Shown here: positions 1 through 64,000 of the stretch, in pieces
How positions within the stretch are numbered: position 1 is the first letter of the stretch
Layout of the letters: every line of letters begins with the position of its first letter
Origin: Oscillospiraceae bacterium
Lineage (GTDB): Bacteria > Bacillota > Clostridia > Oscillospirales > Oscillospiraceae
DNA length: 64,000 nt
Reading direction: 5' to 3'
NCBI GenBank assembly: GCA_902795045.1
Contig: CADBJU010000003.1
Coordinates: 186,001-250,000, forward strand
The notes under the pieces: model-generated
What the model was told of the DNA's origin: nothing
The model's input: only the letters and a program-made list of their open reading frames with translations
Database searches by the model: none
Translations under genes and position numbers: made by a program

Positions 1-208
1 CATGACCCCAGTGCATGGGGCCCCAGGTGATGTCATAGGGGTAGTATTGGAAAAACAGGTGATACTCGCCCTTGTAAAGGGAGAAGCCGTTGGGGTCGTT
101 GATCCAGCCGATGCCGCCCGTCACATGGAAATCCGGCAGCAGGTCCCGGGCCTGTTGCCGCTTCTCCCGCTCGTATTCGCGCGCCTTGCGCAGCATTTCA
201 CTCTGCAT
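1..208 (-). CDS. GH32 sucrose/sucrose-6-phosphate hydrolase, N-terminal part (cut by window edge)
   Basis: Only the first 69 codons are in the window. The translation contains GIGWINDPNGFSLYKGEYHL, the beta-fructosidase block in which the Asp of NDPNG is the catalytic nucleophile of family GH32, followed by FFQYYP and WGPMHWGH, also typical of the family. The ATG at 208 is preceded by GAGAGG at a good distance. It starts 17 bp after the alpha-galactosidase stop and is the last visible gene of the operon. It would split sucrose, or the sucrose moiety left after galactose is removed from raffinose or stachyose. Whether the substrate is phosphorylated cannot be told; an ABC importer rather than a PTS upstream suggests free sugar. 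Confidence 0.92.
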   Translation of the reverse strand, partial: MQSEMLRKAREYEREKRQQARDLLPDFHVTGGIGWINDPNGFSLYKGEYHLFFQYYPYDITWGPMHWGH

Positions 209-225
209 ATCAGCCTCTCAAATCC

Positions 226-2445
226 TTATTCTGATTTTTTCCAAATCATCTGCATACTCGGCGTATTTCCCAGCATGATGGGCAGCGTGACGCCCGCGTA
301 CATGAGCGCCGCACCGGAAAGCCGCAGCGCGGGCATATCGGCATTGCAGCCATAGAAGTCCGCCGCCTGCAGGGTATACACGCTCTCCGCATCCAGGCCC
401 TTAAGCTTCAAATGCAGCGGCTTCGGATTGGCCTCCGGCTGTGTCAGCACGAGGCTCACCAGCGTCTCGCCCTGATCCGGGGAGACCTGCTGCCAGGCGG
501 TGAAGCGGCCCTTCCCCGCTTCTGTCAGGCGGTAGTACTCGCCTTCGCCGATCAGGGTTCGCAGAGCGCGGAAGCGTTCAAGCTGCCGCCGGATCTCGGC
601 CTTTTCCTCTGCCGTGAGCTTTGCGGGGTTCAGCTCATAGCCGAAGGTGCCCGCCATGGCCACCGTGGCCCGTGTGCCAAAGGGCGTGGTGCGGCCGGTC
701 TGATGGTTCGGCACGGTGGAGACATGGGCGCCGACCGCGGAGACGGGGTAGCCGAAGGAGGTGCCGTACTGGATTGTGAGGCGCGCGATGGGATCGGTGT
801 TGTCGCTGCACCAGATCTGCAGGCAGTAGGCCAGCATCCCCGCGTCAAAGCGCCCGCCGCCCCCGGCGCAGCCCTCGAAGAGCACGTCGGGGAACGCGCG
901 CGTCAGGCGGTCCATAAGGTCGTAGAGTCCCAGCACATAGCGGTGGGCAAGCTCGCCCTGCCGGTCGGCGGGCAGCGCGGCGGAGTGCAGATCCGTCAGG
1001 TGGCGGTTCATGTCCCACTTGATATAGCTGATGGGCAGCCCGGAGAGAAGGCCGGAGAGGGTTTCAAACAGCCAGTCCACGATTTCTCCCCGCGACAGAT
1101 CCAGCACGAGCTGATTGCGGCTTATGGCGGGCTGTCTGCCCGGAACGCGCAGCGCCCAGTCCGGGTGCGCGCGGAAGAGCTCGGAATCCTCGCTCACCAT
1201 CTCCGGCTCGACCCATAGTCCGACCTTCAGGCCCATATCGGTGATTTTGTTCAGGAGCGTGTCAAAGCCGTGGGGCAGCTTGCGTGTGTTTGGGAACCAG
1301 TCGCCGAGGCTGGTATGGTCATCATCCCGGTGCCCGAACCAGCCGTCGTCGATGACCAGCATGTCCACGCCGAGCTCCTTTGTCTCGCGCGCAAGGCCCA
1401 GGAGCTTGTCCTCATCGAAGTCAAAATACATGGCCTCCCAGCTGTTGAGGAGGATCGGCCGCTCGGCGAGGGGAATGTACCGGCGGCAGACGTTTTCGCG
1501 GATAAAGCGGTGATACGTGTGGGAGAGCGGCGCAAGGCCGCTCACGCTGCACGTGAGCAGGATCTCCGGTGTATCGAAGTGCTGTCCCGGCTCCAGGAGC
1601 CAGGAGAAGCCCTCGCTGTTGATGCCGGACACCACGCGCACAGAGCCGGACTGATCCAGCTCGATATCCGTCCGGTGGTTCCCGGAGTAGACCGGCATGA
1701 CGCCAAAGCACAGGCCCGCGTCCTCCGTCGTGTCCGGCTCGCAGAGGATGACGAAGGGGTTGTGCTGATGACTCGACGCGCCGCGCTTTGACGCGACAGA
1801 CTGGATGCCGTCCATCAGGGGGCGCCGCTCGGGCTGCCGCTCCAGGGTGTGGCGGCCGTGGAAGTGGAGAAGCTCCCACTCGCCGAAGGGGAGATCAAGG
1901 CATACAGACGCCGCTTTGTACAGACGGACCGCAGCGTCGCCGCGGTTCACGATGCGGGCGGCACGGGTGATCACATCCTGCTCGGCGAACACACCGTACA
2001 GGAGTTCGACTTGAAGACCGCTTGTTTTGTCGGCAAGCGTGATGCTGAGCGTCCGGCATTCGTCTCCACGGTCAAATGCGGCGGGAAGCCCCTCCAGCGC
2101 GTATTTTCCGGCCCGGATCTCGTGGCTCACATAGCGCAGATCCGCGCCGCGCTGTCCGCGCGCTGTTTCGGCGTCCAGGGAGCTCAGGCGAAAGTCGCCG
2201 CCGTTTGCGCCGCTGTATTCCTGCGGCATGGTATCCAGTGACCAGCCGCGGTCATTTTGCAGTTCATACGGATTTGGGGAAAAGCCGCAGTCACGCTTGA
2301 GATGCAGGTAATCGAAGCAGCCCTCCGCCCGCCGACCGTAATAGAGATGCAGCAGATAGCCCAGCGGGCCGATCTGCATCTGATAGCTTGTGTTTTTCGT
2401 TGTCAGCGTAAAGGTGTTTTTTTCACGGTCAAAGACGATACCCAT
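226..2445 (-). CDS. aga: alpha-galactosidase, GH36
   Basis: 739 residues, the usual length of bacterial GH36 enzymes. The central barrel shows VIDDGWFGHRDDD near residue 360, a KWDMNR block near residue 478 carrying the nucleophile Asp, and CSDNTDP near residue 548 with the acid/base Asp. The N-terminal beta-supersandwich has the family FHGRHTLERQPER block. There is no signal peptide, so it is cytoplasmic and acts on imported alpha-1,6-galactosides (melibiose, raffinose, stachyose). The start ATG at 2445 has GGAGG 9-10 nt upstream. It sits 24 bp downstream of the YesL-like gene and 17 bp upstream of the GH32 gene, which together indicate raffinose-family sugar use. Confidence 0.95.
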   Translation of the reverse strand: MGIVFDREKNTFTLTTKNTSYQMQIGPLGYLLHLYYGRRAEGCFDYLHLKRDCGFSPNPYELQNDRGWSLDTMPQEYSGANGGDFRLSSLDAETARGQRGADLRYVSHEIRAGKYALEGLPAAFDRGDECRTLSITLADKTSGLQVELLYGVFAEQDVITRAARIVNRGDAAVRLYKAASVCLDLPFGEWELLHFHGRHTLERQPERRPLMDGIQSVASKRGASSHQHNPFVILCEPDTTEDAGLCFGVMPVYSGNHRTDIELDQSGSVRVVSGINSEGFSWLLEPGQHFDTPEILLTCSVSGLAPLSHTYHRFIRENVCRRYIPLAERPILLNSWEAMYFDFDEDKLLGLARETKELGVDMLVIDDGWFGHRDDDHTSLGDWFPNTRKLPHGFDTLLNKITDMGLKVGLWVEPEMVSEDSELFRAHPDWALRVPGRQPAISRNQLVLDLSRGEIVDWLFETLSGLLSGLPISYIKWDMNRHLTDLHSAALPADRQGELAHRYVLGLYDLMDRLTRAFPDVLFEGCAGGGGRFDAGMLAYCLQIWCSDNTDPIARLTIQYGTSFGYPVSAVGAHVSTVPNHQTGRTTPFGTRATVAMAGTFGYELNPAKLTAEEKAEIRRQLERFRALRTLIGEGEYYRLTEAGKGRFTAWQQVSPDQGETLVSLVLTQPEANPKPLHLKLKGLDAESVYTLQAADFYGCNADMPALRLSGAALMYAGVTLPIMLGNTPSMQMIWKKSE

Positions 2446-2469
2446 AGGGTCAGTCCTCCATCTATTTAA

Positions 2470-3084
2470 TCACGGCTGTGATTTATTTTCGAGCTTTTCA
2501 AAGATGCCGCTCAAAAGCACGGCGTTGAGGTACACCGGCAGCGACAGGCCTGCCAGCAGCAGGATGAGCGAGCCGAAGCTGTACCAGTGGATGCAGGCAA
2601 GCCAGAACACAACGGCGAAGACCAGCATCACGAGTGTGCGCGGGAAAAAGCCCACCGCCAGCTTAACCGCATTTTGAAGCGTTGTCCACAGGCTGTTTTC
2701 ATAGCGGGCAAGCAGCGCGAAGGCGTAGAACGCGATCGTGAGCACGATCAGCGCGATGGCGGCAACCCCGGCGCGAAGCTGCGGCACATAGGCCAGCGCC
2801 GCCAGATAGTCAAAATAAAGGATCACTGCAGCGGCCAGAAACAGCAGCCACAGGAGCGTGGCGTTTTTGAAGTTTGTCTTGAAGGCGCGGAAATAGTCCC
2901 GCACAAGCTCCCCGTCCTCATTGCGCACAAGGCGGATGCAGGCGTCGTTTAGCGCGGTAAAGGCCGCGCCCGCGGTGATGACGGGAAGCGAGCACAAAAG
3001 CGTGAGGAGGTTCAGCACCACGACATCGGCGATCATAGACAAGGTGCGCATGACCGGGTTATTCATATCAAAAAACCATTTCAT
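2470..3084 (-). CDS. YesL-like DUF624 membrane protein
   Basis: About 204 residues from the ATG at 3084 (MKWFFDMNNPVMRTL), which has GAAGG upstream. A longer reading frame exists but would run back through a terminator hairpin and into the upstream permease gene. Four or five hydrophobic segments are visible, with the conserved start FF...NP..R.L and LNLLTLLCSLPVITAGAAFTA typical of DUF624/YesL. Members of this family accompany MalFG-type sugar ABC genes in Firmicutes; the molecular role is unknown and an accessory function in uptake or sensing is inferred only from context. It lies between the permeases and the alpha-galactosidase. Confidence 0.88.
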   Translation of the reverse strand: MKWFFDMNNPVMRTLSMIADVVVLNLLTLLCSLPVITAGAAFTALNDACIRLVRNEDGELVRDYFRAFKTNFKNATLLWLLFLAAAVILYFDYLAALAYVPQLRAGVAAIALIVLTIAFYAFALLARYENSLWTTLQNAVKLAVGFFPRTLVMLVFAVVFWLACIHWYSFGSLILLLAGLSLPVYLNAVLLSGIFEKLENKSQP

Positions 3085-3129
3085 TTTCGTCGCCTTCTTT
3101 CGCGGCATAAGAAACGTGCCATAAGAAAA

Positions 3130-3151
3130 CCCCGCCCCGGCAGGGGCGGGG
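3130..3151 (-). terminator. intrinsic terminator/attenuator inside the sugar operon
   Basis: A perfect 9-bp GC stem (CCCCGCCCC / GGGGCGGGG, loop TGCC on the minus strand) is followed on the minus strand by TTTTCTTAT. It sits 16 bp after the second permease stop and before the YesL-like gene, so it should limit transcription of the enzyme genes relative to the transporter. Confidence 0.8.
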
Positions 3152-3166
3152 TAAACCGGAAAAGGA

Positions 3167-4027
3167 TCAGCCCTTGACAGCGCCGGAGGCAACGCCCTCG
3201 ACGATGTAGCGCTGGAGGAATACGTACAGGATCAGGATCGGCAGCATGGCCAGCAGCAGGGCTGCCATGACAAGGCCGATGTCGGTGGAGTAGGTCCCGT
3301 AGAAGGCCTGGGTCGCGATGGGGATGGTGTACAGGTTCTTCTTGGTCAGCACCAGGCTCGGCAGGAGGTAGTCGTTCCAGTAAGCCATGGCGTTGATGAT
3401 GCCGACGGTGGCGATGGTGGGCTTGAGCAGGGGGAAGACCACACGCCACCAGGTCTGCCAGCGGGAGCAGCCGTCGATGGTGGCCGCTTCTTCAAGCTCC
3501 AGCGGGATATTGGTCTTGATCGCGCCGTGGAACATGAAGCACGACATGGATACCGAGAAGCCCACGTGCATCAGGATCAGGGTCAGTCTGTGGTTGAGCA
3601 CGTTGAAAATGCCGCCGTAGACAGACACCAGGGGAACCATCAGCACCTGGAAGGGGATGACCATGGAGGCGATCATCAGCGAAAAGACGATCGTGCAGAA
3701 CTTCCAGTTGTTGCGCACGATGACGAACGCTGTCATGGAGGAGATCAGGATCGTCAGGACGGTCGCGCTGACGGTGATGATGAAGGAGTTTCCGAACACG
3801 GTCCAGAACTTCATCTTCTTCATGGCTTCGGGGAAGTTCTTGAGCGTAAAGCCGTGCTCACCCACCAAGGCGAGGGGGTTGGAGATGATGTCGGCCTTGG
3901 TCTTGAAAACGTTGATGACGACCATCAGGAAGGGGAAAATAAAGCAGAAGAACAGGAGAAGGAGAACGATCCACTTGACGGCGTGGAGGATCTTGGCATT
4001 GCGTCCGGCTCTTTCGTTGTCGGTCAT
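3167..4027 (-). CDS. carbohydrate ABC transporter permease (MalG type)
   Basis: 286 residues with six predicted membrane segments and the EAA loop EEAATIDGCSRWQTWWRVVF, which docks to the ATPase. This is a typical MalG/CUT1 permease length. The start ATG at 4027 overlaps the preceding permease stop in an ATGA arrangement and has AAGGAGAGG upstream. No dedicated ATPase lies in the window, as usual for CUT1 systems that share an MsmK-type ATPase encoded elsewhere. With the alpha-galactosidase and sucrase downstream, import of raffinose-family oligosaccharides is the likely job. Confidence 0.95.
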   Translation of the reverse strand: MTDNERAGRNAKILHAVKWIVLLLLFFCFIFPFLMVVINVFKTKADIISNPLALVGEHGFTLKNFPEAMKKMKFWTVFGNSFIITVSATVLTILISSMTAFVIVRNNWKFCTIVFSLMIASMVIPFQVLMVPLVSVYGGIFNVLNHRLTLILMHVGFSVSMSCFMFHGAIKTNIPLELEEAATIDGCSRWQTWWRVVFPLLKPTIATVGIINAMAYWNDYLLPSLVLTKKNLYTIPIATQAFYGTYSTDIGLVMAALLLAMLPILILYVFLQRYIVEGVASGAVKG

Positions 4028-4899
4028 GCTGCAACCTCTCCTTTCTTGCCGACCATGACCTGGGTGACGCCGACGATGGCGCAGACCAGGAACAGGATCA
4101 CAGCCTCAGCCTGGCCGAGACCGTAGTTCTTGTAAGTAAACGCCTGGTTGTACACGTGCATGGCCGCCATGACGGAGGAGCCGAAGGGCTCGCCCTTGGT
4201 CAGGGACAGGTTCACGTCGTACACAACGAAGCAGCGGGTGATGCTGAGGAAGAGGCACTGTACAAAGGAGGAGCGCATCAGGGGAACAGTGACGTTCCAC
4301 ATGGCCTGGGAGTGCGTGCAGCCGTCGATCTCGGCAGCCTCCTGCACATCCTTGGAAACGCTCATGAAGCCCGCGACATAAATGAGCATCATGTAGCCCG
4401 CGTACTGCCACACCGACACCAGGATCAAAGCGAACATCGCGCCGGACGGAGAGGCCAGCAGTGAGGTGGCGGCGCCGCCGGTGATGGCCTTGCCGATGGC
4501 AACAAAGGCGCGGTTGAAAACGAACTGCCAGACATAACCGAGGACGATGCCGCCGATGAGGTTCGGCACGAAGAAGCCGGCGCGGAAGAAGTTCTGGCCC
4601 TTGACGCCGCTGGTGACGAGGTAGGCCAGGAAGAAGGCGACGATGTTGATGAGGATGACCGCGAAGATCGAGTAAATCGCGGTGCGTCCCATTGCCTGCC
4701 AGTAGACCTTGTCCTTAAAGGCGTCGGCAAAGTTCTGGAAGCCCACGAAGGGCTTGGCACGGCTCACGCCGTCCCAGCTGGTGAAGGTCAGATACAGACC
4801 GTAGAGGAAGGGGACGACCACGACGCAGAAGAAGAGGATCGTGCCGGGGCCCGCAAACATCAGGTACTGCTTGACTTTCTCGGAGGTTTTTTGCTTCAT
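4024..4899 (-). CDS. carbohydrate ABC transporter permease (MalF type)
   Basis: 291 residues, six predicted membrane helices, EAA loop EAAEIDGCTHSQAMWNVTVP near residue 200. It starts at the ATG at 4899 with AGAGAGG upstream and overlaps the next permease by 4 bp, so the two are translationally coupled. It forms the membrane channel with the MalG-type partner and receives sugar from the binding protein encoded upstream. An 11-bp hairpin separates it from the binding-protein gene, consistent with lower expression than the binding protein. Confidence 0.95.
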   Translation of the reverse strand: MKQKTSEKVKQYLMFAGPGTILFFCVVVVPFLYGLYLTFTSWDGVSRAKPFVGFQNFADAFKDKVYWQAMGRTAIYSIFAVILINIVAFFLAYLVTSGVKGQNFFRAGFFVPNLIGGIVLGYVWQFVFNRAFVAIGKAITGGAATSLLASPSGAMFALILVSVWQYAGYMMLIYVAGFMSVSKDVQEAAEIDGCTHSQAMWNVTVPLMRSSFVQCLFLSITRCFVVYDVNLSLTKGEPFGSSVMAAMHVYNQAFTYKNYGLGQAEAVILFLVCAIVGVTQVMVGKKGEVAA

Positions 4900-4977
4900 A
4901 AAGCCTCTCTTTCCTTACTGCCGCGCGGATTGTTGTTCCGGGCTGCGGGCGGCGGCGCATTTCCGGAATTGGTGAAA

Positions 4978-5003
4978 CCGGGCATCAAAGGCTTGATGCC
5001 CGG
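4978..5003 (-). terminator. hairpin between binding-protein and permease genes
   Basis: Perfect 11-bp stem (CCGGGCATCAA / TTGATGCCCGG, 4-nt loop) 26 bp after the binding-protein stop. The following minus-strand tail (TTTCACC) is only weakly U-rich, so it is more likely an mRNA-stabilising or partial-termination hairpin than a full terminator. This is the common arrangement for making more binding protein than permease. Confidence 0.7.
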
Positions 5004-5028
5004 TATGGAGTTTCAAACAGTCTGGAGC

Positions 5029-6285
5029 TTAGTGGGCGCCGACCTCGGCAGTGGCCCAGTAAGTGGTGATCTCATCAGCAAGACCGGCGCGGTCGATCTG
5101 ATCGGCCAGGTACTTCTGGAAGGAGATGCCGACCTTGGCGTAGTGGTCGTCGGGCAGATAGTTGTAGTTTCCGGTCATGGCGCCGGTATCAGCATAGCTC
5201 TTAACGGAGGCGCCGAGAGGATCGGAGACAGGCAGGGTGATGTTGGCAAAAGCAGGGACGAGAGCGCAGGTGTTGACCAGGAAGTTCTGACCGTCCTCCT
5301 CGAAGACGAGCCAGTTGAGGAAATCCTTCGCAGCCTGCTGCTGCTCGGCGGAAACGGTGTTGTCGATGAAGAAGTACTTGGAGCCGCCGCCGACGAGCTT
5401 CTCGTTGTAGCCGTCGAGAGCGCTGGGAACGGGCATCATGCCGAGGTGCTCATCCGGGTCAAAGTCCTTGATGTCGGACCAGTCCCAGTTACCGCCGTAT
5501 TTGAAGGCGATCTTACCCTGGGCCAGATTCATCTCGGTGTCCTCACGGACGGCGGACAGAGGAGCCTGCTTCATCCAGTTGTTGGCTTTGAAAACATCAA
5601 AGGTGTCCATCATGGCGTTGAACACGGGGTCCTCAGCCAGCTTCACGGAGCCGTCCTTGATGCCGGCGATGAAGGCGTCGGGATCGTCATGCATCTCGTA
5701 GACAGAGGCGAAGAAGTGCGCTGCGAGGGACCAGTCTTCCTTCTGGAGACCGGTAGGGCCTTCCATGCCGCCGGCGACCAGCTTGTCGCACAGGGCCTGG
5801 AAATCGGCGGTGGTCTTCACAGCGGCGGGATCAAAGGCTTCGCCGGTGATCTTCTCGATGGCGTCGGCATTGTACAGAACGCCGCGGGCTTCCACGCAGA
5901 CGGGGAAGCCGAGAACCTTGCCGTCGACGGAGATGGCCTGGGTGGTCTCGGCGACCCAGGGCTCACCGCTCATGTCGATTGCATGCTCGGGTCCGAGGGA
6001 GTAGATGTCCTTCGCGTCAACCATGGACAGGACATAGGGGTCCTTGGAGGCGTACTTGGTGGACATGTGGGCTGCAACGGTGTCGCTGGAGTAGTAGACC
6101 TCCACTTCGACGTCCTTGTGGTTGTCCATGTACTCGTCGGCCATTTTCTCCAGCTGGCTCTGGATCTCCATCTTGGAGTTGAAGATGGTGAGAGTGACCT
6201 TGTTTGCCGCGTAGGCGCTGCCGCCGGACAGGGCGAGAGCGGTGACCATGGCGAGCATCAGGATCAGTGCAATTGCTCTTTTCAT
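5029..6285 (-). CDS. sugar ABC transporter solute-binding protein (family 1)
   Basis: 418 residues with a clear signal peptide (MKRAIALILMLAMVTALALS, then GGSAYA before ANKV) and the family-1 fold: VTLTIFNSK at the mature N-terminus, a middle block GKIAFKYGGNWDWSDI, and a C-terminal helix-rich region. It captures the sugar outside the cell for the MalFG-type permeases. Unusually for a Firmicute binding protein there is no lipobox Cys; the predicted cleavage is after AYA, so it may be released or held only by the permease. RBS AAGGAAG, ATG at 6285. It is the first gene of the operon, opposite the LacI-type regulator. Confidence 0.93.
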   Translation of the reverse strand: MKRAIALILMLAMVTALALSGGSAYAANKVTLTIFNSKMEIQSQLEKMADEYMDNHKDVEVEVYYSSDTVAAHMSTKYASKDPYVLSMVDAKDIYSLGPEHAIDMSGEPWVAETTQAISVDGKVLGFPVCVEARGVLYNADAIEKITGEAFDPAAVKTTADFQALCDKLVAGGMEGPTGLQKEDWSLAAHFFASVYEMHDDPDAFIAGIKDGSVKLAEDPVFNAMMDTFDVFKANNWMKQAPLSAVREDTEMNLAQGKIAFKYGGNWDWSDIKDFDPDEHLGMMPVPSALDGYNEKLVGGGSKYFFIDNTVSAEQQQAAKDFLNWLVFEEDGQNFLVNTCALVPAFANITLPVSDPLGASVKSYADTGAMTGNYNYLPDDHYAKVGISFQKYLADQIDRAGLADEITTYWATAEVGAH

Positions 6286-6342
6286 GTTTTGCTTCCTTTC
6301 TGAGTCAAAAAATTATTCGATTATGTGCAGCGCGCGCTCCGT

Positions 6343-6374
6343 CCGTGAAATGCTTCACGGCGTTTCGTGAAACG
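6343..6374. promoter_or_regulatory. two adjacent dyad operators (LacI-family type)
   Basis: CCGTGAA-ATGC-TTCACGG (6343-6360, perfect 7-bp arms) is followed at once by CGTTTC-GT-GAAACG (6361-6374). Both have the centre-symmetric form of LacI-family operators. They lie just downstream of the minus-strand promoter at 6395-6423 and before the binding-protein gene, a position suited to blocking transcription of the sugar operon by the divergent regulator. Confidence 0.7.
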
Positions 6375-6394
6375 TTACACATCTTCTGGATAAA

Positions 6395-6423
6395 AAGATA
6401 TCATAGCCGGGACCTTGTGTCAA
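6395..6423 (-). promoter_or_regulatory. sigma-A-type promoter of the sugar operon
   Basis: On the minus strand TTGACA (6423-6418), a 17-bp spacer, then an extended -10 TGA-TATCTT (hexamer 6400-6395). This is the best promoter in the divergent region for the binding-protein operon. Confidence 0.7.
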
Positions 6424-6607
6424 AACTTTTTGTTTGCCTGAAATTGTTTTTGTTAACCTCCCACAAGATTTCCATTTCAAATTTTACATATTATACAAAG
6501 GATAAAGGCTGTTTAAAATATTATGTCAATTGCACCCGCGCCTCACCGTTTGCCGACCTGATTCATACAGCTCAAGCGAGAGAATTGGGCTTTTCATTTT
6601 GTCGATT

Positions 6608-6629
6608 GATTGCTATAATGTAAGCAATC
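6608..6629 (+). promoter_or_regulatory. promoter of the LacI-type gene with overlapping dyad
   Basis: Extended -10 TGC-TATAAT (TATAAT at 6614-6619) with a weak -35 TTTTCA at 6591-6596 (17-bp spacer). The -10 is embedded between GATTGC (6608-6613) and GCAATC (6624-6629), a dyad that could be an autoregulatory site. Confidence 0.6.
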
Positions 6630-6645
6630 TTTTCCGAAAAAGGTC

Positions 6646-7641
6646 GTGTGCCGCTTGAAGAATAACGATAATCCCACCATGAAGGATGTGGCCCGGGAGG
6701 CGGGCGTCGCCCTCGGCACCGTTTCCAGAGTCATAAACGGCATTCCGGTCGGCGAGAGCTATCGTCTGCGCGTGGAGGATGCCATTGAAAAGCTCGGCTA
6801 CCGTGTCAACAGCTATGCGCGCGGTTTGAAAACCAACCGCACAAACTGTGTGGCCCTGCTGATGCCGTCTCTGTCCCATCCTTTTTTCGCCACACTGACG
6901 GACAAGCTGACAGCCTGTCTCATGAAGCAAGGCTACCGCAGCATCCTGATGATCACCAATTACGATCCCGAGGCAGAGAAAAAATGTCTGGTCCTCGGGC
7001 ACGAGAACAAGGTGGACGGCGTGATCGCGCTCACCTACAGCCCGGATCTCCAGCCTGACGACGCAACCCCCATGGTGACGATCGACCGCCACTGCGGCGA
7101 CAGTATCCCCTGCGTCTCCTCCGACAACTACCGCGGCGGAGAGATCGCGGCGGAAAAGCTTGCCGAGCTCGGATGCAGACGGCTGCTGTTCATGGCGGTG
7201 GCGTCTGATATCCCCGGTGAGGTCGGCAAGCGCGGCGGAGGCTTTGAGGCCGCCTGCCGCCGCCTTCATATCGCCTATGAGCAGATCATACTCCATGACA
7301 GAGATACCGAGACCCCATTTTATGATTTTCTTCTGCGGCATATCCGTGATGGCGTGCCGGACTTTGACGGGATCTTCTGCAACACCGACAGGCTCGCCTG
7401 CCGCATGCGCGACTTTCTCCTCGGACAGGGTATACGCATCCCGGAGGATATTCAGCTCATCGGCTACGACGGCATTACCGACTATGCCACCGGGCGCTAC
7501 ACCTGCTCGACCATTGTCCAGCCGATCGCGCAGATCGCGGAAACCGCGGTGAGCCTGCTGCTCGACACCACCGGTCTCGCCGTTCCCACAAGCATCTGCC
7601 TGCCGGTGCGCTACGCACCGGGCGGCACAACGAGGGACTGA
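6646..7641 (+). CDS. LacI-family transcriptional regulator
   Basis: N-terminal helix-turn-helix MKDVAREAGVALGTVSRVIN followed by the hinge helix region (RVNSYARGLKTNRTN) and a periplasmic-binding-protein-like sensor domain (VALLMPSLSHPFF, VDGVIALTYS, IQLIGYDGI). About 331 residues, normal for the family. No ATG fits: GTG at 6646 and TTG at 6655 are both in frame upstream of the HTH, and AAAAAGG at 6637-6643 favours the TTG by spacing. It is divergent from the raffinose-type operon and probably represses it, with an alpha-galactoside or derivative as inducer. A bidirectional terminator follows. Confidence 0.93.
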   Translation: MCRLKNNDNPTMKDVAREAGVALGTVSRVINGIPVGESYRLRVEDAIEKLGYRVNSYARGLKTNRTNCVALLMPSLSHPFFATLTDKLTACLMKQGYRSILMITNYDPEAEKKCLVLGHENKVDGVIALTYSPDLQPDDATPMVTIDRHCGDSIPCVSSDNYRGGEIAAEKLAELGCRRLLFMAVASDIPGEVGKRGGGFEAACRRLHIAYEQIILHDRDTETPFYDFLLRHIRDGVPDFDGIFCNTDRLACRMRDFLLGQGIRIPEDIQLIGYDGITDYATGRYTCSTIVQPIAQIAETAVSLLLDTTGLAVPTSICLPVRYAPGGTTRD

Positions 7642-7656
7642 CATTGTACAATATAA

Positions 7657-7702
7657 AAACGACCTTTCGTTCATCCATTGCGGTGAGCGGAAGGTCGTTT
7701 TT
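7657..7702. terminator. bidirectional intrinsic terminator
   Basis: Long hairpin with AACGACCTT / AAGGTCGTT outer arms and a CGTTCATCC / GGTGAGCG inner stem. It is followed by TTTTTT on the plus strand and by TTTTTATATT on the minus strand. It separates the convergent LacI-type gene and the amino-acid ABC ATPase gene. Confidence 0.9.
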
Positions 7703-7732
7703 TCCGAATATATATGCTCTGCGTTCGGCAAA

Positions 7733-8839
7733 TCAGGCTTTTCTTGAATACGGGCTCAAACGGACCAGCACTTTGTTCTGTTGGGCGGCCTCGGGGTCAT
7801 AGCTGCAGCTGATCTCCTCCGCCATGCCCTCCAGCATTTTCAGTGAAAGCTCGTTGTCGGTGGTGCGCGGGTCGAAGGCCTCGCCGCCGTAGCTGACCGT
7901 GACCGTGGTGTTTTCCTCCTCCACCGCATGTTCGATCACGACGCGGATATGGGGCTCCGGCATCCGGGGCAGCAGGATCTGCTGCACCAGCTCCTCGATC
8001 ACAAGGCGGATGTGATAACGCGTCCTGTCGAAAATTTCATTCTGCATGCAGTAGCGGTCGATTTCACTGCCTGCCCCGATGAAGTCGAAATCGGGAGTAT
8101 CGACATGCAGCTCCAGTACTCTGAGCTTTTTGACAAAGCGGCGCGTCAGCTCCTTCTGCGGGCAGTCGAAGATCTGCTCCGGCGTACCCTCCTCATAGAT
8201 GCCGCCCTGGTCCATATAGAATACCCGGTTGGAGATGGCGCGGGCAAGATGCATGGAATGGGTGACGATCATCATGGTCTTCCCGCTCTTGGAAAGCGCC
8301 CGGATGACCGCCTGCACCTCGTCCACCGTGGTAGGGTCGAGGGCGCTGGTGGGCTCGTCAAGGAGGATGATCTCCGGGTCCATGGCCAGGGTGCGGGCAA
8401 TGGCGACACGCTGCTTCTGCCCGCCGGAGAGCTCGTCCGGGTAGCTCAGGGCCTTCTCCGCGAGGCCCACCATACGCAGAAGCGCCATGCCCTTGTCGTA
8501 GGCCTCCTGGCGGCTCATGCCTTTTAAGTCCACCGGGGAGAACATGATGTTCTCAATGGCCGTCATGTGCCCGAAAAGGTTGAAGGACTGAAAGACCATG
8601 CCCATGCGCTGGCGGATGCGGCATACGTCGCAGCGGCTGTCCGTGATCTCGTCCTCCCCGATCCAGATCCGTCCCGCCGTGGGCTTTTCCAGCAGATTGA
8701 TACAGCGCAGGAGCGTGCTCTTGCCCGTACCCGAGGGGCCGATGACCGCGATCACATCCCCTTCGTTGATTTCAACGCTGACATCCTTGAGCGGCGTGAC
8801 ATCGGGGTATTCCTTTTTCAGATGCTCGATCTTAATCAT
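7733..8839 (-). CDS. amino-acid ABC transporter ATPase fused to a GHKL (RsbW-like) domain
   Basis: Residues 1-235 form a GlnQ-type ATPase: Walker [10 protein letters not shown] near residue 34, Q-loop [11 protein letters not shown], signature LSGGQKQR, Walker [13 protein letters not shown] and the H-loop VTHSMHLA. Instead of stopping at about 245 residues the protein continues to 368. The extra part has an N-box-like helix ([15 protein letters not shown]), a strand/loop [12 protein letters not shown] resembling the G1 box of GHKL ATPases, and [12 protein letters not shown] before a final strand, as in RsbW/SpoIIAB anti-sigma kinases. It overlaps the substrate-binding/permease fusion gene by 8 bp, so both act in one importer. 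The role of the second nucleotide-binding fold is unknown. Confidence 0.88.
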
Positions 8840-11123
8840 CGGTCTTCACTCCTTTCAGGATGCGCTCCCTGCTGCGCCGCTTCGGGTCGATCCACCGCTG
8901 GATGCGTCTGAGCACGATATTCATGCTCCCCTCAAGCGCAAAATAGATGACCGTAACGGCGATCAGGGGGAAGAAAGCTTCGTAGGTGCGGCTGCGCACG
9001 ATGTCTCCCATCTTGGTCAGGTCCTGCACCGCGATATAGCCCACGACGGCCGTCGCCTTTAAAAGGCTCACGATCTCGCCGCGGTAGGCGGGCAGGACAT
9101 GCGGGATCGCCTGCGGCAGGATCACGCGATAGAAGGTGCGGCGGTTGGAGTGGCCGAGGGCGTAGGCCGCTTCATACTGGCCCGGGTCGACCGCTCCAAC
9201 GCCTGTCTTCAAAAGTCCGAACACCGCGGCGCCGAAGGTCAGCGTAAAGCCGATCACCGCCACTGTGATGCCGCTGATGGAGACACTGCCGAAGATGACG
9301 TAATACAAAATCATCAGCAGCACCACCATCGGCATGCCCTGCACCAGCCACATGCCCGCGCGTGTGATCGCGTTTGCGGCACGGTTTCCGTTGCGGCAGA
9401 GCATGAACACCAGAAAGCCGAGCATTGTGCCGAAAAGGATCGAGAGCATCGTGATGAGAAGCGTGGTCCAGACGCCCTGCAGGAACAGCTTCCAGCGGTT
9501 TTCCCGGATAAATGTCTTCTCAAAGCTTGCGGCAATGCCGCTCAGCAAATCGTTTTTCCCCCTGTCCCCATCGGCGGGGACGTCGTTTTCAGTGTCAGGC
9601 GCGGCCAAATCCGACGTGCGCACCGCCAGCACGATCCCGCCGTGGGCCGTCGGCGTGGAGAACAGGACCTGCTCCTCCCGCTCCGGCGTCACGTTCATGT
9701 CGGTGGTAAAGTCATACTTGCCGGACTGAAGCGCCGGGATCCGGCCCGCGAAGTCCACGTCCCCCAGCTCCAGGGAGTAGCCCCTGTCCCGGCAGAAGCG
9801 CACGACAAGGTCGATGTCATAGCCGACGTTCTGCCCGTCCTTGACATAGGACCAGGGCATATCCGTGGCGGTGGTTACGACCCGGATCTTTCCGTTTTCC
9901 CCCGTCAGGCCGGACATGTCCACGACCTTCCGGTCCTCATCCGCGCCGAGCCAGATATCCTCCAGCTCCTGCATGGTGCCGTCGGCCCAGGCTTTGTTGA
10001 GAAACGCGTCGAGCTCCGCGCACAGCGCCGCGCTCTTCTCGTCGTTTTTCCGGAAGGCGAAGCTGTAGTTGTTCTCGGTGAGGCTTTCATGGATGTAATC
10101 GATCTCAGGCTGCTCGGCGTGCAGGGATTTCATTTCCGGCCCGTCCCCGAGGAAGGCGTCGATCTTCCCTGTGAGCAGGGCGGTCACGCAGTCCGGGTAG
10201 GAATTGAAAAGGCGATACTCGCTGTCAGGGAAATAGGTATGGGCCGCATTCTCCATCAGCGGGCCGACCAGCACGCCGATGCGCTTGCCGTTATAGTCCT
10301 GCCAATGGACATCCGGCGCCTCATCGGATACCGTATCCATCCCGGTTTTGCGCACAATGATCCCGCTTTCCTGTCGGAAAAGCGGATCGGAAAAACGCAG
10401 CGCCTCAGCACGTTCCGGCGTGACCTGGAGATTGGCCGAGATCACGTCTGCCTTCCCGCTGTGGCACGCCGCCACGATGGAGCCGTAATCGTAGATATCA
10501 AAGGAGACATCGGCCTCCAGCCAGGCCGCCAGCCGATAGGCAAGCTCGATATCGTAGCCCATCAGTTCCGAGCCCTTGAAGTAGCTGTATGGCTCCACGA
10601 TGCCGGTAGTACCCACGGTGAGATGGTACTTTGGAGAGCTCGGGAGCAGGATTTCCGGCATATCCTCCTCACGGCGGATGACCCAGCGGTCAAAGATTTC
10701 ATCCAGCGTCCCGTCTTCCCGGATCGACGCGATGAATGCATTGACCCGGTCCGCAAGATCGGGGATCTTCGAGACATCCGAGATGCCCAGCGCCACGGAG
10801 AAGCTGTCCCCTACCGTCTGGTCCAGCACGCGGATCCCGGCCTGCCCGTTTGCCACCGCGATCTCCAACTGCTTTTTGTCATAGATGTAGCAGTCGATTT
10901 TGCCCTGCGCGACAGCCGTGCAGCCGTCCACCTTTTCAAAGTGGAAGACCTCTGCCTCCGGGCAAAGCTCCCGGACGATCTGCTCCTGTATGCTTCCGGT
11001 CGCCACGCCGATTCGCAGCCCCGGGACCGTGAGGTCAAGCTCCGTCTCCGCCCCGGCAAGGGCCGGAAGCGTCAGCGAAAGGAGCGTCAGCAGCGCAAGG
11101 AAGAACATGAATCGTCTTTTCAA
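8832..11123 (-). CDS. polar amino-acid ABC transporter: tandem substrate-binding modules fused to permease
   Basis: Signal peptide ([25 protein letters not shown]), a first short SBP-like module (about residues 27-160), a complete SBP_bac_3 domain (about 169-395, [29 protein letters not shown]), and a third module that looks like the first lobe only (about 410-500, [15 protein letters not shown]). A HisM/GlnP-type permease begins near residue 541, with the EAA block [21 protein letters not shown] chose the TTG at 11123 because AAGGG lies 7 nt upstream and it gives a clean signal peptide. An ATG at 11141 is in frame but has a poorer RBS. Substrate is probably a polar amino acid. Overlaps the ATPase gene by 8 bp. 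Confidence 0.88.
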
Positions 11124-11215
11124 GTGATCACCCTTTTTCATCGTTTCCCCGAAACATACGCTCGTCAGCGCAGTTTCCCTCTGCGTATCGAATTTGCGGC
11201 AGCAATACTGTCTGG

Positions 11216-11244
11216 ATTTTATCATGAATGCAAACGGTAGGCAA
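11216..11244 (-). promoter_or_regulatory. promoter of the amino-acid ABC operon
   Basis: On the minus strand TTGCCT (11244-11239), 17-bp spacer, TAAAAT (11221-11216), about 93 bp before the chosen start. The rest of the gap to 11511 shows nothing else I can support. Confidence 0.55.
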
Positions 11245-11511
11245 GAAAAAGCTTTGCCGATATAACGCTTCATTTTGAATATCGGAAAGACGCTGCGATG
11301 TCTCTAATGCCGCATCATGCAGTATTTCTCTGGACATGGGCATGCCTCATGATTTATAATAATATCTATCCGGTATGGTGATATACAGAAAGGCAGCTGT
11401 GCACGCCGCGTATCCCGGAGAATGACGGAGCATGACAGCACGAGTTAAAAGCAGGATTTCAAACTGTCTTTCAGGAAAGCTGCCGTAATTGCTTTATTTT
11501 GCAAAAACCTA

Positions 11512-11540
11512 TTGACAATGAATCATTTTCGGCACATTAT
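11512..11540 (+). promoter_or_regulatory. promoter of the HD-GYP receptor gene
   Basis: Perfect -35 TTGACA (11512-11517), 17-bp spacer, -10 CATTAT (11535-11540). A further TATAAT lies at 11543-11548 but is too far from this -35. The gene starts at 11597 after GAAGGAG. Confidence 0.6.
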
Positions 11541-11596
11541 TGTATAATTCATTTAAAGGGAAAAGAACAGTGCGCTACATTTGAAGGAGTGTTTGC

Positions 11597-14500
11597 ATGA
11601 AACACAAACAATATAACACGGGCAGAAGGAGCGGAGGCAGTGCGGACAAAACGTGTGTAAGCCTGCTGCTGCTTTTCGTACTGATGCTTCAGCTTGGGGG
11701 CGCCGCATTGGCGGAGACCGGCAGCCTCAATGCAGATCGGCATATCTCTGTTGATATTGTGAACCGGACAGAGGGGTATTCCGCGGTGCTGTATGACAAT
11801 ACCAGCGGACTGCCTACTTCCGAGGCCAACGCCATCGTTGAGACCGGCGACGGCTTTATCTGGATCGGCAGCTATGCAGGTCTGATCCGTTACGACGGCA
11901 ATACCTTTGAGCGTATGGATTCCACCAACGGCATCTCCAGCATCAAATGTCTGTTCGTGGACGATCAGGACCGCCTCTGGATGGGAACGAATGACAACGG
12001 TGTGGCGGTCATGGAAAAGGGCGAGTTCCGGATGTGGAGCAAGCTGGACGGCATGAAATCGGCCCACACCAGAGCCATCACGCAGGGCTCGGACGGGACG
12101 ATCTATGTTGCGACGACCTGCGGCATTGTCATGATCGATCCCGACTATCATCTCAGCGTGATGGAGGAAGAGCTCATCGCCGAGGCCAACATGCGCGACC
12201 TGCGTGCCGGGAGCGACGGGCTCATCTACGGTATTACCAATTACGGCGACCTGATGACGATCAAGGACGGGAGGCTGCAAAGCTATCTGAGCGCGGCAGA
12301 CACTATCGTCGGCGGCGTCGGGTCGATCCTTCCCGACCCGGAGGAACCGGGAAAGCTGTATTTTGAAGGCGCCGACTTCAAGTTCCATCATGCCCGGCTG
12401 GGAGACACGCTTACCGAAATCGAAACCATCGACATCCGGCCACTCAGCTATGTGCAGAAAATCGAATACATCGACGGCAGGATCTGGATCTGCAGCACCT
12501 ACGGCATCGGCGTGGTGGATAACGGTGTCTTCCGTCTGCTGGACAATCTGCCTATGGATGACAGCGTGGGCGGTATGATGGTCGATTATCTCGGCAATCT
12601 GTGGTTTACCTCCACGCGCCAGGGCGTCATGAAGATCGTGCCGAATCAGTTCTCCGATCTGTTTGAGCGCTTTGGCCTGCCGAAGAGCGTGGTGAACACC
12701 ACCTGCATCTGCGATGACATGCTCTTCATCGGCTCGGATACGGGGCTGACGGTGCTCGACGAAAACGGTCCCGTGACCGGCCTGCCGCTGAAGAGCGCCA
12801 AGACCGCCTCCGGCAAAGATCTGGAGGCGGACGACCTCATAAAGCTGCTCGACGGGTGCCGGATCCGTTCCATCATCCGCGACAGCAGGGGCCGGGCGTG
12901 GATATCCACCTGGCGAAAGCTGGGCCTTTTGCGCTACGATCACGGCGAGCTTGTGGCCTTCACCACGGAGGAGGGCCTGCTCGGTTCGCGCAACGGCAGT
13001 CTGCGCGCCATCGCCGAAAAAGAGGACGGGACCATCCTGGTCGCGCTCTCCGGCGGTGTGAACGTCATTCAGGGTGACCGCGTGATCGGCTCCTACAGCG
13101 ATAAGGACGGCATCAGCAATGTGGAGAGTCTTACCGTTGAGGCAGGCATGAACGGCGAGATCGTTCTCGGCAGCAACGGCGGCGGCATTTATATCATTGA
13201 TGAATCCGGCGTAAAGAATATTGATGTCGAGGACGGTCTGCCTTCGGACATTGTGATGCGTCTCAAGCGCGATGTGAAGCACCGGGTCGTCTGGATCGTC
13301 ACCAGCAGCGCCATCGCCTATATGACGCCGGACTATCAGATTACAACAGTAAAGAAGTTCCCCTATACCAACAACTTCGACCTCTATGAAAACAGCAAGG
13401 GGGATATGTGGGTGCTCAGCAGCAACGGCATTTATGTGGTGCCCACTGAGGAACTGCTTGCAAACGGGGACATCAGCCCCGTATACTACAGTCTCGCAAA
13501 CGGCCTGCCCTGCATCGCCACGGCAAACTCCTACAGCGGCCTTGACGAAAACGGCGACCTGTATATCGCCGGCAGCACCGGCGTGTGCAAGGTCAATATT
13601 GACGAGCCCTTTGAGGATGTCAGCGATCTCAAGGCGATCGTTCCCTACGTGGAGGCGGACGGAACGGCGGTCTACCCGGACGCGGACGGCTCCTTCACGA
13701 TCCCGTCCGGCACCCAGAAGCTGACGATCCCCAGCTTTGTGTTCAACTACTCCCTGAGCAACCCGCAGGTGAACTACCGGCTGGAGGGCTTTGATCACAG
13801 CGGCACCACCGTCAGCCGCAGCGACATGGTCCCCGTGGACTATACCAACCTCCACGGCGGCACCTATCATTATAGAATGCAGCTCAAGGACGCCATGGGG
13901 CGCGGCAGCAAGGAGGTCTCCGTTGAAATCGTCAAGGAAAAGGCCTTCTATGAGCAGCCGTGGTTCTATGTCATTGCGGGCTTCACCGCGCTGCTGATTC
14001 TTGCGCTGGCCGTTCGCTTCTATGTGCGCAGGAAGACCCGCGCGCTGGAAAAGAAGAACCAGGAGACCATGGCCTTCGTCGGCGGTATTACAGAGGCCTT
14101 TGCAAAGGTCATCGACATGAAGGACCGCTACACCAACGGCCACTCCTCCCGCGTGGCGAAGTATACCGCCATGCTCTCAAAGGAGCTGGGGTATGACGAC
14201 GAAACCGTGGAAAAGTATTACCGCATCGCGCTTTTGCACGACATTGGCAAGATCGGTGTGCCGCCGGAGGTGCTGAACAAGCCCGGCAAGCTCACGGACG
14301 AGGAATTTGAGATCATCAAATCCCACACGACAAAGGGCTATGAGGCGCTCAAGGAGATCACCATCATGCCGGAGCTGGCCATCGGGGCCGAGGCCCACCA
14401 CGAGCGGCCGGACGGCAGGGGCTATCCCAACCATCTGAAAGGGGACGAAATCCCCCGCGTCGCCCAGATCATCGCGGTGGCGGACTGCTTCGACGCCATG

Positions 14501-14692
14501 TACTCCAACCGTCCCTACCGCAACCGCATGAATTTTGACAAGGTCGTCTCCATCATCAAGGAGGTTTCCGGCACCCAGCTTACCCCGGATGTGGTGGATG
14601 CCTTCCTGCGTCTGGTGGACAAGGGCGAGCTGCGCGACCCCGACGATCACGGCGGCGGCAGCGTGGAGGAAGTGGACAATATTCGGAAATAA
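11597..14692 (+). CDS. membrane receptor: beta-propeller, Y_Y_Y domain and HD-GYP c-di-GMP phosphodiesterase
   Basis: 1,031 residues. After a signal/anchor segment (SLLLLFVLMLQLGGAALAE) come repeated two-component-propeller blades, each with GLPS/GIS and a W-IGS or WMGT motif (about residues 50-680), a Y_Y_Y-type beta-sandwich (about 690-780), one membrane helix (about 790-812), a short coiled linker and a C-terminal HD-GYP domain. The HD-GYP signature is complete: HDIGKIGVPPEVLNKPG near residue 884 and HHERPDGRGYP near 936. In Bacteroides this extracellular architecture precedes a histidine kinase; here the output is cyclic-di-GMP hydrolysis. It faces a cellulose-synthase-like gene, an output c-di-GMP classically controls. 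RBS GAAGGAG. Confidence 0.93.
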   Translation: MKHKQYNTGRRSGGSADKTCVSLLLLFVLMLQLGGAALAETGSLNADRHISVDIVNRTEGYSAVLYDNTSGLPTSEANAIVETGDGFIWIGSYAGLIRYDGNTFERMDSTNGISSIKCLFVDDQDRLWMGTNDNGVAVMEKGEFRMWSKLDGMKSAHTRAITQGSDGTIYVATTCGIVMIDPDYHLSVMEEELIAEANMRDLRAGSDGLIYGITNYGDLMTIKDGRLQSYLSAADTIVGGVGSILPDPEEPGKLYFEGADFKFHHARLGDTLTEIETIDIRPLSYVQKIEYIDGRIWICSTYGIGVVDNGVFRLLDNLPMDDSVGGMMVDYLGNLWFTSTRQGVMKIVPNQFSDLFERFGLPKSVVNTTCICDDMLFIGSDTGLTVLDENGPVTGLPLKSAKTASGKDLEADDLIKLLDGCRIRSIIRDSRGRAWISTWRKLGLLRYDHGELVAFTTEEGLLGSRNGSLRAIAEKEDGTILVALSGGVNVIQGDRVIGSYSDKDGISNVESLTVEAGMNGEIVLGSNGGGIYIIDESGVKNIDVEDGLPSDIVMRLKRDVKHRVVWIVTSSAIAYMTPDYQITTVKKFPYTNNFDLYENSKGDMWVLSSNGIYVVPTEELLANGDISPVYYSLANGLPCIATANSYSGLDENGDLYIAGSTGVCKVNIDEPFEDVSDLKAIVPYVEADGTAVYPDADGSFTIPSGTQKLTIPSFVFNYSLSNPQVNYRLEGFDHSGTTVSRSDMVPVDYTNLHGGTYHYRMQLKDAMGRGSKEVSVEIVKEKAFYEQPWFYVIAGFTALLILALAVRFYVRRKTRALEKKNQETMAFVGGITEAFAKVIDMKDRYTNGHSSRVAKYTAMLSKELGYDDETVEKYYRIALLHDIGKIGVPPEVLNKPGKLTDEEFEIIKSHTTKGYEALKEITIMPELAIGAEAHHERPDGRGYPNHLKGDEIPRVAQIIAVADCFDAMYSNRPYRNRMNFDKVVSIIKEVSGTQLTPDVVDAFLRLVDKGELRDPDDHGGGSVEEVDNIRK

Positions 14693-14713
14693 ATATTGTG
14701 CCATAATTACGAA

Positions 14714-14753
14714 CAGGGCCGGAACTGGCAGTACACTGTCAGTCCCGGCCCTG
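14714..14753. terminator. terminator hairpin between convergent genes
   Basis: Hairpin CAGGGCCGG...CCGGCCCTG extended by ACTGGCAG / CTGTCAGT with one mismatch and one G-U pair. It lies between the ends of the HD-GYP gene (plus) and the cellulose-synthase fusion (minus). The U-tracts are poor on both sides. Confidence 0.6.
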
Positions 14754-14759
14754 CTCGTA

Positions 14760-17700
14760 TTATTTTGTGGTTCTCGCCACACGGTGGGCGATGTTCTGCC
14801 ACAGGTGGGGGATGATGCCGAAATCTCTCTGCAGCGATTGCGGCAGCGTGGGGATCCGGTCATACAGGATCTCCCAGTATTCGTAGCGGTCATTGCCGAA
14901 ATCCAGGATCTCGATGGTCTGTGTGCGGCTCTGGCTGCGGCGGGCCTGCCGCAGCCCTGTGACCACCCCGCGCAGCTCGGCCCGATGACCGTTGTACGCA
15001 AGCTTTACACGTACATGATCGCCGATGCCCGGCGACACGCCCTCATCCAGAAACACGGTCATGCAATGCTCATTGAGCTGCGTGGTGATGCCTGCAGCAG
15101 AGCCGGTGCCGCCGTACAGCACGTCCACATTCACGGGGATGAAGTCCTGCACCTTCACGCTCTCCCCGTCATCATCACGTCCGTCCACCAGGAACATGGA
15201 GAGGACCAGATAATAGAGGTTCCGGATCAGCCAGAACAGCAGGATCAGCAGACTGACCACATGCGGTCTGTCCATAATCCACAGCACGCGGACAATGCCG
15301 AACACCGACAGCAATGTCAGAATCAGGAACGGCAGCATGGAGCGGATATCGGCGCCCTGTTTTTCGGCCTTGCGCGTTTTGTCCGTTACCTTGAAGGCAG
15401 AAAGGCTGATACCCAGCGATTCCTTGATGATCGGGATCAGCAGGTGCGGCATGACGCTGGTTTCATAGATGCCGCTCCACTTGTGCGAGATGGTCCGCTT
15501 GCTGCATAGCTTCAGGCACACATCCTGCATGATGTACATGGGCAGCCAGAAAACCAGCAGCTCCAGCCAGTTGCACCGGAAAACAGGCAGGGCGAAAACG
15601 GCAAACAGCAGCGGCGAGAGGATATAGATCAGGTTTTTGATCGGGGAATACCAGTAGATCACGGAGCTCCAGTAGCTGATTTTCTGGTCGAGGCTGAGAT
15701 TTTTCCGCTTCCAGATTTTCAGCTGTCTCGCCGTTGCGATGACGCCCCGGCCCCATCTGGTGCGCTGCTGGATATGCTCTTTGTAGGTGTGGGGGGTCTG
15801 GCCGCTGGCCAGGGGCTCGGGAAGGGCGAGGCTCACATAGCCGTGCGACTCGATCAGAAGCCCGGTTGCAAAGTCCTCCGTGATCGACCCCGTATAAAAT
15901 CCGCCCACGTCCTCCAGGGCTTTTCTGGCGATCACCGTATTGGAGCCGCCGTAGATCACGCTGTTGCTGGAGGTCTTGGCAGGCTCTATGGTGCGGTAGA
16001 AAAAGTCCTGCTCGTTGGGGGCCTGTTTTTCGGAATAGAGCGCGTGCTGAAACACATCCGGGTCATAGAAGCACTGGGGCGTCTGCAGCAGGCCGAGGGG
16101 CATGCGCTTATCCGCGGGCAGCTTCCTGTTGCGCTCTTCGGCGTCCACAAAATAGGGGATGGTTTTCAGGAGAAAATCGCTTCTCGGGATCATGTCCGCA
16201 TCCAGCGTGACGATATAGGGCGCGGTGGTCAGGGCCAGGGCGTGGTTCAGATTCCCGGCCTTTGCCCCTTTGTTGTCCGGGCGGTCAAAGTAGCCCACGC
16301 CCATTTCTTCGGCAAGCGCCCGCATTTCGCCGCGGCGGTTGTCGTCACAGATCCAGATATGCACCTTCTTCGGGTCCGGATATTTCAAATGTACGCAGCC
16401 GTTTACCGTTCTGCGCAAAAGGTCTGTTGGCTCATTATAGGTGGCGATGAAGATATCCACATCCGGGTATGCATCCTCCGCGATTTCCGGCAGGGGATGC
16501 TCCCTCATCCCGAACAGGCTCCGGAAGAGGACAAGCGATTCCGCAAAGCCCAGGATCTCCACCGCCAGCAGCAGGATATTGGCAGCAACGGGCAGAACGC
16601 CGAAGCCCTTCGGGATAGAATAGCGGACGCGCCAGCATAGATAGATCAAGGTACAGAGAATGCTGAGCATCAGCGCGCACGCCGACAGCAGGTGCTCCTT
16701 TGTCAGCTTCTCCTTTTCGCCTCCATCCCCGCCGCGAAGAAGTTCATCATAGGTGCGCTTTTTCTTTTTTGCGGTGCGGGACACAAGTCCCGCAGCCGCG
16801 GCAAACAGCGAGACCGCAAGAACTCCGATGCCTGCGAAAAGGGGCCATGCGTGCAGGGTGCCGGTCCCCCGCTCTCCCAACGCAGAGTACAGGAGGGACC
16901 AGATCCTGGAAAGACGCCCCTTTACCAGCGTGTCCGCCGGAATGGGGATGCTCTTCGGGTCCTTTCCGGAGAGCAGGGCTTTGACCCACTGGCCGCTGTC
17001 GGTGAGGTCTTCATCGCGTATGGGCTTCTCCGGCTCAAAGCCGGGCCGGAACATAGCGGAGGATTCATTCTTGTCAGAAAAGCTCCATACGGCGTAGCCG
17101 ATGCTGTTGCGGTTGAGATAATCAAACCACTGCGCGGCCATGGAAAAATTGAGATCGCCGTCGCCGCTGGCCTCGCTGAGACCGCATTCGGTGACAAAGA
17201 CCGGGAGTCCGCTGTCGACCGCGGCCTTCAGTTCATGCAGCAGTCCTTCTTTGTGAGTAGCCGCGTAGAAGTGCAGCACCGCCATCACGTTGTCATAGGG
17301 CACCGGCCGCAGGACGGCGCTGCCGAGATTCTTGTCATATACCGGTGTACCGACCAGGATGACAGAGTCCGGGATCTGCCTGCGGATCACCGGGATCACC
17401 TTGTCACAGTAGTCCAGGATGTCTGTCCAGCCCGTATCACCGTTGGGCTCATTGCAGATCTCAAACAGCAGGTTCGGCACATCCGCGTACTCCGACGCGA
17501 CAAGCTCAAAGAATGCCTTGGCCTCTTCGGCGTGTTCGTTGGGATTTCCCTGCTCCAGGATGTGCCAGTCCACGATCACATACAGATCGGCGGCGATCGC
17601 CGCGTCGATCCCCTTTCGCAGCAACGTCAGGCTCTCCTCCTCATGGCCGCCGCAGTATTGGGAGGCATACATGGCAAGACGGACGAGGTTTGCGTTCCAT

Positions 17701-17975
17701 TCCGTCGAAATCTGCCGAAAGAGCGCCTCATTGACGAAATCCGGGAACCAGGTGAGTCCATGAGTGCTCACGCCGCGCAAAGCCACGGTCCGCCCGGCTT
17801 CATCGACCAGTTTTGTCCCCTCCACATGCAGCCTGCCGTTTTCAGTGGGGCGGGCCGTGAGTGCTTTTTCCGCCTGCGCCGCATCCATCCGTGACAATGC
17901 GGCGGCTTCCCCGCAGATTGCCGGGGCAGACAGGAGCAGTATCAGGCACAGAAGAAGAGATAGTGTTTTTTTCAT
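14760..17975 (-). CDS. fusion of GH5 endoglucanase, cellulose-synthase-type GT2 and PilZ-like domain
   Basis: 1,071 residues. A signal peptide is followed by a GH5 domain (about 35-330) with FEICNEPNG near residue 173 (acid/base Glu) and FVTECG near 260 (nucleophile Glu). After membrane helices near 371-480 comes a BcsA-like GT2 domain with all processive-synthase motifs: ICDDNRRGEM (~543), TLDADMIPR (~591), SITEDFATG (~697) and QQRTRWGRG (~738). Four more helices follow, then a C-terminal beta domain (~928-1025) placed like the PilZ domain of BcsA but without a visible RxxxR or D/NxSxxG. It should export a beta-1,4-glucan while an extracellular hydrolase trims it. In described systems these are separate proteins (for example BcsA and BcsZ). 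RBS GGAGG, ATG at 17975. Confidence 0.92.
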   Translation of the reverse strand: MKKTLSLLLCLILLLSAPAICGEAAALSRMDAAQAEKALTARPTENGRLHVEGTKLVDEAGRTVALRGVSTHGLTWFPDFVNEALFRQISTEWNANLVRLAMYASQYCGGHEEESLTLLRKGIDAAIAADLYVIVDWHILEQGNPNEHAEEAKAFFELVASEYADVPNLLFEICNEPNGDTGWTDILDYCDKVIPVIRRQIPDSVILVGTPVYDKNLGSAVLRPVPYDNVMAVLHFYAATHKEGLLHELKAAVDSGLPVFVTECGLSEASGDGDLNFSMAAQWFDYLNRNSIGYAVWSFSDKNESSAMFRPGFEPEKPIRDEDLTDSGQWVKALLSGKDPKSIPIPADTLVKGRLSRIWSLLYSALGERGTGTLHAWPLFAGIGVLAVSLFAAAAGLVSRTAKKKKRTYDELLRGGDGGEKEKLTKEHLLSACALMLSILCTLIYLCWRVRYSIPKGFGVLPVAANILLLAVEILGFAESLVLFRSLFGMREHPLPEIAEDAYPDVDIFIATYNEPTDLLRRTVNGCVHLKYPDPKKVHIWICDDNRRGEMRALAEEMGVGYFDRPDNKGAKAGNLNHALALTTAPYIVTLDADMIPRSDFLLKTIPYFVDAEERNRKLPADKRMPLGLLQTPQCFYDPDVFQHALYSEKQAPNEQDFFYRTIEPAKTSSNSVIYGGSNTVIARKALEDVGGFYTGSITEDFATGLLIESHGYVSLALPEPLASGQTPHTYKEHIQQRTRWGRGVIATARQLKIWKRKNLSLDQKISYWSSVIYWYSPIKNLIYILSPLLFAVFALPVFRCNWLELLVFWLPMYIMQDVCLKLCSKRTISHKWSGIYETSVMPHLLIPIIKESLGISLSAFKVTDKTRKAEKQGADIRSMLPFLILTLLSVFGIVRVLWIMDRPHVVSLLILLFWLIRNLYYLVLSMFLVDGRDDDGESVKVQDFIPVNVDVLYGGTGSAAGITTQLNEHCMTVFLDEGVSPGIGDHVRVKLAYNGHRAELRGVVTGLRQARRSQSRTQTIEILDFGNDRYEYWEILYDRIPTLPQSLQRDFGIIPHLWQNIAHRVARTTK

Positions 17976-18119
17976 TGGTTCCGTGCGCCTCCGTGACTTG
18001 TGCAGTTATTAGAAAAGCAGGCTCTTTATACGCTGATTATACCAGCCCGGTGCTCCGTTTTCAACATTTCCTGCATGATGATCTCGCCAAACGCAGCATT
18101 GCCCGATGACAAAAAAACA

Positions 18120-18147
18120 CCGGTCGGGTCCCGGAGGACCCGGCCGG
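18120..18147 (-). terminator. intrinsic terminator of the MscS-type gene
   Basis: 12-bp GC-rich stem (CCGGTCGGGTCC / GGACCCGGCCGG, one G-U pair) followed on the minus strand by TGTTTTTTT, 54 bp after the stop at 18201. Confidence 0.9.
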
Positions 18148-18200
18148 CGCTTTTGTTTTGCGTTGGCATGCGTTTGCGGCAATGCCGCGGGGAAGCACGG

Positions 18201-20828
18201 TCAGGCTTCGACTTCCGCTTCGTCTTCCTGCTCCTCCTGCTCGTGCTTGCGGCTCATGTTCAGCACACTGCCGACGTGGCTGTTGTTGAGGATCACCACA
18301 TTCCCATCCGCGTCGGTGATCTCCGTGGTGCGGATGCCCATATCCGTGACATCTCCCGTGACACCGGAGACGCTCACATGGTCGCCCACATGGATGGAGC
18401 CCTCCAGCATCATGAAAAAGCCCGCGAGCAGGTCGGAAGCCATGCTCTGGGCGCCCATGCCGACGGCAATGGAGAGGACGCCTGCCGAGGCCAGCAGCGT
18501 CTTGGTGTTCACGCCGAACATGGACAGGATGCGGAAGAGGAGAAAGATGCACGCACTGTAGCAGATGACGCTGTCGATGAGTCTGGTGATGGTCCTGGAG
18601 CGCTTGTTGAGACGGCTTTCCACAATCTTCAGCATTGCCCGCGCGAAAAACACGACGCACAGTGTACCGGCCACGATGAGCGTCGCCGCCCAGACGGAAA
18701 ACAGATGGACGCCCTTGGCCCACTTTCCGTCGAAGATGAAGGCAAAGGCGGGCCACATGGCTCCCGCGGACAGTATCGCCGTATATATTGCCAGCAGCGA
18801 CAGGAAGATCACATAGCCGTTTGCAAAAACCATCAACGAATTTTTCCTGCCGGGCTGTCTCTCCAGCTTCACGCGGATATCCTCGACAAGCCGGGCGCAC
18901 AGCATACCGGCCCCCAAAAGGTAGACCAGCAGCAGGGCCAGCACTCCCGCAATCAGCCGTGCACTGATGACGCGCACCTCACGGTCCGGGTTGGAGGGAA
19001 CGATGTACAGGAGACTCTTGCCGGCGTTCGAACTGCCGGAGATATATACGTGCTTGTCGTTATATGTCGAAAAGCCCTCGATCTCGGTCCCCGGCTCGTA
19101 GTTGGGCAGATGGTCCGCCACCCGCTGGCCGATCATCTTCGCTTCGGTGTGCGCGAGGAAGCGGCCTTCCGCGTCGTCGACGACGGCGGCGGCATGCCCG
19201 TTCTGCACAACGAAGCCGTTGACCGCGCTTTCGATGCTCTCTCCGTCAAGCTCGCTCTGCGGGGTCTTCGCGTCAAAGACAGACAGCAGGAAGCCGTCCG
19301 GCTGCCCCTCGGCGTCTTTCAGGAGGATCGCCGCGCCGAGCTGGGGCTGCCCGGTATAGGGGTCGGCCGCAGGCCCCGCCAGCGCTTGGGGGTAGCCCAG
19401 CAGTACCGGGCGGTACTCCTCGCTGAGGTTTTCGCCGACAGCAAAGCCGGTATAGCTGTTGCTGGCGGCAAGCTCCCGCCCGCTCCGGTCAAAGAGCATG
19501 AGGTACTCCGTCCCGGCAAGCTTGTTGAGCTCGGCAAGGCCGCCGTGGGTCAGGTATTCCGGGTGCCGCGTCACGAAATCCGCCAGGGTCTGCGCGCGTG
19601 TGCGGTATATGTCCGAATAGGTCTGGCGAATCAGCTCTCCCTGCTGCTCGTGCCAGTCGATCTCATATTGAACGGTCTCCCGTTTTGCCGTGGCGACCAT
19701 GGCATTGACGGAGCGGTTTTCCAGCATCATCAGCATCACGGCGAAAAGGCCCGTGACGATCAGCACCGAGATCATGCCCGGCATGAGCGTCCGGACTGCC
19801 CGTTTCCGGAAGGCCGCGCCCCGGCTCTTGTCGGGCGCCTCCTTAGACAGGCGGCGAAACACGTAGATCTGGAACAGGATCATGCCCAAGGCAATGATGG
19901 CCGCAAGGGTCCTGGCCGTGTAGTTGCCCGAGTGCTCCAGGGTGTCGAAGCTGTCCATCAGCATTACGTCAGCATCGTACTCCGGGTAGTGGAGCAGCAC
20001 GGCCAGGCAGCGATTGCCAAGCAGCTTGATCTCCTTGCTGAGAGGAACGCCTCCCCTGTTTCGGAAGCTGCCGCTGTCATCAAAGACGCGGTCCAGCTCG
20101 TCGATGAACTGCGCGGTCTCCTCCGGGGACAGGCCGTCCTGAGGATAATACGCGATGGTTCCGTCGCCCGTTCTGACCGCGGCGCCGCCATCCGTCCCGG
20201 ACAGCGTGCGCTTGAGTATGTCGGGCCAGTCGCCGAGGGAGTGGTACAGCTCCACCAGCGCCGGGCACGGGAACGCGAAGACCAGGCTCTGCTTCGCAGT
20301 GGCGAGGGGCTGTCTGACGAGGAAGCTGCCTTCCTCCTCTGGCGACTCCCCGTCCGGAGAGAGGGCGGGATAGAGCGTCAGAGCGGGTGTGCCCGGCTCG
20401 ATGCTCTCGAAATGCTCTCGAAGAGATCCCTCCAGCTCAGCGGGGTCGGCGGCGGCAAGGATCTGTCCGCGTCCGTCCAGCAGGAAAACACCGGCGGCGG
20501 AAACCGTGCCGCGCGTAAGCTCCAGCCTCTCGGTGTCAGCAAGGTCGTCCTCTTCCGCGTACAGCTTCGCTCCCAGCTCGCTGCGGGCCAGAGCATCGCT
20601 TTCATACACGCGGGTGCGCGTTTCAAACTCCTGCCTGCGTTTCTCCACGATCTTCGGAACTTCCAGGATAAACTGATCCAGCATCTTCTGCCCGCTGTAA
20701 CAGCTCAGCACCGATACCGTAAGAAACACGATCACCGCGATGATCAGAAAGGCAATCACGGTAAAGCCGATCAGCTTTATCCCGCTTTTTTCCCGCAGGG
20801 GGACTTTGATTTTTTCCAGAGCACTCAT
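18201..20828 (-). CDS. MscS-family mechanosensitive channel with two large extracytoplasmic sensor regions
   Basis: 875 residues from the ATG at 20828, which has AGGTG 8 nt upstream; a TTG two codons earlier is less likely. The C-terminal part has the MscS pore helix and beta domain: TLLASAGVLSIAVGMGAQ and SDLLAGFFMMLEGSIHVGDH (about 770-810), then VTDMGIRTTEITDADG. Upstream are several helices and two separate extracytoplasmic regions of roughly 250 residues (about 45-300 and 385-620), both resembling Cache-type ligand sensors by their placement between helices. After the beta domain it ends in an acidic tail, so the cytoplasmic alpha/beta cage of E. coli MscS is missing. Its terminator is at 18120. 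Confidence 0.85.
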   Translation of the reverse strand: MSALEKIKVPLREKSGIKLIGFTVIAFLIIAVIVFLTVSVLSCYSGQKMLDQFILEVPKIVEKRRQEFETRTRVYESDALARSELGAKLYAEEDDLADTERLELTRGTVSAAGVFLLDGRGQILAAADPAELEGSLREHFESIEPGTPALTLYPALSPDGESPEEEGSFLVRQPLATAKQSLVFAFPCPALVELYHSLGDWPDILKRTLSGTDGGAAVRTGDGTIAYYPQDGLSPEETAQFIDELDRVFDDSGSFRNRGGVPLSKEIKLLGNRCLAVLLHYPEYDADVMLMDSFDTLEHSGNYTARTLAAIIALGMILFQIYVFRRLSKEAPDKSRGAAFRKRAVRTLMPGMISVLIVTGLFAVMLMMLENRSVNAMVATAKRETVQYEIDWHEQQGELIRQTYSDIYRTRAQTLADFVTRHPEYLTHGGLAELNKLAGTEYLMLFDRSGRELAASNSYTGFAVGENLSEEYRPVLLGYPQALAGPAADPYTGQPQLGAAILLKDAEGQPDGFLLSVFDAKTPQSELDGESIESAVNGFVVQNGHAAAVVDDAEGRFLAHTEAKMIGQRVADHLPNYEPGTEIEGFSTYNDKHVYISGSSNAGKSLLYIVPSNPDREVRVISARLIAGVLALLLVYLLGAGMLCARLVEDIRVKLERQPGRKNSLMVFANGYVIFLSLLAIYTAILSAGAMWPAFAFIFDGKWAKGVHLFSVWAATLIVAGTLCVVFFARAMLKIVESRLNKRSRTITRLIDSVICYSACIFLLFRILSMFGVNTKTLLASAGVLSIAVGMGAQSMASDLLAGFFMMLEGSIHVGDHVSVSGVTGDVTDMGIRTTEITDADGNVVILNNSHVGSVLNMSRKHEQEEQEDEAEVEA

Positions 20829-20916
20829 AGTCAATCACCTGTATGAAGCTGTATTGATTGTTTGCCGGCGCCGTCTGTCCGGGCGCAGATCGGGCAGATC
20901 GAAGATATATAAATAG

Positions 20917-20945
20917 ATAATAATCTAATTCTTTCGATCCGTCAA
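20917..20945 (-). promoter_or_regulatory. promoter of the MscS-type gene
   Basis: On the minus strand TTGACG (20945-20940), 17-bp spacer, TATTAT (20922-20917), about 90 bp before the start codon. A TTGACA on the plus strand at 20994-20999 may serve the divergent DUF308 gene, but no good -10 is visible for it. Confidence 0.65.
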
Positions 20946-21101
20946 GGGACGGAGTATCGCAGCCGGGTTCGTTCCACAAAATATAAATTGTCCTTGACAA
21001 GGGGTAAAATTCAAAGTAAGCTTGCATCATGCGGAAAAGCGCATAAGACCTGCAAAAGCAGCCCCGCCGCACGGCGGAAGAGAAAAACAGGAGGATTCGT
21101 T

Positions 21102-22193
21102 ATGTCTACCTTTACCATGATCGTAATCATGAGTGTTCTGATGATAATCGGGGGCTTCGCCCTGATGGCGACGCCGCTCATCACCTTCATCAGCGCAGGC
21201 TATTTCATCATCACGCTGTTCTTTATCTACGGTATCTTCGGCGTCATCCGCGGGATCTCCGAAAAGCGCTACGGCAAGGAATTTATCTTTGCGGCGGTCA
21301 GCCTGGTCCTGGGCCTCATCGGTCTGTTTGTTCCCGGCGCTGCCGCCATGAGCAATTATGTGCTGCTCTATATGGCGGCCTGCTGGTTTTTCATCCACGG
21401 CATCCTGACCATCGTTGCCGCCGTTGAAAACAAGAAGAGCGGCGCCGAGACCGGCGCTGTGGTGCTGGGCGTCATTCTGGGCGTGCTGGAGCTGATCACC
21501 GCTGTCTACTCCGCGATCCACCCCTCCGTGATGGCTGTCAGCTTTGGCATTCTCATCGGCCTCTACTTCGTTGAGTCCGGCATTGACGCCATTGTCGTCG
21601 GCATGGTCAAATGCGAAGGCGGCAACAACCTGACCGTTCTGTTCACGGTCATGGGCATTCTGACGATCATCGGCGGCCTCGGCATGCTCTTCACCCCGCT
21701 GCTGACCTTCCTGAGCGTCGGCCCCTGCATCATCATTCTGTTCTTCCTCAACGGCGTTCTCGGCATCGTCCAGGCGATCTCCGAAAAGCGCTACGACAAG
21801 GAGTTCTACCTTGCCCTTGCAAGCCTCATCCTTGGCATCCTCGGCTGCGTGATCCCCGGCGCCGCTGCCATGAACAATTCCATCCTGCTCTATATGGCCG
21901 GCATCTGGTTCTTTGCCCACGGCATCATGACCATCGTCAAGGCTTTCAACAGCAAAAAGAAGAACGCCGGCACCGGCGTCGTGGTGATCGGCGTCGTGCT
22001 GGGCGTTTTGGAGCTGCTCATGGCCGCCTACTCCGTGGCCCATCCCGCGGTGCTCGCCCTGAGTCTCGGCATTCTGATCGGCCTGTACTTCATTGAGTCC
22101 GGCGCCAATATGATCTTCATCGGAAACGCCTTCTCCGAGGCCGTGGCCGCCGGTCGTCAGCAGCAGAAGGCTGCAGCCCGCTCCGCGAAGTAA
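21102..22193 (+). CDS. duplicated DUF308/HdeD-like membrane protein
   Basis: 363 residues from the ATG at 21102, preceded by AGGAGG. The protein is an internal duplication: each half has about six short hydrophobic helices and nearly the same block, GISEKRYGKEF...VPGAAAMSNYVLLYMA in the first half and AISEKRYDKEF...IPGAAAMNNSILLYMA in the second, each followed by a WFF-HGI-TIV helix. HdeD-type proteins are linked to acid or envelope stress in enterobacteria; function here is unknown. It lies 85 bp upstream of the membrane-bound esterase-like gene on the same strand and may share its transcript. Confidence 0.85.
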   Translation: MSTFTMIVIMSVLMIIGGFALMATPLITFISAGYFIITLFFIYGIFGVIRGISEKRYGKEFIFAAVSLVLGLIGLFVPGAAAMSNYVLLYMAACWFFIHGILTIVAAVENKKSGAETGAVVLGVILGVLELITAVYSAIHPSVMAVSFGILIGLYFVESGIDAIVVGMVKCEGGNNLTVLFTVMGILTIIGGLGMLFTPLLTFLSVGPCIIILFFLNGVLGIVQAISEKRYDKEFYLALASLILGILGCVIPGAAAMNNSILLYMAGIWFFAHGIMTIVKAFNSKKKNAGTGVVVIGVVLGVLELLMAAYSVAHPAVLALSLGILIGLYFIESGANMIFIGNAFSEAVAAGRQQQKAAARSAK

Positions 22194-22278
22194 GCGCTTG
22201 GGGCAGGGACAGAGCGGCCGTATTTTTGAACAATCAGGGTCACTATACAGCGTGTCATCCTTTCAGAGAGGTAATAAG

Positions 22279-24252
22279 ATGAAAAAACTGTTTACCGTTG
22301 ATGATATTGTTGTCGCTTTCATTTCGGCGCTTGGCTACGGCTTCGGCGAGACGATCTCAAAGCTTTTCGGCTGGCCGGAGCTTGTGTGCTACGGTGTTAG
22401 CTTTGTCGTCGGCCTTGTGTTCTCGGAAATCATAAACAAGATCGCTTTCAGCAAGGCAGTCCAGAAAAAGCCGATCAACCGGATCCTTACCTATGTTTCG
22501 GTCTTTCTCATCTTTCTGATCGCCCAGTACATCTCCATCCGGTGGATGGGTGTGGACATGTTCCATTACGTGAAGGACGAGCTTCTCGGCGTGATCGGCA
22601 TGCCCATTCTCGGCTTCGTGGTGAACATGCTCATCCGCGGTCTTCGCGTCCGGAAGATCCGCAAGCTCTACGGAGACGGGAGCGAAGGATATGTGTTCGA
22701 TGTCAAGGGCAAGGACCTCGAGGAGCTGAACAAACAGAACCGGGCCGTACAGGGCAAATACAATGCCGACTGCGCGGTAAAGACGCGGACCGGCACCTAT
22801 GTCGGGGAAAAGTACAAGAAGACCGTCTGCTATCTGGGTATTCCCTACGCAAAACCCCCGGTCGGCGAGCTCCGCTGGAAGGCGCCAGAGCCGCTCCCGG
22901 ACTCGGATGCGGTGTTTGAGGCGAAGAATTTCGGTGCCTCGGCCATACAGGTCGAGCATAAGGGTTCGCTCCTCAAGCAGCACCGGCAGAGCGAGGACTG
23001 CCTCACCTTGAACATCTGCGTCAACACACAGAAGACAAAGGCCAAGCGGCCGGTGCTCGTGCTGTTCCACCAGGGCGACTTCTCCTACGGCGGCTCCGCA
23101 GATCCCCTGCTGTACGGGGCCAACTATGTGATCAGCCATCCGGACGTGGTGTTCGTAAGCTTCAACTACCGTCTGGGCATTTTCGGCTTCATTGATTTCT
23201 CGGAAGTCCCCGGCGGGGACGCTTATCCTGACGCTCTGAACCTCGGTCTGCTCGATCAGATCGCGGCGCTCAAATGGATCAAAGAAAATATCGCCGCTTT
23301 CGGCGGTGATCCCGAAAAGGTCACGGTGCTCGGCTTTGAGTCCGGCGCGTCCTCCATCTATCTGCTCTCCGCCTGCGAGCAGGCGAAGGGCCTGTTCCAA
23401 AAAGCCTTCCTGTTCGACGGCAACCCGGCTGCCGTCTATGCCTCGCCGGAGGCGTCCAGGGCCCTGGCGAAAAATCTGCTCAGGGAAACCGGGACCTCCA
23501 CGATGCGGGAGCTTTCGCAGCTTGACACGGAAGTTTTGAAGGACGCGGCACAGAAACTCTGGCAGAACATGTGCGCACCGACCTGCGACGGTGTGCTGAT
23601 CCCGGCGGACATCTATCGCGCCGCGCAGGAGGGCGCCGCCTCCGGCGTAAAATTCGTCATCGGCTTCCCGAGCAACGAAGCACAGGTATTCCGCTCCGTG
23701 CTCGGCGATCAGAACTATACCGATCTCATCAACGGGTCTGTGGCCGAAATCAAGGCCATCACGGCCGGTTCCATCGCCGACGCGATCCAGGCGTATATCG
23801 ACAAAGAGGCCGCGTCCTCGACCGAGCTGGAGGCAAAATCGAAGCTTGTCGAGCAGTGGAACGCGCTCGGCATTTACCGCAGCGCCGTGAAGCTTTCCCA
23901 GGGCGGGAGCAAGGTGCATCTGCTGTACTGGGATGAAAAGCCGCTGATCGAGAATCTGGGCTCCGGCACGGTCGACGCGGCGGCGGCGCTGCTCGGGAAC
24001 GATGAGGCACTGCAGCTGTACGGCAGCGTCATGAACGCCGACCTGTCCGAAGCCCTGCAGAGCCTGCTGCTGAAATTCATAAACGGCAATGCCCTGCAGC
24101 TTTACCCCAACGAGATCAAGGGTGTCGACGCCTTCGACTGGAAGGCGTTCCCCAAGGCGCTGATCATCTCGGACGGGAAATTCAGCTGTGAAAAACCGGA
24201 AAGCCGATTGACTGAGGTCGACGGTCTTCTGGACTTTGTCATACAGTATTGA
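22279..24252 (+). CDS. membrane-anchored carboxylesterase-like protein with degenerate active site
   Basis: 658 residues from the ATG at 22279 (RBS AGAGAGG). The first ~150 residues hold four hydrophobic segments. From about 165 a type-B carboxylesterase fold begins, with the classical GIPYAKPPVGELRWKAPEP and SEDCLTLNI. The catalytic landmarks are altered: the oxyanion HGGGF is HQGDF, the nucleophile elbow GESAG is GFESG (Ser moved by one place, about residue 350), and the region that normally holds the catalytic His (GAFHGxELPYVFG) reads GSGTVDAAAALLG. This looks like a non-catalytic, binding-type esterase domain comparable in kind to neuroligins. It ends 20 bp before the CARF-HEPN gene. Confidence 0.85.
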   Translation: MKKLFTVDDIVVAFISALGYGFGETISKLFGWPELVCYGVSFVVGLVFSEIINKIAFSKAVQKKPINRILTYVSVFLIFLIAQYISIRWMGVDMFHYVKDELLGVIGMPILGFVVNMLIRGLRVRKIRKLYGDGSEGYVFDVKGKDLEELNKQNRAVQGKYNADCAVKTRTGTYVGEKYKKTVCYLGIPYAKPPVGELRWKAPEPLPDSDAVFEAKNFGASAIQVEHKGSLLKQHRQSEDCLTLNICVNTQKTKAKRPVLVLFHQGDFSYGGSADPLLYGANYVISHPDVVFVSFNYRLGIFGFIDFSEVPGGDAYPDALNLGLLDQIAALKWIKENIAAFGGDPEKVTVLGFESGASSIYLLSACEQAKGLFQKAFLFDGNPAAVYASPEASRALAKNLLRETGTSTMRELSQLDTEVLKDAAQKLWQNMCAPTCDGVLIPADIYRAAQEGAASGVKFVIGFPSNEAQVFRSVLGDQNYTDLINGSVAEIKAITAGSIADAIQAYIDKEAASSTELEAKSKLVEQWNALGIYRSAVKLSQGGSKVHLLYWDEKPLIENLGSGTVDAAAALLGNDEALQLYGSVMNADLSEALQSLLLKFINGNALQLYPNEIKGVDAFDWKAFPKALIISDGKFSCEKPESRLTEVDGLLDFVIQY

Positions 24253-24272
24253 AAGCCCGAGGTAGCGTGAAC

Positions 24273-26159
24273 ATGGGTAAAAATATTCTTCTGACATCTC
24301 TGAACATCAAAGGGTTCGACAGGACTCTGCAATATTATTTCGCACAAAATGAGTTTGGCCGCAGCTACTGTGAAGTCATGCAAAGCATGGAGGCGAGCGC
24401 CAAGTTTATTCTGGCCCGCTTTCCCATTGACGAGATCCTTGTGATCGGAGACGAAATGTCCGCCGAAGACGAGAGCGGTATGAAACCCTTCCCTCTCAAA
24501 GACGCGGGCGAGCTCTATTCCGCTGATCCTCATACACTCTCCCCCTTCGGCCTGTACCGCTCTCGGATCGCCCAGCACCTGAACGAGCAGAGCCTGGAGC
24601 AGCAGACGTACGACGCGCTGCTGCCTGAGGAAGAGCGCGCCAAGCTCATCGCCTTCATCAAAGGCTTCCAGGAACGAAATTCCCGGCGGGAGATAAAGCG
24701 GCTCAACCGTCTGTTTGATGAGCTTGCCTCCGACCCGCAGCTCTACAATCAGTTCCGGGACGCGCTCCTCGTCGCCTTTCCGGCCGCCCGTGAGGATCCC
24801 GCACTTTATATGAAGTGGGTGAAAAACTATCTGTACATGCAGCTCAAGCCCACCGCCAAGCTGGAGATCCTCCCGATCAACGAGGATGTCCGCGTCCGTT
24901 ATATCCCTGCTGCCACTCTGGAAAGCCGGGAATATTGGGTCAACAATATCCTGGGCACGGAGCCGGACGTGTCCGACACCGGGGCTGAGACCAACCTCTA
25001 CGTCTCCCTGGACGACGACTCCACGGTGGACAGCCACCTGATGCTGAACCTGCTTGATATCCTGGTTTCCACACCGGGAAGCAACGTTCATCTGAAGAAG
25101 GTCTACAAGGTCTACGAATCTCCCGCGGAACTGTCCGGATACATCTATGACCATACTGCCGTTTTCCGCACCACCGATCTGGTCGCGGCCGCTCATGCCT
25201 TCCTGAACTACAGCAAGACGGATATGCTCGTGGATTTCTGGGAAAACAGCGGAGAGCAAAACGGCCGCATCAGCAGCCTGATCTACGCCGCGCGGCATGT
25301 GGATGTGGGCATTTCCATGTGCAACATCAAGGAGATGCAGGTTGGCATCGATCGGCTGCGCAAGATTTTCCGCGACGAGCATTCCTGGACGGAGGACAGC
25401 TATTACGGTCTTCTGTTCGGCGTGATCGCCGGGAGCATCAAGGCGGATTACCGCGCTCTGCTGGTGGGCGACGGCCCCATTCCCTTTATCGAGCTGATCA
25501 AATGGGCCTATCGCCACAAGATGTATCAGCAGGTCCTGACGCTGATCGAGGCCTATGCGCCTACAAATCTGGTCAGGTCCGGCATTTTCTACTACTGCGA
25601 TGACGAATCACAGGTGAATGACATTACGAAGCTTCTGGCGCTGCAGCGGCTGGAGCTGAAGCCCTACGAATACTACAAGCTCGACGATATCGAACACTAC
25701 TTTATCAAGTACTACGACCGGGCGGGCGTCAACCTCAAAGGCTCCAAAGATGAGGACAGGAACCTCGCCTATGCCGACGCGCGGGTGAAGTCCATCGAAA
25801 GCCGAGACCCGGCGAAGATCGGCGGATATACCGCCTGCGACAGCACCGAAACGGTGAAGAACGTCCTCTATGCCTATTTCCGCCTTGGCTATGTGCGTAA
25901 CAAGATCAGCCATGCCGACGCGGATGCGCTGGCCGAAATACGCCTGGTCGTCTCTGAGAGCGACATCAGCTCCTCCATGCTCCTGATGCGCGAGAGCATC
26001 GAGCACTTCATCATGAGCTACGAGAAGGCCCTGACAGAGGTAAAGGATAAAAAGCCGAAGATCGTCTCCGTCTCCCCCGATGCCGTCCGCAACGTCGCCG
26101 AACGCATCCGCCGCGAGCGCATCCAGGAGGAGCGCGCGCAGGGCAGCGCGAAAAAGTAA
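24273..26159 (+). CDS. CARF-HEPN protein of the Csm6/Csx1/TM1812 type, not CRISPR-linked
   Basis: 628 residues from the ATG at 24273 (GAGGT upstream). The N-terminus KNILLTSLNIKGF followed by DEILVIGDE and a later strand-helix block ETNLYVSLDDDSTVDSHLML resembles the two halves of a TM1812-like CARF Rossmann fold, which senses cyclic oligonucleotides. The C-terminal helical part has GYVRNKISHAD (Arg near residue 541), a textbook HEPN ribonuclease R-N-x3-H motif, then a helix-rich end with a charged tail. The family assignment comes from motif layout only and needs a structure search. No repeat array or cas gene is in the window. It is tightly linked to the upstream membrane pseudoesterase, suggesting a two-component sensing/RNase module. 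A strong terminator follows. Confidence 0.72.
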   Translation: MGKNILLTSLNIKGFDRTLQYYFAQNEFGRSYCEVMQSMEASAKFILARFPIDEILVIGDEMSAEDESGMKPFPLKDAGELYSADPHTLSPFGLYRSRIAQHLNEQSLEQQTYDALLPEEERAKLIAFIKGFQERNSRREIKRLNRLFDELASDPQLYNQFRDALLVAFPAAREDPALYMKWVKNYLYMQLKPTAKLEILPINEDVRVRYIPAATLESREYWVNNILGTEPDVSDTGAETNLYVSLDDDSTVDSHLMLNLLDILVSTPGSNVHLKKVYKVYESPAELSGYIYDHTAVFRTTDLVAAAHAFLNYSKTDMLVDFWENSGEQNGRISSLIYAARHVDVGISMCNIKEMQVGIDRLRKIFRDEHSWTEDSYYGLLFGVIAGSIKADYRALLVGDGPIPFIELIKWAYRHKMYQQVLTLIEAYAPTNLVRSGIFYYCDDESQVNDITKLLALQRLELKPYEYYKLDDIEHYFIKYYDRAGVNLKGSKDEDRNLAYADARVKSIESRDPAKIGGYTACDSTETVKNVLYAYFRLGYVRNKISHADADALAEIRLVVSESDISSSMLLMRESIEHFIMSYEKALTEVKDKKPKIVSVSPDAVRNVAERIRRERIQEERAQGSAKK

Positions 26160-26176
26160 GGTTTCCAGTGTGTTGG

Positions 26177-26222
26177 AATGCGCGGTTTTCCCACGAAAAA
26201 AACTGTGGAAAATCGCGCATTT
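26177..26222 (+). terminator. intrinsic terminator after the CARF-HEPN gene
   Basis: Hairpin AATGCGCGGTTTTCCCAC / GTGGAAAATCGCGCATT (one bulge, one G-U), loop of about 10 nt, followed by TTCTATTTGCGCTTTT. It ends the DUF308-esterase-CARF transcript. Confidence 0.8.
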
Positions 26223-26260
26223 CTATTTGCGCTTTTGGGCAAAAGACGTTACAATACAAT

Positions 26261-26417
26261 ATATTAATATGGGTATCGGCTTAACTCAGCAAACTGTCAA
26301 AGTGCCCGTCTCGTAGGGGTCGATCCCCAGATCGACCCGAAACGTGGGTACATTGTACAAGCTTTAAGGATCCTGCCTATATTGCTGACTAAAGCCGATA
26401 CCCACATATATTAATAT
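26261..26417. repeat. MITE-like foldback element with terminal inverted repeats
   Basis: 157 bp bounded by ATATTAATAT-GGGTATCGGC (left) and its inverted counterpart GCCGATACCC-ACATATATTAATAT (right). The inverted arms continue as TTAACTCAGCAA versus TTGCTGACTAAA. An internal GGGTCGAT...ATCGACCC hairpin is present and there is no reading frame. It lies between the CARF-HEPN terminator and the ABC exporter genes. Confidence 0.7.
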
Positions 26418-26433
26418 GAAAGCGTGAATGCCT

Positions 26434-28182
26434 ATGGGAAATCTTCTGAAACACCTGAAAAAATACTGGCTTCTCGCCCTGCTTGCCTCCGGCTTCATGG
26501 TGGCGGAGGTCTATGTGGATCTCTACCAGCCGCGCATGATGCAGCGCATCGTCGACGAGGGCATCCTGGGCGTCAGCAGCGGCGGCGTATCGAACCTCGA
26601 TCTGGTGATCTCCACCGGGATCCGGATGCTGCTGATCGTTATCGCGGGCGGCCTGTGCGGCATCGGCTCGGCTCTCTTTACCAACATCGCCGGCCAGAAC
26701 TACGGCAACGATATCCGCAAGGCCTGCTTTGAAAAGGTCATGCGCTTCAGCTTCGAGCAGACCGACCGCTTCTCCACCGGCTCGCTCATCACGCGCATCA
26801 CAAACGACGTGACCCAGCTCCAGCAGCTCGTGATGCAGATGATCCGCGGTCTTGTGCGCTGCGTGATGTTCTTCATCGGCGGTACGGCGGCACTGCTGAG
26901 CCTGGATCTGAGCTTCGGCACGATCGTGGCCTGCGCCTTCCCGCTCATCCTGATCGACATTATCTTCGTCGTCTGGCGCACAAACCCGCTCTTTACCGTT
27001 TTGCAGGAGAGTCTTGATCGCCTCAACGGCATCATCCAGGAAAACGTGGCGGGCATCCGCGTGGTTAAGGCCTTTGTGCAGGAAAAAACCGAGGCGCAGC
27101 GCTTCGGGGAGGCAAACCGTCATCTGGTGGACACACAGTTTAACGTACAGGTCATGCTCTCCTTCCTGCGTCCGGTCATGAACATCGTGCTGAACATCGC
27201 CGTAGTCGGCGTCCTCTATGTGGGCTCGGTGCAGGTGCGTCAGGGCGGCGTCGCCCCCGGCATGGTCATGGCCGCCATCACCTATATCTCCCAGATCCTC
27301 AACGGCATGATGATGCTGGCCATGATCTTCCAGACCCTCTCGCGCGGCATGGCCTCGGCAAAGCGTCTGGGCGAGGTGCTGGAGACCGAGTCCTCCATCG
27401 TCCGGGACGATACGCTCCCCCAGGCTTCCGAGGCGCAGAAGGGCACCGTCAGCTTCCGGGGCGTGCGCTTTGCCTACGCGCACAACGGCAAGACCGTCCT
27501 GCATGACATCAACCTTGACATTGCCGCCGGGGAGACGCTGGCTATCATCGGTGCCACCGGCTGCGGCAAATCCACTCTTGTAAACCTCATCCCCCGCTTC
27601 TATGACGCGACGGGCGGGCAGGTTCTGGTGGACGGCACGGATGTGCGCGCCTGGGAGCCCTCCCGGCTCCGGGAAAAGGTCACGATGTGTCTCCAGAAAA
27701 GCGAACTCTTTTCCACCACCATCCGCGACAATATCGCCATCGGCAAGCCCGGTGCCTCTCAGGAGGAGATTGAAGCGGCGGCCCGGGCCGCGCAGGCGGA
27801 CGATTTTATCCGCCAGCAGCCGGAGGGCTACGATACCCCCGTTGCCGAGCGCGGCATGAGCCTCTCCGGCGGGCAGCGCCAGCGCATTGCCATCGCCCGG
27901 GCGCTCCTGAAGCGCAGCGAGATCCTGATTTTTGACGACTCCACCAGCGCCCTCGACCTCAAGACGGAGGCGAAGCTGTACGAGGCGCTCAGCCGCGATT
28001 ACGGCGACGTGACCAAGATCATCATCGCCCAGCGCATTGCCTCGGTGCAGAATGCGGACCGCATCGTCGTGCTCGACGGCGGGACCATCGCCGCCTGCGG
28101 CAGCCACCGCGAGCTGATGGCATCCAGCCCCATTTACCGGGATATCTATGATTCCCAGCTTCGAGAGGAGGCGACGGCATGA
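26434..28182 (+). CDS. heterodimeric ABC exporter subunit 1 (degenerate catalytic site)
   Basis: About 582 residues: six membrane helices (residues ~15-310) and an ATPase domain with GATGCGKST, signature LSGGQRQRIAIARAL and Walker B ILIFDDSTSALD. The catalytic Glu after Walker B is Asp, as in the degenerate subunit of heterodimeric exporters such as TM287/288 and BmrCD. ATG codons at 26428 and 26434 are both possible; MGNLLKHLKKYW from 26434 is the usual N-terminus. The stop overlaps the next gene in an ATGA arrangement. Probably exports drugs, lipids or peptides. There is no C39 peptidase domain, so it is not a leader-cleaving peptide exporter. Confidence 0.93.
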   Translation: MGNLLKHLKKYWLLALLASGFMVAEVYVDLYQPRMMQRIVDEGILGVSSGGVSNLDLVISTGIRMLLIVIAGGLCGIGSALFTNIAGQNYGNDIRKACFEKVMRFSFEQTDRFSTGSLITRITNDVTQLQQLVMQMIRGLVRCVMFFIGGTAALLSLDLSFGTIVACAFPLILIDIIFVVWRTNPLFTVLQESLDRLNGIIQENVAGIRVVKAFVQEKTEAQRFGEANRHLVDTQFNVQVMLSFLRPVMNIVLNIAVVGVLYVGSVQVRQGGVAPGMVMAAITYISQILNGMMMLAMIFQTLSRGMASAKRLGEVLETESSIVRDDTLPQASEAQKGTVSFRGVRFAYAHNGKTVLHDINLDIAAGETLAIIGATGCGKSTLVNLIPRFYDATGGQVLVDGTDVRAWEPSRLREKVTMCLQKSELFSTTIRDNIAIGKPGASQEEIEAAARAAQADDFIRQQPEGYDTPVAERGMSLSGGQRQRIAIARALLKRSEILIFDDSTSALDLKTEAKLYEALSRDYGDVTKIIIAQRIASVQNADRIVVLDGGTIAACGSHRELMASSPIYRDIYDSQLREEATA

Positions 28183-29993
28183 GCGGAGCCATTCAATCCA
28201 GAGCCGCGCAGCAGGGCTTCGGTCGGCGCGGCCCCAATCTCGGCGCGCCCACGGAAAAGCCCAAGGATGGGCGGCAGACCCTCCGCCGCCTGCTGGGGTA
28301 CTTCCGCCCGGAGCTGAAATATGTGATCTATCTCGCCCTGAGCGTCGTGCTGGCCGTAGCGGCGGGCGTGATCGCGCCGCGCCTGCAGAGCAGCGTGATC
28401 GACGATCTGGTGGCGCGGGAATTTGACGCCATCCCGCCGATTCTCGGGATGATGCTCTGTGTGTACATCGTAAACGGCGTCGCAACGCTCCTGCAGGGCT
28501 TTCTGTCAGCCCGGCTCGGGCAGCGGGTCATCTACCGCCTGCGCGCCGAGCTCTTCGGCAAGGTCATCAATCTGCCCATCCCCTATCTCGACAGCCATTC
28601 CCACGGTGATCTCATGAGCCGCATGACCAACGACGCCGAGAACGTCTCCAACGTCATCAGCTCCTCGCTTTCCTCCCTGTTCTCCGGCGTGCTCACGCTC
28701 ATCGGCACCCTGGTCATGATGTTCAGCTACAGCGTCCCGCTGACGCTTCTGACCTGTGTTACCGTGCTTCTTTCGGTGCTTGTGACGCGGGTGATGTCCG
28801 CGCTCATGCGGCGCTATTATCTCAAGCGCCAGGTGCTGCTGGGCCAGCTCAACGGCATTGTGGAGGAAAAGGTCAGCGCCGGGAAGACCGTTACAGCCTA
28901 CAATCTTCAGGAAGCCACGATCCGGGACTTTGCCGAGACCAGCGACGCGCTGACCAAAACCGGCATCATCGCCGATGTGATCGGCAACGCCATGGGGCCG
29001 CTGATGAACATGATCAACAACTTCTCCTTTGTGATCGTGGCGGCCTTCGGCGCGTGGTTTGCGCTGCGCGGCATGATCTCGGTCGGCGTGATCTCCGCCT
29101 TCATCATTTACTCCAAACAGTTCAGCCGCCCCATCAACGAGCTTGCCCAGCTCTACGGCCAGATCCAGACCGCCGTCGCCGGCGCGGAGCGCATCTTCTC
29201 CGTCCTCGACGCTGAGAGTGAGGACAAGAGCGGAAGCCGCGAGCTGCCCGTCCATGAGGGCGTCATCGAGTTCAAGAACGTCAATTTCAGCTATGTCCCC
29301 GGCAAACAGGTGATCTACGACTTCAACCTCAGGGTCGAGGCGGGCAAAAAAATCGCGCTCGTGGGCTCCACCGGCTCCGGCAAGACCACCATCGTCAATC
29401 TGCTGATGCGCTTTTATGAGCTGGACAGCGGCTGCATCACGGTCGACGGGGCGGACATCCGGGACATCTCCTGCGATGTGCTGCGTGACGCGGTGGGCAT
29501 TGTCCTCCAGGACAGCGTCCTGTTTACCGACACTGTGCGCAACAACCTCAAATACGCCGACCGCTCCATCTCCGACAAGAAGATGATTGAGGCCGCCGAG
29601 AGCTCCAACTGCGACAAGGTCGTCGCCGCGCTGCCGGACGGCTACGACACGGTCCTGACCGCCGCGGGCGCGAATCTCTCCCAGGGCCAGCGCCAGCTCC
29701 TGACCATCGGGCGGGCCTTCCTCAGCTATCCGAAGATCCTGATTCTGGACGAGGCCACCTCCAGCGTGGATACCCGCACCGAAAAGCAGATCCAGAACGC
29801 CATGGTGGAGCTGATGAAAAACCGCACCAGTCTCATCATCGCCCACCGCCTGTCCACCATCCGTGACGCAGACCAGATCGTGGTCATGGAGCAGGGACAC
29901 ATCATCGAGACCGGGACCCACGAGGAGCTGCTCAAAAAGAAGGGCGATTACTACCGCCTGTACATGACTCAGTTTGCCGGTCAGGCCACGTGA
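28179..29993 (+). CDS. heterodimeric ABC exporter subunit 2
   Basis: 604 residues with an N-terminal extension of about 35 residues, six helices and an ATPase domain: Walker A GSTGSGKTT, signature LSQGQRQLLTIGRAF (Gln in place of the second Gly), Walker B ILILDEATSSVD with the catalytic Glu intact, and H-loop IIAHRLS. The consensus Walker B Glu here and its loss in the partner are what is expected of a working asymmetric pair. Starts within the stop of the preceding gene. No clear terminator follows; a repeat element lies at 30135. Confidence 0.94.
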   Translation: MSGAIQSRAAQQGFGRRGPNLGAPTEKPKDGRQTLRRLLGYFRPELKYVIYLALSVVLAVAAGVIAPRLQSSVIDDLVAREFDAIPPILGMMLCVYIVNGVATLLQGFLSARLGQRVIYRLRAELFGKVINLPIPYLDSHSHGDLMSRMTNDAENVSNVISSSLSSLFSGVLTLIGTLVMMFSYSVPLTLLTCVTVLLSVLVTRVMSALMRRYYLKRQVLLGQLNGIVEEKVSAGKTVTAYNLQEATIRDFAETSDALTKTGIIADVIGNAMGPLMNMINNFSFVIVAAFGAWFALRGMISVGVISAFIIYSKQFSRPINELAQLYGQIQTAVAGAERIFSVLDAESEDKSGSRELPVHEGVIEFKNVNFSYVPGKQVIYDFNLRVEAGKKIALVGSTGSGKTTIVNLLMRFYELDSGCITVDGADIRDISCDVLRDAVGIVLQDSVLFTDTVRNNLKYADRSISDKKMIEAAESSNCDKVVAALPDGYDTVLTAAGANLSQGQRQLLTIGRAFLSYPKILILDEATSSVDTRTEKQIQNAMVELMKNRTSLIIAHRLSTIRDADQIVVMEQGHIIETGTHEELLKKKGDYYRLYMTQFAGQAT

Positions 29994-30134
29994 TCTTTCT
30001 TAACCCCCATAAGCAAAAATGGGCACGCTGCTAAATGCGCGTCATCCTCCCTTTGTGATCTGCGTGTTCATATTCGGCAGCGGTCTGCCCCTGCCAAAGC
30101 TTTACGCCGGCAGTGCGGCAGACCGCCGTTTTTA

Positions 30135-30270
30135 CCCTCTCAGTCACCAGTGTGCGCACTGGTAACAGCTCCCCCCGAGGGGGAGCCAAGCCCCTGACTG
30201 TGAGCGCACAAAAACATGGCTCTCCCTTTGGGGGAGCTGGCACCACCGCTCGCGGCGGTGACTGAGAGGG
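30135..30270. repeat. MITE/REP-like palindromic element
   Basis: 136 bp beginning CCCTCTCAGTCACC and ending GGTGACTGAGAGGG, with inner arms AGCTCCCCC / GGGGGAGCT and several smaller hairpins. It carries no reading frame. It lies 31 bp upstream of the GH31 start and could act as a transcript-ending or spacing element. Confidence 0.7.
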
Positions 30271-30300
30271 CAGCTTACTCTGACAGAAGGGAGCATGTTC

Positions 30301-32796
30301 ATGGATATTTGCAGAAAAACCACCGGGCTTGAAAAAGGCGATGGCTATACACTTATTCACACCAACAGCTGCGATATCAAGATCGTATTCTTGACCGACG
30401 AGATCGTGCGTGTCCGCGCCTCCTTCGACAAGGAGCTGGCGGAGGAATCCTACATCCTCATGACCACCGCGTGGGCCGACCGTCTCGACCCCCTCTTTGA
30501 GGGGCAGCGCACCCGCCTCACGCCCGTGGAGCCGAAGTTCACCGACGGGGAGAAAACCCTCGTCTTCGAGACGAAAGCCCTGCGCCTGGAGCTGGACAAG
30601 GATCCCATCTGTATCCGCCTCTATGATGCCGACGGTACCGAGCTCTATTCCACCCTCGCGGGTTCTCCCTTCACCCTCGACACCAACAGGCGCGTCACCG
30701 CCTACTCGCGCATGCAGGAGGACGACTGCTTCTACGGCTTCGGCGAGAAAGCCGGGGCGCTCAACAAGAACAAGGCCTTCCTGCGCGAGCGCGCCACCGA
30801 CGCCATGGGCTACGACGCCGAGCTCATGGATACCCTCTACAAGCACATTCCGTTTTACATCCGCTTAAACCGCGAGACGAAGAAGGCCGTGGGTCTCTTC
30901 TACCACAATTTCTATGAGTCCGTATTCAACATGGGCAAGGAGAAATCCAACTACTGGCCGCGCTACACCTACTGGCAGGCCGACGGCGGCGACATCGACC
31001 TGTTCCTGCTGGGCGGCAATACCCTGAGCCGCATAGTCGACAACTACACCCTGCTCACGGGCCGCCCCGCCCTGCTGCCGAAGCGCGCGCTGGGCTACCA
31101 GGGCTCGAGCATGTACTACCCAGAGCTTGAGAAGGACAGCGACGACGCGGTGCTGGACTTCATTGACACCATCAAGGAGGAGGGCTTCCCCATCGACGGC
31201 TTCCACCTCTCCTCCGGTTACACCAGCGTAAAGGGCAAGCGCTGCGTCTTCACCTGGAACACCGAGCGCTTCAAGGATCCCCGCGCCTACTTTGCCGCCA
31301 TGAACGAGAAGGGCGCGCAGAACGTTCCGAACGTGAAGCCCGGCATCCTCCTGTGCCACCCCTGGTTCGACGAATTCAACAAAAAGGACGTCTTCGTCAA
31401 GGACAGCGAGAATCCCGACACCTATGCCGTCGGCTCCTGGTGGGGCGGCGACGGCGCTTTCTGGGACTACACCAAGCCCGAAGCCCGCAGAGCGTGGAAG
31501 GACTACCTCATCGAAAACGTCATCGACGTGGGCACCGACTCCGTCTGGGACGACAACTGCGAGTATGACAGCCTCCTGGACAAGGACGCAAAGGTGGACT
31601 TTGACGGCAAGGGCGGCACTATCGGCCAGCTCAAGCCCCTCATGTGCACCATCATGTGCCGCCTCGGCAACGAGGCCGTGGAGGAGCATAACCCCGATGC
31701 GCGGCCTTACGTCGTCTGCCGCAGCGGCAGCTCCGGTATCCAGAAGTACGCCCAGACCTGGTGCGGCGACAACTACACCAGCTGGAAGAGCCTGCAGTAC
31801 AACATCCCCATCATCACGGGCATGGGCCTCTCCGGCCAGCCCAACGAGGGCGCGGATATCGGCGGCTTCGCCGGCCCCGCCCCGAGTGAGGAACTTTTCG
31901 TCCGCTGGGTGCAGAACGGCATCTTCCAGCCGCGCTTCTCCATCCACTCCGCCTCCAACGACAACACCGTCACCGAGCCCTGGATGTTCCGCGACTCCGC
32001 ACCCCTGATCCGCGACGCCATCCTGCTGCGCTACCGCCTGACCCCCTACCTCTACTCCGCCGAGTACGAAGCCAACCAGACCGGCGCCCCCATCATGCGC
32101 GCGCTGGTGTACGAGTTCCAGAACGACGAGAAGGTCTACGACGAGAGCTTCGAGTTCCTTTACGGCCGCGACATTCTGGTGGCAAACGTCATCGAGCCGG
32201 GCGCGAAAACGAAGAAGGTCTATCTCCCCGCCGGCTGCAAGTGGTACGACTGGAACGACAAGTTCCGCTGCTATGAGGGCGGGCAGACCATCGAGGTGCC
32301 GGTCGATCTCACGACCATCCCGCTCTTTATCCGCGAGGGCGCAATCATCCCCATGGCGTTGAATCAGCTCATGAGCATGGAGCGCGATCACATGACGGCC
32401 CTGTATCTCATCCTCGCCCCCGGCAAGGAGAGCAGCTATACGCTGTACGACGACGACGGGGTCTCCAACGACTACCGCCGCGGCGTCTACCGCAAGACCG
32501 AGATCTCCATGACCGGCGAGAGCGTCGTGAAGGTCGCCTTCAAGGGCGAGGGCAGCTACACCGATTTTGTCGAGACCGTCACGGTCGAAATGATCCGCAA
32601 GGATCGCAGCCCCTTCTGGGTGGCCCTCGGCGATAAGAAGCTCGAGCATTACCTCAACCGCCGCAAGTTCGACGAGGCCAAAGAGGGCTGGTACTACAGC
32701 CAGTCCAGGCGCGCCGTGCTGGTCAAGTATGCAAACCCGAAGCACGACGTAAGCTTGACCGTGAGCTTCGAGGACTTTGATCTGGTAGGCATGTAG
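30301..32796 (+). CDS. GH31 alpha-glucosidase/alpha-xylosidase-type glycosidase
   Basis: 831 residues from the ATG at 30301; an ATG two codons upstream sits too close to the GAAGGGAG ribosome binding site. Family GH31 features: N-terminal beta-sandwich, FYGFGEKAGALNKN, LPKRALGYQGS at the barrel start, and GTDSVWDDNCEY near residue 416, the segment that normally carries the nucleophile Asp. Further blocks are VVCRSGSSGIQKYAQTWCGD and GADIGGFAGPAPSEELFVRW, then a C-terminal beta-sandwich (YDDDGVSNDYRRGVY). There is no signal peptide, so it is cytoplasmic. Substrate (alpha-glucoside, xyloside or sulfoquinovoside) cannot be fixed from the sequence. It stands alone on the plus strand. Confidence 0.93.
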   Translation: MDICRKTTGLEKGDGYTLIHTNSCDIKIVFLTDEIVRVRASFDKELAEESYILMTTAWADRLDPLFEGQRTRLTPVEPKFTDGEKTLVFETKALRLELDKDPICIRLYDADGTELYSTLAGSPFTLDTNRRVTAYSRMQEDDCFYGFGEKAGALNKNKAFLRERATDAMGYDAELMDTLYKHIPFYIRLNRETKKAVGLFYHNFYESVFNMGKEKSNYWPRYTYWQADGGDIDLFLLGGNTLSRIVDNYTLLTGRPALLPKRALGYQGSSMYYPELEKDSDDAVLDFIDTIKEEGFPIDGFHLSSGYTSVKGKRCVFTWNTERFKDPRAYFAAMNEKGAQNVPNVKPGILLCHPWFDEFNKKDVFVKDSENPDTYAVGSWWGGDGAFWDYTKPEARRAWKDYLIENVIDVGTDSVWDDNCEYDSLLDKDAKVDFDGKGGTIGQLKPLMCTIMCRLGNEAVEEHNPDARPYVVCRSGSSGIQKYAQTWCGDNYTSWKSLQYNIPIITGMGLSGQPNEGADIGGFAGPAPSEELFVRWVQNGIFQPRFSIHSASNDNTVTEPWMFRDSAPLIRDAILLRYRLTPYLYSAEYEANQTGAPIMRALVYEFQNDEKVYDESFEFLYGRDILVANVIEPGAKTKKVYLPAGCKWYDWNDKFRCYEGGQTIEVPVDLTTIPLFIREGAIIPMALNQLMSMERDHMTALYLILAPGKESSYTLYDDDGVSNDYRRGVYRKTEISMTGESVVKVAFKGEGSYTDFVETVTVEMIRKDRSPFWVALGDKKLEHYLNRRKFDEAKEGWYYSQSRRAVLVKYANPKHDVSLTVSFEDFDLVGM

Positions 32797-32798
32797 TA

Positions 32799-32824
32799 AA
32801 AAGCGGAGCTATGGCCTCCGCTTC
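32799..32824 (+). terminator. hairpin after the GH31 gene
   Basis: AAGCGGAG / CTCCGCTT stem three bases after the stop, without a U-tract. A second hairpin, CCGGTAAAG / CTTTACCGG (32906-32946), lies in the same 268-bp gap. I see no gene in the gap. Confidence 0.5.
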
Positions 32825-33064
32825 ACGGACAAATCAGTATCGTCGCGCAGTGACTTCTTACAACACTCCTTTCCTCTTCAGTCATGACGCTTGTACGCTG
32901 TGCGGCCGGTAAAGAACAGCGCATATTTTGAAGAACACTTTACCGGGCCTGCCCTGCGAGTATAGAGGAAGGAATTCTGTCATCGGCGATTACGTGGATT
33001 GCAGCTAAAACAACGAAACCGGAGATAAACTGCCCGCACCGGCAGGGAAGGGATGATTGGGGCT

Positions 33065-34966
33065 ATGAAAAAGTATCTTGCGTTGATCCTCATATTGCTA
33101 ATGGCTTTCGGCACATTTCCTGTGGAGGCGTCAGCCGACGCCGCTGTCCATGGCAAGGTTGCGGAGATCGATACATATGGTCAGGCACTGTTGGACATCA
33201 CCAAGGAGGATTTCAAAAAAGCGGGGTTCGATCCGGGAGATATCGTCACTGTGACCTGCGGCAGCTATACCGGCAGCATGCCCTGCTTCACCGGCTACTA
33301 TGCGGATCGCGGAGAGTGTATGCTGCGTGTCAATCCGTATCTGCCCAATATCACGTTATGCATCAATTACGGCGATTTTGCGAAAATCGCGGGGATCGGC
33401 GCGGGCGATAACGTGGACATCACGCTCAAGGAGAAGGGCGGTGCGCTGGAGCTTCAGGAAATCAACGATCTGACTTACAGCGATGACCGGGCCGACAGCC
33501 CGTCCGATGCGGCGTTTGCCAATTTCCGGCCCATCGTGGAGGGAAAGCTGTACCGCAGCGCGTCTCCTGTGGACAACACGATCAAGCGCGCGCGATACGC
33601 CGATGCCCTGATCCGGGAGGCGGGCGTTCAGACGGTCATGAACCTCAACAATACACCTGAGGAAGTCGCCGCATGTCTGGCTGCGGAAGACTTTGCTTCC
33701 CCCTGGTACAGAGCGTTATATGAAGCGGGAAAGGTCATCGCTCTGGGAATGGTGATTGATTTCTCCTCGGAAGAATTTGGGGCGGGCATCGCAGAAGGCT
33801 TTACCTTCCTCGCCCAAGGGGATACGCCCTATCTCGTGCACTGTCTGGAGGGAAAGGACCGCGCCGGATTCGCGGCCATGGTGCTGGAAGCATTGATGGG
33901 CTGGCGTGAGGAAGAGATCGTGGCTGATTATATGCGCAGCTACACCAACTATTACGGCATTGAACCCGGTACCGAAAAATACGAACTGATCGCGGAAAAG
34001 AACATAGAGGAGATGCTGTGCATCCTGGCGGGTCTGGAGTCCGGCGCATCCCTTGCCGAAACGGATCTGCGGGCCGCGGCAGAAGCCTATCTGCTCAGCC
34101 ACGGCATGGCGGAGCAAAGCCTGACGCAGCTTGAAGACAAGCTTGCTTTAAGCGCTCCCGCCCCTGCGAAAGACGCAGAGGAAGCGCAGCTGATCAAAGA
34201 TATCATTTTATACTACGGATGTCACGGCGAAGCGGCAGAGGAAGAAATCCATGATCTTCTTGCGGCCTTGAAAGAAGCAGACGCAGATCAGGGAACGCTT
34301 TGGGAAAGCATCGTGGATTACTGGAGGTATGTCAATACGGACCTCGTGATCAACACGAAAACGCTGCCCGAAAATCTTCCGAAGGACGGCAGCCTTGCCC
34401 TCGTGATTTTGGGCGCGGCGCTCAATGCCGACGGCAGTATGCGCGATGAGCTGATCGGGCGGCTGCAGGTCGGCCTTGCATGTGCCGGGCAATATCCGAA
34501 CGCCTATGTTGTCTGCACCGGCGGCGGGACGGCAAAGGAGAACAGGGATGTTACGGAAGCGGGGCAGATGGGTGCCTGGCTGCTGGAACACGGTCTGGAA
34601 AAGAACAGGCTGATCCTCGAGGATCGATCCCTGTCCACGATCGAAAACGCACGGTACACACTGGATATCCTCCACAGGGAATACCCGCAGGTCGTCTCTC
34701 TTGCAATCATCAGCAGCGACTATCACACCGCAAGAGGCGCGCTTTTGTTTGAGACCTCTTCGCTCATGGCAAATCGTGGAATACGGGTCGTTTCAAACTG
34801 CGCTTCTCCCGCTCCGGATAAGGCGTATACGGACGACTATCTCCGCGGATGGCAGATGTATAATCTGCTGCAGTTGATCGGGGAAGAGGAGCTGGCATGG
34901 CAGTATATACATGATCCCGAAAACTTCCCGAGACCGGTGCTGTATGGGTGGGCCGAGGCCGCATAA
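33065..34966 (+). CDS. secreted tyrosine-phosphatase-like / DUF218 (YdcF/SanA-like) fusion
   Basis: About 633 residues. A signal peptide (MKKYLALILILLMAFGTFPV, EASA) is followed by a beta-rich region to about 150. The phosphatase domain has LYRSASPVDN and the full loop HCLEGKDRAG near residue 258, matching the C-x5-R active site of Tyr_phosphatase3-type enzymes. From about residue 444 there is a DUF218 domain (ALVILGAALNADGSM, VVCTGGG, IISSDYHTARGALLFE), a fold linked to envelope functions. The ATG at 33065 is preferred over one four codons earlier because the earlier one directly abuts GGGAAGGG. Combining a phosphatase with DUF218 outside the cell suggests envelope or phosphoprotein remodelling; substrate unknown. 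Confidence 0.85.
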   Translation: MKKYLALILILLMAFGTFPVEASADAAVHGKVAEIDTYGQALLDITKEDFKKAGFDPGDIVTVTCGSYTGSMPCFTGYYADRGECMLRVNPYLPNITLCINYGDFAKIAGIGAGDNVDITLKEKGGALELQEINDLTYSDDRADSPSDAAFANFRPIVEGKLYRSASPVDNTIKRARYADALIREAGVQTVMNLNNTPEEVAACLAAEDFASPWYRALYEAGKVIALGMVIDFSSEEFGAGIAEGFTFLAQGDTPYLVHCLEGKDRAGFAAMVLEALMGWREEEIVADYMRSYTNYYGIEPGTEKYELIAEKNIEEMLCILAGLESGASLAETDLRAAAEAYLLSHGMAEQSLTQLEDKLALSAPAPAKDAEEAQLIKDIILYYGCHGEAAEEEIHDLLAALKEADADQGTLWESIVDYWRYVNTDLVINTKTLPENLPKDGSLALVILGAALNADGSMRDELIGRLQVGLACAGQYPNAYVVCTGGGTAKENRDVTEAGQMGAWLLEHGLEKNRLILEDRSLSTIENARYTLDILHREYPQVVSLAIISSDYHTARGALLFETSSLMANRGIRVVSNCASPAPDKAYTDDYLRGWQMYNLLQLIGEEELAWQYIHDPENFPRPVLYGWAEAA

Positions 34967-35056
34967 AAAACGCGCTTCGGCGGCGCGCCGCCAAAGCCCC
35001 GGCCTATTTTGGTCCTGCAATATGAGCCTGCCTGCTGATTTATTCCGAATACAGCA

Positions 35057-35086
35057 CAGGGGGCTGTCCGAAGAGACAGTCCCCTG
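35057..35086 (-). terminator. hairpin downstream of the PepSY peptide gene
   Basis: CAGGGG-ACTGTC / GACAG-CCCCCTG stem with a 6-nt loop, 17 bp after the peptide stop on the minus strand. The U-tract is weak. Confidence 0.5.
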
Positions 35087-35102
35087 CTTGTTTGCTATGG
35101 AA

Positions 35103-35366
35103 TTAATCCCAGTCCTTCTCGAACTTGAGGACGGAACCGGACTCGGCGTCGATGTCATACTCGTACTCCATGCCGCCCTGGTAGAACTTGATCTCCCAGA
35201 CCTTTCTGCCGTGCTCATAGTCCATCTCCGCCTTCTTCACGAAGTCGAGCTGATCCTTCTTGAGCTGTGCATGCTCCAGCGCCTTTCCGAGGGCCTCGTC
35301 CTGCGTGAGGGTGCCGCCTGAGATCTTTTCCAGTTCCGTATCGTTGAGCTTGTTGCTGTTAGCCAT
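35103..35366 (-). CDS. double-glycine-leader peptide with PepSY domain
   Basis: 87 residues. Residues 1-18 (MANSNKLNDTELEKISGG) form a typical double-glycine leader (L-x2-x-EL-x-x-I-S-GG) of the kind cut by C39 peptidases during export. The remaining 69 residues have a PepSY pattern: DEALGKALEHA helix, KAEMDYEHGRKVWEIKFYQG and YEYDIDAESGSVLKFEKD, the last being the signature strand-turn of the family. PepSY domains often inhibit proteases or act in signalling; pairing with a GG leader implies ABC export of a small protein. RBS AAGGAG. No leader-peptidase transporter lies in the window. Confidence 0.85.
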   Translation of the reverse strand: MANSNKLNDTELEKISGGTLTQDEALGKALEHAQLKKDQLDFVKKAEMDYEHGRKVWEIKFYQGGMEYEYDIDAESGSVLKFEKDWD

Positions 35367-35412
35367 TATGATCGTCTCCTTTTTTGATGTTTATTTTTAT
35401 GTTCTTTGTGAG

Positions 35413-35442
35413 TCTATCTTAGCACACGAACCGTCACACAAG
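35413..35442 (-). promoter_or_regulatory. promoter-like motif shared with the GG-peptide gene at 40576
   Basis: On the minus strand TGTGACGGTTCGTGTG-C-TAAGAT. The first part matches TGTGACATTTCGTATG at 40664-40683, and both run into an extended -10 (TG-n-TAAGAT here, TG-n-TATTCT there). It is 47 bp from the PepSY peptide start. Confidence 0.6.
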
Positions 35443-35451
35443 CATCACACA

Positions 35452-38400
35452 TTACCGAAACGTCTCAACGAAGACAAAACCGTTGTCCTCGGTGCAGAGG
35501 TATCTGGCCCCGCTCTCGCCCGGCGCAAAGATATATACGTTGCTGCAGCCGGAGAAGGCTGTCGGGCTGAAATTCGTACTGGCGGAGCGAATGCTGATCT
35601 GTTTGAGCCCGGCACAGTCCTTGAAGGCGTCGGGATAGACAAAGGTGCAGTTTGCCGGGATCTCCACGGATTTAAGCGGAGTACCCTCAAAGGCGGCTTC
35701 GCCGATCTCGGTGGTCCCGGAGGGGAGCTTATAGTCGATGCTCTTCGGGGCCCAGCCCGCGGTGAGGGTCATATCAAAACCGACTGTCGAATTGAAGTCA
35801 TAGGGCTTGCCCCAATAGAACCAGCCGAGGAAGGTCGCGTCCGGCATGGTCGGATCGGTCTTCGGCCGCGGGATCTGATCGCCGCAGGCAAGGCCGGTCA
35901 CGTCTGCCATGGTGCTCTTGCTGCCGTTGAGGTCAAAATATATGGTAATGGGCGGGCCTTCCGCCACGGTGACCTCCGTATCCGGGCTTGCGTAGTGGTT
36001 GTCGTCGGCGGCCATGCGCACAAGGTAGGTGCCCGGCTCAACGTACACATGCTCCATATAAGCCAGGGTGTAGGTGCCGTCGTTTGCCTTGTTGCGGTAC
36101 TCCATCTTGCGGGCGGTGAGACCTGTGATCATGCCGTCGAGGGAGTTGAGTCTGGTCTCGCTGCGGGTGAGGAGTTTTGCGGCATCGGGCGCGGTCTGGG
36201 CGGCCTTGTCGATGATGACCTGCTTGCTGCCGCTGACGGCGTTGGTGCCGTCCGTCACATAGAAGTACACCGTGTGCGTACCCGCTGTAGAGGGTTGGTT
36301 CTTGAGCGCGGTCATGCCGTCGGTCTGGTAATTGTCCTTCGTCAGGGGCTTTATTGTGCTGTAATAGGCTGTCGCACCCTGGGGGACGGTAAGCTCAATG
36401 TTGAAGCCCGCATAGGTGGCCTCGTCGCTGAAAACACCGTACTTGTCCTTTGCCGCGACAACGAAGGCGTCCGTGGTCACCGTGTACTTGCCTTCGCGCG
36501 TCGTGATTTCATAGTTCGGGTTCTCGCCGCTCACAGTCACGATGACCTTGTACTCGCCGACCGTATCCTTGTTCGCGTCAGTGGATACCGCAGCGCCGGT
36601 GAGCGTCTCGCCTTCGACAAGGCCGCTGACGGTATAGCTGAGCTCCGCAAGCGCCGCGCCGACCTGGGTAGTGGCGTCATTGCCGGAAACCGTGACCGGC
36701 TTTCTGGCGATCGTCGATTCCACATAAAGCTGGTTTGCTTCCTCACTGTCGCCGGAGAGCTTGAAGTACACCTTGTAGGTGTCCGCGTTTTTGGCGGTGG
36801 GGATCTGATCGCTCCACGTGCCGGTCTCGCCGATCCTGTAGAGCATGGTGCCGTCGGTCGTGGCACCCGAGGTGATCAGCGTCTGCTCCTTGCCGTTGTA
36901 AACAAGATCCTTGATATCGGTCGGGAACGTGATGCCGGAGCTGGTCACCTTGACGGTCGCTTCCGCAGAAGTGCTGTAAAGCCCGTCCAGAAGCTGGAAG
37001 TGATAGCCGACATTCCCGGTCATCCAGGGCATGTCCGGACTTGTCACGGTGTTGTTCTGATTGGCAAGGATCGTGTGAGCCGCTTTCGGAGTGTTGCCGT
37101 TGCCCTGCAGGATAAGGAGATAATAGCGCACGCCCTGGGCATTGGGATCCGCAGTCTCTGCCTTTATCGTCCAGTTCACCGTTTGCCGGCCCATGGCGTA
37201 CTGCACGGCGGGGGTGACGCTGAGCTTTTCGCAGCCAACGCGCGTCCAAGTGTTCGTGCCGCCGTTTTCGGTCTTTGCGCCGTTGTAGATATCCGTGAGA
37301 CCGGCCGTGTCGGTCAGGCTGCCCTCAGTCTGCATATTGGCCTCCAGCACGATCTTGTTTGCGATGCTGCCGGAGTTCGTCATGCCTGCGAAGTTGTACA
37401 GGCCGTTGAGGCTGATGCTGCCGCTGTTGGTGAACTGACCGAAGTTATCGACACAGATGTCGTAGGCAAGATCCTCCGGCACGACCTGGATCAGGGTGCC
37501 GAGGTTGCCGTTGCCGACGATCTGCACATCCGCCGAGGCGATATTGCCCGCGTTGGCAAGCGTCGCGCCTGCGTAGTTGGTGAAGTAAACCGCCATGGGG
37601 CGCTCAAAGCCGATGCGCTGCTCCATGATGAGCGCCGACCAGGAAACCTGCACGGGGATGACAGCCTCATCCACCGAGCAGAGGTACATATTGCCGTTTG
37701 CGGTGTTTTCAAGCGTTCCGTAGTTTTCCAGGAAGCCGGGGGCCAGCACCAGGTCGCCGTTATTGGTGAAGGAAGCGTTCTGGTTTGCCGCCTCACCGTT
37801 GGAGAAGTAACCCATGCGGACGCCCGACTGGGTCACGTCGTCCTTCCAGGCGACCTGGATGCCCTTGTGGTAAGTAAACAGTCCCTTGTCCGGATCGTTG
37901 GAGGTGATGGTGTCGTTATAATGTCCGTTGTTGATAAGCGTGCCGAGGTTATACAGCCCGCCATAGGCGACGAGGGAGCCGTTGTTTACGAGCGTACCGC
38001 CCGCTTCGATGTGGAGCTCTGCGGCCTTCATGTCGCGCGCAGCGGGATTGGCCGGGTCGATGGGCTTGCCCTCGGTGCCCTCGATGGAGATGACGCCGTT
38101 ATTCTCGATCTCGCCGCCGTCTGCAATGGTGATGAGGCCCACATCATAGGTCACAGGGGTGACGCTGCCGTCCTGACCCGGGGCGACGGAGGCGGCGTCG
38201 TACTCCACTTCCACCTGGCAGGTCTCGTCAATGATGAGCTTGCCGCCGCTGCCGATGTACATTCTGGCGTTGTTGCCCACGGCCAGCTCCGCGCCGGTGG
38301 TGTTGAAGCCGTCCATGATTGTCAGGGTGCCGTTTTCCACCGTCAGCGCCGCAGCTCCGGTCGTCTGGTGGTTTGCGATCTGGATATCAAAGCTGTTCAC

Positions 38401-39486
38401 GTCAAAGATGACGTGACGGCCACCGTTGATGAGAAGGCCCTCAAGCACCGGGACCTCGCAGATCATCTTGATAGGGGAATTGTCATACCAGCCCATCGCC
38501 TTGCGCAGGGACCAGAATTCCGCAGCGCCGCCGTTGGGGCCGGGATGGATGATCTCGATCTCCAGGTCGTTGCCCTTGACGGTATAGCTCGTGACCTGGG
38601 CGTCGGGCGCCTTGGTCTCGTCATAAAACTTCGCCATGACCTGCTCGGCGTGGGTGGGCGTTGTGGTGCTCTGGTTGTTGGGATCATAGTCGAGGGACGG
38701 ATTATAGTCCGGGGTCTGGTCGATGTAAAACTTGAGCTTGAAATCGGCGTTCTGCGCAGCGGTGGCACTGCCTGTATCCGCGCCCGCGACAAGGGTGCCG
38801 GAGGAATAGACGATCACGTCCACGTAGGGGGTGTTCGCGTCGCTGCCCGACTTGTCCTTCATGGAGACGCCGCCGTTATCGATGGCGTAGACGGCGGCCT
38901 TGTTGCCCAGGGCCTCCGAGAAGCTGCCCCTGCCGAGGGCTGCGTCATATTTTTCGTAGAGGAGCGAAACCATCAGGGCCTTGTTGCCCTCCTGCTTGAC
39001 GTGCAGGTAGCTGCCCGCGGGAGCGTCCTTGATGAGGTCGCTCACATCCACGCGGATGATGAAATAGCTGCCGTCAAAGCCGGACATTTTCTGGTGCCAG
39101 GTCCCATCCGCGCCCTGCTCGCTGATGATGTCGTAGCGGAAGTAGCTGTAGGGCGGATAGAGCGCCCCGCCTGACAGCGGCGTATAGGAGGTGGGGCCGG
39201 TCTTCACCTCGTATGGAACCGCCGCGCCCATAATGATGGCCGGGGATTCGGTCGTCGGCGCGTCGAGCGTATTCTTGTCAAGGCTCGGGATGCCGATGGT
39301 GGCGTTTGAGTCGCCGGGCACCGCCTTCACATAGTACACGCCGGGGTAGGCGCTGCTGGTCGGGTTCAGCGTCGCGTTCCGGGTATACTCAGCTGCATGG
39401 GCTGGTGCCGCATGGAACGCAAGGCACAGCGCCAGGGCCAGCAGCACAAGAAGCGTACTGACTGCCGATTTCTTTGTTTTTGTCAT
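35452..39486 (-). CDS. large secreted repeat protein with MBG, InlB-type and BspA-type leucine-rich modules
   Basis: 1,345 residues from the ATG at 39486 (AGGAG 7 nt upstream). Signal peptide ending AAPAHA. The N-terminal 800 residues are low in Cys and show repeated N-N-G / N-x-G-S-I turns (FTNSGSISLNGLYNFAG, MTNSGSIANK), suggesting a beta-solenoid. About 860-1020 are Ig-like MBG repeats (LVYNGKEQTL, TYKVYFKLSGD, KPVTVSG). Near 1183 is an InlB/Listeria-Bacteroides repeat (ITIYFDLNGSKS ... FLGWFYWGKPYDFN), and the last 90 residues are BspA-like leucine-rich repeats (TTEIGEAAFEGTPLKSVEIP). No LPXTG or other anchor is visible, so it is released or held non-covalently. It lies between the GG-leader peptide genes. 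Confidence 0.88.
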   Translation of the reverse strand: MTKTKKSAVSTLLVLLALALCLAFHAAPAHAAEYTRNATLNPTSSAYPGVYYVKAVPGDSNATIGIPSLDKNTLDAPTTESPAIIMGAAVPYEVKTGPTSYTPLSGGALYPPYSYFRYDIISEQGADGTWHQKMSGFDGSYFIIRVDVSDLIKDAPAGSYLHVKQEGNKALMVSLLYEKYDAALGRGSFSEALGNKAAVYAIDNGGVSMKDKSGSDANTPYVDVIVYSSGTLVAGADTGSATAAQNADFKLKFYIDQTPDYNPSLDYDPNNQSTTTPTHAEQVMAKFYDETKAPDAQVTSYTVKGNDLEIEIIHPGPNGGAAEFWSLRKAMGWYDNSPIKMICEVPVLEGLLINGGRHVIFDVNSFDIQIANHQTTGAAALTVENGTLTIMDGFNTTGAELAVGNNARMYIGSGGKLIIDETCQVEVEYDAASVAPGQDGSVTPVTYDVGLITIADGGEIENNGVISIEGTEGKPIDPANPAARDMKAAELHIEAGGTLVNNGSLVAYGGLYNLGTLINNGHYNDTITSNDPDKGLFTYHKGIQVAWKDDVTQSGVRMGYFSNGEAANQNASFTNNGDLVLAPGFLENYGTLENTANGNMYLCSVDEAVIPVQVSWSALIMEQRIGFERPMAVYFTNYAGATLANAGNIASADVQIVGNGNLGTLIQVVPEDLAYDICVDNFGQFTNSGSISLNGLYNFAGMTNSGSIANKIVLEANMQTEGSLTDTAGLTDIYNGAKTENGGTNTWTRVGCEKLSVTPAVQYAMGRQTVNWTIKAETADPNAQGVRYYLLILQGNGNTPKAAHTILANQNNTVTSPDMPWMTGNVGYHFQLLDGLYSTSAEATVKVTSSGITFPTDIKDLVYNGKEQTLITSGATTDGTMLYRIGETGTWSDQIPTAKNADTYKVYFKLSGDSEEANQLYVESTIARKPVTVSGNDATTQVGAALAELSYTVSGLVEGETLTGAAVSTDANKDTVGEYKVIVTVSGENPNYEITTREGKYTVTTDAFVVAAKDKYGVFSDEATYAGFNIELTVPQGATAYYSTIKPLTKDNYQTDGMTALKNQPSTAGTHTVYFYVTDGTNAVSGSKQVIIDKAAQTAPDAAKLLTRSETRLNSLDGMITGLTARKMEYRNKANDGTYTLAYMEHVYVEPGTYLVRMAADDNHYASPDTEVTVAEGPPITIYFDLNGSKSTMADVTGLACGDQIPRPKTDPTMPDATFLGWFYWGKPYDFNSTVGFDMTLTAGWAPKSIDYKLPSGTTEIGEAAFEGTPLKSVEIPANCTFVYPDAFKDCAGLKQISIRSASTNFSPTAFSGCSNVYIFAPGESGARYLCTEDNGFVFVETFR

Positions 39487-39640
39487 AAGCTCACTCCTCA
39501 TTTGTCCTCACACTGGTATGCTGTTGATTTCGGTGATCAGGCTGCAAACTGCCGCGCACCGGTCCGGGAAATGATCCGGACACACTGCTTCTCTCCCGGC
39601 AGGATCGGAACGATGATCTTACAGATAATATACAATATTG

Positions 39641-39684
39641 AATTAAGATGCGCCTTAATTATATATATATATATATATTTGCAA
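39641..39684 (-). promoter_or_regulatory. AT-rich promoter region with a 20-bp dyad
   Basis: AATTAAG-ATGCGC-CTTAATT (39641-39660) is a perfect dyad adjoining an (AT)n run (39660-39678) that ends in TTGCAA. On the minus strand TTGCAA and TATAAT are present with a short 15-bp spacer. This probably drives the secreted repeat protein, with the dyad as a regulator site. Confidence 0.45.
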
Positions 39685-39848
39685 GACATTTTTTCGATGC
39701 GCAGCATCGATCAGACGTGCAGGCCGCCCGCTCTGCGCAGGGCAGGTGGCAGTACGCAAACGACTGGCACCGGTGCGGAAAATGCTTTCTGGCCGGTGCA
39801 AGCCCTTTTGTTTATTCATTTGCTGCGCTGCCATTCTCTTCCCGCGTT

Positions 39849-39900
39849 AAAAACGGGTCGGAGTTAGCACATTTTTGATGTGCAGCTCCGGTCCGTTTTT
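39849..39900. terminator. bidirectional terminator-like hairpin
   Basis: AAAACGG..CGGAG..GCACAT-ttttg-ATGTGC..CTCCG..CCGTTTTT: three stacked stem segments with T-runs on both strands. It lies in the 575-bp gap between the large secreted protein and the GG peptides, where I find no gene. Confidence 0.75.
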
Positions 39901-39965
39901 CCTATTCGTTCGTTTATTCGCGCACGATCGCAGCCGAAAAAGCGCTTGCTCTGAACATAAAAAAT

Positions 39966-40006
39966 CTTACAGGTCTTGTGATCTCACTTTTATCACGACC
40001 TGTAAG
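39966..40006 (-). terminator. intrinsic terminator of the GG-peptide transcript
   Basis: CTTACAGGTC / GACCTGTAAG stem with an inner GTGAT/ATCAC pairing, followed on the minus strand by ATTTTTTATG. It is 55 bp after the stop of the 59-residue peptide. Confidence 0.85.
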
Positions 40007-40060
40007 ATGGAGGCGTTACCGGACATTGAACCGGATTTTGCGCTATTCGGTTGATGGTTT

Positions 40061-40240
40061 TTATTTCCCAATGAGGGGAATCCTGTAAGGGGCTTTGTCA
40101 GTATCGTCAGGATAGTGGGTGGGCAGCTGGATCAGCCAATCTACGAACACGTCGAAGACCGTTCTGTCATCATCATCGCCGCCAGCGACCGCTTCCATTG
40201 CCATATCGCTCAGTGCCTTCATATTTTCAATGTTCTTCAT
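40061..40240 (-). CDS. 59-residue double-glycine-leader peptide
   Basis: A short gene found by reading the minus strand: leader MKNIENMKALSDMAMEAVAGG, then a 38-residue acidic core that begins DDDDRTVFDVFVDWLIQLP and ends PYRIPLIGK. The leader is nearly the same as that of the peptide encoded 75 bp upstream (both start MKNIENM and end VAGGD), so the two are paralogues. RBS AAAGGAG. The core has no Cys, so neither disulfides nor lanthionine rings are expected. The start, RBS, leader homology and downstream terminator together make the gene convincing. It may be a bacteriocin, signal peptide or RiPP precursor. Confidence 0.85.
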   Translation of the reverse strand: MKNIENMKALSDMAMEAVAGGDDDDRTVFDVFVDWLIQLPTHYPDDTDKAPYRIPLIGK

Positions 40241-40315
40241 TTTCGTTATCTCCTTTATCTCAGTTATTTTTCATTAGATCACCCACGGGCCATCCGGGTA
40301 ATCCGGAAATACCGG

Positions 40316-40576
40316 CTACCTGGCATCCGCAGCTTTCGTGTAATACGGATCATCACAGGGCAGGTCAGTAAGATCACGGCTTCTGCGGTCCTGGGGGAAC
40401 GGAAGCGGCCGACCGAGGGGAGGATAGAGATGGTTTGCGGGATCAGCAGTCTGATCTTTTTTCTGTCCCAGTGCAATCGGCGTGCCCGGATTAAAGATCG
40501 TGGGCAGGCCATCGCCGCCGGCAACCTTTGCCATTTCCACATCGACCAGTACGTTCATATTTTCAATGTTCTTCAT
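40316..40576 (-). CDS. 86-residue double-glycine-leader peptide
   Basis: Leader MKNIENMNVLVDVEMAKVAGG followed by a 65-residue core rich in Pro, Asp and Arg (GLPTIFNPGTPIALGQ, NHLYPPLGRPLPFPQD, DLPCDDPYYTKAADAR) with a single Cys. RBS AAAAGGAG, ATG at 40576. Paralogous in its leader to the peptide at 40061-40240 and probably co-transcribed with it, ending at the terminator at 39966. The core does not resemble a known bacteriocin class. The promoter region shares a motif with the PepSY peptide gene. No processing enzyme or C39 transporter is nearby. Confidence 0.8.
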   Translation of the reverse strand: MKNIENMNVLVDVEMAKVAGGDGLPTIFNPGTPIALGQKKDQTADPANHLYPPLGRPLPFPQDRRSRDLTDLPCDDPYYTKAADAR

Positions 40577-40652
40577 TTTGATGATCTCCTTTTGTTTTAT
40601 ATATTTGATGGTGTTTGTTTTTTTATTTCCTGTACCTGTCTCTCAAGTACGG

Positions 40653-40683
40653 CCTAAGAATAACATACGAAATGTCACAGAAG
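40653..40683 (-). promoter_or_regulatory. promoter-like motif upstream of the GG-peptide pair
   Basis: On the minus strand TGTGACATTTCGTATG-T-TATTCT, matching the element upstream of the PepSY peptide at about 13 of the 16 positions before the -10. About 77 bp before the first peptide start. Confidence 0.55.
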
Positions 40684-40734
40684 GCACACAGTTGAAATCA
40701 TATATTCACAGTCAGCAGCCGCGCTCAGGAAAAT

Positions 40735-40983
40735 ATGGAGCTTGCTGTGAACGATGGAAACAATGCGGTTTCCTTTATGGCCTCGGAGGGATATATCCGG
40801 TTCAAAGCGGATATGGAGGTCAGCACGATGGAGCTGTACGCCGTTGACAAGCTGTGGTGTGATGACAATTCCCTGCACCCGCTGAGTGAGCGGAGCTTCA
40901 GCGCCTTTCTCCACAAAAATGAGGACACCTATAATCTGGAGGCCACGAACAATGTTTATAGACGAAAGCGGTATGGCTGGTGA
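40735..40983 (+). CDS. hypothetical 82-residue protein
   Basis: ATG at 40735 after AGGAAA. The translation (MELAVNDGNNAVSFMASEGY, RFKADMEVSTMELYAVDKLW, then a charged C-terminus) has protein-like composition, and an in-frame stop lies 15 codons upstream. I do not recognise a family. Its last codons overlap, on the other strand, the end of a decayed ATPase fragment, so its C-terminus may be the product of a junction between two unrelated segments. It could equally be a remnant of a longer gene. Confidence 0.35.
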   Translation: MELAVNDGNNAVSFMASEGYIRFKADMEVSTMELYAVDKLWCDDNSLHPLSERSFSAFLHKNEDTYNLEATNNVYRRKRYGW

Positions 40984-41380
40984 CAAGGCCCTTTCGGATC
41001 TTATCCAGCACGATCCGGCTGTTGCCGCTCTCAATGAAGCTCATATTGGGATACACAAAGGCAAACCAGAAACGGATATAATTGTCCTTGATTTTATACA
41101 GTCCGCGCTTGCTTTTCTCCGGGTTATCCTCCGTGACGGGGACTTCACGCTCCAGGATATCCAGATCGATCAGCGTTTTCAGATATTTGGTCAGGCTGGT
41201 GGCCTTGACCTCCAGCGCGGAGGAAATGGCCGCCAGCTTGTGATTGCCCGCAGCAATGGCCCGGATCACGGAGAAATAGCTGCCGATCTCGCTGACCTCC
41301 TGCTGGAGCAGGAAATGCGGTTCATCATACAGATAACCGGAGCGATTGAGAATATTTCGCTGTATCCATGGCGGAAGCGC
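40898..41380 (-). pseudogene. remnant of an AAA ATPase with DUF234 C-terminal domain
   Basis: The minus-strand frame reads SGYLYDEPHFLLQQEVSEIG, then SYFSVIRAIAAGNHKLAAIS and SLTKYLKTLIDLDILEREVP, followed by VTEDNPEKSKRGLYKIKDNY. This is the winged-helix and linker region typical of archaeal-type/DUF234 ATPases. The ATPase domain that should precede it is missing (a stop lies in frame at 41381), and after about 40960 the homology ends in unrelated residues. Both ends are therefore lost. It lies next to the tRNA-Pro attachment repeat and may have been truncated by an integration event. Confidence 0.7.
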
Positions 41381-41483
41381 TTACAGGCTGATGTTTCAAG
41401 GCATCAGTGTTAGAAGGTGTTAGAAAAAGTGTTAGAAGCGTGCTTGCATGGCGTTTTGGCCGGTAACATTTTCTCAAAGAAAG

Positions 41484-41570
41484 AAAAAGAAAAGTTCCAA
41501 AACCTTTCGGCTTCAGAACTTTTCTTGGTCCGAGTGAGAAGATTCGAACTTCCGGCCTCTTGAACCCCAT
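41484..41570 (-). repeat. left attachment site: tRNA-Pro(GGG) 3' part plus terminator (87-bp direct repeat)
   Basis: On the minus strand 41570-41526 reads as positions 32-76 of a tRNA: loop with T33 and anticodon GGG, TCAAG stem, T-arm GGAAG-TTCGAAT-CTTCT, acceptor CACTCGG, discriminator A, CCA. It is followed by the tRNA terminator hairpin (GAAAAGTTC / GAACTTTTC and T-run). An 87-bp copy with three differences lies at 50201-50287. The 5' half of the tRNA is absent here. Confidence 0.85.
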
Positions 41571-41632
41571 TGTGAAAATGCACCCGTATCTATGGGATTT
41601 TCGCAATATTTCAAGCCTTATATGCCAACATG

Positions 41633-41651
41633 TTAAGCCCATAACCACCGT
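41633..41651. repeat. putative integrase arm-type site near left end
   Basis: TTAAGCCCATAACCACCGT, 62 bp inside the left attachment repeat, matches TTAATCCCATAATTACCGT at 48749-48767 at 16 of 19 positions. A third, inverted copy is at 48818-48836. Placement near one end and just before the integrase gene fits arm-binding sites. Confidence 0.5.
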
Positions 41652-41897
41652 ATTTTTCGCACGAAAAAAGTTTTTTTCTGATTTTGTTCTGAATCATGCA
41701 AGTCAGTATTACCCTATTATATATTGCTTTGATCGCTTCACCGTGGAGCTATGAAAGCAGTATACAATTTTGAAATCTTGCGAGCATTTTTGAAGTGTGC
41801 AAGCATGGAGCAATCTGCTATATTATCATTCGGAAAGGGCAAGACCCCGACCCGTTCTCTTCTCTTAATTCCCTAATGCGCGACGACCACGCGCAAG

Positions 41898-41930
41898 ACC
41901 GCCTTGCTGAAAATGCAGGGCGGTTTCTTT
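41898..41930 (+). terminator. intrinsic terminator in a gene-free stretch
   Basis: ACCGCCTTGC / GCAGGGCGGT stem, 7-nt loop, then TTCTTTTTC. No gene is supported upstream on the plus strand between 41571 and 41898, so it may end a small RNA or read-through from the element boundary. Confidence 0.65.
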
Positions 41931-42103
41931 TTCATGAGGTCGGCCGGGGGCTGGTCGATCAGCTTATGATCTTACCAGAACCTTTTTAGAACCACCGAGG
42001 TTCTAAAATTGAAAAAAAGTCAAGTGATACCAATGCTTTGCGGGGTCGTCCTTAAAAGAGAAAACAATCATTAGTCAGAGTTTCAAAGCGGCAAGAGCGG
42101 GCG

Positions 42104-42400
42104 TTAATTCTTTATGATGGATTCTATTAGATTTGTCACAGCGGCCTTTTGCTTGTCGGTCAATTTGGAAATATCCAAAAGTGAACGGGGATCGGCGGCT
42201 TGCCGACCTAATAGATAATCCGTGCTGACATTGTAGAGATAGGAAAGTGACAACAGATTTTCCGTGCTGGGTGTCCGTTCTCCCGTCTCGTAACCTGAGA
42301 CAATAGACGGCGAAACTTCGAGCTTTTCCGCAACTTGTTTCTGAGATAATCCAAACTGTATGCGCAGAGCTTTGAGCTTTTCGGGTAAACCGTTAATCAT
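42104..42400 (-). CDS. XRE-family HTH regulator of the integrated element
   Basis: 98 residues: helix-turn-helix LKALRIQFGLSQKQVAEKLE, VSPSIVSGYETGERTPS, then NLLSLSYLYNVSTDYLLGR, the classical Cro/C1 layout, and a short C-terminal helix. RBS GAGGTG. It is divergent from the lipoprotein gene; CACTTAAAGTG (42462-42472), next to that gene's promoter, is a likely operator. It probably represses element genes in the integrated state, but no induction protease domain is present. Confidence 0.92.
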   Translation of the reverse strand: MINGLPEKLKALRIQFGLSQKQVAEKLEVSPSIVSGYETGERTPSTENLLSLSYLYNVSTDYLLGRQAADPRSLLDISKLTDKQKAAVTNLIESIIKN

Positions 42401-42431
42401 TGTGTTTCACCTCTACGCTCATTGTAAAGGC

Positions 42432-42472
42432 TGGACAAATACAATAGGTGTTGATATAATACACTTAAAGTG
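42432..42472 (+). promoter_or_regulatory. promoter of the lipoprotein gene with XRE operator
   Basis: TGGACA (42432-42437), 17-bp spacer, extended -10 TGA-TATAAT (hexamer 42455-42460), immediately followed by the dyad CACTT-A-AAGTG (42462-42472). Confidence 0.7.
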
Positions 42473-42532
42473 AAGCGTTCCTATGCTGTTTGTGTTTCAA
42501 ATCTGAGAAAATGAAAGGTGGTCAATCAAATC

Positions 42533-42865
42533 GTGAAGAATAACAAGAGGGCATTTTCCTATATCTGTATTGTGGTAATTCTTTTATCGCTTATTCTTTC
42601 TGCGTGTGGGTCTTCTGTTAATTCATCCACTAATGCAAAAATATGTGCGGAGAAAGCTGTCTCTGATAGCTTGAAATCTCCATCAACAGCTAAGTTTTGC
42701 AAGTATACTGATATGATTGCTACAGACTTAGGGGGCAATCGCTGGAAGGTGTCAGGGTATGTCGATGCACAGAACAGCTTTGGTGCTACAGTCCGCACAA
42801 ATTGGACTGTGACCCTAACCCTTACCAATAGCGGCTTCAAAGATTACGATGTAAAATTCTCGTGA
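42533..42865 (+). CDS. small lipoprotein
   Basis: 110 residues from a GTG at 42533 with AAAGGTGG upstream (a GTG five codons earlier is also in frame but overlaps the RBS). KNNKRAFSYICIVVILLSLI followed by LSACGSS is a lipoprotein signal with Cys at the lipobox. The mature part has KAVSDSLKSPSTAKFCKYTD and GNRWKVSGYVDAQNSFGATV, a pattern seen in small secreted proteins of mobile elements and phages. Function unknown; a surface or exclusion role is possible but not supported by sequence. It is controlled from the promoter/XRE operator region just upstream. Confidence 0.8.
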   Translation: MKNNKRAFSYICIVVILLSLILSACGSSVNSSTNAKICAEKAVSDSLKSPSTAKFCKYTDMIATDLGGNRWKVSGYVDAQNSFGATVRTNWTVTLTLTNSGFKDYDVKFS

Positions 42866-42877
42866 TTCTAAACTTGT

Positions 42878-43123
42878 ATGATCTGTTTTAGCATAATTTA
42901 CAAGTGGCCTTTTTACCTGATTCAAGATTGCTATTGGTGCTGTATTCCTATCAAGTGCCGACATTGCAAATGGTTAGCCGATTGCCGCAAGCCTTTCTTG
43001 CAAGGCCGGAAATGCTATCACGGGTGCATCGAGTTAAACATCTTGCGACAACAGCGCCGGGATGCAGAGCGGGAAGATTATCTAAAGGCTTTAGTTGAAT
43101 ACACAGAAAAACAATACCGTTGA
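42878..43123 (+). CDS. hypothetical Cys-rich 81-residue protein
   Basis: Reading frame from an ATG at 42878 with no good ribosome binding site. It contains CYWCCIPIKCRHCKWLADC and RKCYHGC, a set of Cys residues that could bind zinc, then a helical charged C-terminus (RQQRRDAEREDYLKALVEY). It starts 12 bp after the lipoprotein stop on the same strand. I do not recognise the family. The C-terminal half looks more protein-like than the N-terminal half, so the true start may be internal. Confidence 0.4.
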   Translation: MICFSIIYKWPFYLIQDCYWCCIPIKCRHCKWLADCRKPFLQGRKCYHGCIELNILRQQRRDAEREDYLKALVEYTEKQYR

Positions 43124-43317
43124 TCGGGAACCGCAAGCCGCAAAAGTCTACCTTTACGAACACGGGAAAACATACCCCTGTACTATGTCCGAAAATGTCT
43201 GTTTTAACTTTGCGGATATGTCCGAAAATTGAAACACATTTACGAATAATTGAAGTGTGCAAACAGCGTCCCGCCTGTTATGCTTATAGCAGATACAGGA
43301 AAGGGGCGCTTTGCTTT

Positions 43318-43914
43318 ATGGATAACAGAACATTCTACTATGCGCGTGTCAGCAGTAAGGAACAGAACCTTGACCGCCAGCTTGCCGCATTTGCCGCGCT
43401 GGGCGCGTCTGAGCGGGATATAATCACGGACAAGGAATCCGGCAAGGATTTAGACAGGCGCGGTTACAATGCCCTTAAATCGGCTCTGTTGCGTCGTGGT
43501 GATACGTTGGTCGTGAAATCCCTTGACCGTCTGAGCAGAAACAAAGCCGATATTAAAAACGAATTGCAGTATTTCCACGATAACGGAATCCGGCTGAAAG
43601 TGTTGGACTTGCCTACAACAATGATGGACTGTCCAGAGGGGCAAGAATGGGTCTGGGATATGGTGAACAATATCCTGATTGAAGTGTTGGGGACTATCGC
43701 ACAGCAAGAGCGGGAAACGATACACAGCAGACAGACAGAGGGCATAGCGGCGGCAAAAACAAAAGGGGTCAAGTTTGGTAGGCCGTCAGCAGAAAAGCCG
43801 GACAACTGGAAAACAGTTATGGAACTATGGCATAGTGGACAGATCACGGCAAAGAAAGCCATGGAAATGACCGGACTGAAAAGAACGACGTTCTATAAGT
43901 TGGCCGGAAATTGA
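43318..43914 (+). CDS. serine recombinase (resolvase/invertase)
   Basis: 198 residues from the ATG at 43318 (AAGGGG upstream). The N-terminal catalytic domain has YYARVSSKEQNLDRQL with the nucleophile Ser near residue 11, DKESGKDLDRRGYNAL and VVKSLDRLSRNKADI. It continues through the long E-helix (QQERETIHSRQTEGIAAAK, KGVKFGRPSAE) to a C-terminal HTH (ITAKKAMEMTGLKRTTFYKL). This is a small resolvase/DNA invertase, not a large integrase. In the element it could resolve multimers or invert a segment; no inverted target repeats are obvious. Confidence 0.93.
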   Translation: MDNRTFYYARVSSKEQNLDRQLAAFAALGASERDIITDKESGKDLDRRGYNALKSALLRRGDTLVVKSLDRLSRNKADIKNELQYFHDNGIRLKVLDLPTTMMDCPEGQEWVWDMVNNILIEVLGTIAQQERETIHSRQTEGIAAAKTKGVKFGRPSAEKPDNWKTVMELWHSGQITAKKAMEMTGLKRTTFYKLAGN

Positions 43915-43969
43915 GCGTTAACGTGCAAAACAGGGTACACCCCTTGCGGTGTTCATTAGATAGAAAAGC

Positions 43970-43994
43970 GGCGGGGATTGCTCCCCGCCTTTTC
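43970..43994. terminator. bidirectional terminator
   Basis: GGCGGGGA-TTGC-TCCCCGCC stem followed by TTTTCT on the plus strand; the minus-strand tail is GCTTTTCT. It separates the convergent recombinase gene and the gene at 44000-44356. Confidence 0.85.
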
Positions 43995-43999
43995 TATGT

Positions 44000-44356
44000 T
44001 CACTTGTCGGGCGTGTAGTCAATCAGTAGAGCATAGGCTTTTTCGCCGTCTCCGTATTTGCCATATACAAGCGCCTCCGTCCATGCGTGAGATTCTTTCA
44101 CAAGAATGTGTGTGACCTGCTTAAAGTAGATGCTTCCAGCCGGAGAGTTGAGGCTGATTCTTTGTGCGTCCCCTGAGTATGCGAACCTGATGGAATCAAA
44201 GGAAAGTACCGCGCCCATTGGGTCGATCGGCTCGTTTTCCGCGCCGGGTATATCGTTGTTGTTGTCGGTATCATAGGCGATTCTCTCTATTTTCTTAGAT
44301 TCACAGAACCGCTTGAACTCCGTATAAGAAAGATCGGTAAAGGCTGATTTTTTCAT
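44000..44356 (-). CDS. hypothetical protein, 118 residues
   Basis: RBS AAGGGGG before the ATG at 44356. No domain recognised. The start MKKSAFTDLSYTEFKRFCES is helical, followed by YDTDNNNDIPGAENEPIDPM and a beta-rich second half (VLSFDSIRFAY, GSIYFKQVTHILV, EALVYGKYGDGEKAYALLID). Composition and length resemble small cytoplasmic accessory proteins of Clostridia mobile elements. It follows a 30-codon membrane peptide gene by 10 bp and ends at a bidirectional terminator, so the two form a small operon. Confidence 0.7.
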   Translation of the reverse strand: MKKSAFTDLSYTEFKRFCESKKIERIAYDTDNNNDIPGAENEPIDPMGAVLSFDSIRFAYSGDAQRISLNSPAGSIYFKQVTHILVKESHAWTEALVYGKYGDGEKAYALLIDYTPDK

Positions 44357-44366
44357 ACTGTCCCCC

Positions 44367-44459
44367 TTATCCCTCTACGATAAACAGGAGGAGCAAGCCG
44401 AGCGGCGGGCATAAGATGATGACCGTGCTTACAAAGACATGAATCCAAAACTTACCCAT
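44367..44459 (-). CDS. 30-residue single-span membrane peptide
   Basis: Start ATG at 44459 after AAAAGAGG; MGKFWIHVFVSTVIILCPPL then GLLLLFIVEG and a stop. It is almost wholly hydrophobic with a Pro-Pro kink, and lies 10 bp upstream of the gene at 44356 on the same strand. It could be a small membrane regulator, toxin-like peptide or translational leader. The start and RBS are good, but the function is unknown. Confidence 0.6.
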   Translation of the reverse strand: MGKFWIHVFVSTVIILCPPLGLLLLFIVEG

Positions 44460-44531
44460 AATGGAATACCTCTTTTCTTTTTTGTTGATCGGCGGGGGAT
44501 TGTTGCCCCCCGCCTTATTGAGTTAATTTTT

Positions 44532-45182
44532 TCAAACTGCAATCATTTTTTCCATGCAGTCCCCGCAAATCACATTGACTTGCTTTGTGGCGCGGACACT
44601 GTTTCCGCAATGGGGGCAAATGTATTTCCGGCTGTGACTGTTTGGATTGCTCCCCGTGAGGGTCAGCCCACCGCTTGCGGCGGTGTTGCCGCCTACAACA
44701 CGTATTCCGGTCGGTTCTGTGCGGTTGATGCGGATTTCTTCTATGTCGTGGTCAAGAATCCATTCGATCAGTTGGTCGGAGGGGGCGGTCGTCCATCCGC
44801 ATTTTTCATTCTTCGTGCAGATCAATCCAACACGTTCGGCAGTCTCTTTGAATTTGCGGTTATGCCAAACGCCGCCGCGACTGCAATCTTGCACATTCAG
44901 CACACAATCGTCAAAATAATGCACCATCTCGTGGAGGAGCGTTCCAATAGTGTATTCAATGTCTCTGTCAAGCGTCCCCGCGCCGATGTTGATTTCATGG
45001 CGCTTTTCTTCACCGTTGACTGTCCAGATCGGGTGAACAGAGTAGTGACCGTATGCACGGGGCGTGCTCTGAATAGTGATGATCGGCATTTCAAGCTGTC
45101 CATCGAAAAAGTCTTCGTTGAGCAAACGAAAGGCGCGCTCCAGAGAGCAAAGCACGCGAGAGCTCTTATTTTGAATCTTCAT
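44532..45182 (-). CDS. SprT-like zinc metallopeptidase
   Basis: 216 residues, RBS AAAGGAC. SprT-like layout: LERAFRLLNEDFFDGQLEMP near the start, a core TLLHEMVHYFDD with the HExxH zinc site, and a C-terminal zinc ribbon (YICPHCGNSVRATKQVNVIC, GDCMEKM). Between them an insertion mentions further Cys (CTKNEKCGW). SprT-family proteins in phages and mobile elements act near DNA, like eukaryotic SPRTN, and may remove protein blocks during replication. Its gene precedes the small operon 44459-44000 on the same strand. Confidence 0.88.
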   Translation of the reverse strand: MKIQNKSSRVLCSLERAFRLLNEDFFDGQLEMPIITIQSTPRAYGHYSVHPIWTVNGEEKRHEINIGAGTLDRDIEYTIGTLLHEMVHYFDDCVLNVQDCSRGGVWHNRKFKETAERVGLICTKNEKCGWTTAPSDQLIEWILDHDIEEIRINRTEPTGIRVVGGNTAASGGLTLTGSNPNSHSRKYICPHCGNSVRATKQVNVICGDCMEKMIAV

Positions 45183-45323
45183 AATACAAGTCCTTTCTTT
45201 GAATCAAAATTGAATTTGACGAAAGAGCGGGACTTTGTTATACTTGTTCCCGTCCCGCTCTTGTGACTATCTGCGGGGTGCTACTCACGGTAATGCTTCC
45301 CGGCTTTCGTGAGTAGCTTTTTT

Positions 45324-45599
45324 TCATGCGATAGAGAAGCGGCGGCTTGTGCTCTGCTTCGTGTACTGCTTGTACATTTCGCCGTGCTCTTTCTTAAAGG
45401 TGGTGGTATCAAAGCGGTTGGACAGCACGGTCGTGAATCTTGCTATATACTGTCCGGCTTCCAGCTCTTCCACGCCTTGCGCGTCCATCTCTTTTTTGAT
45501 GGAGTCTTTCAGCGCTTCGATCTCTGCGGCGGCTTCGGCGGCGAGTGCTTCCCACTCTTTGAGGGCTTCGATCTTGCTCACGATTTCGATAGTAGACAT
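45324..45599 (-). CDS. small coiled-coil protein of phage/mobile-element type
   Basis: 91 residues with RBS AAAGGGAG. Predicted coiled coil KIEALKEWEALAAEAAAEIE to KDSIKKEMDAQGVEELEAGQ, then a short beta-turn part (YIARFTTVLSNRFDTTTFKK) and a KQSTSRRFSIA end. Proteins of this pattern are frequent in Clostridia prophages and integrative elements near recombination genes; the C-terminal R-R-F resembles Gp157/host-nuclease-inhibitor-like proteins only loosely. It is first in a minus-strand set with the SprT-like gene, separated by hairpins at 45218-45260 and 45280-45318. Confidence 0.65.
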   Translation of the reverse strand: MSTIEIVSKIEALKEWEALAAEAAAEIEALKDSIKKEMDAQGVEELEAGQYIARFTTVLSNRFDTTTFKKEHGEMYKQYTKQSTSRRFSIA

Positions 45600-45745
45600 T
45601 TTTGTTCTCTCCCTTTAATTCTGGTTAGATTTTCAAGAGGTGTACCCCGTCAGAATTGTGTTCGTGGTCGGGTGCTTCCTAACTCTCGTTGCCTACCGTT
45701 TCCACTGACTGGGGTGTGTCTCTCTTGAAGTGTCTACATCATATC

Positions 45746-45818
45746 ACATTGAGTAATGTGCGTCAACGTTCACATTGCACAATGTTTTCAATTTGAACTT
45801 GTTGACATTGCACAATGT
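45746..45818. promoter_or_regulatory. three copies of a 14-bp palindromic operator
   Basis: ACATTGAGTAATGT (45746-45759), ACATTGCACAATGT (45772-45785) and ACATTGCACAATGT (45805-45818). They lie in the divergent region between the coiled-coil gene and the RHH-type gene; a plus-strand extended -10 TGA-TACAAT ends at 45844. They look like binding sites of a dimeric regulator, possibly the product of the next gene. Confidence 0.75.
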
Positions 45819-45867
45819 ACACAAATGCGCCGCTGTGATACAATCATTTTGAAAGGAAGTGCATACT

Positions 45868-46065
45868 ATGGCATACAAGAAAACAGATAAGCTAATAGCA
45901 TATAACAATGATTACAATAGAGATAATTATGATCGTATCTCCCTAATGGTAGAGAAAGGGAAGAAAGAGAAAATAAAGACAGCGGCCACATTGACAGGGG
46001 AAAGTGTCAACAGCTTTATAAATAGACTGATACAAGCAGAGCTTGACCGTATGGGGATAGAATAG
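45868..46065 (+). CDS. ribbon-helix-helix (Arc/antitoxin-like) DNA-binding protein
   Basis: 65 residues from the ATG at 45868 (GAAAGGAAG upstream). RDNYDRISLMVEKGKKEKIK then TAATLTGESVNSFINRLIQA, ELDRMG: a beta strand followed by two helices in the Arc/MetJ arrangement. Such proteins are small repressors or antitoxins. No toxin gene follows directly. Three palindromes lie immediately upstream, so autoregulation and control of the divergent operon are likely. Confidence 0.8.
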   Translation: MAYKKTDKLIAYNNDYNRDNYDRISLMVEKGKKEKIKTAATLTGESVNSFINRLIQAELDRMGIE

Positions 46066-46369
46066 GTCGATCGGTCGGCCGGGGCGCGGTTTTGGTATTT
46101 GTGCCCCCTACCCCTATATACTGCTATGGAAGTCACTTCATCTCCCACATACACAATAAAATTCCGCCTTGCATCGAGCAAGACGGTTGTGATTCGTTCA
46201 CGAAAAATTAACATTCTAAAATCTATTGCGGCGCAACGGAAAAGACATTGCGCCTGTAAAAACGGCTTGATTTCGGCATTTTCGCATGATACACTATTAG
46301 TAGAACAAGCGGTCGCCGCTTGATTATATAGGGCATGTGCGTCAAAAGCCGTTAGGCGTCTGTAATTCG

Positions 46370-46413
46370 CGCTCCCATCCAGAGATTTACTCTTTGGATA
46401 GGGGCGTTTTTTT
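46370..46413 (+). terminator. intrinsic terminator
   Basis: CGCTCCCATCC / GGATAGGGGCG stem with a 15-nt loop and TTTTTTT, 305 bp after the RHH gene. The 637-bp stretch 46066-46702 otherwise shows no gene I can support. Confidence 0.8.
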
Positions 46414-46702
46414 GTTGCCCATCTATCCCGCTGGGGATGACTACCCTTTGCGATAGGTGACAGACAGGGCAAACGCCACCGCGCCACTCTTCACCCCTTT
46501 GCGGTAGTGAGTGACCCCCATAGTATTCAGCGCGTGGTCTTCGCGCACATCCGAGGATGAAATGCTCTTAGGAGCTTGTGCGAGATCACAGGCAAGCATA
46601 TTTTCAAATCGAGGTGAACGCAATGCCATAGCAGAATTTGACGCACAGTGTACGAATAAGCATTACGATAATAATACCATTCAAAGGAGTACCACAAATT
46701 CA

Positions 46703-46954
46703 ATGTTTACAGCACAGGAAAAGGCACAGGATCTGGAAAAGGCACAGAGAAAAGCGCAATATCTTTATGAGGTTTCAGAAGACGAAACGTTATGGCCGGA
46801 TGATGATATAAGCGTGACATGCCCTGAATCGCTTTGGCAAGCGTTGACAGATGTAATGATGGGTATTTACTGTTCCCCGCTTCGTAAAGAGACCAGAGAA
46901 TTGGTCTTTAAGGCGCTTACATTTTGCAACACCATATCAGAAGAAGACGATTAA
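46703..46954 (+). CDS. hypothetical protein, 83 residues
   Basis: Starts at the ATG at 46703 with AAAGGAG 14 nt upstream. N-terminal helix with repeated K-A-Q (MFTAQEKAQDLEKAQRKAQY), then acidic WPDDDISVTCPESLW and a C-terminal helix. No family recognised. First gene of a compact plus-strand set (46703-48591) with gaps of 12 bp or overlaps, ending in the putative replication protein, so a role in element replication or its control is possible. Confidence 0.6.
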   Translation: MFTAQEKAQDLEKAQRKAQYLYEVSEDETLWPDDDISVTCPESLWQALTDVMMGIYCSPLRKETRELVFKALTFCNTISEEDD

Positions 46955-46966
46955 GCCGCACAAGCC

Positions 46967-47299
46967 ATGTACAAGCTCTACACGGCCTTTCATGCGCGGA
47001 TGGACAGACAGCCGCAAGCGCACGGTCAAGGCCGTCTACGGGCGGTCTCATGGCAAATACAGCATGATTGTGAGGTGAGAACAACGAATACACGAAACGG
47101 TGATTTTATATCAAGGCGCTGTCAGCTTTGCGGCGGTGTCGATTGTGGTAGCATGGCGCTGTCACGTCTGCGGTTGGACTGCGGATATGGCAGCTTGAAT
47201 GATATGGAGAGCTTAGACTTTGCGATCTGCGGCGAGTGCGCCGACAAGTTTTATAATTTTATCCAAAACAGAAAGTATGAGTGTTGCGAAAATGAATGA
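46967..47299 (+). CDS. small zinc-ribbon-like protein
   Basis: Up to 110 residues. The C-terminal half is convincing: RRCQLCGG...FAICGECADKFYNFI has two CxxC pairs suited to a zinc ribbon. The N-terminal 35 residues (YKLYTAFHARMDRQPQAHGQ) look less conserved, and no clear RBS marks the ATG at 46967, so the real start may be the GTG at 47075. It overlaps the next gene in an ATGA-like way (start 47292, stop 47297-47299). Confidence 0.55.
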   Translation: MYKLYTAFHARMDRQPQAHGQGRLRAVSWQIQHDCEVRTTNTRNGDFISRRCQLCGGVDCGSMALSRLRLDCGYGSLNDMESLDFAICGECADKFYNFIQNRKYECCENE

Positions 47300-47519
47300 C
47301 CGAAAGACTTATGTGTGCAAGCGTACACGCATGGCGGCATACCTGATGGAAAAGGGCTATCAGCCTTACAGGATTTCACCGGATAGAGATAACCCGGTAT
47401 ATAGCGTATATCTGTTTACTGCGTCGCCGGAACTGTATAAAGCGGTGATCGATTACACTACAAGAAATAACTTAAAGAAAGTAGGAATCCAAAATGGAAA
47501 TCACAAGGAAAGCATTTGA
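47292..47519 (+). CDS. DUF5659-like small protein
   Basis: 75 residues. MNDRKTYVCKRTRMAAYLME then KGYQPYRISPDRDNPVYSVY, LFTASPELYKAVIDYTTR match the pattern of DUF5659-type phage and element proteins (KTYVCKR...YLL-KGF...D--NP). Function unknown. It overlaps both neighbours (8 bp with the zinc-ribbon gene, 26 bp with the replication-like gene), showing tight translational coupling. Confidence 0.7.
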   Translation: MNDRKTYVCKRTRMAAYLMEKGYQPYRISPDRDNPVYSVYLFTASPELYKAVIDYTTRNNLKKVGIQNGNHKESI

Positions 47520-48591
47520 CCCGACAGTGAAATTTAGTTTCTTTGGAAGCTGGGTCACTTCTATAGAATCTCTTGAGCGTGCTGATATTCAAACGGCATA
47601 CAGATTTTTCAAGGCGATTGCGCATTATGCTATGTATGAAGAAGAACCTGACTTTTCCGATGACCCCATTCTTTATGCTGTTTGGGCTACAGTAGAGCGG
47701 GAAATTGATCTTAGTGTTAACAGGCAAAAGGTCTGGTTTGCTAAAGATGGACTGAAAGATAATTATAAAGCAATCAAGGCCGCTATTATCTCTAATCCGG
47801 GTGCTTCACTTCGTGCGATTGCAGACATGACAGGCACGGATAAAAACATGGTCTCGCGTGTAAAGAAGAAGTATGAAGCTGAGCTTGCCGCCGCTATTTC
47901 TGATAAAGATTTAGATTCTGGTATGGAAACTGTTAAAGATTCTGTTAGTGTTCCTGTTAGTAATAATAATACTGATAGTGATTGTGTTAATGATATTGAT
48001 AATGTTAATGATAATGATAGTACAGGACGGGACAGGACGGGACAGACGGGACAGATGAGCAGTGCAGAGATTGACCCGCTAACTTGTTCCCTTTCTGATT
48101 GGATGCGTTTACCTGATGAGATCAAGAAAGAATTTACTCTCTTCGATAGAATGAGAGTTAGATTTTTGAACATGGACAGCATTATAATAGACAATACTTC
48201 CCCTGATGCTATACAGGCGCGGGACAAGTGGGGCAATCTATATGATGCATGGAGACAGAGTATTGTGACAGAGGATGTACAGGCGATTCTTGACAGGTAT
48301 CTTTCCGAACATGAAGAATCCCCCGCCCTTAAAAAGATGGGGGACAAATACGGTCGGATTATAGACGGCTGGAATGAGGAACAGGCCGCGCCAAATATTG
48401 TATACTCCCATACATACTTTCCTGACCGAGTAAAGCATAACCTTACTGGAATCCCTGTTAATTACTACCGTACTGAGAATGAAGAACTTTCCATCGAAGA
48501 GGAACGGCAAGCGCTACGCGATTACTACGCAGAGACCGGTATTGACATGAGCGCGTATGAAGTTGACAACGATGGAGAAATGCCATTCTGA
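47494..48591 (+). CDS. DUF6291-type phage-like replication protein
   Basis: 365 residues. The N-terminal block VKFSFFGSWVTSIESLERAD, IQTAYRFFKAIAHYAMYEEE, PDFSDDPILYAVWATVEREI matches DUF6291 proteins that occupy the replication-initiation position in Clostridia phages. A winged-helix-like stretch (NPGASLRAIADMTGTDKNMV, SRVKKKYEAEL) follows. The middle is low complexity (about residues 145-190), with D/N/S/V runs and GRDRTGQTGQ encoded by short tandem DNA repeats. The C-terminal ~150 residues are helical. It probably helps start replication of the excised element, but no origin could be identified. Confidence 0.7.
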   Translation: MEITRKAFDPTVKFSFFGSWVTSIESLERADIQTAYRFFKAIAHYAMYEEEPDFSDDPILYAVWATVEREIDLSVNRQKVWFAKDGLKDNYKAIKAAIISNPGASLRAIADMTGTDKNMVSRVKKKYEAELAAAISDKDLDSGMETVKDSVSVPVSNNNTDSDCVNDIDNVNDNDSTGRDRTGQTGQMSSAEIDPLTCSLSDWMRLPDEIKKEFTLFDRMRVRFLNMDSIIIDNTSPDAIQARDKWGNLYDAWRQSIVTEDVQAILDRYLSEHEESPALKKMGDKYGRIIDGWNEEQAAPNIVYSHTYFPDRVKHNLTGIPVNYYRTENEELSIEEERQALRDYYAETGIDMSAYEVDNDGEMPF

Positions 48592-48748
48592 TACTCCCGC
48601 TTTGTTTTCATAGATCGGCAAAATATATTTCATTTTTTTCAAGTAATATTGAAGCCCATCGAAAAGTACCGGGATAGCTCTATGATTGTAACAATATTGT
48701 AACTTTTACAACAGCAAAAATAAGTGAACCCCCCGAAAAAGTTATGCG

Positions 48749-48836
48749 TTAATCCCATAATTACCGTGCTGGGTGACAAATGGATTTTTGAGGTTAACCA
48801 CACAATAAATAAAAAGTACCGTAGTTATGGGATTAA
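48749..48836. repeat. inverted repeat upstream of the integrase (putative arm-type sites)
   Basis: TTAATCCCATAATTACCGT (48749-48767) and ACCGTAGTTATGGGATTAA (48818-48836) are inverted copies, 17 of 19 matching, 50 bp apart. A third copy is near the left attachment repeat at 41633. The surrounding 48592-48966 stretch has no gene. It lies 130 bp before the integrase start. Confidence 0.6.
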
Positions 48837-48966
48837 GAGCGGGAATCTGATATTAAATGGAGGTATTATTGAAATATCTGATCTGATAATTGAACTTGTG
48901 ACCCCTGATTCGTCGAGGTATAATCAAGCGGGTAATGCTGACTTGCCGCAAGGAAGGAGAAGAAAC

Positions 48967-50115
48967 ATGGCAAGTCAAAAAGTGACCGCAAGCCTGCAAG
49001 ATGATAAAGGTACATGGACGGTCAGAGGGCGCGTATACGACCCCGCGACAAGAAATATGAAACAGCGCACAAGAAGCACGGGCTTGAAAGTAAAGAACAA
49101 TACAAAGCGCAAGGCCGAGGCTATGATGAAAGAGATAATCGAGCAATGGCAAGCCGAGGCTGAGGGCGTGGAGCGTTCTGTCTCTCCCCTGTTCTCTGTG
49201 TACGTCAAACGGTTTATGGACAGGCAGACAGCAAAGCGGAGAAAGGCAAACACGCTGAAAAGTTATCAAGACTATATCGACTGTCACATCCAGCCGAAGC
49301 TTGGTAACATCCCCACGGCAGAACTGACCCTTGACGTTCTTGAAAATTTCTATGCTGAGTTTCTGAAAACACACGCCGTCAGTAGTGCGCGGAAAGTGCA
49401 TGTTGTGGTAACTGGTGCTGTGAAAGAAGCTGTCCGGGATGGAATCTTTCAGTATAATATTGCTGACCGTGTGGAGTTTCCGACAAGTCATAAGTTTATG
49501 GGTGCTATGATCTATTCCGAGGCCGAGGTCAATCTTTTGCTCAATAAGGCAAAAGAGGCCGGGGAACCTATCAGGGCGGCAATAACGCTTGCTGTGTGCT
49601 ATGGGATGCGGCGGTCTGAGGTGCTTGGTTTGCGCTGGAAAGATATAGACTTTGAGCGGGAAACGCTGACCGTGTGTAACACAGTTGTCCAGAATGGCGA
49701 GTTGAGGATTGAGGAAGAGCGCACAAAGACAGCAAAGAGCCACAGGTCGATCGGCTTGCTCCCCATGACCACCCCCTATCTAAAAGAACTCAAAGAGATA
49801 CAAGCGGCGGCAAAGCTCAAAACAGATAAGGTTGTCGCATGGATGGACGGGCAGGAGGTCAGGCCGGATTTCATTTACAGGAAGACCCGGCAGTTAATGA
49901 AGAAATGCGGCTTGCCTGTAATCCGCTTTCACGACTTGCGGCACACAGCGGCCTCCCTGTTAGCTCCCCACGTCACGCCGAAACAGCTACAGGAATTTCT
50001 TGGTCATGAGGACATAAGCACCACGCTTGGAATCTATACGCATGTTCTGGACGATCAAAAGAGAGAAACGACAGCGGCAATGAACAATGTTCTGAGCTGT
50101 CTGTCAGTCATGTAA
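48967..50115 (+). CDS. int: tyrosine integrase
   Basis: 382 residues from the ATG at 48967 (AAGGAG upstream). The N-terminal AP2-like arm-binding domain (GTWTVRGRVYDPATRNMKQR) is followed by a SAM-like core-binding domain and a catalytic domain with Arg in MRRSEVLGLRWKDIDF, HDLRHTAASLL, LGHEDISTTLGIYTHV (R...HxxR...H...Y all present). The frame extends upstream, but the RBS fixes this start. It lies just inside the right attachment repeat, as integrases normally do, and should recombine the 3' end of tRNA-Pro. No separate excisionase was recognised. Confidence 0.96.
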   Translation: MASQKVTASLQDDKGTWTVRGRVYDPATRNMKQRTRSTGLKVKNNTKRKAEAMMKEIIEQWQAEAEGVERSVSPLFSVYVKRFMDRQTAKRRKANTLKSYQDYIDCHIQPKLGNIPTAELTLDVLENFYAEFLKTHAVSSARKVHVVVTGAVKEAVRDGIFQYNIADRVEFPTSHKFMGAMIYSEAEVNLLLNKAKEAGEPIRAAITLAVCYGMRRSEVLGLRWKDIDFERETLTVCNTVVQNGELRIEEERTKTAKSHRSIGLLPMTTPYLKELKEIQAAAKLKTDKVVAWMDGQEVRPDFIYRKTRQLMKKCGLPVIRFHDLRHTAASLLAPHVTPKQLQEFLGHEDISTTLGIYTHVLDDQKRETTAAMNNVLSCLSVM

Positions 50116-50200
50116 AAAGATTTTCTCTCCACTTTGTTCTGAAAGTCTGTTCTGAATGGTAACGTGCAAAATATTGAGGTTGAACTTTTTTGAGGAATAA

Positions 50201-50287
50201 AAAAAGAAAAGTTCCAAAACCTTTCGATTTCAGAACTTTTCCTGGTCCGAGTGAGAAGATTCGAACTTCCGGCCTCTTGAACCCCAT
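50201..50287 (-). repeat. second attachment site: tRNA-Pro(GGG) 3' part plus terminator (87-bp direct repeat)
   Basis: 84 of 87 bases match 41484-41570. The CCA end is at 50243 and the tRNA-like part runs to 50287. Beyond it, where the 5' half of the tRNA should stand if this were the chromosomal junction, the sequence is unrelated. This therefore looks like the internal junction of two elements inserted in tandem at the same tRNA gene. Confidence 0.85.
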
Positions 50288-50400
50288 GGTTCCAGTCAAA
50301 AGTGAAACCGGGAAATTAATTCACGAATATGTGAAAAGCCCTTAAAAATCAATCACTTTCAGCGCATTATTTTATGTTCAGTACATTGTGTTTCTCCTTC

Positions 50401-50549
50401 ATTCCAGTCAAAATTCCAGTCAGGAAAACTGCTCTGAAAAATGCCTTTGGCAACGCTCAAAATCTGACTGGAACAACATTCAAGAGGCCGTTCCAGAAAG
50501 TGCCAAATTTTGGCCTTATAGACAGATTCAAGAGGCAGCTGGAACGGCC
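50401..50549. repeat. repeat cluster before tnpV
   Basis: ATTCCAGTCA occurs at 50401-50410 and 50413-50422, TTCCAGTCA also at 50290-50298, and inverted (TGACTGGAA) near 50465. GGCCGTTCCAG (50486-50496) is perfectly inverted as CTGGAACGGCC (50539-50549). These may be ends or protein-binding sites of the TnpV-carrying transposon remnant. Confidence 0.55.
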
Positions 50550-50576
50550 CGAACGATCTGAAAAGGAGAAAAAACA

Positions 50577-50927
50577 ATGACGATCCAATACTACAAGTCA
50601 GGCGATTACTGCCTCCCCGATCTTCAGCTTCAGACACCTGATCTCTCCCCTCTCGGCAAATATGGTCGGATGAGGAAGCAGTACCTGAAAGGACAGAGAC
50701 CAATCCTCTTTTCTAATCTGCTTCTCTGCGAAATGTTGTATCAGCATCTTGCCGAGATTGACCGAACCTGTGTTGAGCGGCTGGAACTGCTCACCCGGCA
50801 CATGGCTGATCGGGAGGGCGCGACCGAAGCTCTCAAGGTTGCCGATCAGATGGAGTGGGTCAGACGGATGAACAACATTCGTAATCGTGCGGAAGAAAAC
50901 GTGCTCAACGATCTTGTTTACTGCTGA
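50577..50927 (+). CDS. tnpV: TnpV transposon-encoded protein
   Basis: 116 residues, RBS AAAAGGAG. YCLPDLQLQTPDLSPLGKYG, RMRKQYLKGQRPILFSNLLL, and the C-terminal DQMEWVRRMNNIRNRAEENV are characteristic of TnpV from Tn4451-type mobilisable transposons. Its function is not established in that family. The large serine recombinase TnpX that normally accompanies it is absent here, so this is a relic or cargo piece. The next gene starts 10 bp downstream. Confidence 0.9.
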   Translation: MTIQYYKSGDYCLPDLQLQTPDLSPLGKYGRMRKQYLKGQRPILFSNLLLCEMLYQHLAEIDRTCVERLELLTRHMADREGATEALKVADQMEWVRRMNNIRNRAEENVLNDLVYC

Positions 50928-50937
50928 GGGGGCTGAA

Positions 50938-51219
50938 ATGCAAGTTTTGGAAGAGCTTTACATGGGAGACATTCACCCCAGCGAGCGCAGCTTCAAGATG
51001 GACAGCCAGTATGCTAGGGCGCTCAATGAGGTCGTGAAGGCTGGAGATGCCCTGCTCGGCACCCTGACAGAAAAGCAGAAAGAGCAGTTTGAAGCATACA
51101 TGACCGCACAGCGTGAGGTCAATGTGCTGACCGATTTCGAGACCTTCTGTTATGCCTTCAGGTTGGGCGCAAGAATCATGATGGATGTGTTATCTGATAG
51201 TCCGATAAAAAAGATTTAA
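50938..51219 (+). CDS. DUF6809 family protein
   Basis: 93 residues from the ATG at 50938, with GAGGGGG six bases upstream. MQVLEELYMGDIHPSERSFK, then a helical AKALxE-type segment (YARALNEVVKAGDALLGTLT) and EVNVLTDFETFCYAFRLGAR, the pattern of the DUF6809/LYYGNIxPNE proteins common in Firmicute transposons. Co-transcribed with tnpV (10-bp gap). Role unknown. Confidence 0.85.
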   Translation: MQVLEELYMGDIHPSERSFKMDSQYARALNEVVKAGDALLGTLTEKQKEQFEAYMTAQREVNVLTDFETFCYAFRLGARIMMDVLSDSPIKKI

Positions 51220-51293
51220 TCAACTCAATTTCACGTAAATAATTCGCATTGCGTCATATGAACAGTATCATTTTCATATGACGCAATTATTAT

Positions 51294-51530
51294 TCAGCGA
51301 AGTTGATTTTGCATAGGCCGCTGCCGTGGCGTTCCATGAATATCATAAAGCGGGAACAGATCAGCGATTACGGGATTATAGCGTACAAAGCCAACCGTGT
51401 TGATGTCGCAGTCTGGGATCGGCTTGCTCTCAAACATCCCACCCGGTAACTGGTTTTTCAGTTGGTCATCATATATTTCAATGTGGATCTCACTGCCATG
51501 CACAATGTAGCCATGATGAATACACTAATT
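51294..51530 (-). pseudogene. C-terminal remnant of an AlbA_2/Schlafen-type ATP-binding protein
   Basis: The minus-strand frame reads HHGYIVHGSEIHIEIYDDQL, KNQLPGGMFESKPIPDCDIN, TVGFVRYNPVIADLFPLYDI, which matches the end of the helicase-like AlbA_2-domain proteins (GSEIxIExYDDRLEIxSPGG...RNPxIAxxF). A stop interrupts the frame upstream (near 51532), and after 51320 the expected G-S-G-F end is lost. It is therefore a decayed fragment between tnpV and the DUF4238 gene. Confidence 0.7.
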
Positions 51531-51548
51531 TGCCAAGTCCTTCTGTGA

Positions 51549-52427
51549 TTATCTTCTGACTTCTTTTATTATTGCTATTTGTTCATCTGTTAATGGATTT
51601 CTCGAATAGATCCAATCTCTTGCATACGCCGATATGTATCTGCAAAGGTCATTCACCTGCTCCTTGGTTTGCTTTATAAAACAGTTTCTAGCAATGGGAT
51701 CAACACTTTCTATTGGAAATAAATATAGAACCAGTCTTGAAGTCAGAGGGAAAGCGACCGCACGCGGTCTGTTATAGAGTTCCTCTTTTTTCGGTGGCCA
51801 AATAACTACAGGCCTATCCGATGTTATGATTAAATCATCTTCAGCAATGCCAATCTGAAAAGCCATCCCAGATAAATTGTTTAATGCAGTGCGAATAATT
51901 GTGTTTTTATCCCATTCTTTATTGAGACCCAAAGGCAACAGATTGAAAAGGGTGAAGTTTCTAGCCTCACGAGTGTTTATTTCAGGGTTTGATTCTTGGA
52001 GCACTTTTATACCATATTCAATCGTCTCGGGATCACGATACAATAAACAATTAATAAAAATGACAAGATAGGCTTTATCATCCTCGGATAAAATTGTAGA
52101 ACAATTTAAGCAATTAGTATTATGAGACTTGTGTTTGATTGATTGGATGACTTTGTTTGTCTGTGACTCTATTTTTCCGAAGGTTTTCTCGATTGTATTC
52201 TGCGCGACAAATGAACCATCGTCGCTCTTGATTTCATATAAATGCTTTTTATAACAAATATCCTCAACATCAACCGAAACCGGGGGTTGCTGCATACTCT
52301 TAAGATTAAACTGCCAGATCAAAGCCTTCTCATTTTTCCTATTTGCATTCTTGATCTCCGAAAAACCTCTAAGGTATGCACGAGGTATAAAATGCTCGTC
52401 TTCAGTTGGCTTTTCTCCTTTAGGCAT
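51549..52427 (-). CDS. DUF4238 protein
   Basis: 292 residues, RBS AAGGAG. Starts with the family hallmark EDEHFIPRAYLRGFS, then IWQFNLKSMQQPPVSVDVED and CYKKHLYEIKSDDGSFVAQN; later QIGIAEDDLIITSDRPVVIW and PLTSRLVLYLFP follow the DUF4238 pattern (GDxPFVxSDxPV). These proteins occur in defence islands and beside restriction systems, but their activity is unknown. It is the last gene on the strand of the restriction/Septu-like set and 59 bp from the DUF2971 gene. Confidence 0.85.
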   Translation of the reverse strand: MPKGEKPTEDEHFIPRAYLRGFSEIKNANRKNEKALIWQFNLKSMQQPPVSVDVEDICYKKHLYEIKSDDGSFVAQNTIEKTFGKIESQTNKVIQSIKHKSHNTNCLNCSTILSEDDKAYLVIFINCLLYRDPETIEYGIKVLQESNPEINTREARNFTLFNLLPLGLNKEWDKNTIIRTALNNLSGMAFQIGIAEDDLIITSDRPVVIWPPKKEELYNRPRAVAFPLTSRLVLYLFPIESVDPIARNCFIKQTKEQVNDLCRYISAYARDWIYSRNPLTDEQIAIIKEVRR

Positions 52428-52486
52428 CGCATGTCTCCTTCTCTTGTTTGAATTTTTATGTTTTGCGATAATATTAGCACAAACTC

Positions 52487-53584
52487 TTATGAGAGCTTTT
52501 TATACATACAGTTAGGGTTGGCCATTTTCCCAGTGCATTCCTGCATTGAAAAAGATGAAAACGCTGGTATCACACAAGCAGACGGAATACCTCTGCTGTT
52601 ACAAATCTTTATGATTTCTTCTCGCTTATCATCTGGCATTTTTGCTCCTATGTAGACCTTGCTGATGGGGAAAAATTTGCAGTTGTAGTTTTCATCGGTC
52701 AACATAGTATCTAAGGATATGAGGCGCCATTCATTTTGATATTTCCAATCTAAACTTTTCGTCAGGAGTCCATATTTATAAATGGCACCGACCATTTCAT
52801 CACTGACCTTTGGGTCATTCAATCCGGCAAGGCATTCATCTAGTACACTTACTCTTTCATCGCTGTAAATAACCGGCATTAGATTCTGTAGCAGAGTTAT
52901 ATTCTGCTCATCTGGAGTTGGGATCTCATATTCTACGCAGAATCCTTTGTGGCTATCCGCATAATGTGCCCACATTAGCATTGAGAAAGGATCTGTAGCG
53001 AAACAGGTGACTCTAAATTTTTTTATCAAATCACTTTGCTGGGAAAGAAACTCCTGATGAAGTGCGCGATAAAAAGCAATTTGAAGAACATTTTCCTCTT
53101 GGATATTTCTCAATATTTCATTGCATAAGGATAATGCAAATACCTGATGTGACTTGCTGAGCAGATCGTCTTTTGAGACATCGACATGGAATAATGCTTC
53201 CCATTCACTCTGATTCTTTATATGTGGAAGCAGATATAAACCAAATTCGTGTACAAATCTATCAATATTCCATTCTTTATTATACTGAAACCCGCACAAA
53301 TCGGCGTAATATTTCAGTCGAACCTCATGAAACGCCTGCTCATCTAAGTAAAGTGTAGAATCATATGGGTCGTCAAAAAGAATCGGGCTTTGCAAATATA
53401 CAGTGTTGTTCTTTAATGCTTCCTGAGAATAATTTCTTCCGTTATCTGGATTTACTATGTTTGGAAAAAACTTACACAGTTTTCGAGGTGTTAAAAGCAG
53501 AGCGAATTTTATGAAATCGCGCCAAGATATACTTTCAACCTCTCTTTTAAGGTGTGGAACTCCATTGATATAACAATAATCCAT
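52487..53584 (-). CDS. DUF2971 protein
   Basis: About 365 residues from the ATG at 53584 (nine bases after GGAGGAGA; an ATG at 53590 is also in frame). Family blocks: TVYLQSPILFDDPYDSTLYL, VTCFATDPFSMLMWAHYADS, HKGFCVEYE and KYQNEWRLI, diagnostic of DUF2971. Members are frequent in phage-defence islands. It follows the HNH gene by about 33 bp on the same strand. The conserved W-H and E residues could form an active site, but no activity is known. Confidence 0.88.
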   Translation of the reverse strand: MDYCYINGVPHLKREVESISWRDFIKFALLLTPRKLCKFFPNIVNPDNGRNYSQEALKNNTVYLQSPILFDDPYDSTLYLDEQAFHEVRLKYYADLCGFQYNKEWNIDRFVHEFGLYLLPHIKNQSEWEALFHVDVSKDDLLSKSHQVFALSLCNEILRNIQEENVLQIAFYRALHQEFLSQQSDLIKKFRVTCFATDPFSMLMWAHYADSHKGFCVEYEIPTPDEQNITLLQNLMPVIYSDERVSVLDECLAGLNDPKVSDEMVGAIYKYGLLTKSLDWKYQNEWRLISLDTMLTDENYNCKFFPISKVYIGAKMPDDKREEIIKICNSRGIPSACVIPAFSSFSMQECTGKMANPNCMYKKLS

Positions 53585-53617
53585 CACCATTCTCCTCCAA
53601 TAATCATTAGAAAATGA

Positions 53618-54349
53618 TTAAATCGTCAAATCTAATTCTGCTTTTATATCATCAGGCGCCAAGGAATTAACACAAGCGATAGCACATGCAGAAAACTGGG
53701 CATCACGGGAAACTAGCTCACTAAGCTGTCTTACGCAATATGTTCGAGTTATATCTCCTGACTGGTATGAGGCCAGTATCTGTTCAACACAGTTCCAGGT
53801 TTTCGCTCGTTCAGCCATTATGTATGGATCTATCAAATTATAAATCTTTTTTGACACATCCACCCTCGTTTGATCTAAAGGGTTTGCAGAGGCAGCGACA
53901 ACTTGGTTTCCCATGAATGAAACTAAAACCACATCGTCCTGGTTGCATGGGTCAATTAATAACGGCATTTCGGCCTCTGAACCCGCTTCTGTCAAGAGTG
54001 CACTATCATCAGATAGCGGGAAATAACATCCTTTCCCGCCGTCACCAGTTTTTCTATTTGCATAAACGCAGCATAGGCGATAGTTCTTAGGATCGTTCTT
54101 AAGCCAATAATAACCGGTATCCTTCAATGGCACATTATACTTATACTGTTCAAACGGGCGGATCTTTCCTTTCGGCCGAAAATGATCTATATGAGCATCC
54201 TGTCCTATCAATTTGACTTCTGTATACCAGCACTTATTAAAGCAAAAAGCACGGAAATCATCTCGAAGGTTTTTATCTTTCCATAATTCTTTCGTATGCC
54301 CCCAACGGGAGCGTTTACGCAGAAGTCTGTTTATCTCTATATATCTCAC
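53618..54349 (-). CDS. HNH endonuclease, PtuB/Septu-like partner of the ATPase
   Basis: 243 residues from a GTG at 54349 overlapping the ATPase stop; GAGGGA precedes it. The core CWYTEVKLIGQDAHIDHFRP and KGKIRP, followed by NYRLCCVYANRKTGDGGKGC, has the beta-beta-alpha metal layout (D-H, later N and C residues) seen in PtuB-type HNH proteins. With the upstream ATPase it forms the two-gene Septu-like layout, in which the ATPase controls nuclease attack on phage DNA or RNA. Septu normally stands alone; here it continues a type I restriction operon. Confidence 0.82.
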   Translation of the reverse strand: MRYIEINRLLRKRSRWGHTKELWKDKNLRDDFRAFCFNKCWYTEVKLIGQDAHIDHFRPKGKIRPFEQYKYNVPLKDTGYYWLKNDPKNYRLCCVYANRKTGDGGKGCYFPLSDDSALLTEAGSEAEMPLLIDPCNQDDVVLVSFMGNQVVAASANPLDQTRVDVSKKIYNLIDPYIMAERAKTWNCVEQILASYQSGDITRTYCVRQLSELVSRDAQFSACAIACVNSLAPDDIKAELDLTI

Positions 54350-55935
54350 ACTTGTCCCTCATACAAAGCAGTTAGGATCTCTTCGATTTTCTTTCTTCTT
54401 TTTTGAATCTCATCAAAGGAGAGGTATTGTTTTGCGAACAGGTCAGTATTTTTGTACACGCTAATGAAATCATCATAGAGAAAGTCGATAGAATTATAAG
54501 ACATTGGAAGAGATCCAATGTCTTTTGTCAGTGCTCGAAGCTCCTCTTTTTCATCCTCATCAGCATCGCCATTAACTAACTTGGAGTAAAGTTCTTGGCG
54601 GCGAGTAAACTTGTCGGTGGCCTTTTTATCATAAGAAGTCCGCAATCCGTAATATTCGCTCTGCAGCAGGCCATCAATGCCAAGGCCTTCAGTATCTGAG
54701 GCTGGTTCAATGACTTTGGTGAAATACCAGTTATTATGCTCCACGAAACCGGGATTCATGGTGAAGACGCGGATAAACTCTTTATCAACGCCATTAATTA
54801 CCAAAGGATCATGCGTTGCAATAACGGCCTGTGTATTAACTGCATTTTCCAGGCAGCGGTCTATTATAGATTTGAGCTCGTATTTCCATCGGGGATTCAT
54901 GTGCGCGTCAGGCTCATCCATTAATACCAAGGTGTCTTCGTCTTTGCAAACACTTAGCATTCCCAGTATTTTGATTAGTTGTCTTTGCCCTTCACTCAAG
55001 TTATAGCAATATACCGAGGATTCGCCAACCTTTAGAGTTACCCCATACTCTGCGAGCAGAATGGTCGCAAGTTTCTCAAAAAAGTTAAAAAATGAGACTG
55101 TATCGGCTTCGATCTGATCAATGTTGCTCAGTTCAAAGACAAATTGTTCGTCATCTTGATATACAAAGCCTCTTCGAAAACAATCTATGAATCTATCATC
55201 AACAAAGCTGATCAGGTCATATATTCCTTCTTCGCCTATCTCAACAATGTCATTTCTAAGTCTGTTTCTCAGCTTCTTCACGCTGAGGCTCACTGAAACA
55301 GTTTCAATCTGAGTGATATGGCATTGTTCAATTATGGTCGTTTTTTCGGCTGAATCGTTGCCGCTAAGAAGCGCGATCAAATAAACTGGAACAAGTTTTT
55401 CCGTGCAGTAATTAATCTTTCGTTTTGGAAAAACTCCCTCATAAGTGTGGTTTGTTAAGTAGAGTGCATTCCAATAGCGGATAGCAGCATTTCGACATTT
55501 ATTTGCATAGTTAATGTCTGCTCTACGAATGGTTCTGCTGGCCTGATCGTTCAATCCAGAGTAGAAGTAGTTCACCCGTTCAGGGAAAATAGATTTATTC
55601 CGTGCCAACAGCATGGCCTTAACCGTTTTAAGGGAGCCTTTACAGAAAGGCTTGTCGTCAATGGAAACTGTATAGTATTTGTCTGATTGTTTTAATGTAA
55701 TATAGCTGCCTTTATAATAGTACTCGATTGAATACCGATAATTAATACTTTTCTCAATAGCATCAGACTCAAATGACAACATGATAGCCAGTACAGCCTG
55801 GAGCATGGAGCTTTTTCCTGTACCATTTTCGCCTATTAATACTGTTGAGCTGCCGTGTTCTTTGTCAATCTCAAATCGGATATCGAAGTCAACTAGGCAC
55901 TTATTATCATCAATTATCAATCGAGTTATCTGCAC
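54346..55935 (-). CDS. AAA/SMC-like ATPase, PtuA-type or restriction-associated
   Basis: 529 residues from a GTG at 55935 with GGGGTG upstream, just after the HsdS stop; a TTG twelve codons earlier would overlap hsdS and has no RBS. Walker A LIGENGTGKSS near residue 36, ABC-type signature YNLSEGQRQLIKILG, Walker B LVLMDEPDAHMNPRW and a switch His in AVIATHDPLVI mark an OLD/PtuA-like ATPase with a long middle insertion. There is no Toprim domain. It is coupled to the HNH gene by overlapping stop and start codons. It may sense foreign or modified DNA together with the restriction enzyme. Confidence 0.88.
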   Translation of the reverse strand: MQITRLIIDDNKCLVDFDIRFEIDKEHGSSTVLIGENGTGKSSMLQAVLAIMLSFESDAIEKSINYRYSIEYYYKGSYITLKQSDKYYTVSIDDKPFCKGSLKTVKAMLLARNKSIFPERVNYFYSGLNDQASRTIRRADINYANKCRNAAIRYWNALYLTNHTYEGVFPKRKINYCTEKLVPVYLIALLSGNDSAEKTTIIEQCHITQIETVSVSLSVKKLRNRLRNDIVEIGEEGIYDLISFVDDRFIDCFRRGFVYQDDEQFVFELSNIDQIEADTVSFFNFFEKLATILLAEYGVTLKVGESSVYCYNLSEGQRQLIKILGMLSVCKDEDTLVLMDEPDAHMNPRWKYELKSIIDRCLENAVNTQAVIATHDPLVINGVDKEFIRVFTMNPGFVEHNNWYFTKVIEPASDTEGLGIDGLLQSEYYGLRTSYDKKATDKFTRRQELYSKLVNGDADEDEKEELRALTKDIGSLPMSYNSIDFLYDDFISVYKNTDLFAKQYLSFDEIQKRRKKIEEILTALYEGQV

Positions 55936-55939
55936 AAAA

Positions 55940-57571
55940 TCACCCCATAAGCCTATAATTTCCGTTTTCAAGCTTGGTTATGAGTTGTCTTTGCTCTAAA
56001 CTGCGCAGGCAATCCAGAACATCGAAGGTCTTAGAACTGACAGTCATGATATCTTTTATAGTAAGCTCCTTTGTGTCCTTTTGATAGAACAATTTAACAA
56101 TTCTCTTTTCTAGTTCTGTTTTTAGATTAGTCGATAACTCCTTGGGAATCGTAATCGCTTTTGCCCGTTTTGTTGGCGTTTTTTCAATGTTCAGGGTTTC
56201 TTTTAGCAACTCAACCGCATTTTCGTCGGTGGGATCATTTGTCCCTAGCTCGCCGCGGAAAGCGCGGGCGAGAATGGATTTTTTCATAGTGTCGATCTGT
56301 TCAATGACCTGTTCGGCGGCGTCTTTTGCTTTTTGCTCTTTCTCCAAAAGTCGCTTAACAAGTTCGACGATTCTTTCTTGCTCCTTAATTGACGGAACAG
56401 GAATAACAAATGCGCCTATTTTTTTTGCGTTTATATTTGACTGATTAACCCCATCGCTCTTTACAGAGTTGTAGTACTGTTTTGCCTCATGAGTATTCAA
56501 TGCGAAATTAAGATAATCGCCGATAACTACATCATGATCATAGTCCAACTTGATAAGATACCCGGCATAGATTGCCGGATAATCTCCTCGATAGATAGAA
56601 GTTTTCCCGACAAGTGCTGCGCTGTTCGTGCGGTTAAAAAGCACATCCCCCGGAGCCAGTTTATACTTAGCAATGTCCTCTTTATCGTCTGTGAATGCCA
56701 AGTCAGACCAGTCTATTTCGCCTGATTGCAGATTCCCCATACGGATAACGACAACGGAACCTGAATCCTTGGACTTTTTGGCAGTTCCATATTTCAAAGA
56801 ATGGCAGATTTCAGCTATTGAATACTGATTCCAACTTTCAAGAGACACATCGTTTTTTGTGCGCCACTCCGCTGTCAATTCTCCAGTAAATGCCTTATGC
56901 AGAATAGCCGCTCTGCGGGCATCATAGCCATCCACAACCGCCTGGGCCTTCTCCTTGGCTTCGTCCAGCTTGGCAAACAGGCTTTCAATGCGGTCAACAA
57001 TGCGCTGCTGTTCTGCGTATGGGGGGAGCGGCAGCATTGTGTTCTCTGCATTAATGATCGTATAAGTGTCAACGGTAGTTCCTGCAGACATCACATGGAG
57101 TTGATTAAACATGAATGTGCTCTTGTATAGATAGTAAATATATTGGGGGAAGAAAACGCCTCGGTTTTTGAACCAAATTATATTTCCATCTTTAAAGTAG
57201 AAAGGTCTTTCGTCGTCTATGACGTAAGGAACGCCTATCGTTCCGACCCCACTAATAAGCAAATCTCCGGAAGAAGGCACGCCATAATTCTTTTTGAACT
57301 GTTCATATAATTCAGAAGTAATAAATAGCTCATTATCTACGAACCCGCGCTCTGAAAGTTTGACGAGCTCTCTTGTGCGATAGAACGGAACTCCATCCGA
57401 ACGCCAATCGTTTTTGTGAACACGCTTACTCGAGGAAACATTGAATCCTGCGCGGATGTAAGTCCAGCACCAGTTTGCAGGCACTTTATACGGCTGCTCC
57501 CAATCGGGAACCAAGGCAGCATCCAGTCGCTCTTCCATAGAAAGGGCGGCTTTTTTGTTTTCTTTTGCCAT
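55940..57571 (-). CDS. hsdS: type I restriction-modification specificity subunit
   Basis: 543 residues. Two target-recognition domains (GVPFYRTRELVKL and VVVIRMGNLQSGEI starts) each followed by a conserved helix: YAEQQRIVDRIESLFAKLDE after the first and IKEQERIVELVKRLLEKEQK after the second. Each helix is followed by a K.A/R-F-x-GEL stretch (HKAFTGELTAEW, ARAFRGELGTN). Beyond the usual end there is a ~90-residue extension (TPTKRAKAITIP...LRSLEQRQLITKLE) resembling a winged helix, which is unusual. It starts one base after the HsdM stop. It defines a bipartite DNA target that cannot be predicted here. Confidence 0.95.
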   Translation of the reverse strand: MAKENKKAALSMEERLDAALVPDWEQPYKVPANWCWTYIRAGFNVSSSKRVHKNDWRSDGVPFYRTRELVKLSERGFVDNELFITSELYEQFKKNYGVPSSGDLLISGVGTIGVPYVIDDERPFYFKDGNIIWFKNRGVFFPQYIYYLYKSTFMFNQLHVMSAGTTVDTYTIINAENTMLPLPPYAEQQRIVDRIESLFAKLDEAKEKAQAVVDGYDARRAAILHKAFTGELTAEWRTKNDVSLESWNQYSIAEICHSLKYGTAKKSKDSGSVVVIRMGNLQSGEIDWSDLAFTDDKEDIAKYKLAPGDVLFNRTNSAALVGKTSIYRGDYPAIYAGYLIKLDYDHDVVIGDYLNFALNTHEAKQYYNSVKSDGVNQSNINAKKIGAFVIPVPSIKEQERIVELVKRLLEKEQKAKDAAEQVIEQIDTMKKSILARAFRGELGTNDPTDENAVELLKETLNIEKTPTKRAKAITIPKELSTNLKTELEKRIVKLFYQKDTKELTIKDIMTVSSKTFDVLDCLRSLEQRQLITKLENGNYRLMG

Positions 57572-57572
57572 T

Positions 57573-59090
57573 TTAAGCCTCCGGATTCGTGAGCGCTTTC
57601 AGTTCCTTTACAACGCTTGCAAGCAGATCGGTCGCTTCTTCCAACTGGGCGATGGCTTCTTCCCCGCTCTCAACGGGATCGGGCAGGTCCTCATAGTCTA
57701 GGACGGAATCATCCCGGAGTAAGCCGAGATCCAGACTGTCGTCCGGGTTCTTGGCGATCTCTTCCCGGGTGAACTTGCTCCAGCGCTCGCCCTTGCGTTT
57801 TTCTTTATCCCGGTAGCCCTCCATAAACTCCGCAAAATCTTCATACGCCAGAGTATGTGTTTTTCCGAAGCTGGGCTGGTTAGTACGCATATCATAAAAG
57901 GCTACTTCTTTGGTGTTGCCCTTCTCCATCACGCCGCGAGTGAAAAACAACACATTGGTTTTCACACCTTGGGCATAGAAAATACCAGTGGGCAGGCGAA
58001 GAATGGCGCGCAATTCGCAAAAGTTCATCAGCTCGCGTCGGACGCTGGCGCCATCCCCGCCAATGAACAGGACGTTGTCTGGCACGACAACGGCACAGCG
58101 CGCCTTACCATCAGCCTTCAGGCTGCGATAAATCACTTGCAAGAAATTCAGTTGTTTATTGGAAGTACGGAACGAAATATCGTCACGGGTGGGGCGTTCC
58201 CCGCCTTTTTTTGTGCCAAAAGGAGGATTTGTCAGCACAACATCAAATTCCTTGAACTTCTTGGCATTCTGTGAAAGGGAATCCATGCATTCGATGTTCA
58301 TCGCCGGGACATTATGGAGATAAGCGTTCATCAGTGCCAGACGATATGCGTCGGGCACAAGCTCCACGCCGCCATAGCAGTCCTGCATTTTTGTAACTTC
58401 GACATCGGAGAGTGTATAGAGATTCTTGTCGGCAGTCGCCACTCTGTGCGCTGCGATCATGAAACCAAAGGTGCCGCAGGCCGGGTCAAAGCATTTCTCG
58501 CCAAACTCCGGGGCAATCAGCTCGGTCATCACGTCGATCAGAGGACGAGGCGTAAAATACTGACCGGCGCCGGATTTCTTTTCATCTGCATTTTTCTGCA
58601 AAAGCCCTTCATACAGGTCGCCCAAGCCCTCTTGCTTTGCATCATACCAGTCGAGCTTGTTGATTTCCGTGATAATTTTTTTCAGGTTTTTCGGTTCCTC
58701 AATGCTGGAAACCGCTTTGACATAGATCCGGCTGATTTCCTGAATTGGAGCAGAGCCCAGCTCTGCAAGGAGCTGATAATAATACTGCTTGAGTTCAAGA
58801 CCGTCCAGCGACGTGAGATACTCCCACGAATATTTCCCAAGAGCACCAATGATCTCCGCGCACTCTTTGTCAGTAAGTCCGTAACCAGCCTTCCCATCGG
58901 CTTCGTTCAGGCGTTTTTGCACATCCGCCTTGACCTCTTTAATGAGCTTTTCTTCCGTTCCATTCTCGTTGATCATCTTAAGGAACAGGATATAAGTCAG
59001 TTCGGTGACGTACTGGTGGTAAGTAATGCCGTCATCTCTGAGGACGTTGCAGAGATTCCATAGTTTTTGAACGATGTCTTGGGTACTCAT
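57573..59090 (-). CDS. hsdM: type I restriction-modification DNA methyltransferase subunit
   Basis: 505 residues. N-terminal helical HsdM_N domain, AdoMet site FDPACGTFGFMIAAH (Phe instead of the second Gly of the commoner GTGGF), catalytic NPPFG in DVVLTNPPFGTKKGG, typical of N6-adenine methylation. The C-terminal end is helical. Its ATG overlaps the HsdR stop by one base (TGATG). With HsdS it makes the methylase; with HsdR the restriction complex. Confidence 0.96.
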   Translation of the reverse strand: MSTQDIVQKLWNLCNVLRDDGITYHQYVTELTYILFLKMINENGTEEKLIKEVKADVQKRLNEADGKAGYGLTDKECAEIIGALGKYSWEYLTSLDGLELKQYYYQLLAELGSAPIQEISRIYVKAVSSIEEPKNLKKIITEINKLDWYDAKQEGLGDLYEGLLQKNADEKKSGAGQYFTPRPLIDVMTELIAPEFGEKCFDPACGTFGFMIAAHRVATADKNLYTLSDVEVTKMQDCYGGVELVPDAYRLALMNAYLHNVPAMNIECMDSLSQNAKKFKEFDVVLTNPPFGTKKGGERPTRDDISFRTSNKQLNFLQVIYRSLKADGKARCAVVVPDNVLFIGGDGASVRRELMNFCELRAILRLPTGIFYAQGVKTNVLFFTRGVMEKGNTKEVAFYDMRTNQPSFGKTHTLAYEDFAEFMEGYRDKEKRKGERWSKFTREEIAKNPDDSLDLGLLRDDSVLDYEDLPDPVESGEEAIAQLEEATDLLASVVKELKALTNPEA

Positions 59091-62000
59091 CAGGCTGCTC
59101 CTCCATAGATGTAGGTATTGATTTCACGAATGATCTCGACCAGCTGGCCGTTCAGCTTCTTGTTGAAGCGGGCAAAGCCGCCCTCCGACTTGAAGGCCGG
59201 GGCTTCAAAGGTCTCCACATTCAAAATGCTCTCATGCAGCATATAGGTCTTGATCTTTTCCAGGAGATCCAGCTGCATACGGTTGAAATGATGGGCTGCG
59301 GTCAGCTTGGAAAAAGCCGCACGGACGCGATCTTCGTGGTTTACGAGCGGTGTATTCAAAACCGCCTGCCGCACATGGGCGATAATATCGGCCACAATGC
59401 GCTCGTTCTTCACGCTGCTTGCCGCCTCATTCAGGCTGTTCTCTGTAAAGCTGGCCTTGTCCAGCTCGATCTTCAGAGTACGGAGCTGGGCACGGGTCAT
59501 GTCACTGGGCTTGGTGCACGCGATCCGGATGGCCTCAATGCGGTCTTTGTTTTCGTTGACGAAGGCAGTGAAGGCCTCCAGATAATCCTTCGGCTTCTCC
59601 GTGCCGCCATAGCCGCGGGTCGTCTCCAGCAGAGTGTCTTCCTTGTCGGAGTAGTAATGCCCGCGCCGCTTGCCTTTGAGCCCATCGACCCAAAGCAGGA
59701 AATCCGTATCTTGCTGGCACCGTTGGATAAAGGCTTCTTCTGTATAGGATTTCAACTCTTTGACGTAAGCTTTTATCGTCTTTCCGCCAAGCCGCTCGGA
59801 TACCTCGTATTTCTGCTCATCCGTCAGATTGTTGTTTTTGCGCTGGAGCTTTGCAAGAATCCGGTCTTTGATAGGCTGCTTGTTAGCTTCATCCGGCCGG
59901 AACAAATCTTCCAGCAGCTCTGACATAGACTTATTGACGGAAACAGATTTCATGCTGGACGTTGTATCCAGGTCTTCGTATACCCGGACTGCATCAAAGA
60001 TGTTGAAGTGGGTTTTCCCGATCTCCGGGCAAGGGCGGGTCGCGCGCCCCATCATCTGCTCAAACAGGATGCGGCTGTTGACCTTACGCATAAAGACCAG
60101 ATTGCAGATCGGCGGTACATCCACACCGGTGGTCAGCAGATCGACTGTAACGGCGATATTCGGCTCCTGGTTGTTCTCAAACTGTTTGATAATCTGCAGA
60201 ATCTTTTTCTTGTTGCCGCCCGCAGTCTTGCCGGTGATCTTCAGAATTGCGTCGTTGGAAATGCCGAAGGGCCGATATATTTCCCGCAAGGTATCCACGA
60301 TCCGGTCAGCATGGGCGTCATTGACCGCAAAGATCAGGGTTTTCTCGCGGCCTTCCGGATTGAGATAGCCGGAAACCTCTTCCAGGACTTTGCGGGTATT
60401 ATCCGGCAGGACGATCTTGCGGTTGAACTCCGAAACGTCGAAGTCCATTTCATCTTCCAGCGCTGCACCATTCAAAAGCTCATTTGTGTTGGGATCGTAT
60501 TCGGCAATATGCTCGCCCTTTTTGAATTGCGCCTTGTTTACGATGAAGTCTGTGTTGATGATATACGGCGGATCGTGGTCCACCAGCCAGCCATCAATAA
60601 CCGCTTCCCGATAGCTGTAGGTGTAGACGGGTTCACCGAAAATCTCCGTTGTGTGGAGCGCGGGGGTTGCAGTCAGAGCAACCTTGACAGCATCAAAATA
60701 CTCGATGACCTGCTTGTATTTGCTCATGTAGTCATCCTGACTGTCGTAAAGGATCTCTTCTTCTGTCATCTCGCGGTCGAGGATATAGCCTCTGTGCGCT
60801 TCATCCACAATAATCAAGTCGAAAGCGCCGGGCATCAGATCCGGCTTTTCGGCAAGGATCGTCCGCTTTAACAGTCCCTGAACCGTGCAAATACTGACTT
60901 TTGTATCGGCGCTGATCTCGTTATCGTCGATATCCCTCAGCTCATAGATCTGGTCCAAGGTAAGCTGATCTCTCAGCTTGACATCCTTGAACTTGTCCAT
61001 AGCCTGCTCACCAAGGGAAACACGATCTACCAAAAAGAGAATGCGGCGGAAGCGCTTGGCCTCCAGCATCTTATAGATGAAGCCGAGCGCAGTGCGCGTT
61101 TTACCGGTCCCGGTGGCCATTGCAAGAAGTGCAGTCTGCTTTCCGGCGCGGATTGCTTCCGTTGCCTTGTGAATGGCCTTGACCTGATAATCGCGGAGAT
61201 TCAGGCCGGCAGGATCGGTCAGGAAAGCATCGTCAGATTCAACCAAGGCAATGTTGGCAGCGCCTATATCCTGTTTGAGCTTTTCTTCTATGTCGGTGGG
61301 GCTGAACCAGTTGCGTATGGGGTAAGAAATGTTGGACGGGTCCCGTGCGTCCAAAAACCATATGCCGGATTTCGTCCGTAATTGTTCAAGATAGGCTCTT
61401 CCGTTAGAGGCCATCAGAAAGGGAACCTGATAGGAGCCCCAGTTACCAATTACATATGCTTGATCTTCTTCCCGAATATGTGTAGCGTAATCTTTGACTT
61501 GTACATCGATGGTAGCGGCCACATCCTCACCCATCTTCTTGGCATCCATGACGGCGACCAGCTTTTCCCCGATGAAGAAGGCATAGTCCACATATCCATG
61601 TTCTTGAAAAGCCGAATTCGTCGGCCATTCGCTGATGGCAAGATTTCGACCTTTAACCGGGCGTGTTCCCTTGCTGTAGCGAAGGATCTGTGTGTCTGCT
61701 TCCCAACCGGCCTTGCGCAGCTGCTCGTCGATCAGGCGGCGTGTCTGCGGCTCGTTCCAGTTCATCATGGCCGAAACGGTTTCGGCGCGCTTCGCACGCT
61801 CCTTCTTCGTGGAGTCGGACGCAGCTGTTTTGACCTCTTCAAGCCGCTGGGTGAGTTCTTTAATCTTCTGCTCTTGCTCCGCAAGGAGCGCCTCCAAATC
61901 GTGCTGCGCGTTCTCATCAGGCATGACAAAAGCGGGGGCAATAAATCCCCAGTCGCCATATGTCTCCATGAACCAAACAGCAAGATTATATGTAAGCGAA

Positions 62001-62326
62001 AGCAATGTTTTCGCATCCTCAACAGAATCCGCCCCTGTGTGCACAGCGGAATTTCTGTTTTTGCGTAGAAGATACAGGGTATTGTCAATGTCGCGCGGGA
62101 GCAGGCCGGCACGCTTCAGCAAACGAATGCGATTTGAATGCGTATTGTCATCGCTTGGTGCCGCAATGTGCTCAAACACCATGATTTCGTTCACAAGACG
62201 CTCTGCAAACATGCCAATCTTATAAATGCAGGCATTGGGATCAGAATATAAGTAGCTTTCCGCCGCTGCGCCTATTTGTGCCAGTGCTGGCCAGTACCGG
62301 TTTAAAAAATCAAAGTTGGATCTCAT
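59090..62326 (-). CDS. hsdR: type I restriction endonuclease subunit
   Basis: 1,078 residues, RBS AGAGG. An N-terminal DUF4145-like helical domain (about 1-130) and a coiled-coil segment precede the nuclease domain (KLVAVMDAKKMGEDVAATID, a D...D-x-K arrangement). Helicase motifs follow: MATGTGKTRTALGF, IIVDEAHRGYI, TATPALHT, VDLLTTGVDVP and QMMGRATRP. A C-terminal EcoEI_R_C-type region completes it. The order is hsdR-hsdM-hsdS with overlapping or 1-bp junctions. First gene of the long minus-strand defence operon that ends with DUF4238. Confidence 0.96.
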   Translation of the reverse strand: MRSNFDFLNRYWPALAQIGAAAESYLYSDPNACIYKIGMFAERLVNEIMVFEHIAAPSDDNTHSNRIRLLKRAGLLPRDIDNTLYLLRKNRNSAVHTGADSVEDAKTLLSLTYNLAVWFMETYGDWGFIAPAFVMPDENAQHDLEALLAEQEQKIKELTQRLEEVKTAASDSTKKERAKRAETVSAMMNWNEPQTRRLIDEQLRKAGWEADTQILRYSKGTRPVKGRNLAISEWPTNSAFQEHGYVDYAFFIGEKLVAVMDAKKMGEDVAATIDVQVKDYATHIREEDQAYVIGNWGSYQVPFLMASNGRAYLEQLRTKSGIWFLDARDPSNISYPIRNWFSPTDIEEKLKQDIGAANIALVESDDAFLTDPAGLNLRDYQVKAIHKATEAIRAGKQTALLAMATGTGKTRTALGFIYKMLEAKRFRRILFLVDRVSLGEQAMDKFKDVKLRDQLTLDQIYELRDIDDNEISADTKVSICTVQGLLKRTILAEKPDLMPGAFDLIIVDEAHRGYILDREMTEEEILYDSQDDYMSKYKQVIEYFDAVKVALTATPALHTTEIFGEPVYTYSYREAVIDGWLVDHDPPYIINTDFIVNKAQFKKGEHIAEYDPNTNELLNGAALEDEMDFDVSEFNRKIVLPDNTRKVLEEVSGYLNPEGREKTLIFAVNDAHADRIVDTLREIYRPFGISNDAILKITGKTAGGNKKKILQIIKQFENNQEPNIAVTVDLLTTGVDVPPICNLVFMRKVNSRILFEQMMGRATRPCPEIGKTHFNIFDAVRVYEDLDTTSSMKSVSVNKSMSELLEDLFRPDEANKQPIKDRILAKLQRKNNNLTDEQKYEVSERLGGKTIKAYVKELKSYTEEAFIQRCQQDTDFLLWVDGLKGKRRGHYYSDKEDTLLETTRGYGGTEKPKDYLEAFTAFVNENKDRIEAIRIACTKPSDMTRAQLRTLKIELDKASFTENSLNEAASSVKNERIVADIIAHVRQAVLNTPLVNHEDRVRAAFSKLTAAHHFNRMQLDLLEKIKTYMLHESILNVETFEAPAFKSEGGFARFNKKLNGQLVEIIREINTYIYGGAA

Positions 62327-62568
62327 GAGCCATTACCTCTATGAAGGATACTTTCTTGGGTATTGCAGTTATAATCGGCTTTTTACTATTTACACAGCTA
62401 TCTATACTCGGTTTGTACAATGTAGACTGTCACAATATAACACGAGTGTCAAAAGAGCCTATAATTTAACAAATATCATTATAACCCAAGTGGTATTCTG
62501 ATTCAACGCATTTTTCAGTTTCTGACAATCTTTCCAAATCGATATCGATCCCTTCGTCTCGTCCCCAT

Positions 62569-62651
62569 GAGAAAACGAAAGGCTTTCCACTTTCAAAAGC
62601 CTTTCGTTTTCTCTGTTTTCTGTGAGTATCGCAATGCTCACAGAAAACAGA
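62569..62651. repeat. two perfect adjoining hairpins
   Basis: 18-bp perfect stem GAGAAAACGAAAGGCTTT (62569-62586) with its complement at 62596-62613, then a 15-bp perfect stem TCTGTTTTCTGTGAG (62612-62626) with its complement at 62637-62651. The first looks like a terminator; the second has no U-tract. Confidence 0.75.
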
Positions 62652-62720
62652 TGGCGGCAGCGGCCATGTTCCCCCGCGATGAATATGGCACTGTCGGCAT
62701 CCGGGAGGGTTCCAAGGGAG

Positions 62721-62932
62721 GGCGGAGCCCGCCTTTGGCGAACGACCTTGCTTGCAAGGTCTAGTGAGTTATACCTTCCGGCGCACGGCTGGCGCTAAAG
62801 GTGGATGCGGCTTATGGGCATCCACCTCTCACGTCAGCCAGGGCGGAGGATTCTGCGAGCCACAGCGAGCAGAATGCTTCGCCCGATGAAGTCCGGGGAA
62901 TGATCTGACCGCAGTCAGATCGTTCCCCGGAC
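62721..62932. other. dense hairpin tract, candidate structured RNA or transfer/replication region
   Basis: Five successive stem-loops: GGCGG/CCGCC (62721-62733), GACCTTG/CAAGGTC (62744-62761), AGGTGGATGC/GCATCCACCT (62799-62827), GGGCG..ATTCTGC / GCAGAAT..CGCCC (62841-62884), and a 19-bp stem GTCCGGGGAATGATCTGAC (62891-62909) with an inverted copy at 62914-62932 (one mismatch). No convincing coding frame on either strand. Confidence 0.5.
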
Positions 62933-63033
62933 GGTGCGCCGGGAGGTATATAAATCCCCCGTCCCGCCGCAGCGATACCGCCGCCCCGGTTTCGCATACT
63001 GTTTCCCGTGTTGCTGTCAAAGTTGCCCCTTAC

Positions 63034-63147
63034 TGGTATCGTTTTCCCGGCAGTTGATACCAAAACTGTACTTGCAGGATATCATGCTTCCTGACCACGG
63101 CGGCCTTGATACCAGACTGAGCCTTCGCTGATACCGTATTGGTATCA
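63034..63147. repeat. five copies of TGATACC / GGTATCA in both orientations
   Basis: TGGTATC at 63034, TGATACCA at 63055 and 63107, TGATACC at 63129 and TTGGTATCA at 63139. They lie directly after the sigma-factor gene end, a density well above chance for a 7-mer in 114 bp. Possibly protein-binding iterons. Confidence 0.5.
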
Positions 63148-63861
63148 TTGTTGATCATGTTCGACATCAATCCAGTAATCAAGCGTGTCCCAGTGCAGGC
63201 CGGCTCTGAAATGTTGCAGCGCTTCCTGCTCAAGCTCATCCGCACGGGTACGGGTTATAAGGAAATGTTCAGCAGCTTTCCTTTGGGGTACTTCATCATC
63301 AAATGGATAACCAAAGCGATAGCAGAGGTACTTTCTTTCACGCGGCTCAAGAGAATTGACCGAGCGGCAGATTTCTTCCGATGATTCTCGCGCGATTACC
63401 TTCGGCTCTGGGCGTTTCTTATATTTGTCGGGGTACAGCTCCAAGATTGGCTCTTCGGAATCATCATCTTCTTGGGCCTTATCCTCCACCCGATAGCCCA
63501 TACGTTCTGTTTTGGTCGCTGTTTTGTATTTGCCTCGGAAGTCTTTGAGGCTGTTCTCGATACATTTCCCGGCATATGTTGTCAGCTTTATATTTCGCTC
63601 CGGGTCAAATGTCTTGATTGCTCTCCAAAATGCCACTCTTGCAGCCTGCATGAGATCATCAAAGTCAACGGAGTATTCCTGTATTGTGCGAAAAGATTTT
63701 TCATAAATATCACGCACTTTATCTGTGAGAAAAGCCTCATTACGCCAGATCAATACATCCATCGCATGCTTATTCTTAGCTTTTGCCAGTGCGCACAGAG
63801 CCTCGTTGCTGATCGTTTTCCACTCCGGCGGGACATACGGTTTTATTTCCAGATCTTTCAT
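63145..63861 (-). CDS. sigma-70-family RNA polymerase sigma factor of a mobile element
   Basis: 238 residues. Region 2-like block YSVDFDDLMQAARVAFWRAI, KTFDPERNIKLTTYAGKCIE, NSLKDFRGKYK; after an acidic linker, a region 4-like block SLEPRERKYLCYRFGYPFDD, ERKAAEHF-type HTH (PQRKAAEHFLITRTRADELE, QEALQHF). Sigma-like proteins of this size are common in Firmicute conjugative elements near their regulatory ends. The start overlaps the stop of a short upstream gene (ATGA). Its presence suggests that the element continues to the right of the window. Confidence 0.88.
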   Translation of the reverse strand: MKDLEIKPYVPPEWKTISNEALCALAKAKNKHAMDVLIWRNEAFLTDKVRDIYEKSFRTIQEYSVDFDDLMQAARVAFWRAIKTFDPERNIKLTTYAGKCIENSLKDFRGKYKTATKTERMGYRVEDKAQEDDDSEEPILELYPDKYKKRPEPKVIARESSEEICRSVNSLEPRERKYLCYRFGYPFDDEVPQRKAAEHFLITRTRADELEQEALQHFRAGLHWDTLDYWIDVEHDQQ

Positions 63862-63998
63862 TCTTTTTTCTGTGCGGCTATGCGCGCGATGCTGATGAAA
63901 GCGGACAGCAGCTCATCCGATATCCGATCGCTGATCTCCGGGAGATAGGCAAGGCTCTGCCTGAATCTCTCGGCAAATTCCTCCTCGGAGACTTGCAT
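63858..63998 (-). CDS. short protein upstream of the sigma factor
   Basis: 46 residues from an ATG at 63998: MQVSEEEFAERFRQSLAYLP, EISDRISDELLSAFISIARI, AAQKKE. Its TGA overlaps the sigma-factor ATG, so the two are coupled. It is helical, with no family recognised. Because only two bases precede the ATG in the window, the gene could be longer. Small helical proteins next to element-borne sigma factors are often regulators, but nothing in this sequence proves it. Confidence 0.6.
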   Translation of the reverse strand: MQVSEEEFAERFRQSLAYLPEISDRISDELLSAFISIARIAAQKKE

Positions 63999-64000
63999 GA

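Follow-up and report, generated by a model that had tools for sequence, protein, structure and literature searches.

A predicted CARF-HEPN RNase lineage largely without CRISPR partners, in some genomes encoded beside a membrane pseudoesterase

The 64-kb stretch of Oscillospiraceae DNA analysed here (the window) encodes a membrane-anchored pseudoesterase and, downstream of it, a CARF-HEPN protein (Table 1). The reading preferred here, held with about even confidence, is that the second protein is a predicted RNase effector, free of CRISPR and with an altered sensor, which is sometimes coupled to the membrane pseudoenzyme. It would represent a lineage of CARF-HEPN RNases that is independent of CRISPR and akin to the type III ancillary effectors of the Csm6/Csx1 kind. 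The host is a gut-type bacterium.

Table 1. Positions of the gene pair and adjoining features within the window
Feature	Position	Strand	Evidence
MscS-type channel, divergent	18201..20834	-	PF00924 E 1.4e-14
DUF308 (HdeD-like) membrane protein, upstream of pseudoesterase	21102..22193	+	PF03729 E 9e-26
Membrane-anchored pseudoesterase	22279..24252	+	PF00135, active-site alignment, hydropathy and charge count, dN/dS
Stand-alone CARF-HEPN protein, predicted RNase	24273..26159	+	PADLOC match, invariant motif, profile chain, motif counts, tree
Strong hairpin with T-rich tail, probable terminator, after CARF-HEPN gene	26175..26229	+	Fold -27.9 kcal/mol, z -5.3

The CARF-HEPN ORF is intact (628 aa from an ATG preceded by a GAGG stretch). 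Its product matches the PADLOC models CARF2--CARF_HEPN (E 3.9e-18) and Csx1/Csm6 (E 7.4e-15), with nearly all of the matched region in the C-terminal HEPN half; Pfam and NCBIfam searches of the protein gave no match. The HEPN motif R-N-x3-H (GYVRNKISHAD, R542-N543-x3-H547) conforms to the R-x4-6-H pattern of the Csm6/Csx1 RNases, and all 42 of the 42 homologues aligned keep its R, N and H. The N terminus is putatively a CARF domain, an assignment made by a profile chain only and supported by it. In this chain, the first 300 residues of the 34 core members align with an intermediate set (L101, L102, L103, L105 and L106) over 291 columns with a probability of 99.95, and with the N-termini of nine CRISPR-type proteins over 87 columns with a probability of 88 (76.5 against the full-length CRISPR-type set). 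Direct similarity to CRISPR-type CARF domains appears modest: the strand-4 half alone (221–300) did not match the CRISPR-type CARF (probability 0.4), nor did the CARF half match two CARF-only proteins. Searches of solved structures gave no match with the CARF-HEPN profile and two matches, both at E 0.77, with a single sequence. The sequence-only reading had proposed a CARF-like N terminus joined to an HEPN motif, and the PADLOC matches, the invariant residues and the profile chain all point the same way. Elsewhere in the genome, outside the window, there is one weak match to PF18741, below cut-off.

Alignment A3 omits nine sequences that were cut, interrupted, gapped or marginal (L081, L085, L092, L095, L096, L104, L108, L111 and L112). 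In the tree, the window protein lies in a core clade of 34 rows with support of 100/100, and the CRISPR-type rows, amongst which L059 is classed only by its motif and a CARF neighbour, all fall to the same side of a branch supported at 100/98; the root is a midpoint only, and long branches make the join to the CRISPR-type rows uncertain. By its place in this tree, the window gene is part of a well-supported lineage, mostly of Bacillota MAGs, which is separate from the cas-adjacent CARF-HEPN proteins. The strand-4 region of its putative CARF domain (about residues 242–255) lacks the GGxR of the CRISPR-type relatives. A basic residue (K/R) is found in this motif in two of the 34 core rows, none of the four intermediate rows and all four CRISPR-type rows of A3, with L106 counted amongst the last. 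L097 and L098, which branch outside the other core members, retain an Arg near the motif. The resemblance to Csm6 and Csx1 comprises the order of putative CARF then HEPN, the R-x4-H type motif and a collinear profile match; the window lineage differs from them in the lost strand-4 GG/basic motif and, compared with the CRISPR-type L059, in about 90–110 additional residues within the CARF part (about 110–220).

The pseudoesterase ORF is also intact (657 aa from an ATG), and residues 166–524 of its product match the PF00135 COesterase family (E 1e-72). At the positions that we take from family knowledge to be catalytic, Glu replaces the nucleophile Ser (GFESG) and the His is absent, so that a carboxylesterase domain is present without the Ser-His-acid triad of active PF00135 enzymes. 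The nucleophile position holds Glu in 10, Asp in one and Ser in one (G295) of 12 family members, and the catalytic His is absent from all 10 members covering that position; rows L026, L029, L030 and L031 are unaligned at the active site. Hydrophobic segments lie near residues 4–20, 36–52, 69–85 and 103–119. The membrane protein with an esterase-like domain that had been described from the sequence is thus upheld, as a pseudoesterase; its four-helix membrane part holds for the window protein but only partly for the family, since a crude hydropathy scan gave four N-terminal segments in six of 11 homologues (window included) and three in the other five. The membrane part resembles GtrA below the Pfam cut-off (18.1 vs 26.1 bits). 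Basic loops, read by the positive-inside rule, suggest that the esterase domain is cytoplasmic.

The DUF308 gene is present in three of 101 genus genomes, always immediately upstream of the pseudoesterase, and a DUF308 relative adjoins the CARF-HEPN gene in L094. The MscS-type protein contains a Cache-like region, below the Pfam cut-off. The pseudoesterase of L043, L045, L048 and L049 also has relatives of this channel nearby; L043 and L045 are near-copies of the window locus. In G321, which has the window's gene order without CARF-HEPN, a hairpin matching that of the window (-42.4 kcal/mol, z -9.7) directly follows the pseudoesterase. This position, together with comparison of the window and L043, indicates that the CARF-HEPN gene probably lies inside the pseudoesterase transcription unit, and the two genes are probably co-transcribed in this genome.

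The two genes of the window are 20 bp apart, as had been noted, and homologues of both adjoin in several lineages, in two orders, with 4–28 bp between them. CARF-HEPN adjoins the pseudoesterase at five of 13 pseudoesterase loci, two of them with a decayed partner: the window, L063, G379 contig 27 (which is L095), G348 and, in reverse order, L085. In G348 the pseudoesterase is kept and CARF-HEPN is truncated, while in G379 contig 27 both partners are decayed. The other eight loci carry no CARF-HEPN trace, and amongst 50 collected CARF-HEPN loci pseudoesterase DNA is adjacent in only three (L063, L085 and L095), besides the window and G348. A weak esterase trace 1.7 kb from CARF-HEPN in L086 was left uncounted and may be an ordinary esterase. 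The proposal of a conserved pairing therefore stands as to recurrence in several lineages but not as to constancy; the pairing is real but facultative. The dN/dS ratio is 0.15–0.26 in nine of the 10 closest CARF-HEPN pairs and 0.11 for the pseudoesterase against G321. Purifying selection on close pairs, with the adjacency in several lineages, argues for more than chance. Searches for relatives found none of CARF-HEPN in plasmid and viral collections and none of the pseudoesterase in viral contigs.

It is appreciably possible, if somewhat doubtful, that CARF-HEPN is instead a solitary effector, moving or persisting independently, whose place behind the pseudoesterase is incidental and functionally uncoupled. 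The eight pseudoesterase loci without CARF-HEPN and the otherwise identical order in G321 agree with this, as do the varied immediate neighbours of CARF-HEPN elsewhere, which include MATE transporters (L087 and L105 by Pfam; L089 and L097 by clustering), ABC transporters (L101 by Pfam; L103 by clustering), an FGGY kinase (L080), a TPP enzyme (L098) and a GGDEF-EAL protein (L072). Against it, two rare families meet in several lineages, in both orders and at close spacing, and each of them also meets the rare DUF308 protein.

An exact 20-mer scan of the window found no CRISPR-like array, and neither RAMPs nor Cas1 were found in the host genome (92% complete) or in any of 13 genus genomes. The absence of cas genes, which had been claimed for the window and is borne out here, is taken from these searches of the genome itself, PADLOC having given the best 25 of 267 matching families. 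RAMPs were found in five of 45 genomes searched, the fifth being that of L111, outside A3. They are present in one of 35 genomes with a copy lacking GGxR vs three of four with GGxR (Fisher p 0.0017, relatedness ignored). In this comparison L082 and L097, which share genomes with L068 and L079, were counted once; the RAMP search covered L085, L092, L096, L104, L108 and L111 as well, which stand outside the comparison, and L081 and L112 stand outside the search itself. The Cas10-palm model PF22335 matched in 10 of 101 genus genomes, four of them over cut-off; the E. coli control gave matches as well. The match in the host genome (29.3 bits) is an HD-GYP/GGDEF protein and that in G348 (27.7 bits) has HD-GYP and GGDEF motifs, both judged by eye. 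G309, which has CARF-HEPN, gave three matches below cut-off, and a match in G323 (110.7 bits) looks genuine, in a genome without a CARF-HEPN match. SMODS (PF18144), which covers only part of CD-NTase diversity, was not found in the host genome and occurs in three of 79 genomes searched, including one of the 43 with a CARF-HEPN match. The PF18144 search thus found none of the CD-NTases that CBASS would place in the locus or genome, and by the RAMP and Cas1 searches the gene, unlike those of Csm6 and Csx1, has no type III CRISPR system with it.

An ordinary Csm6/Csx1, activated by cyclic oligonucleotides from an undetected Cas10 or CD-NTase acting in trans, is unlikely: the PADLOC resemblance, the incompleteness of the genomes and the partial reach of SMODS leave room for it, but the pocket K/R is lost in 32 of 34 core members, including the window protein, RAMPs are absent from 34 of the 35 genomes with a copy lacking GGxR, and the 13 genus genomes have neither RAMPs nor Cas1. 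A toxin–antitoxin system in which the pseudoesterase keeps the RNase inactive at the membrane would suit the tight two-gene arrangement and the joint decay in G379 contig 27, but is highly improbable, since many CARF-HEPN genes in the DNA examined are intact without an adjacent pseudoesterase (L064, 89% identical to L063, is one) and G348 retains its pseudoesterase beside a truncated CARF-HEPN.

In the preferred reading of a CRISPR-free effector, the lineage appears to have lost both CRISPR and the usual alarm-binding motif. As a member of the CARF-HEPN family, the window protein would be expected to dimerize, with its CARF pocket in control of the HEPN site. The altered pocket motif counts against ordinary cyclic oligoadenylate sensing; with the strand-4 basic residue and GG motif gone and type III partners lacking in almost all genomes, the ligand is probably not canonical cyclic oligoadenylate, although the motif loss might also mean loss of any ligand. 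By analogy with the RNA-repair regulator RtcR, whose divergent CARF binds them, RNA ends carrying a 2',3'-cyclic phosphate are the leading candidate. RtcR is described as a CRISPR-free CARF family, mostly without the strand-4 basic residue (PMC4012209), that binds tRNA fragments (PMC4012209, PMC7790460). RtcR has AAA+ and HTH domains and no HEPN, and its likeness to the window protein is one of analogy.

Activation would lead to cutting of cellular RNA and growth arrest. The predicted cytoplasm-facing pseudoesterase domain could act as a membrane tether or gate for the RNase, which may make the pair a unit responsive to envelope stress or infection. The abortive-infection system with a membrane sensor that had been suggested from the sequence is no more than a candidate role for the pair. 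Neuroligin-type pseudo-carboxylesterases of animals likewise carry a membrane-anchored carboxylesterase domain with an incomplete catalytic triad; the window protein differs from them in being bacterial, with an N-terminal multi-span anchor and a predicted cytoplasmic domain. The type III membrane effectors Csx23, Cam1 and CorA are also membrane proteins in nucleotide-signalled defence, but act within CRISPR loci and, in the parts of their descriptions available, are presented without an esterase domain. More tentatively, and on balance doubtfully, a CRISPR effector lineage may have been domesticated outside CRISPR, with its CARF remodelled to sense a different ligand and, in certain hosts, wired to the cytoplasm-facing pseudoesterase with its DUF308 and MscS-type neighbours, forming an RNA-cutting alarm for envelope stress or phage entry.

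Most of what is understood about CARF-HEPN RNases comes from type III CRISPR and cyclic oligoadenylate. A CRISPR-free lineage, present in many Bacillota, in which the RNase site is kept and the usual pocket motif is lost offers a direct route to other signals that CARF domains may perceive. If its pseudoesterase partner is functional, a dead esterase would here serve as a membrane adaptor, which is unusual for bacteria.

The downstream gene of the pair, slightly lower in GC content (0.564) than its neighbours (0.579–0.619), encodes a protein matched by no family of Pfam or NCBIfam. It matches two PADLOC models, CARF_HEPN and Csx1/Csm6 (E 3.9e-18 at best), almost wholly through its HEPN half, and R542, N543 and H547 are invariant across 42 aligned members. 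For the CARF half, profile comparison links the first 300 residues of the 34 core members to an intermediate set (loci L101, L102, L103, L105 and L106; 291 columns, probability 99.95), and this set matches nine CRISPR-type CARF-HEPN proteins (220 columns, probability 99.9), three of which are also in our alignment of homologues. Compared directly, core and CRISPR-type N-termini match over 87 columns (probability 88). Counted against this chain, core residues 221–300 alone matched nothing (probability 0.4), and comparison with two CARF-only proteins gave no match. On the PADLOC, HEPN and profile evidence, the CARF-HEPN identity proposed in the sequence-only reading appears sound. Approximately 90–110 residues at about 110–220 lack a counterpart in L059, whose CARF-HEPN gene adjoins a CARF protein gene. 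Among the ten closest pairs, which are not independent, dN/dS is 0.15–0.26 in nine and 0.46 in the nearly identical tenth.

Features of the window
Feature	Position	Strand	Remarks
Cellulase–glycosyltransferase protein	14760–17975		GH5 cellulase domain and cellulose-synthase-like glycosyltransferase region in one protein
DUF308 protein gene	21102–22193		
Pseudoesterase gene	22279–24252	+	Intact ORF
CARF-HEPN gene	24273–26159	+	Intact ORF
MITE-like element	26271–26403		Short; between CARF-HEPN and ABC transporter genes; inverted ends GGGTATCGGCTT ... AAGCCGATACCC, each in one copy within the window; flanking repeats ATATATTAATAT
Integrase and probable defence island	48724–62326		About 22 kb downstream of CARF-HEPN gene; phage-type integrase gene, then type I restriction-modification set and Septu-like PtuA/PtuB matches (source ORF assigned by position)

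Matches to the protein occur in seven of 101 genus genomes, the window's own included (matches in G304 and G348 are partial, and that in G347 neighbours Cas6), and in two of 295 genomes of the order, the own genome and a remote CRISPR-type relative. The named genome collection yielded 50 loci, mostly in Bacillota MAGs and many, judged by record titles, of rumen or gut origin.

That the pair stands apart from CRISPR, as first claimed, is borne out: no array-like repeat was found within the 64-kb window, and neither a RAMP (PF03787) nor Cas1 was found in any of 13 genomes, the own genome (2.75 Mb, 56 contigs, 92% complete; window on contig 3) and 12 relatives. Cas10-palm matches in the own genome and G348 are, by reading, HD-GYP/GGDEF proteins. 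RAMPs occur in five of 45 genomes holding named loci (those of L100, L107, L109, L110 and L111), close to the CARF-HEPN gene in the last four. Among genomes with a row in the alignment, they are found in 1/35 without GGxR, the CARF strand-4 motif of CRISPR-type relatives, versus 3/4 with it (p 0.0017 by Fisher test, disregarding relatedness). L133 and L134 have cas-like neighbours by eye only. At L056/L106 (1682–4188), a CARF2-only protein, an unknown 381-aa protein and Cas6 are encoded next to a CARF-HEPN gene whose motif is GGGR; neither RAMP nor Cas1 was found in this genome, and the locus is a possible half-way stage. SMODS nucleotidyltransferases are present in three of 79 genomes, and in one of the 43 of those with a CARF-HEPN match.

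PMC4012209 gives as the CARF signature an alcoholic residue that closes strand 1 plus a basic one following strand 4, commonly within [DN]x[ST]xxx[RK], and states that families in which the basic residue is mostly missing may have ligands of their own. Strand 1 Ser/Thr is retained in 33/34 core members. It occurs in only 1/4 CRISPR-type rows, and strand 1 thus fails to separate the groups. Lys/Arg in the strand-4 motif is found in 2/34 core (L097 and L098), 0/4 intermediate and 4/4 CRISPR-type rows, L106 being scored here as CRISPR-type. GGFR or GGPR is present in seven of the nine CRISPR-type proteins of the profile comparison, and second effectors of L110 and L111 carry DITHGLR, consistent with the published signature. 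The predicted CARF sensor of the core lineage is probably an altered one. In an IQ-TREE phylogeny of 48 proteins (midpoint root), all nine CRISPR-type rows fall to the same side of a branch supported at 100/98. Support is 100/100 for the core clade of 34 rows and only 84/42 for the intermediate group; details are unsure because of the long branches and unusual composition seen among the CRISPR-type rows.

The upstream protein has a carboxylesterase domain (PF00135, E 1e-72) C-terminal to a membrane region whose likeness to GtrA falls below the Pfam cut-off. In alignment with ordinary esterases, the column which we take to be the nucleophile holds Glu in 10/12 family members; the G685 copy has Asp instead, and the distant G295 copy has Ser. 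None of the ten members that cover the catalytic His position has this residue, the oxyanion motif HGG(G/A) is replaced by HxGD(F/Y), and the acidic position carries Glu in the window and Val in L063. Ordinary esterases mostly keep Ser and His where they cover these positions, four rows being unaligned there. By hydropathy, 6/11 homologues have four N-terminal segments and 5/11 have three; in the former, most Lys/Arg lie in the loop between segments 2 and 3 and in the stretch beyond the final segment, a distribution suggesting that the esterase domain faces the cytoplasm. Such proteins are uncommon, with the membrane domain found in four of 400 genomes evenly drawn from the taxonomic family (E 1e-5). 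For the pseudoesterase, dN/dS is 0.11–0.19 (three comparisons).

As neighbours, the two genes fare less uniformly than first supposed: they adjoin at five of 13 pseudoesterase loci, but a pseudoesterase is adjacent at only three of 50 named CARF-HEPN loci, some of these 50 lying on contigs that end near the gene. Both genes are intact in the window and L063. L085 has the reverse order, with both cut by contig ends; in G348 the CARF-HEPN gene is truncated, about 102 residues of its product being matched; and G379 contig 27 (L095) has a pseudoesterase remnant and an interrupted CARF-HEPN gene. Gaps are 20 (window), 28, 4, 27 and 28 bp. Two of these loci, L063 and L085, were reached through the CARF-HEPN search; among loci from the genus pseudoesterase search, pairing is 3/10. 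The other eight loci (G321, G331, split over two contigs, G360, G390, G367, G379 contig 20, G295 and G685) gave no CARF-HEPN trace at E up to 0.1, contig ends limiting some. The L085 CARF-HEPN protein belongs to a different clade from those of the window and L063, and on either tree the pairing takes no fewer than three changes, for which a single gain with two losses would suffice. The presence of two gene orders points instead to two or more joinings. G321 has the window's gene order minus CARF-HEPN, a pseudoesterase 93% identical to the window's and, directly 3' of it, a hairpin corresponding to that after CARF-HEPN in the window; acquisition by the window or loss from G321 would each fit. 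The pairing is facultative.

Other neighbours vary. A DUF308 protein like the window's occurs in three of 101 genus genomes (E 1e-30), its gene directly upstream of the pseudoesterase in all three, which are close relatives at this locus. DUF308 relatives lie 20 bp from the CARF-HEPN gene in L094, 1.4 kb in L065 and 8 kb in L091. Genes for MscS-type channels lie close to the pseudoesterase gene at five loci, the window included, and L083 has a distant one near CARF-HEPN; this association is weak, since MscS proteins are common. Close neighbours across the 50 named loci are otherwise varied. MATE transporter genes adjoin CARF-HEPN, upstream or downstream, in L087 and L105 (Pfam) and L089 and L097 (clustering).

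No pairing of CARF-HEPN with an esterase-like protein was found in the open papers searched, including passages of PMC4012209, PMC11229360, PMC12669027, PMC10702470, PMC11090510 and PMC7790460. PADLOC already has CARF models, so earlier description of this clade is possible, for example in the main CARF classification (NAR 2020). The function, ligand and defence role of the CARF-HEPN protein are putative. The observation itself is real, conserved and interesting: a variant of predicted CARF-HEPN RNase with a facultative membrane pseudoesterase partner.
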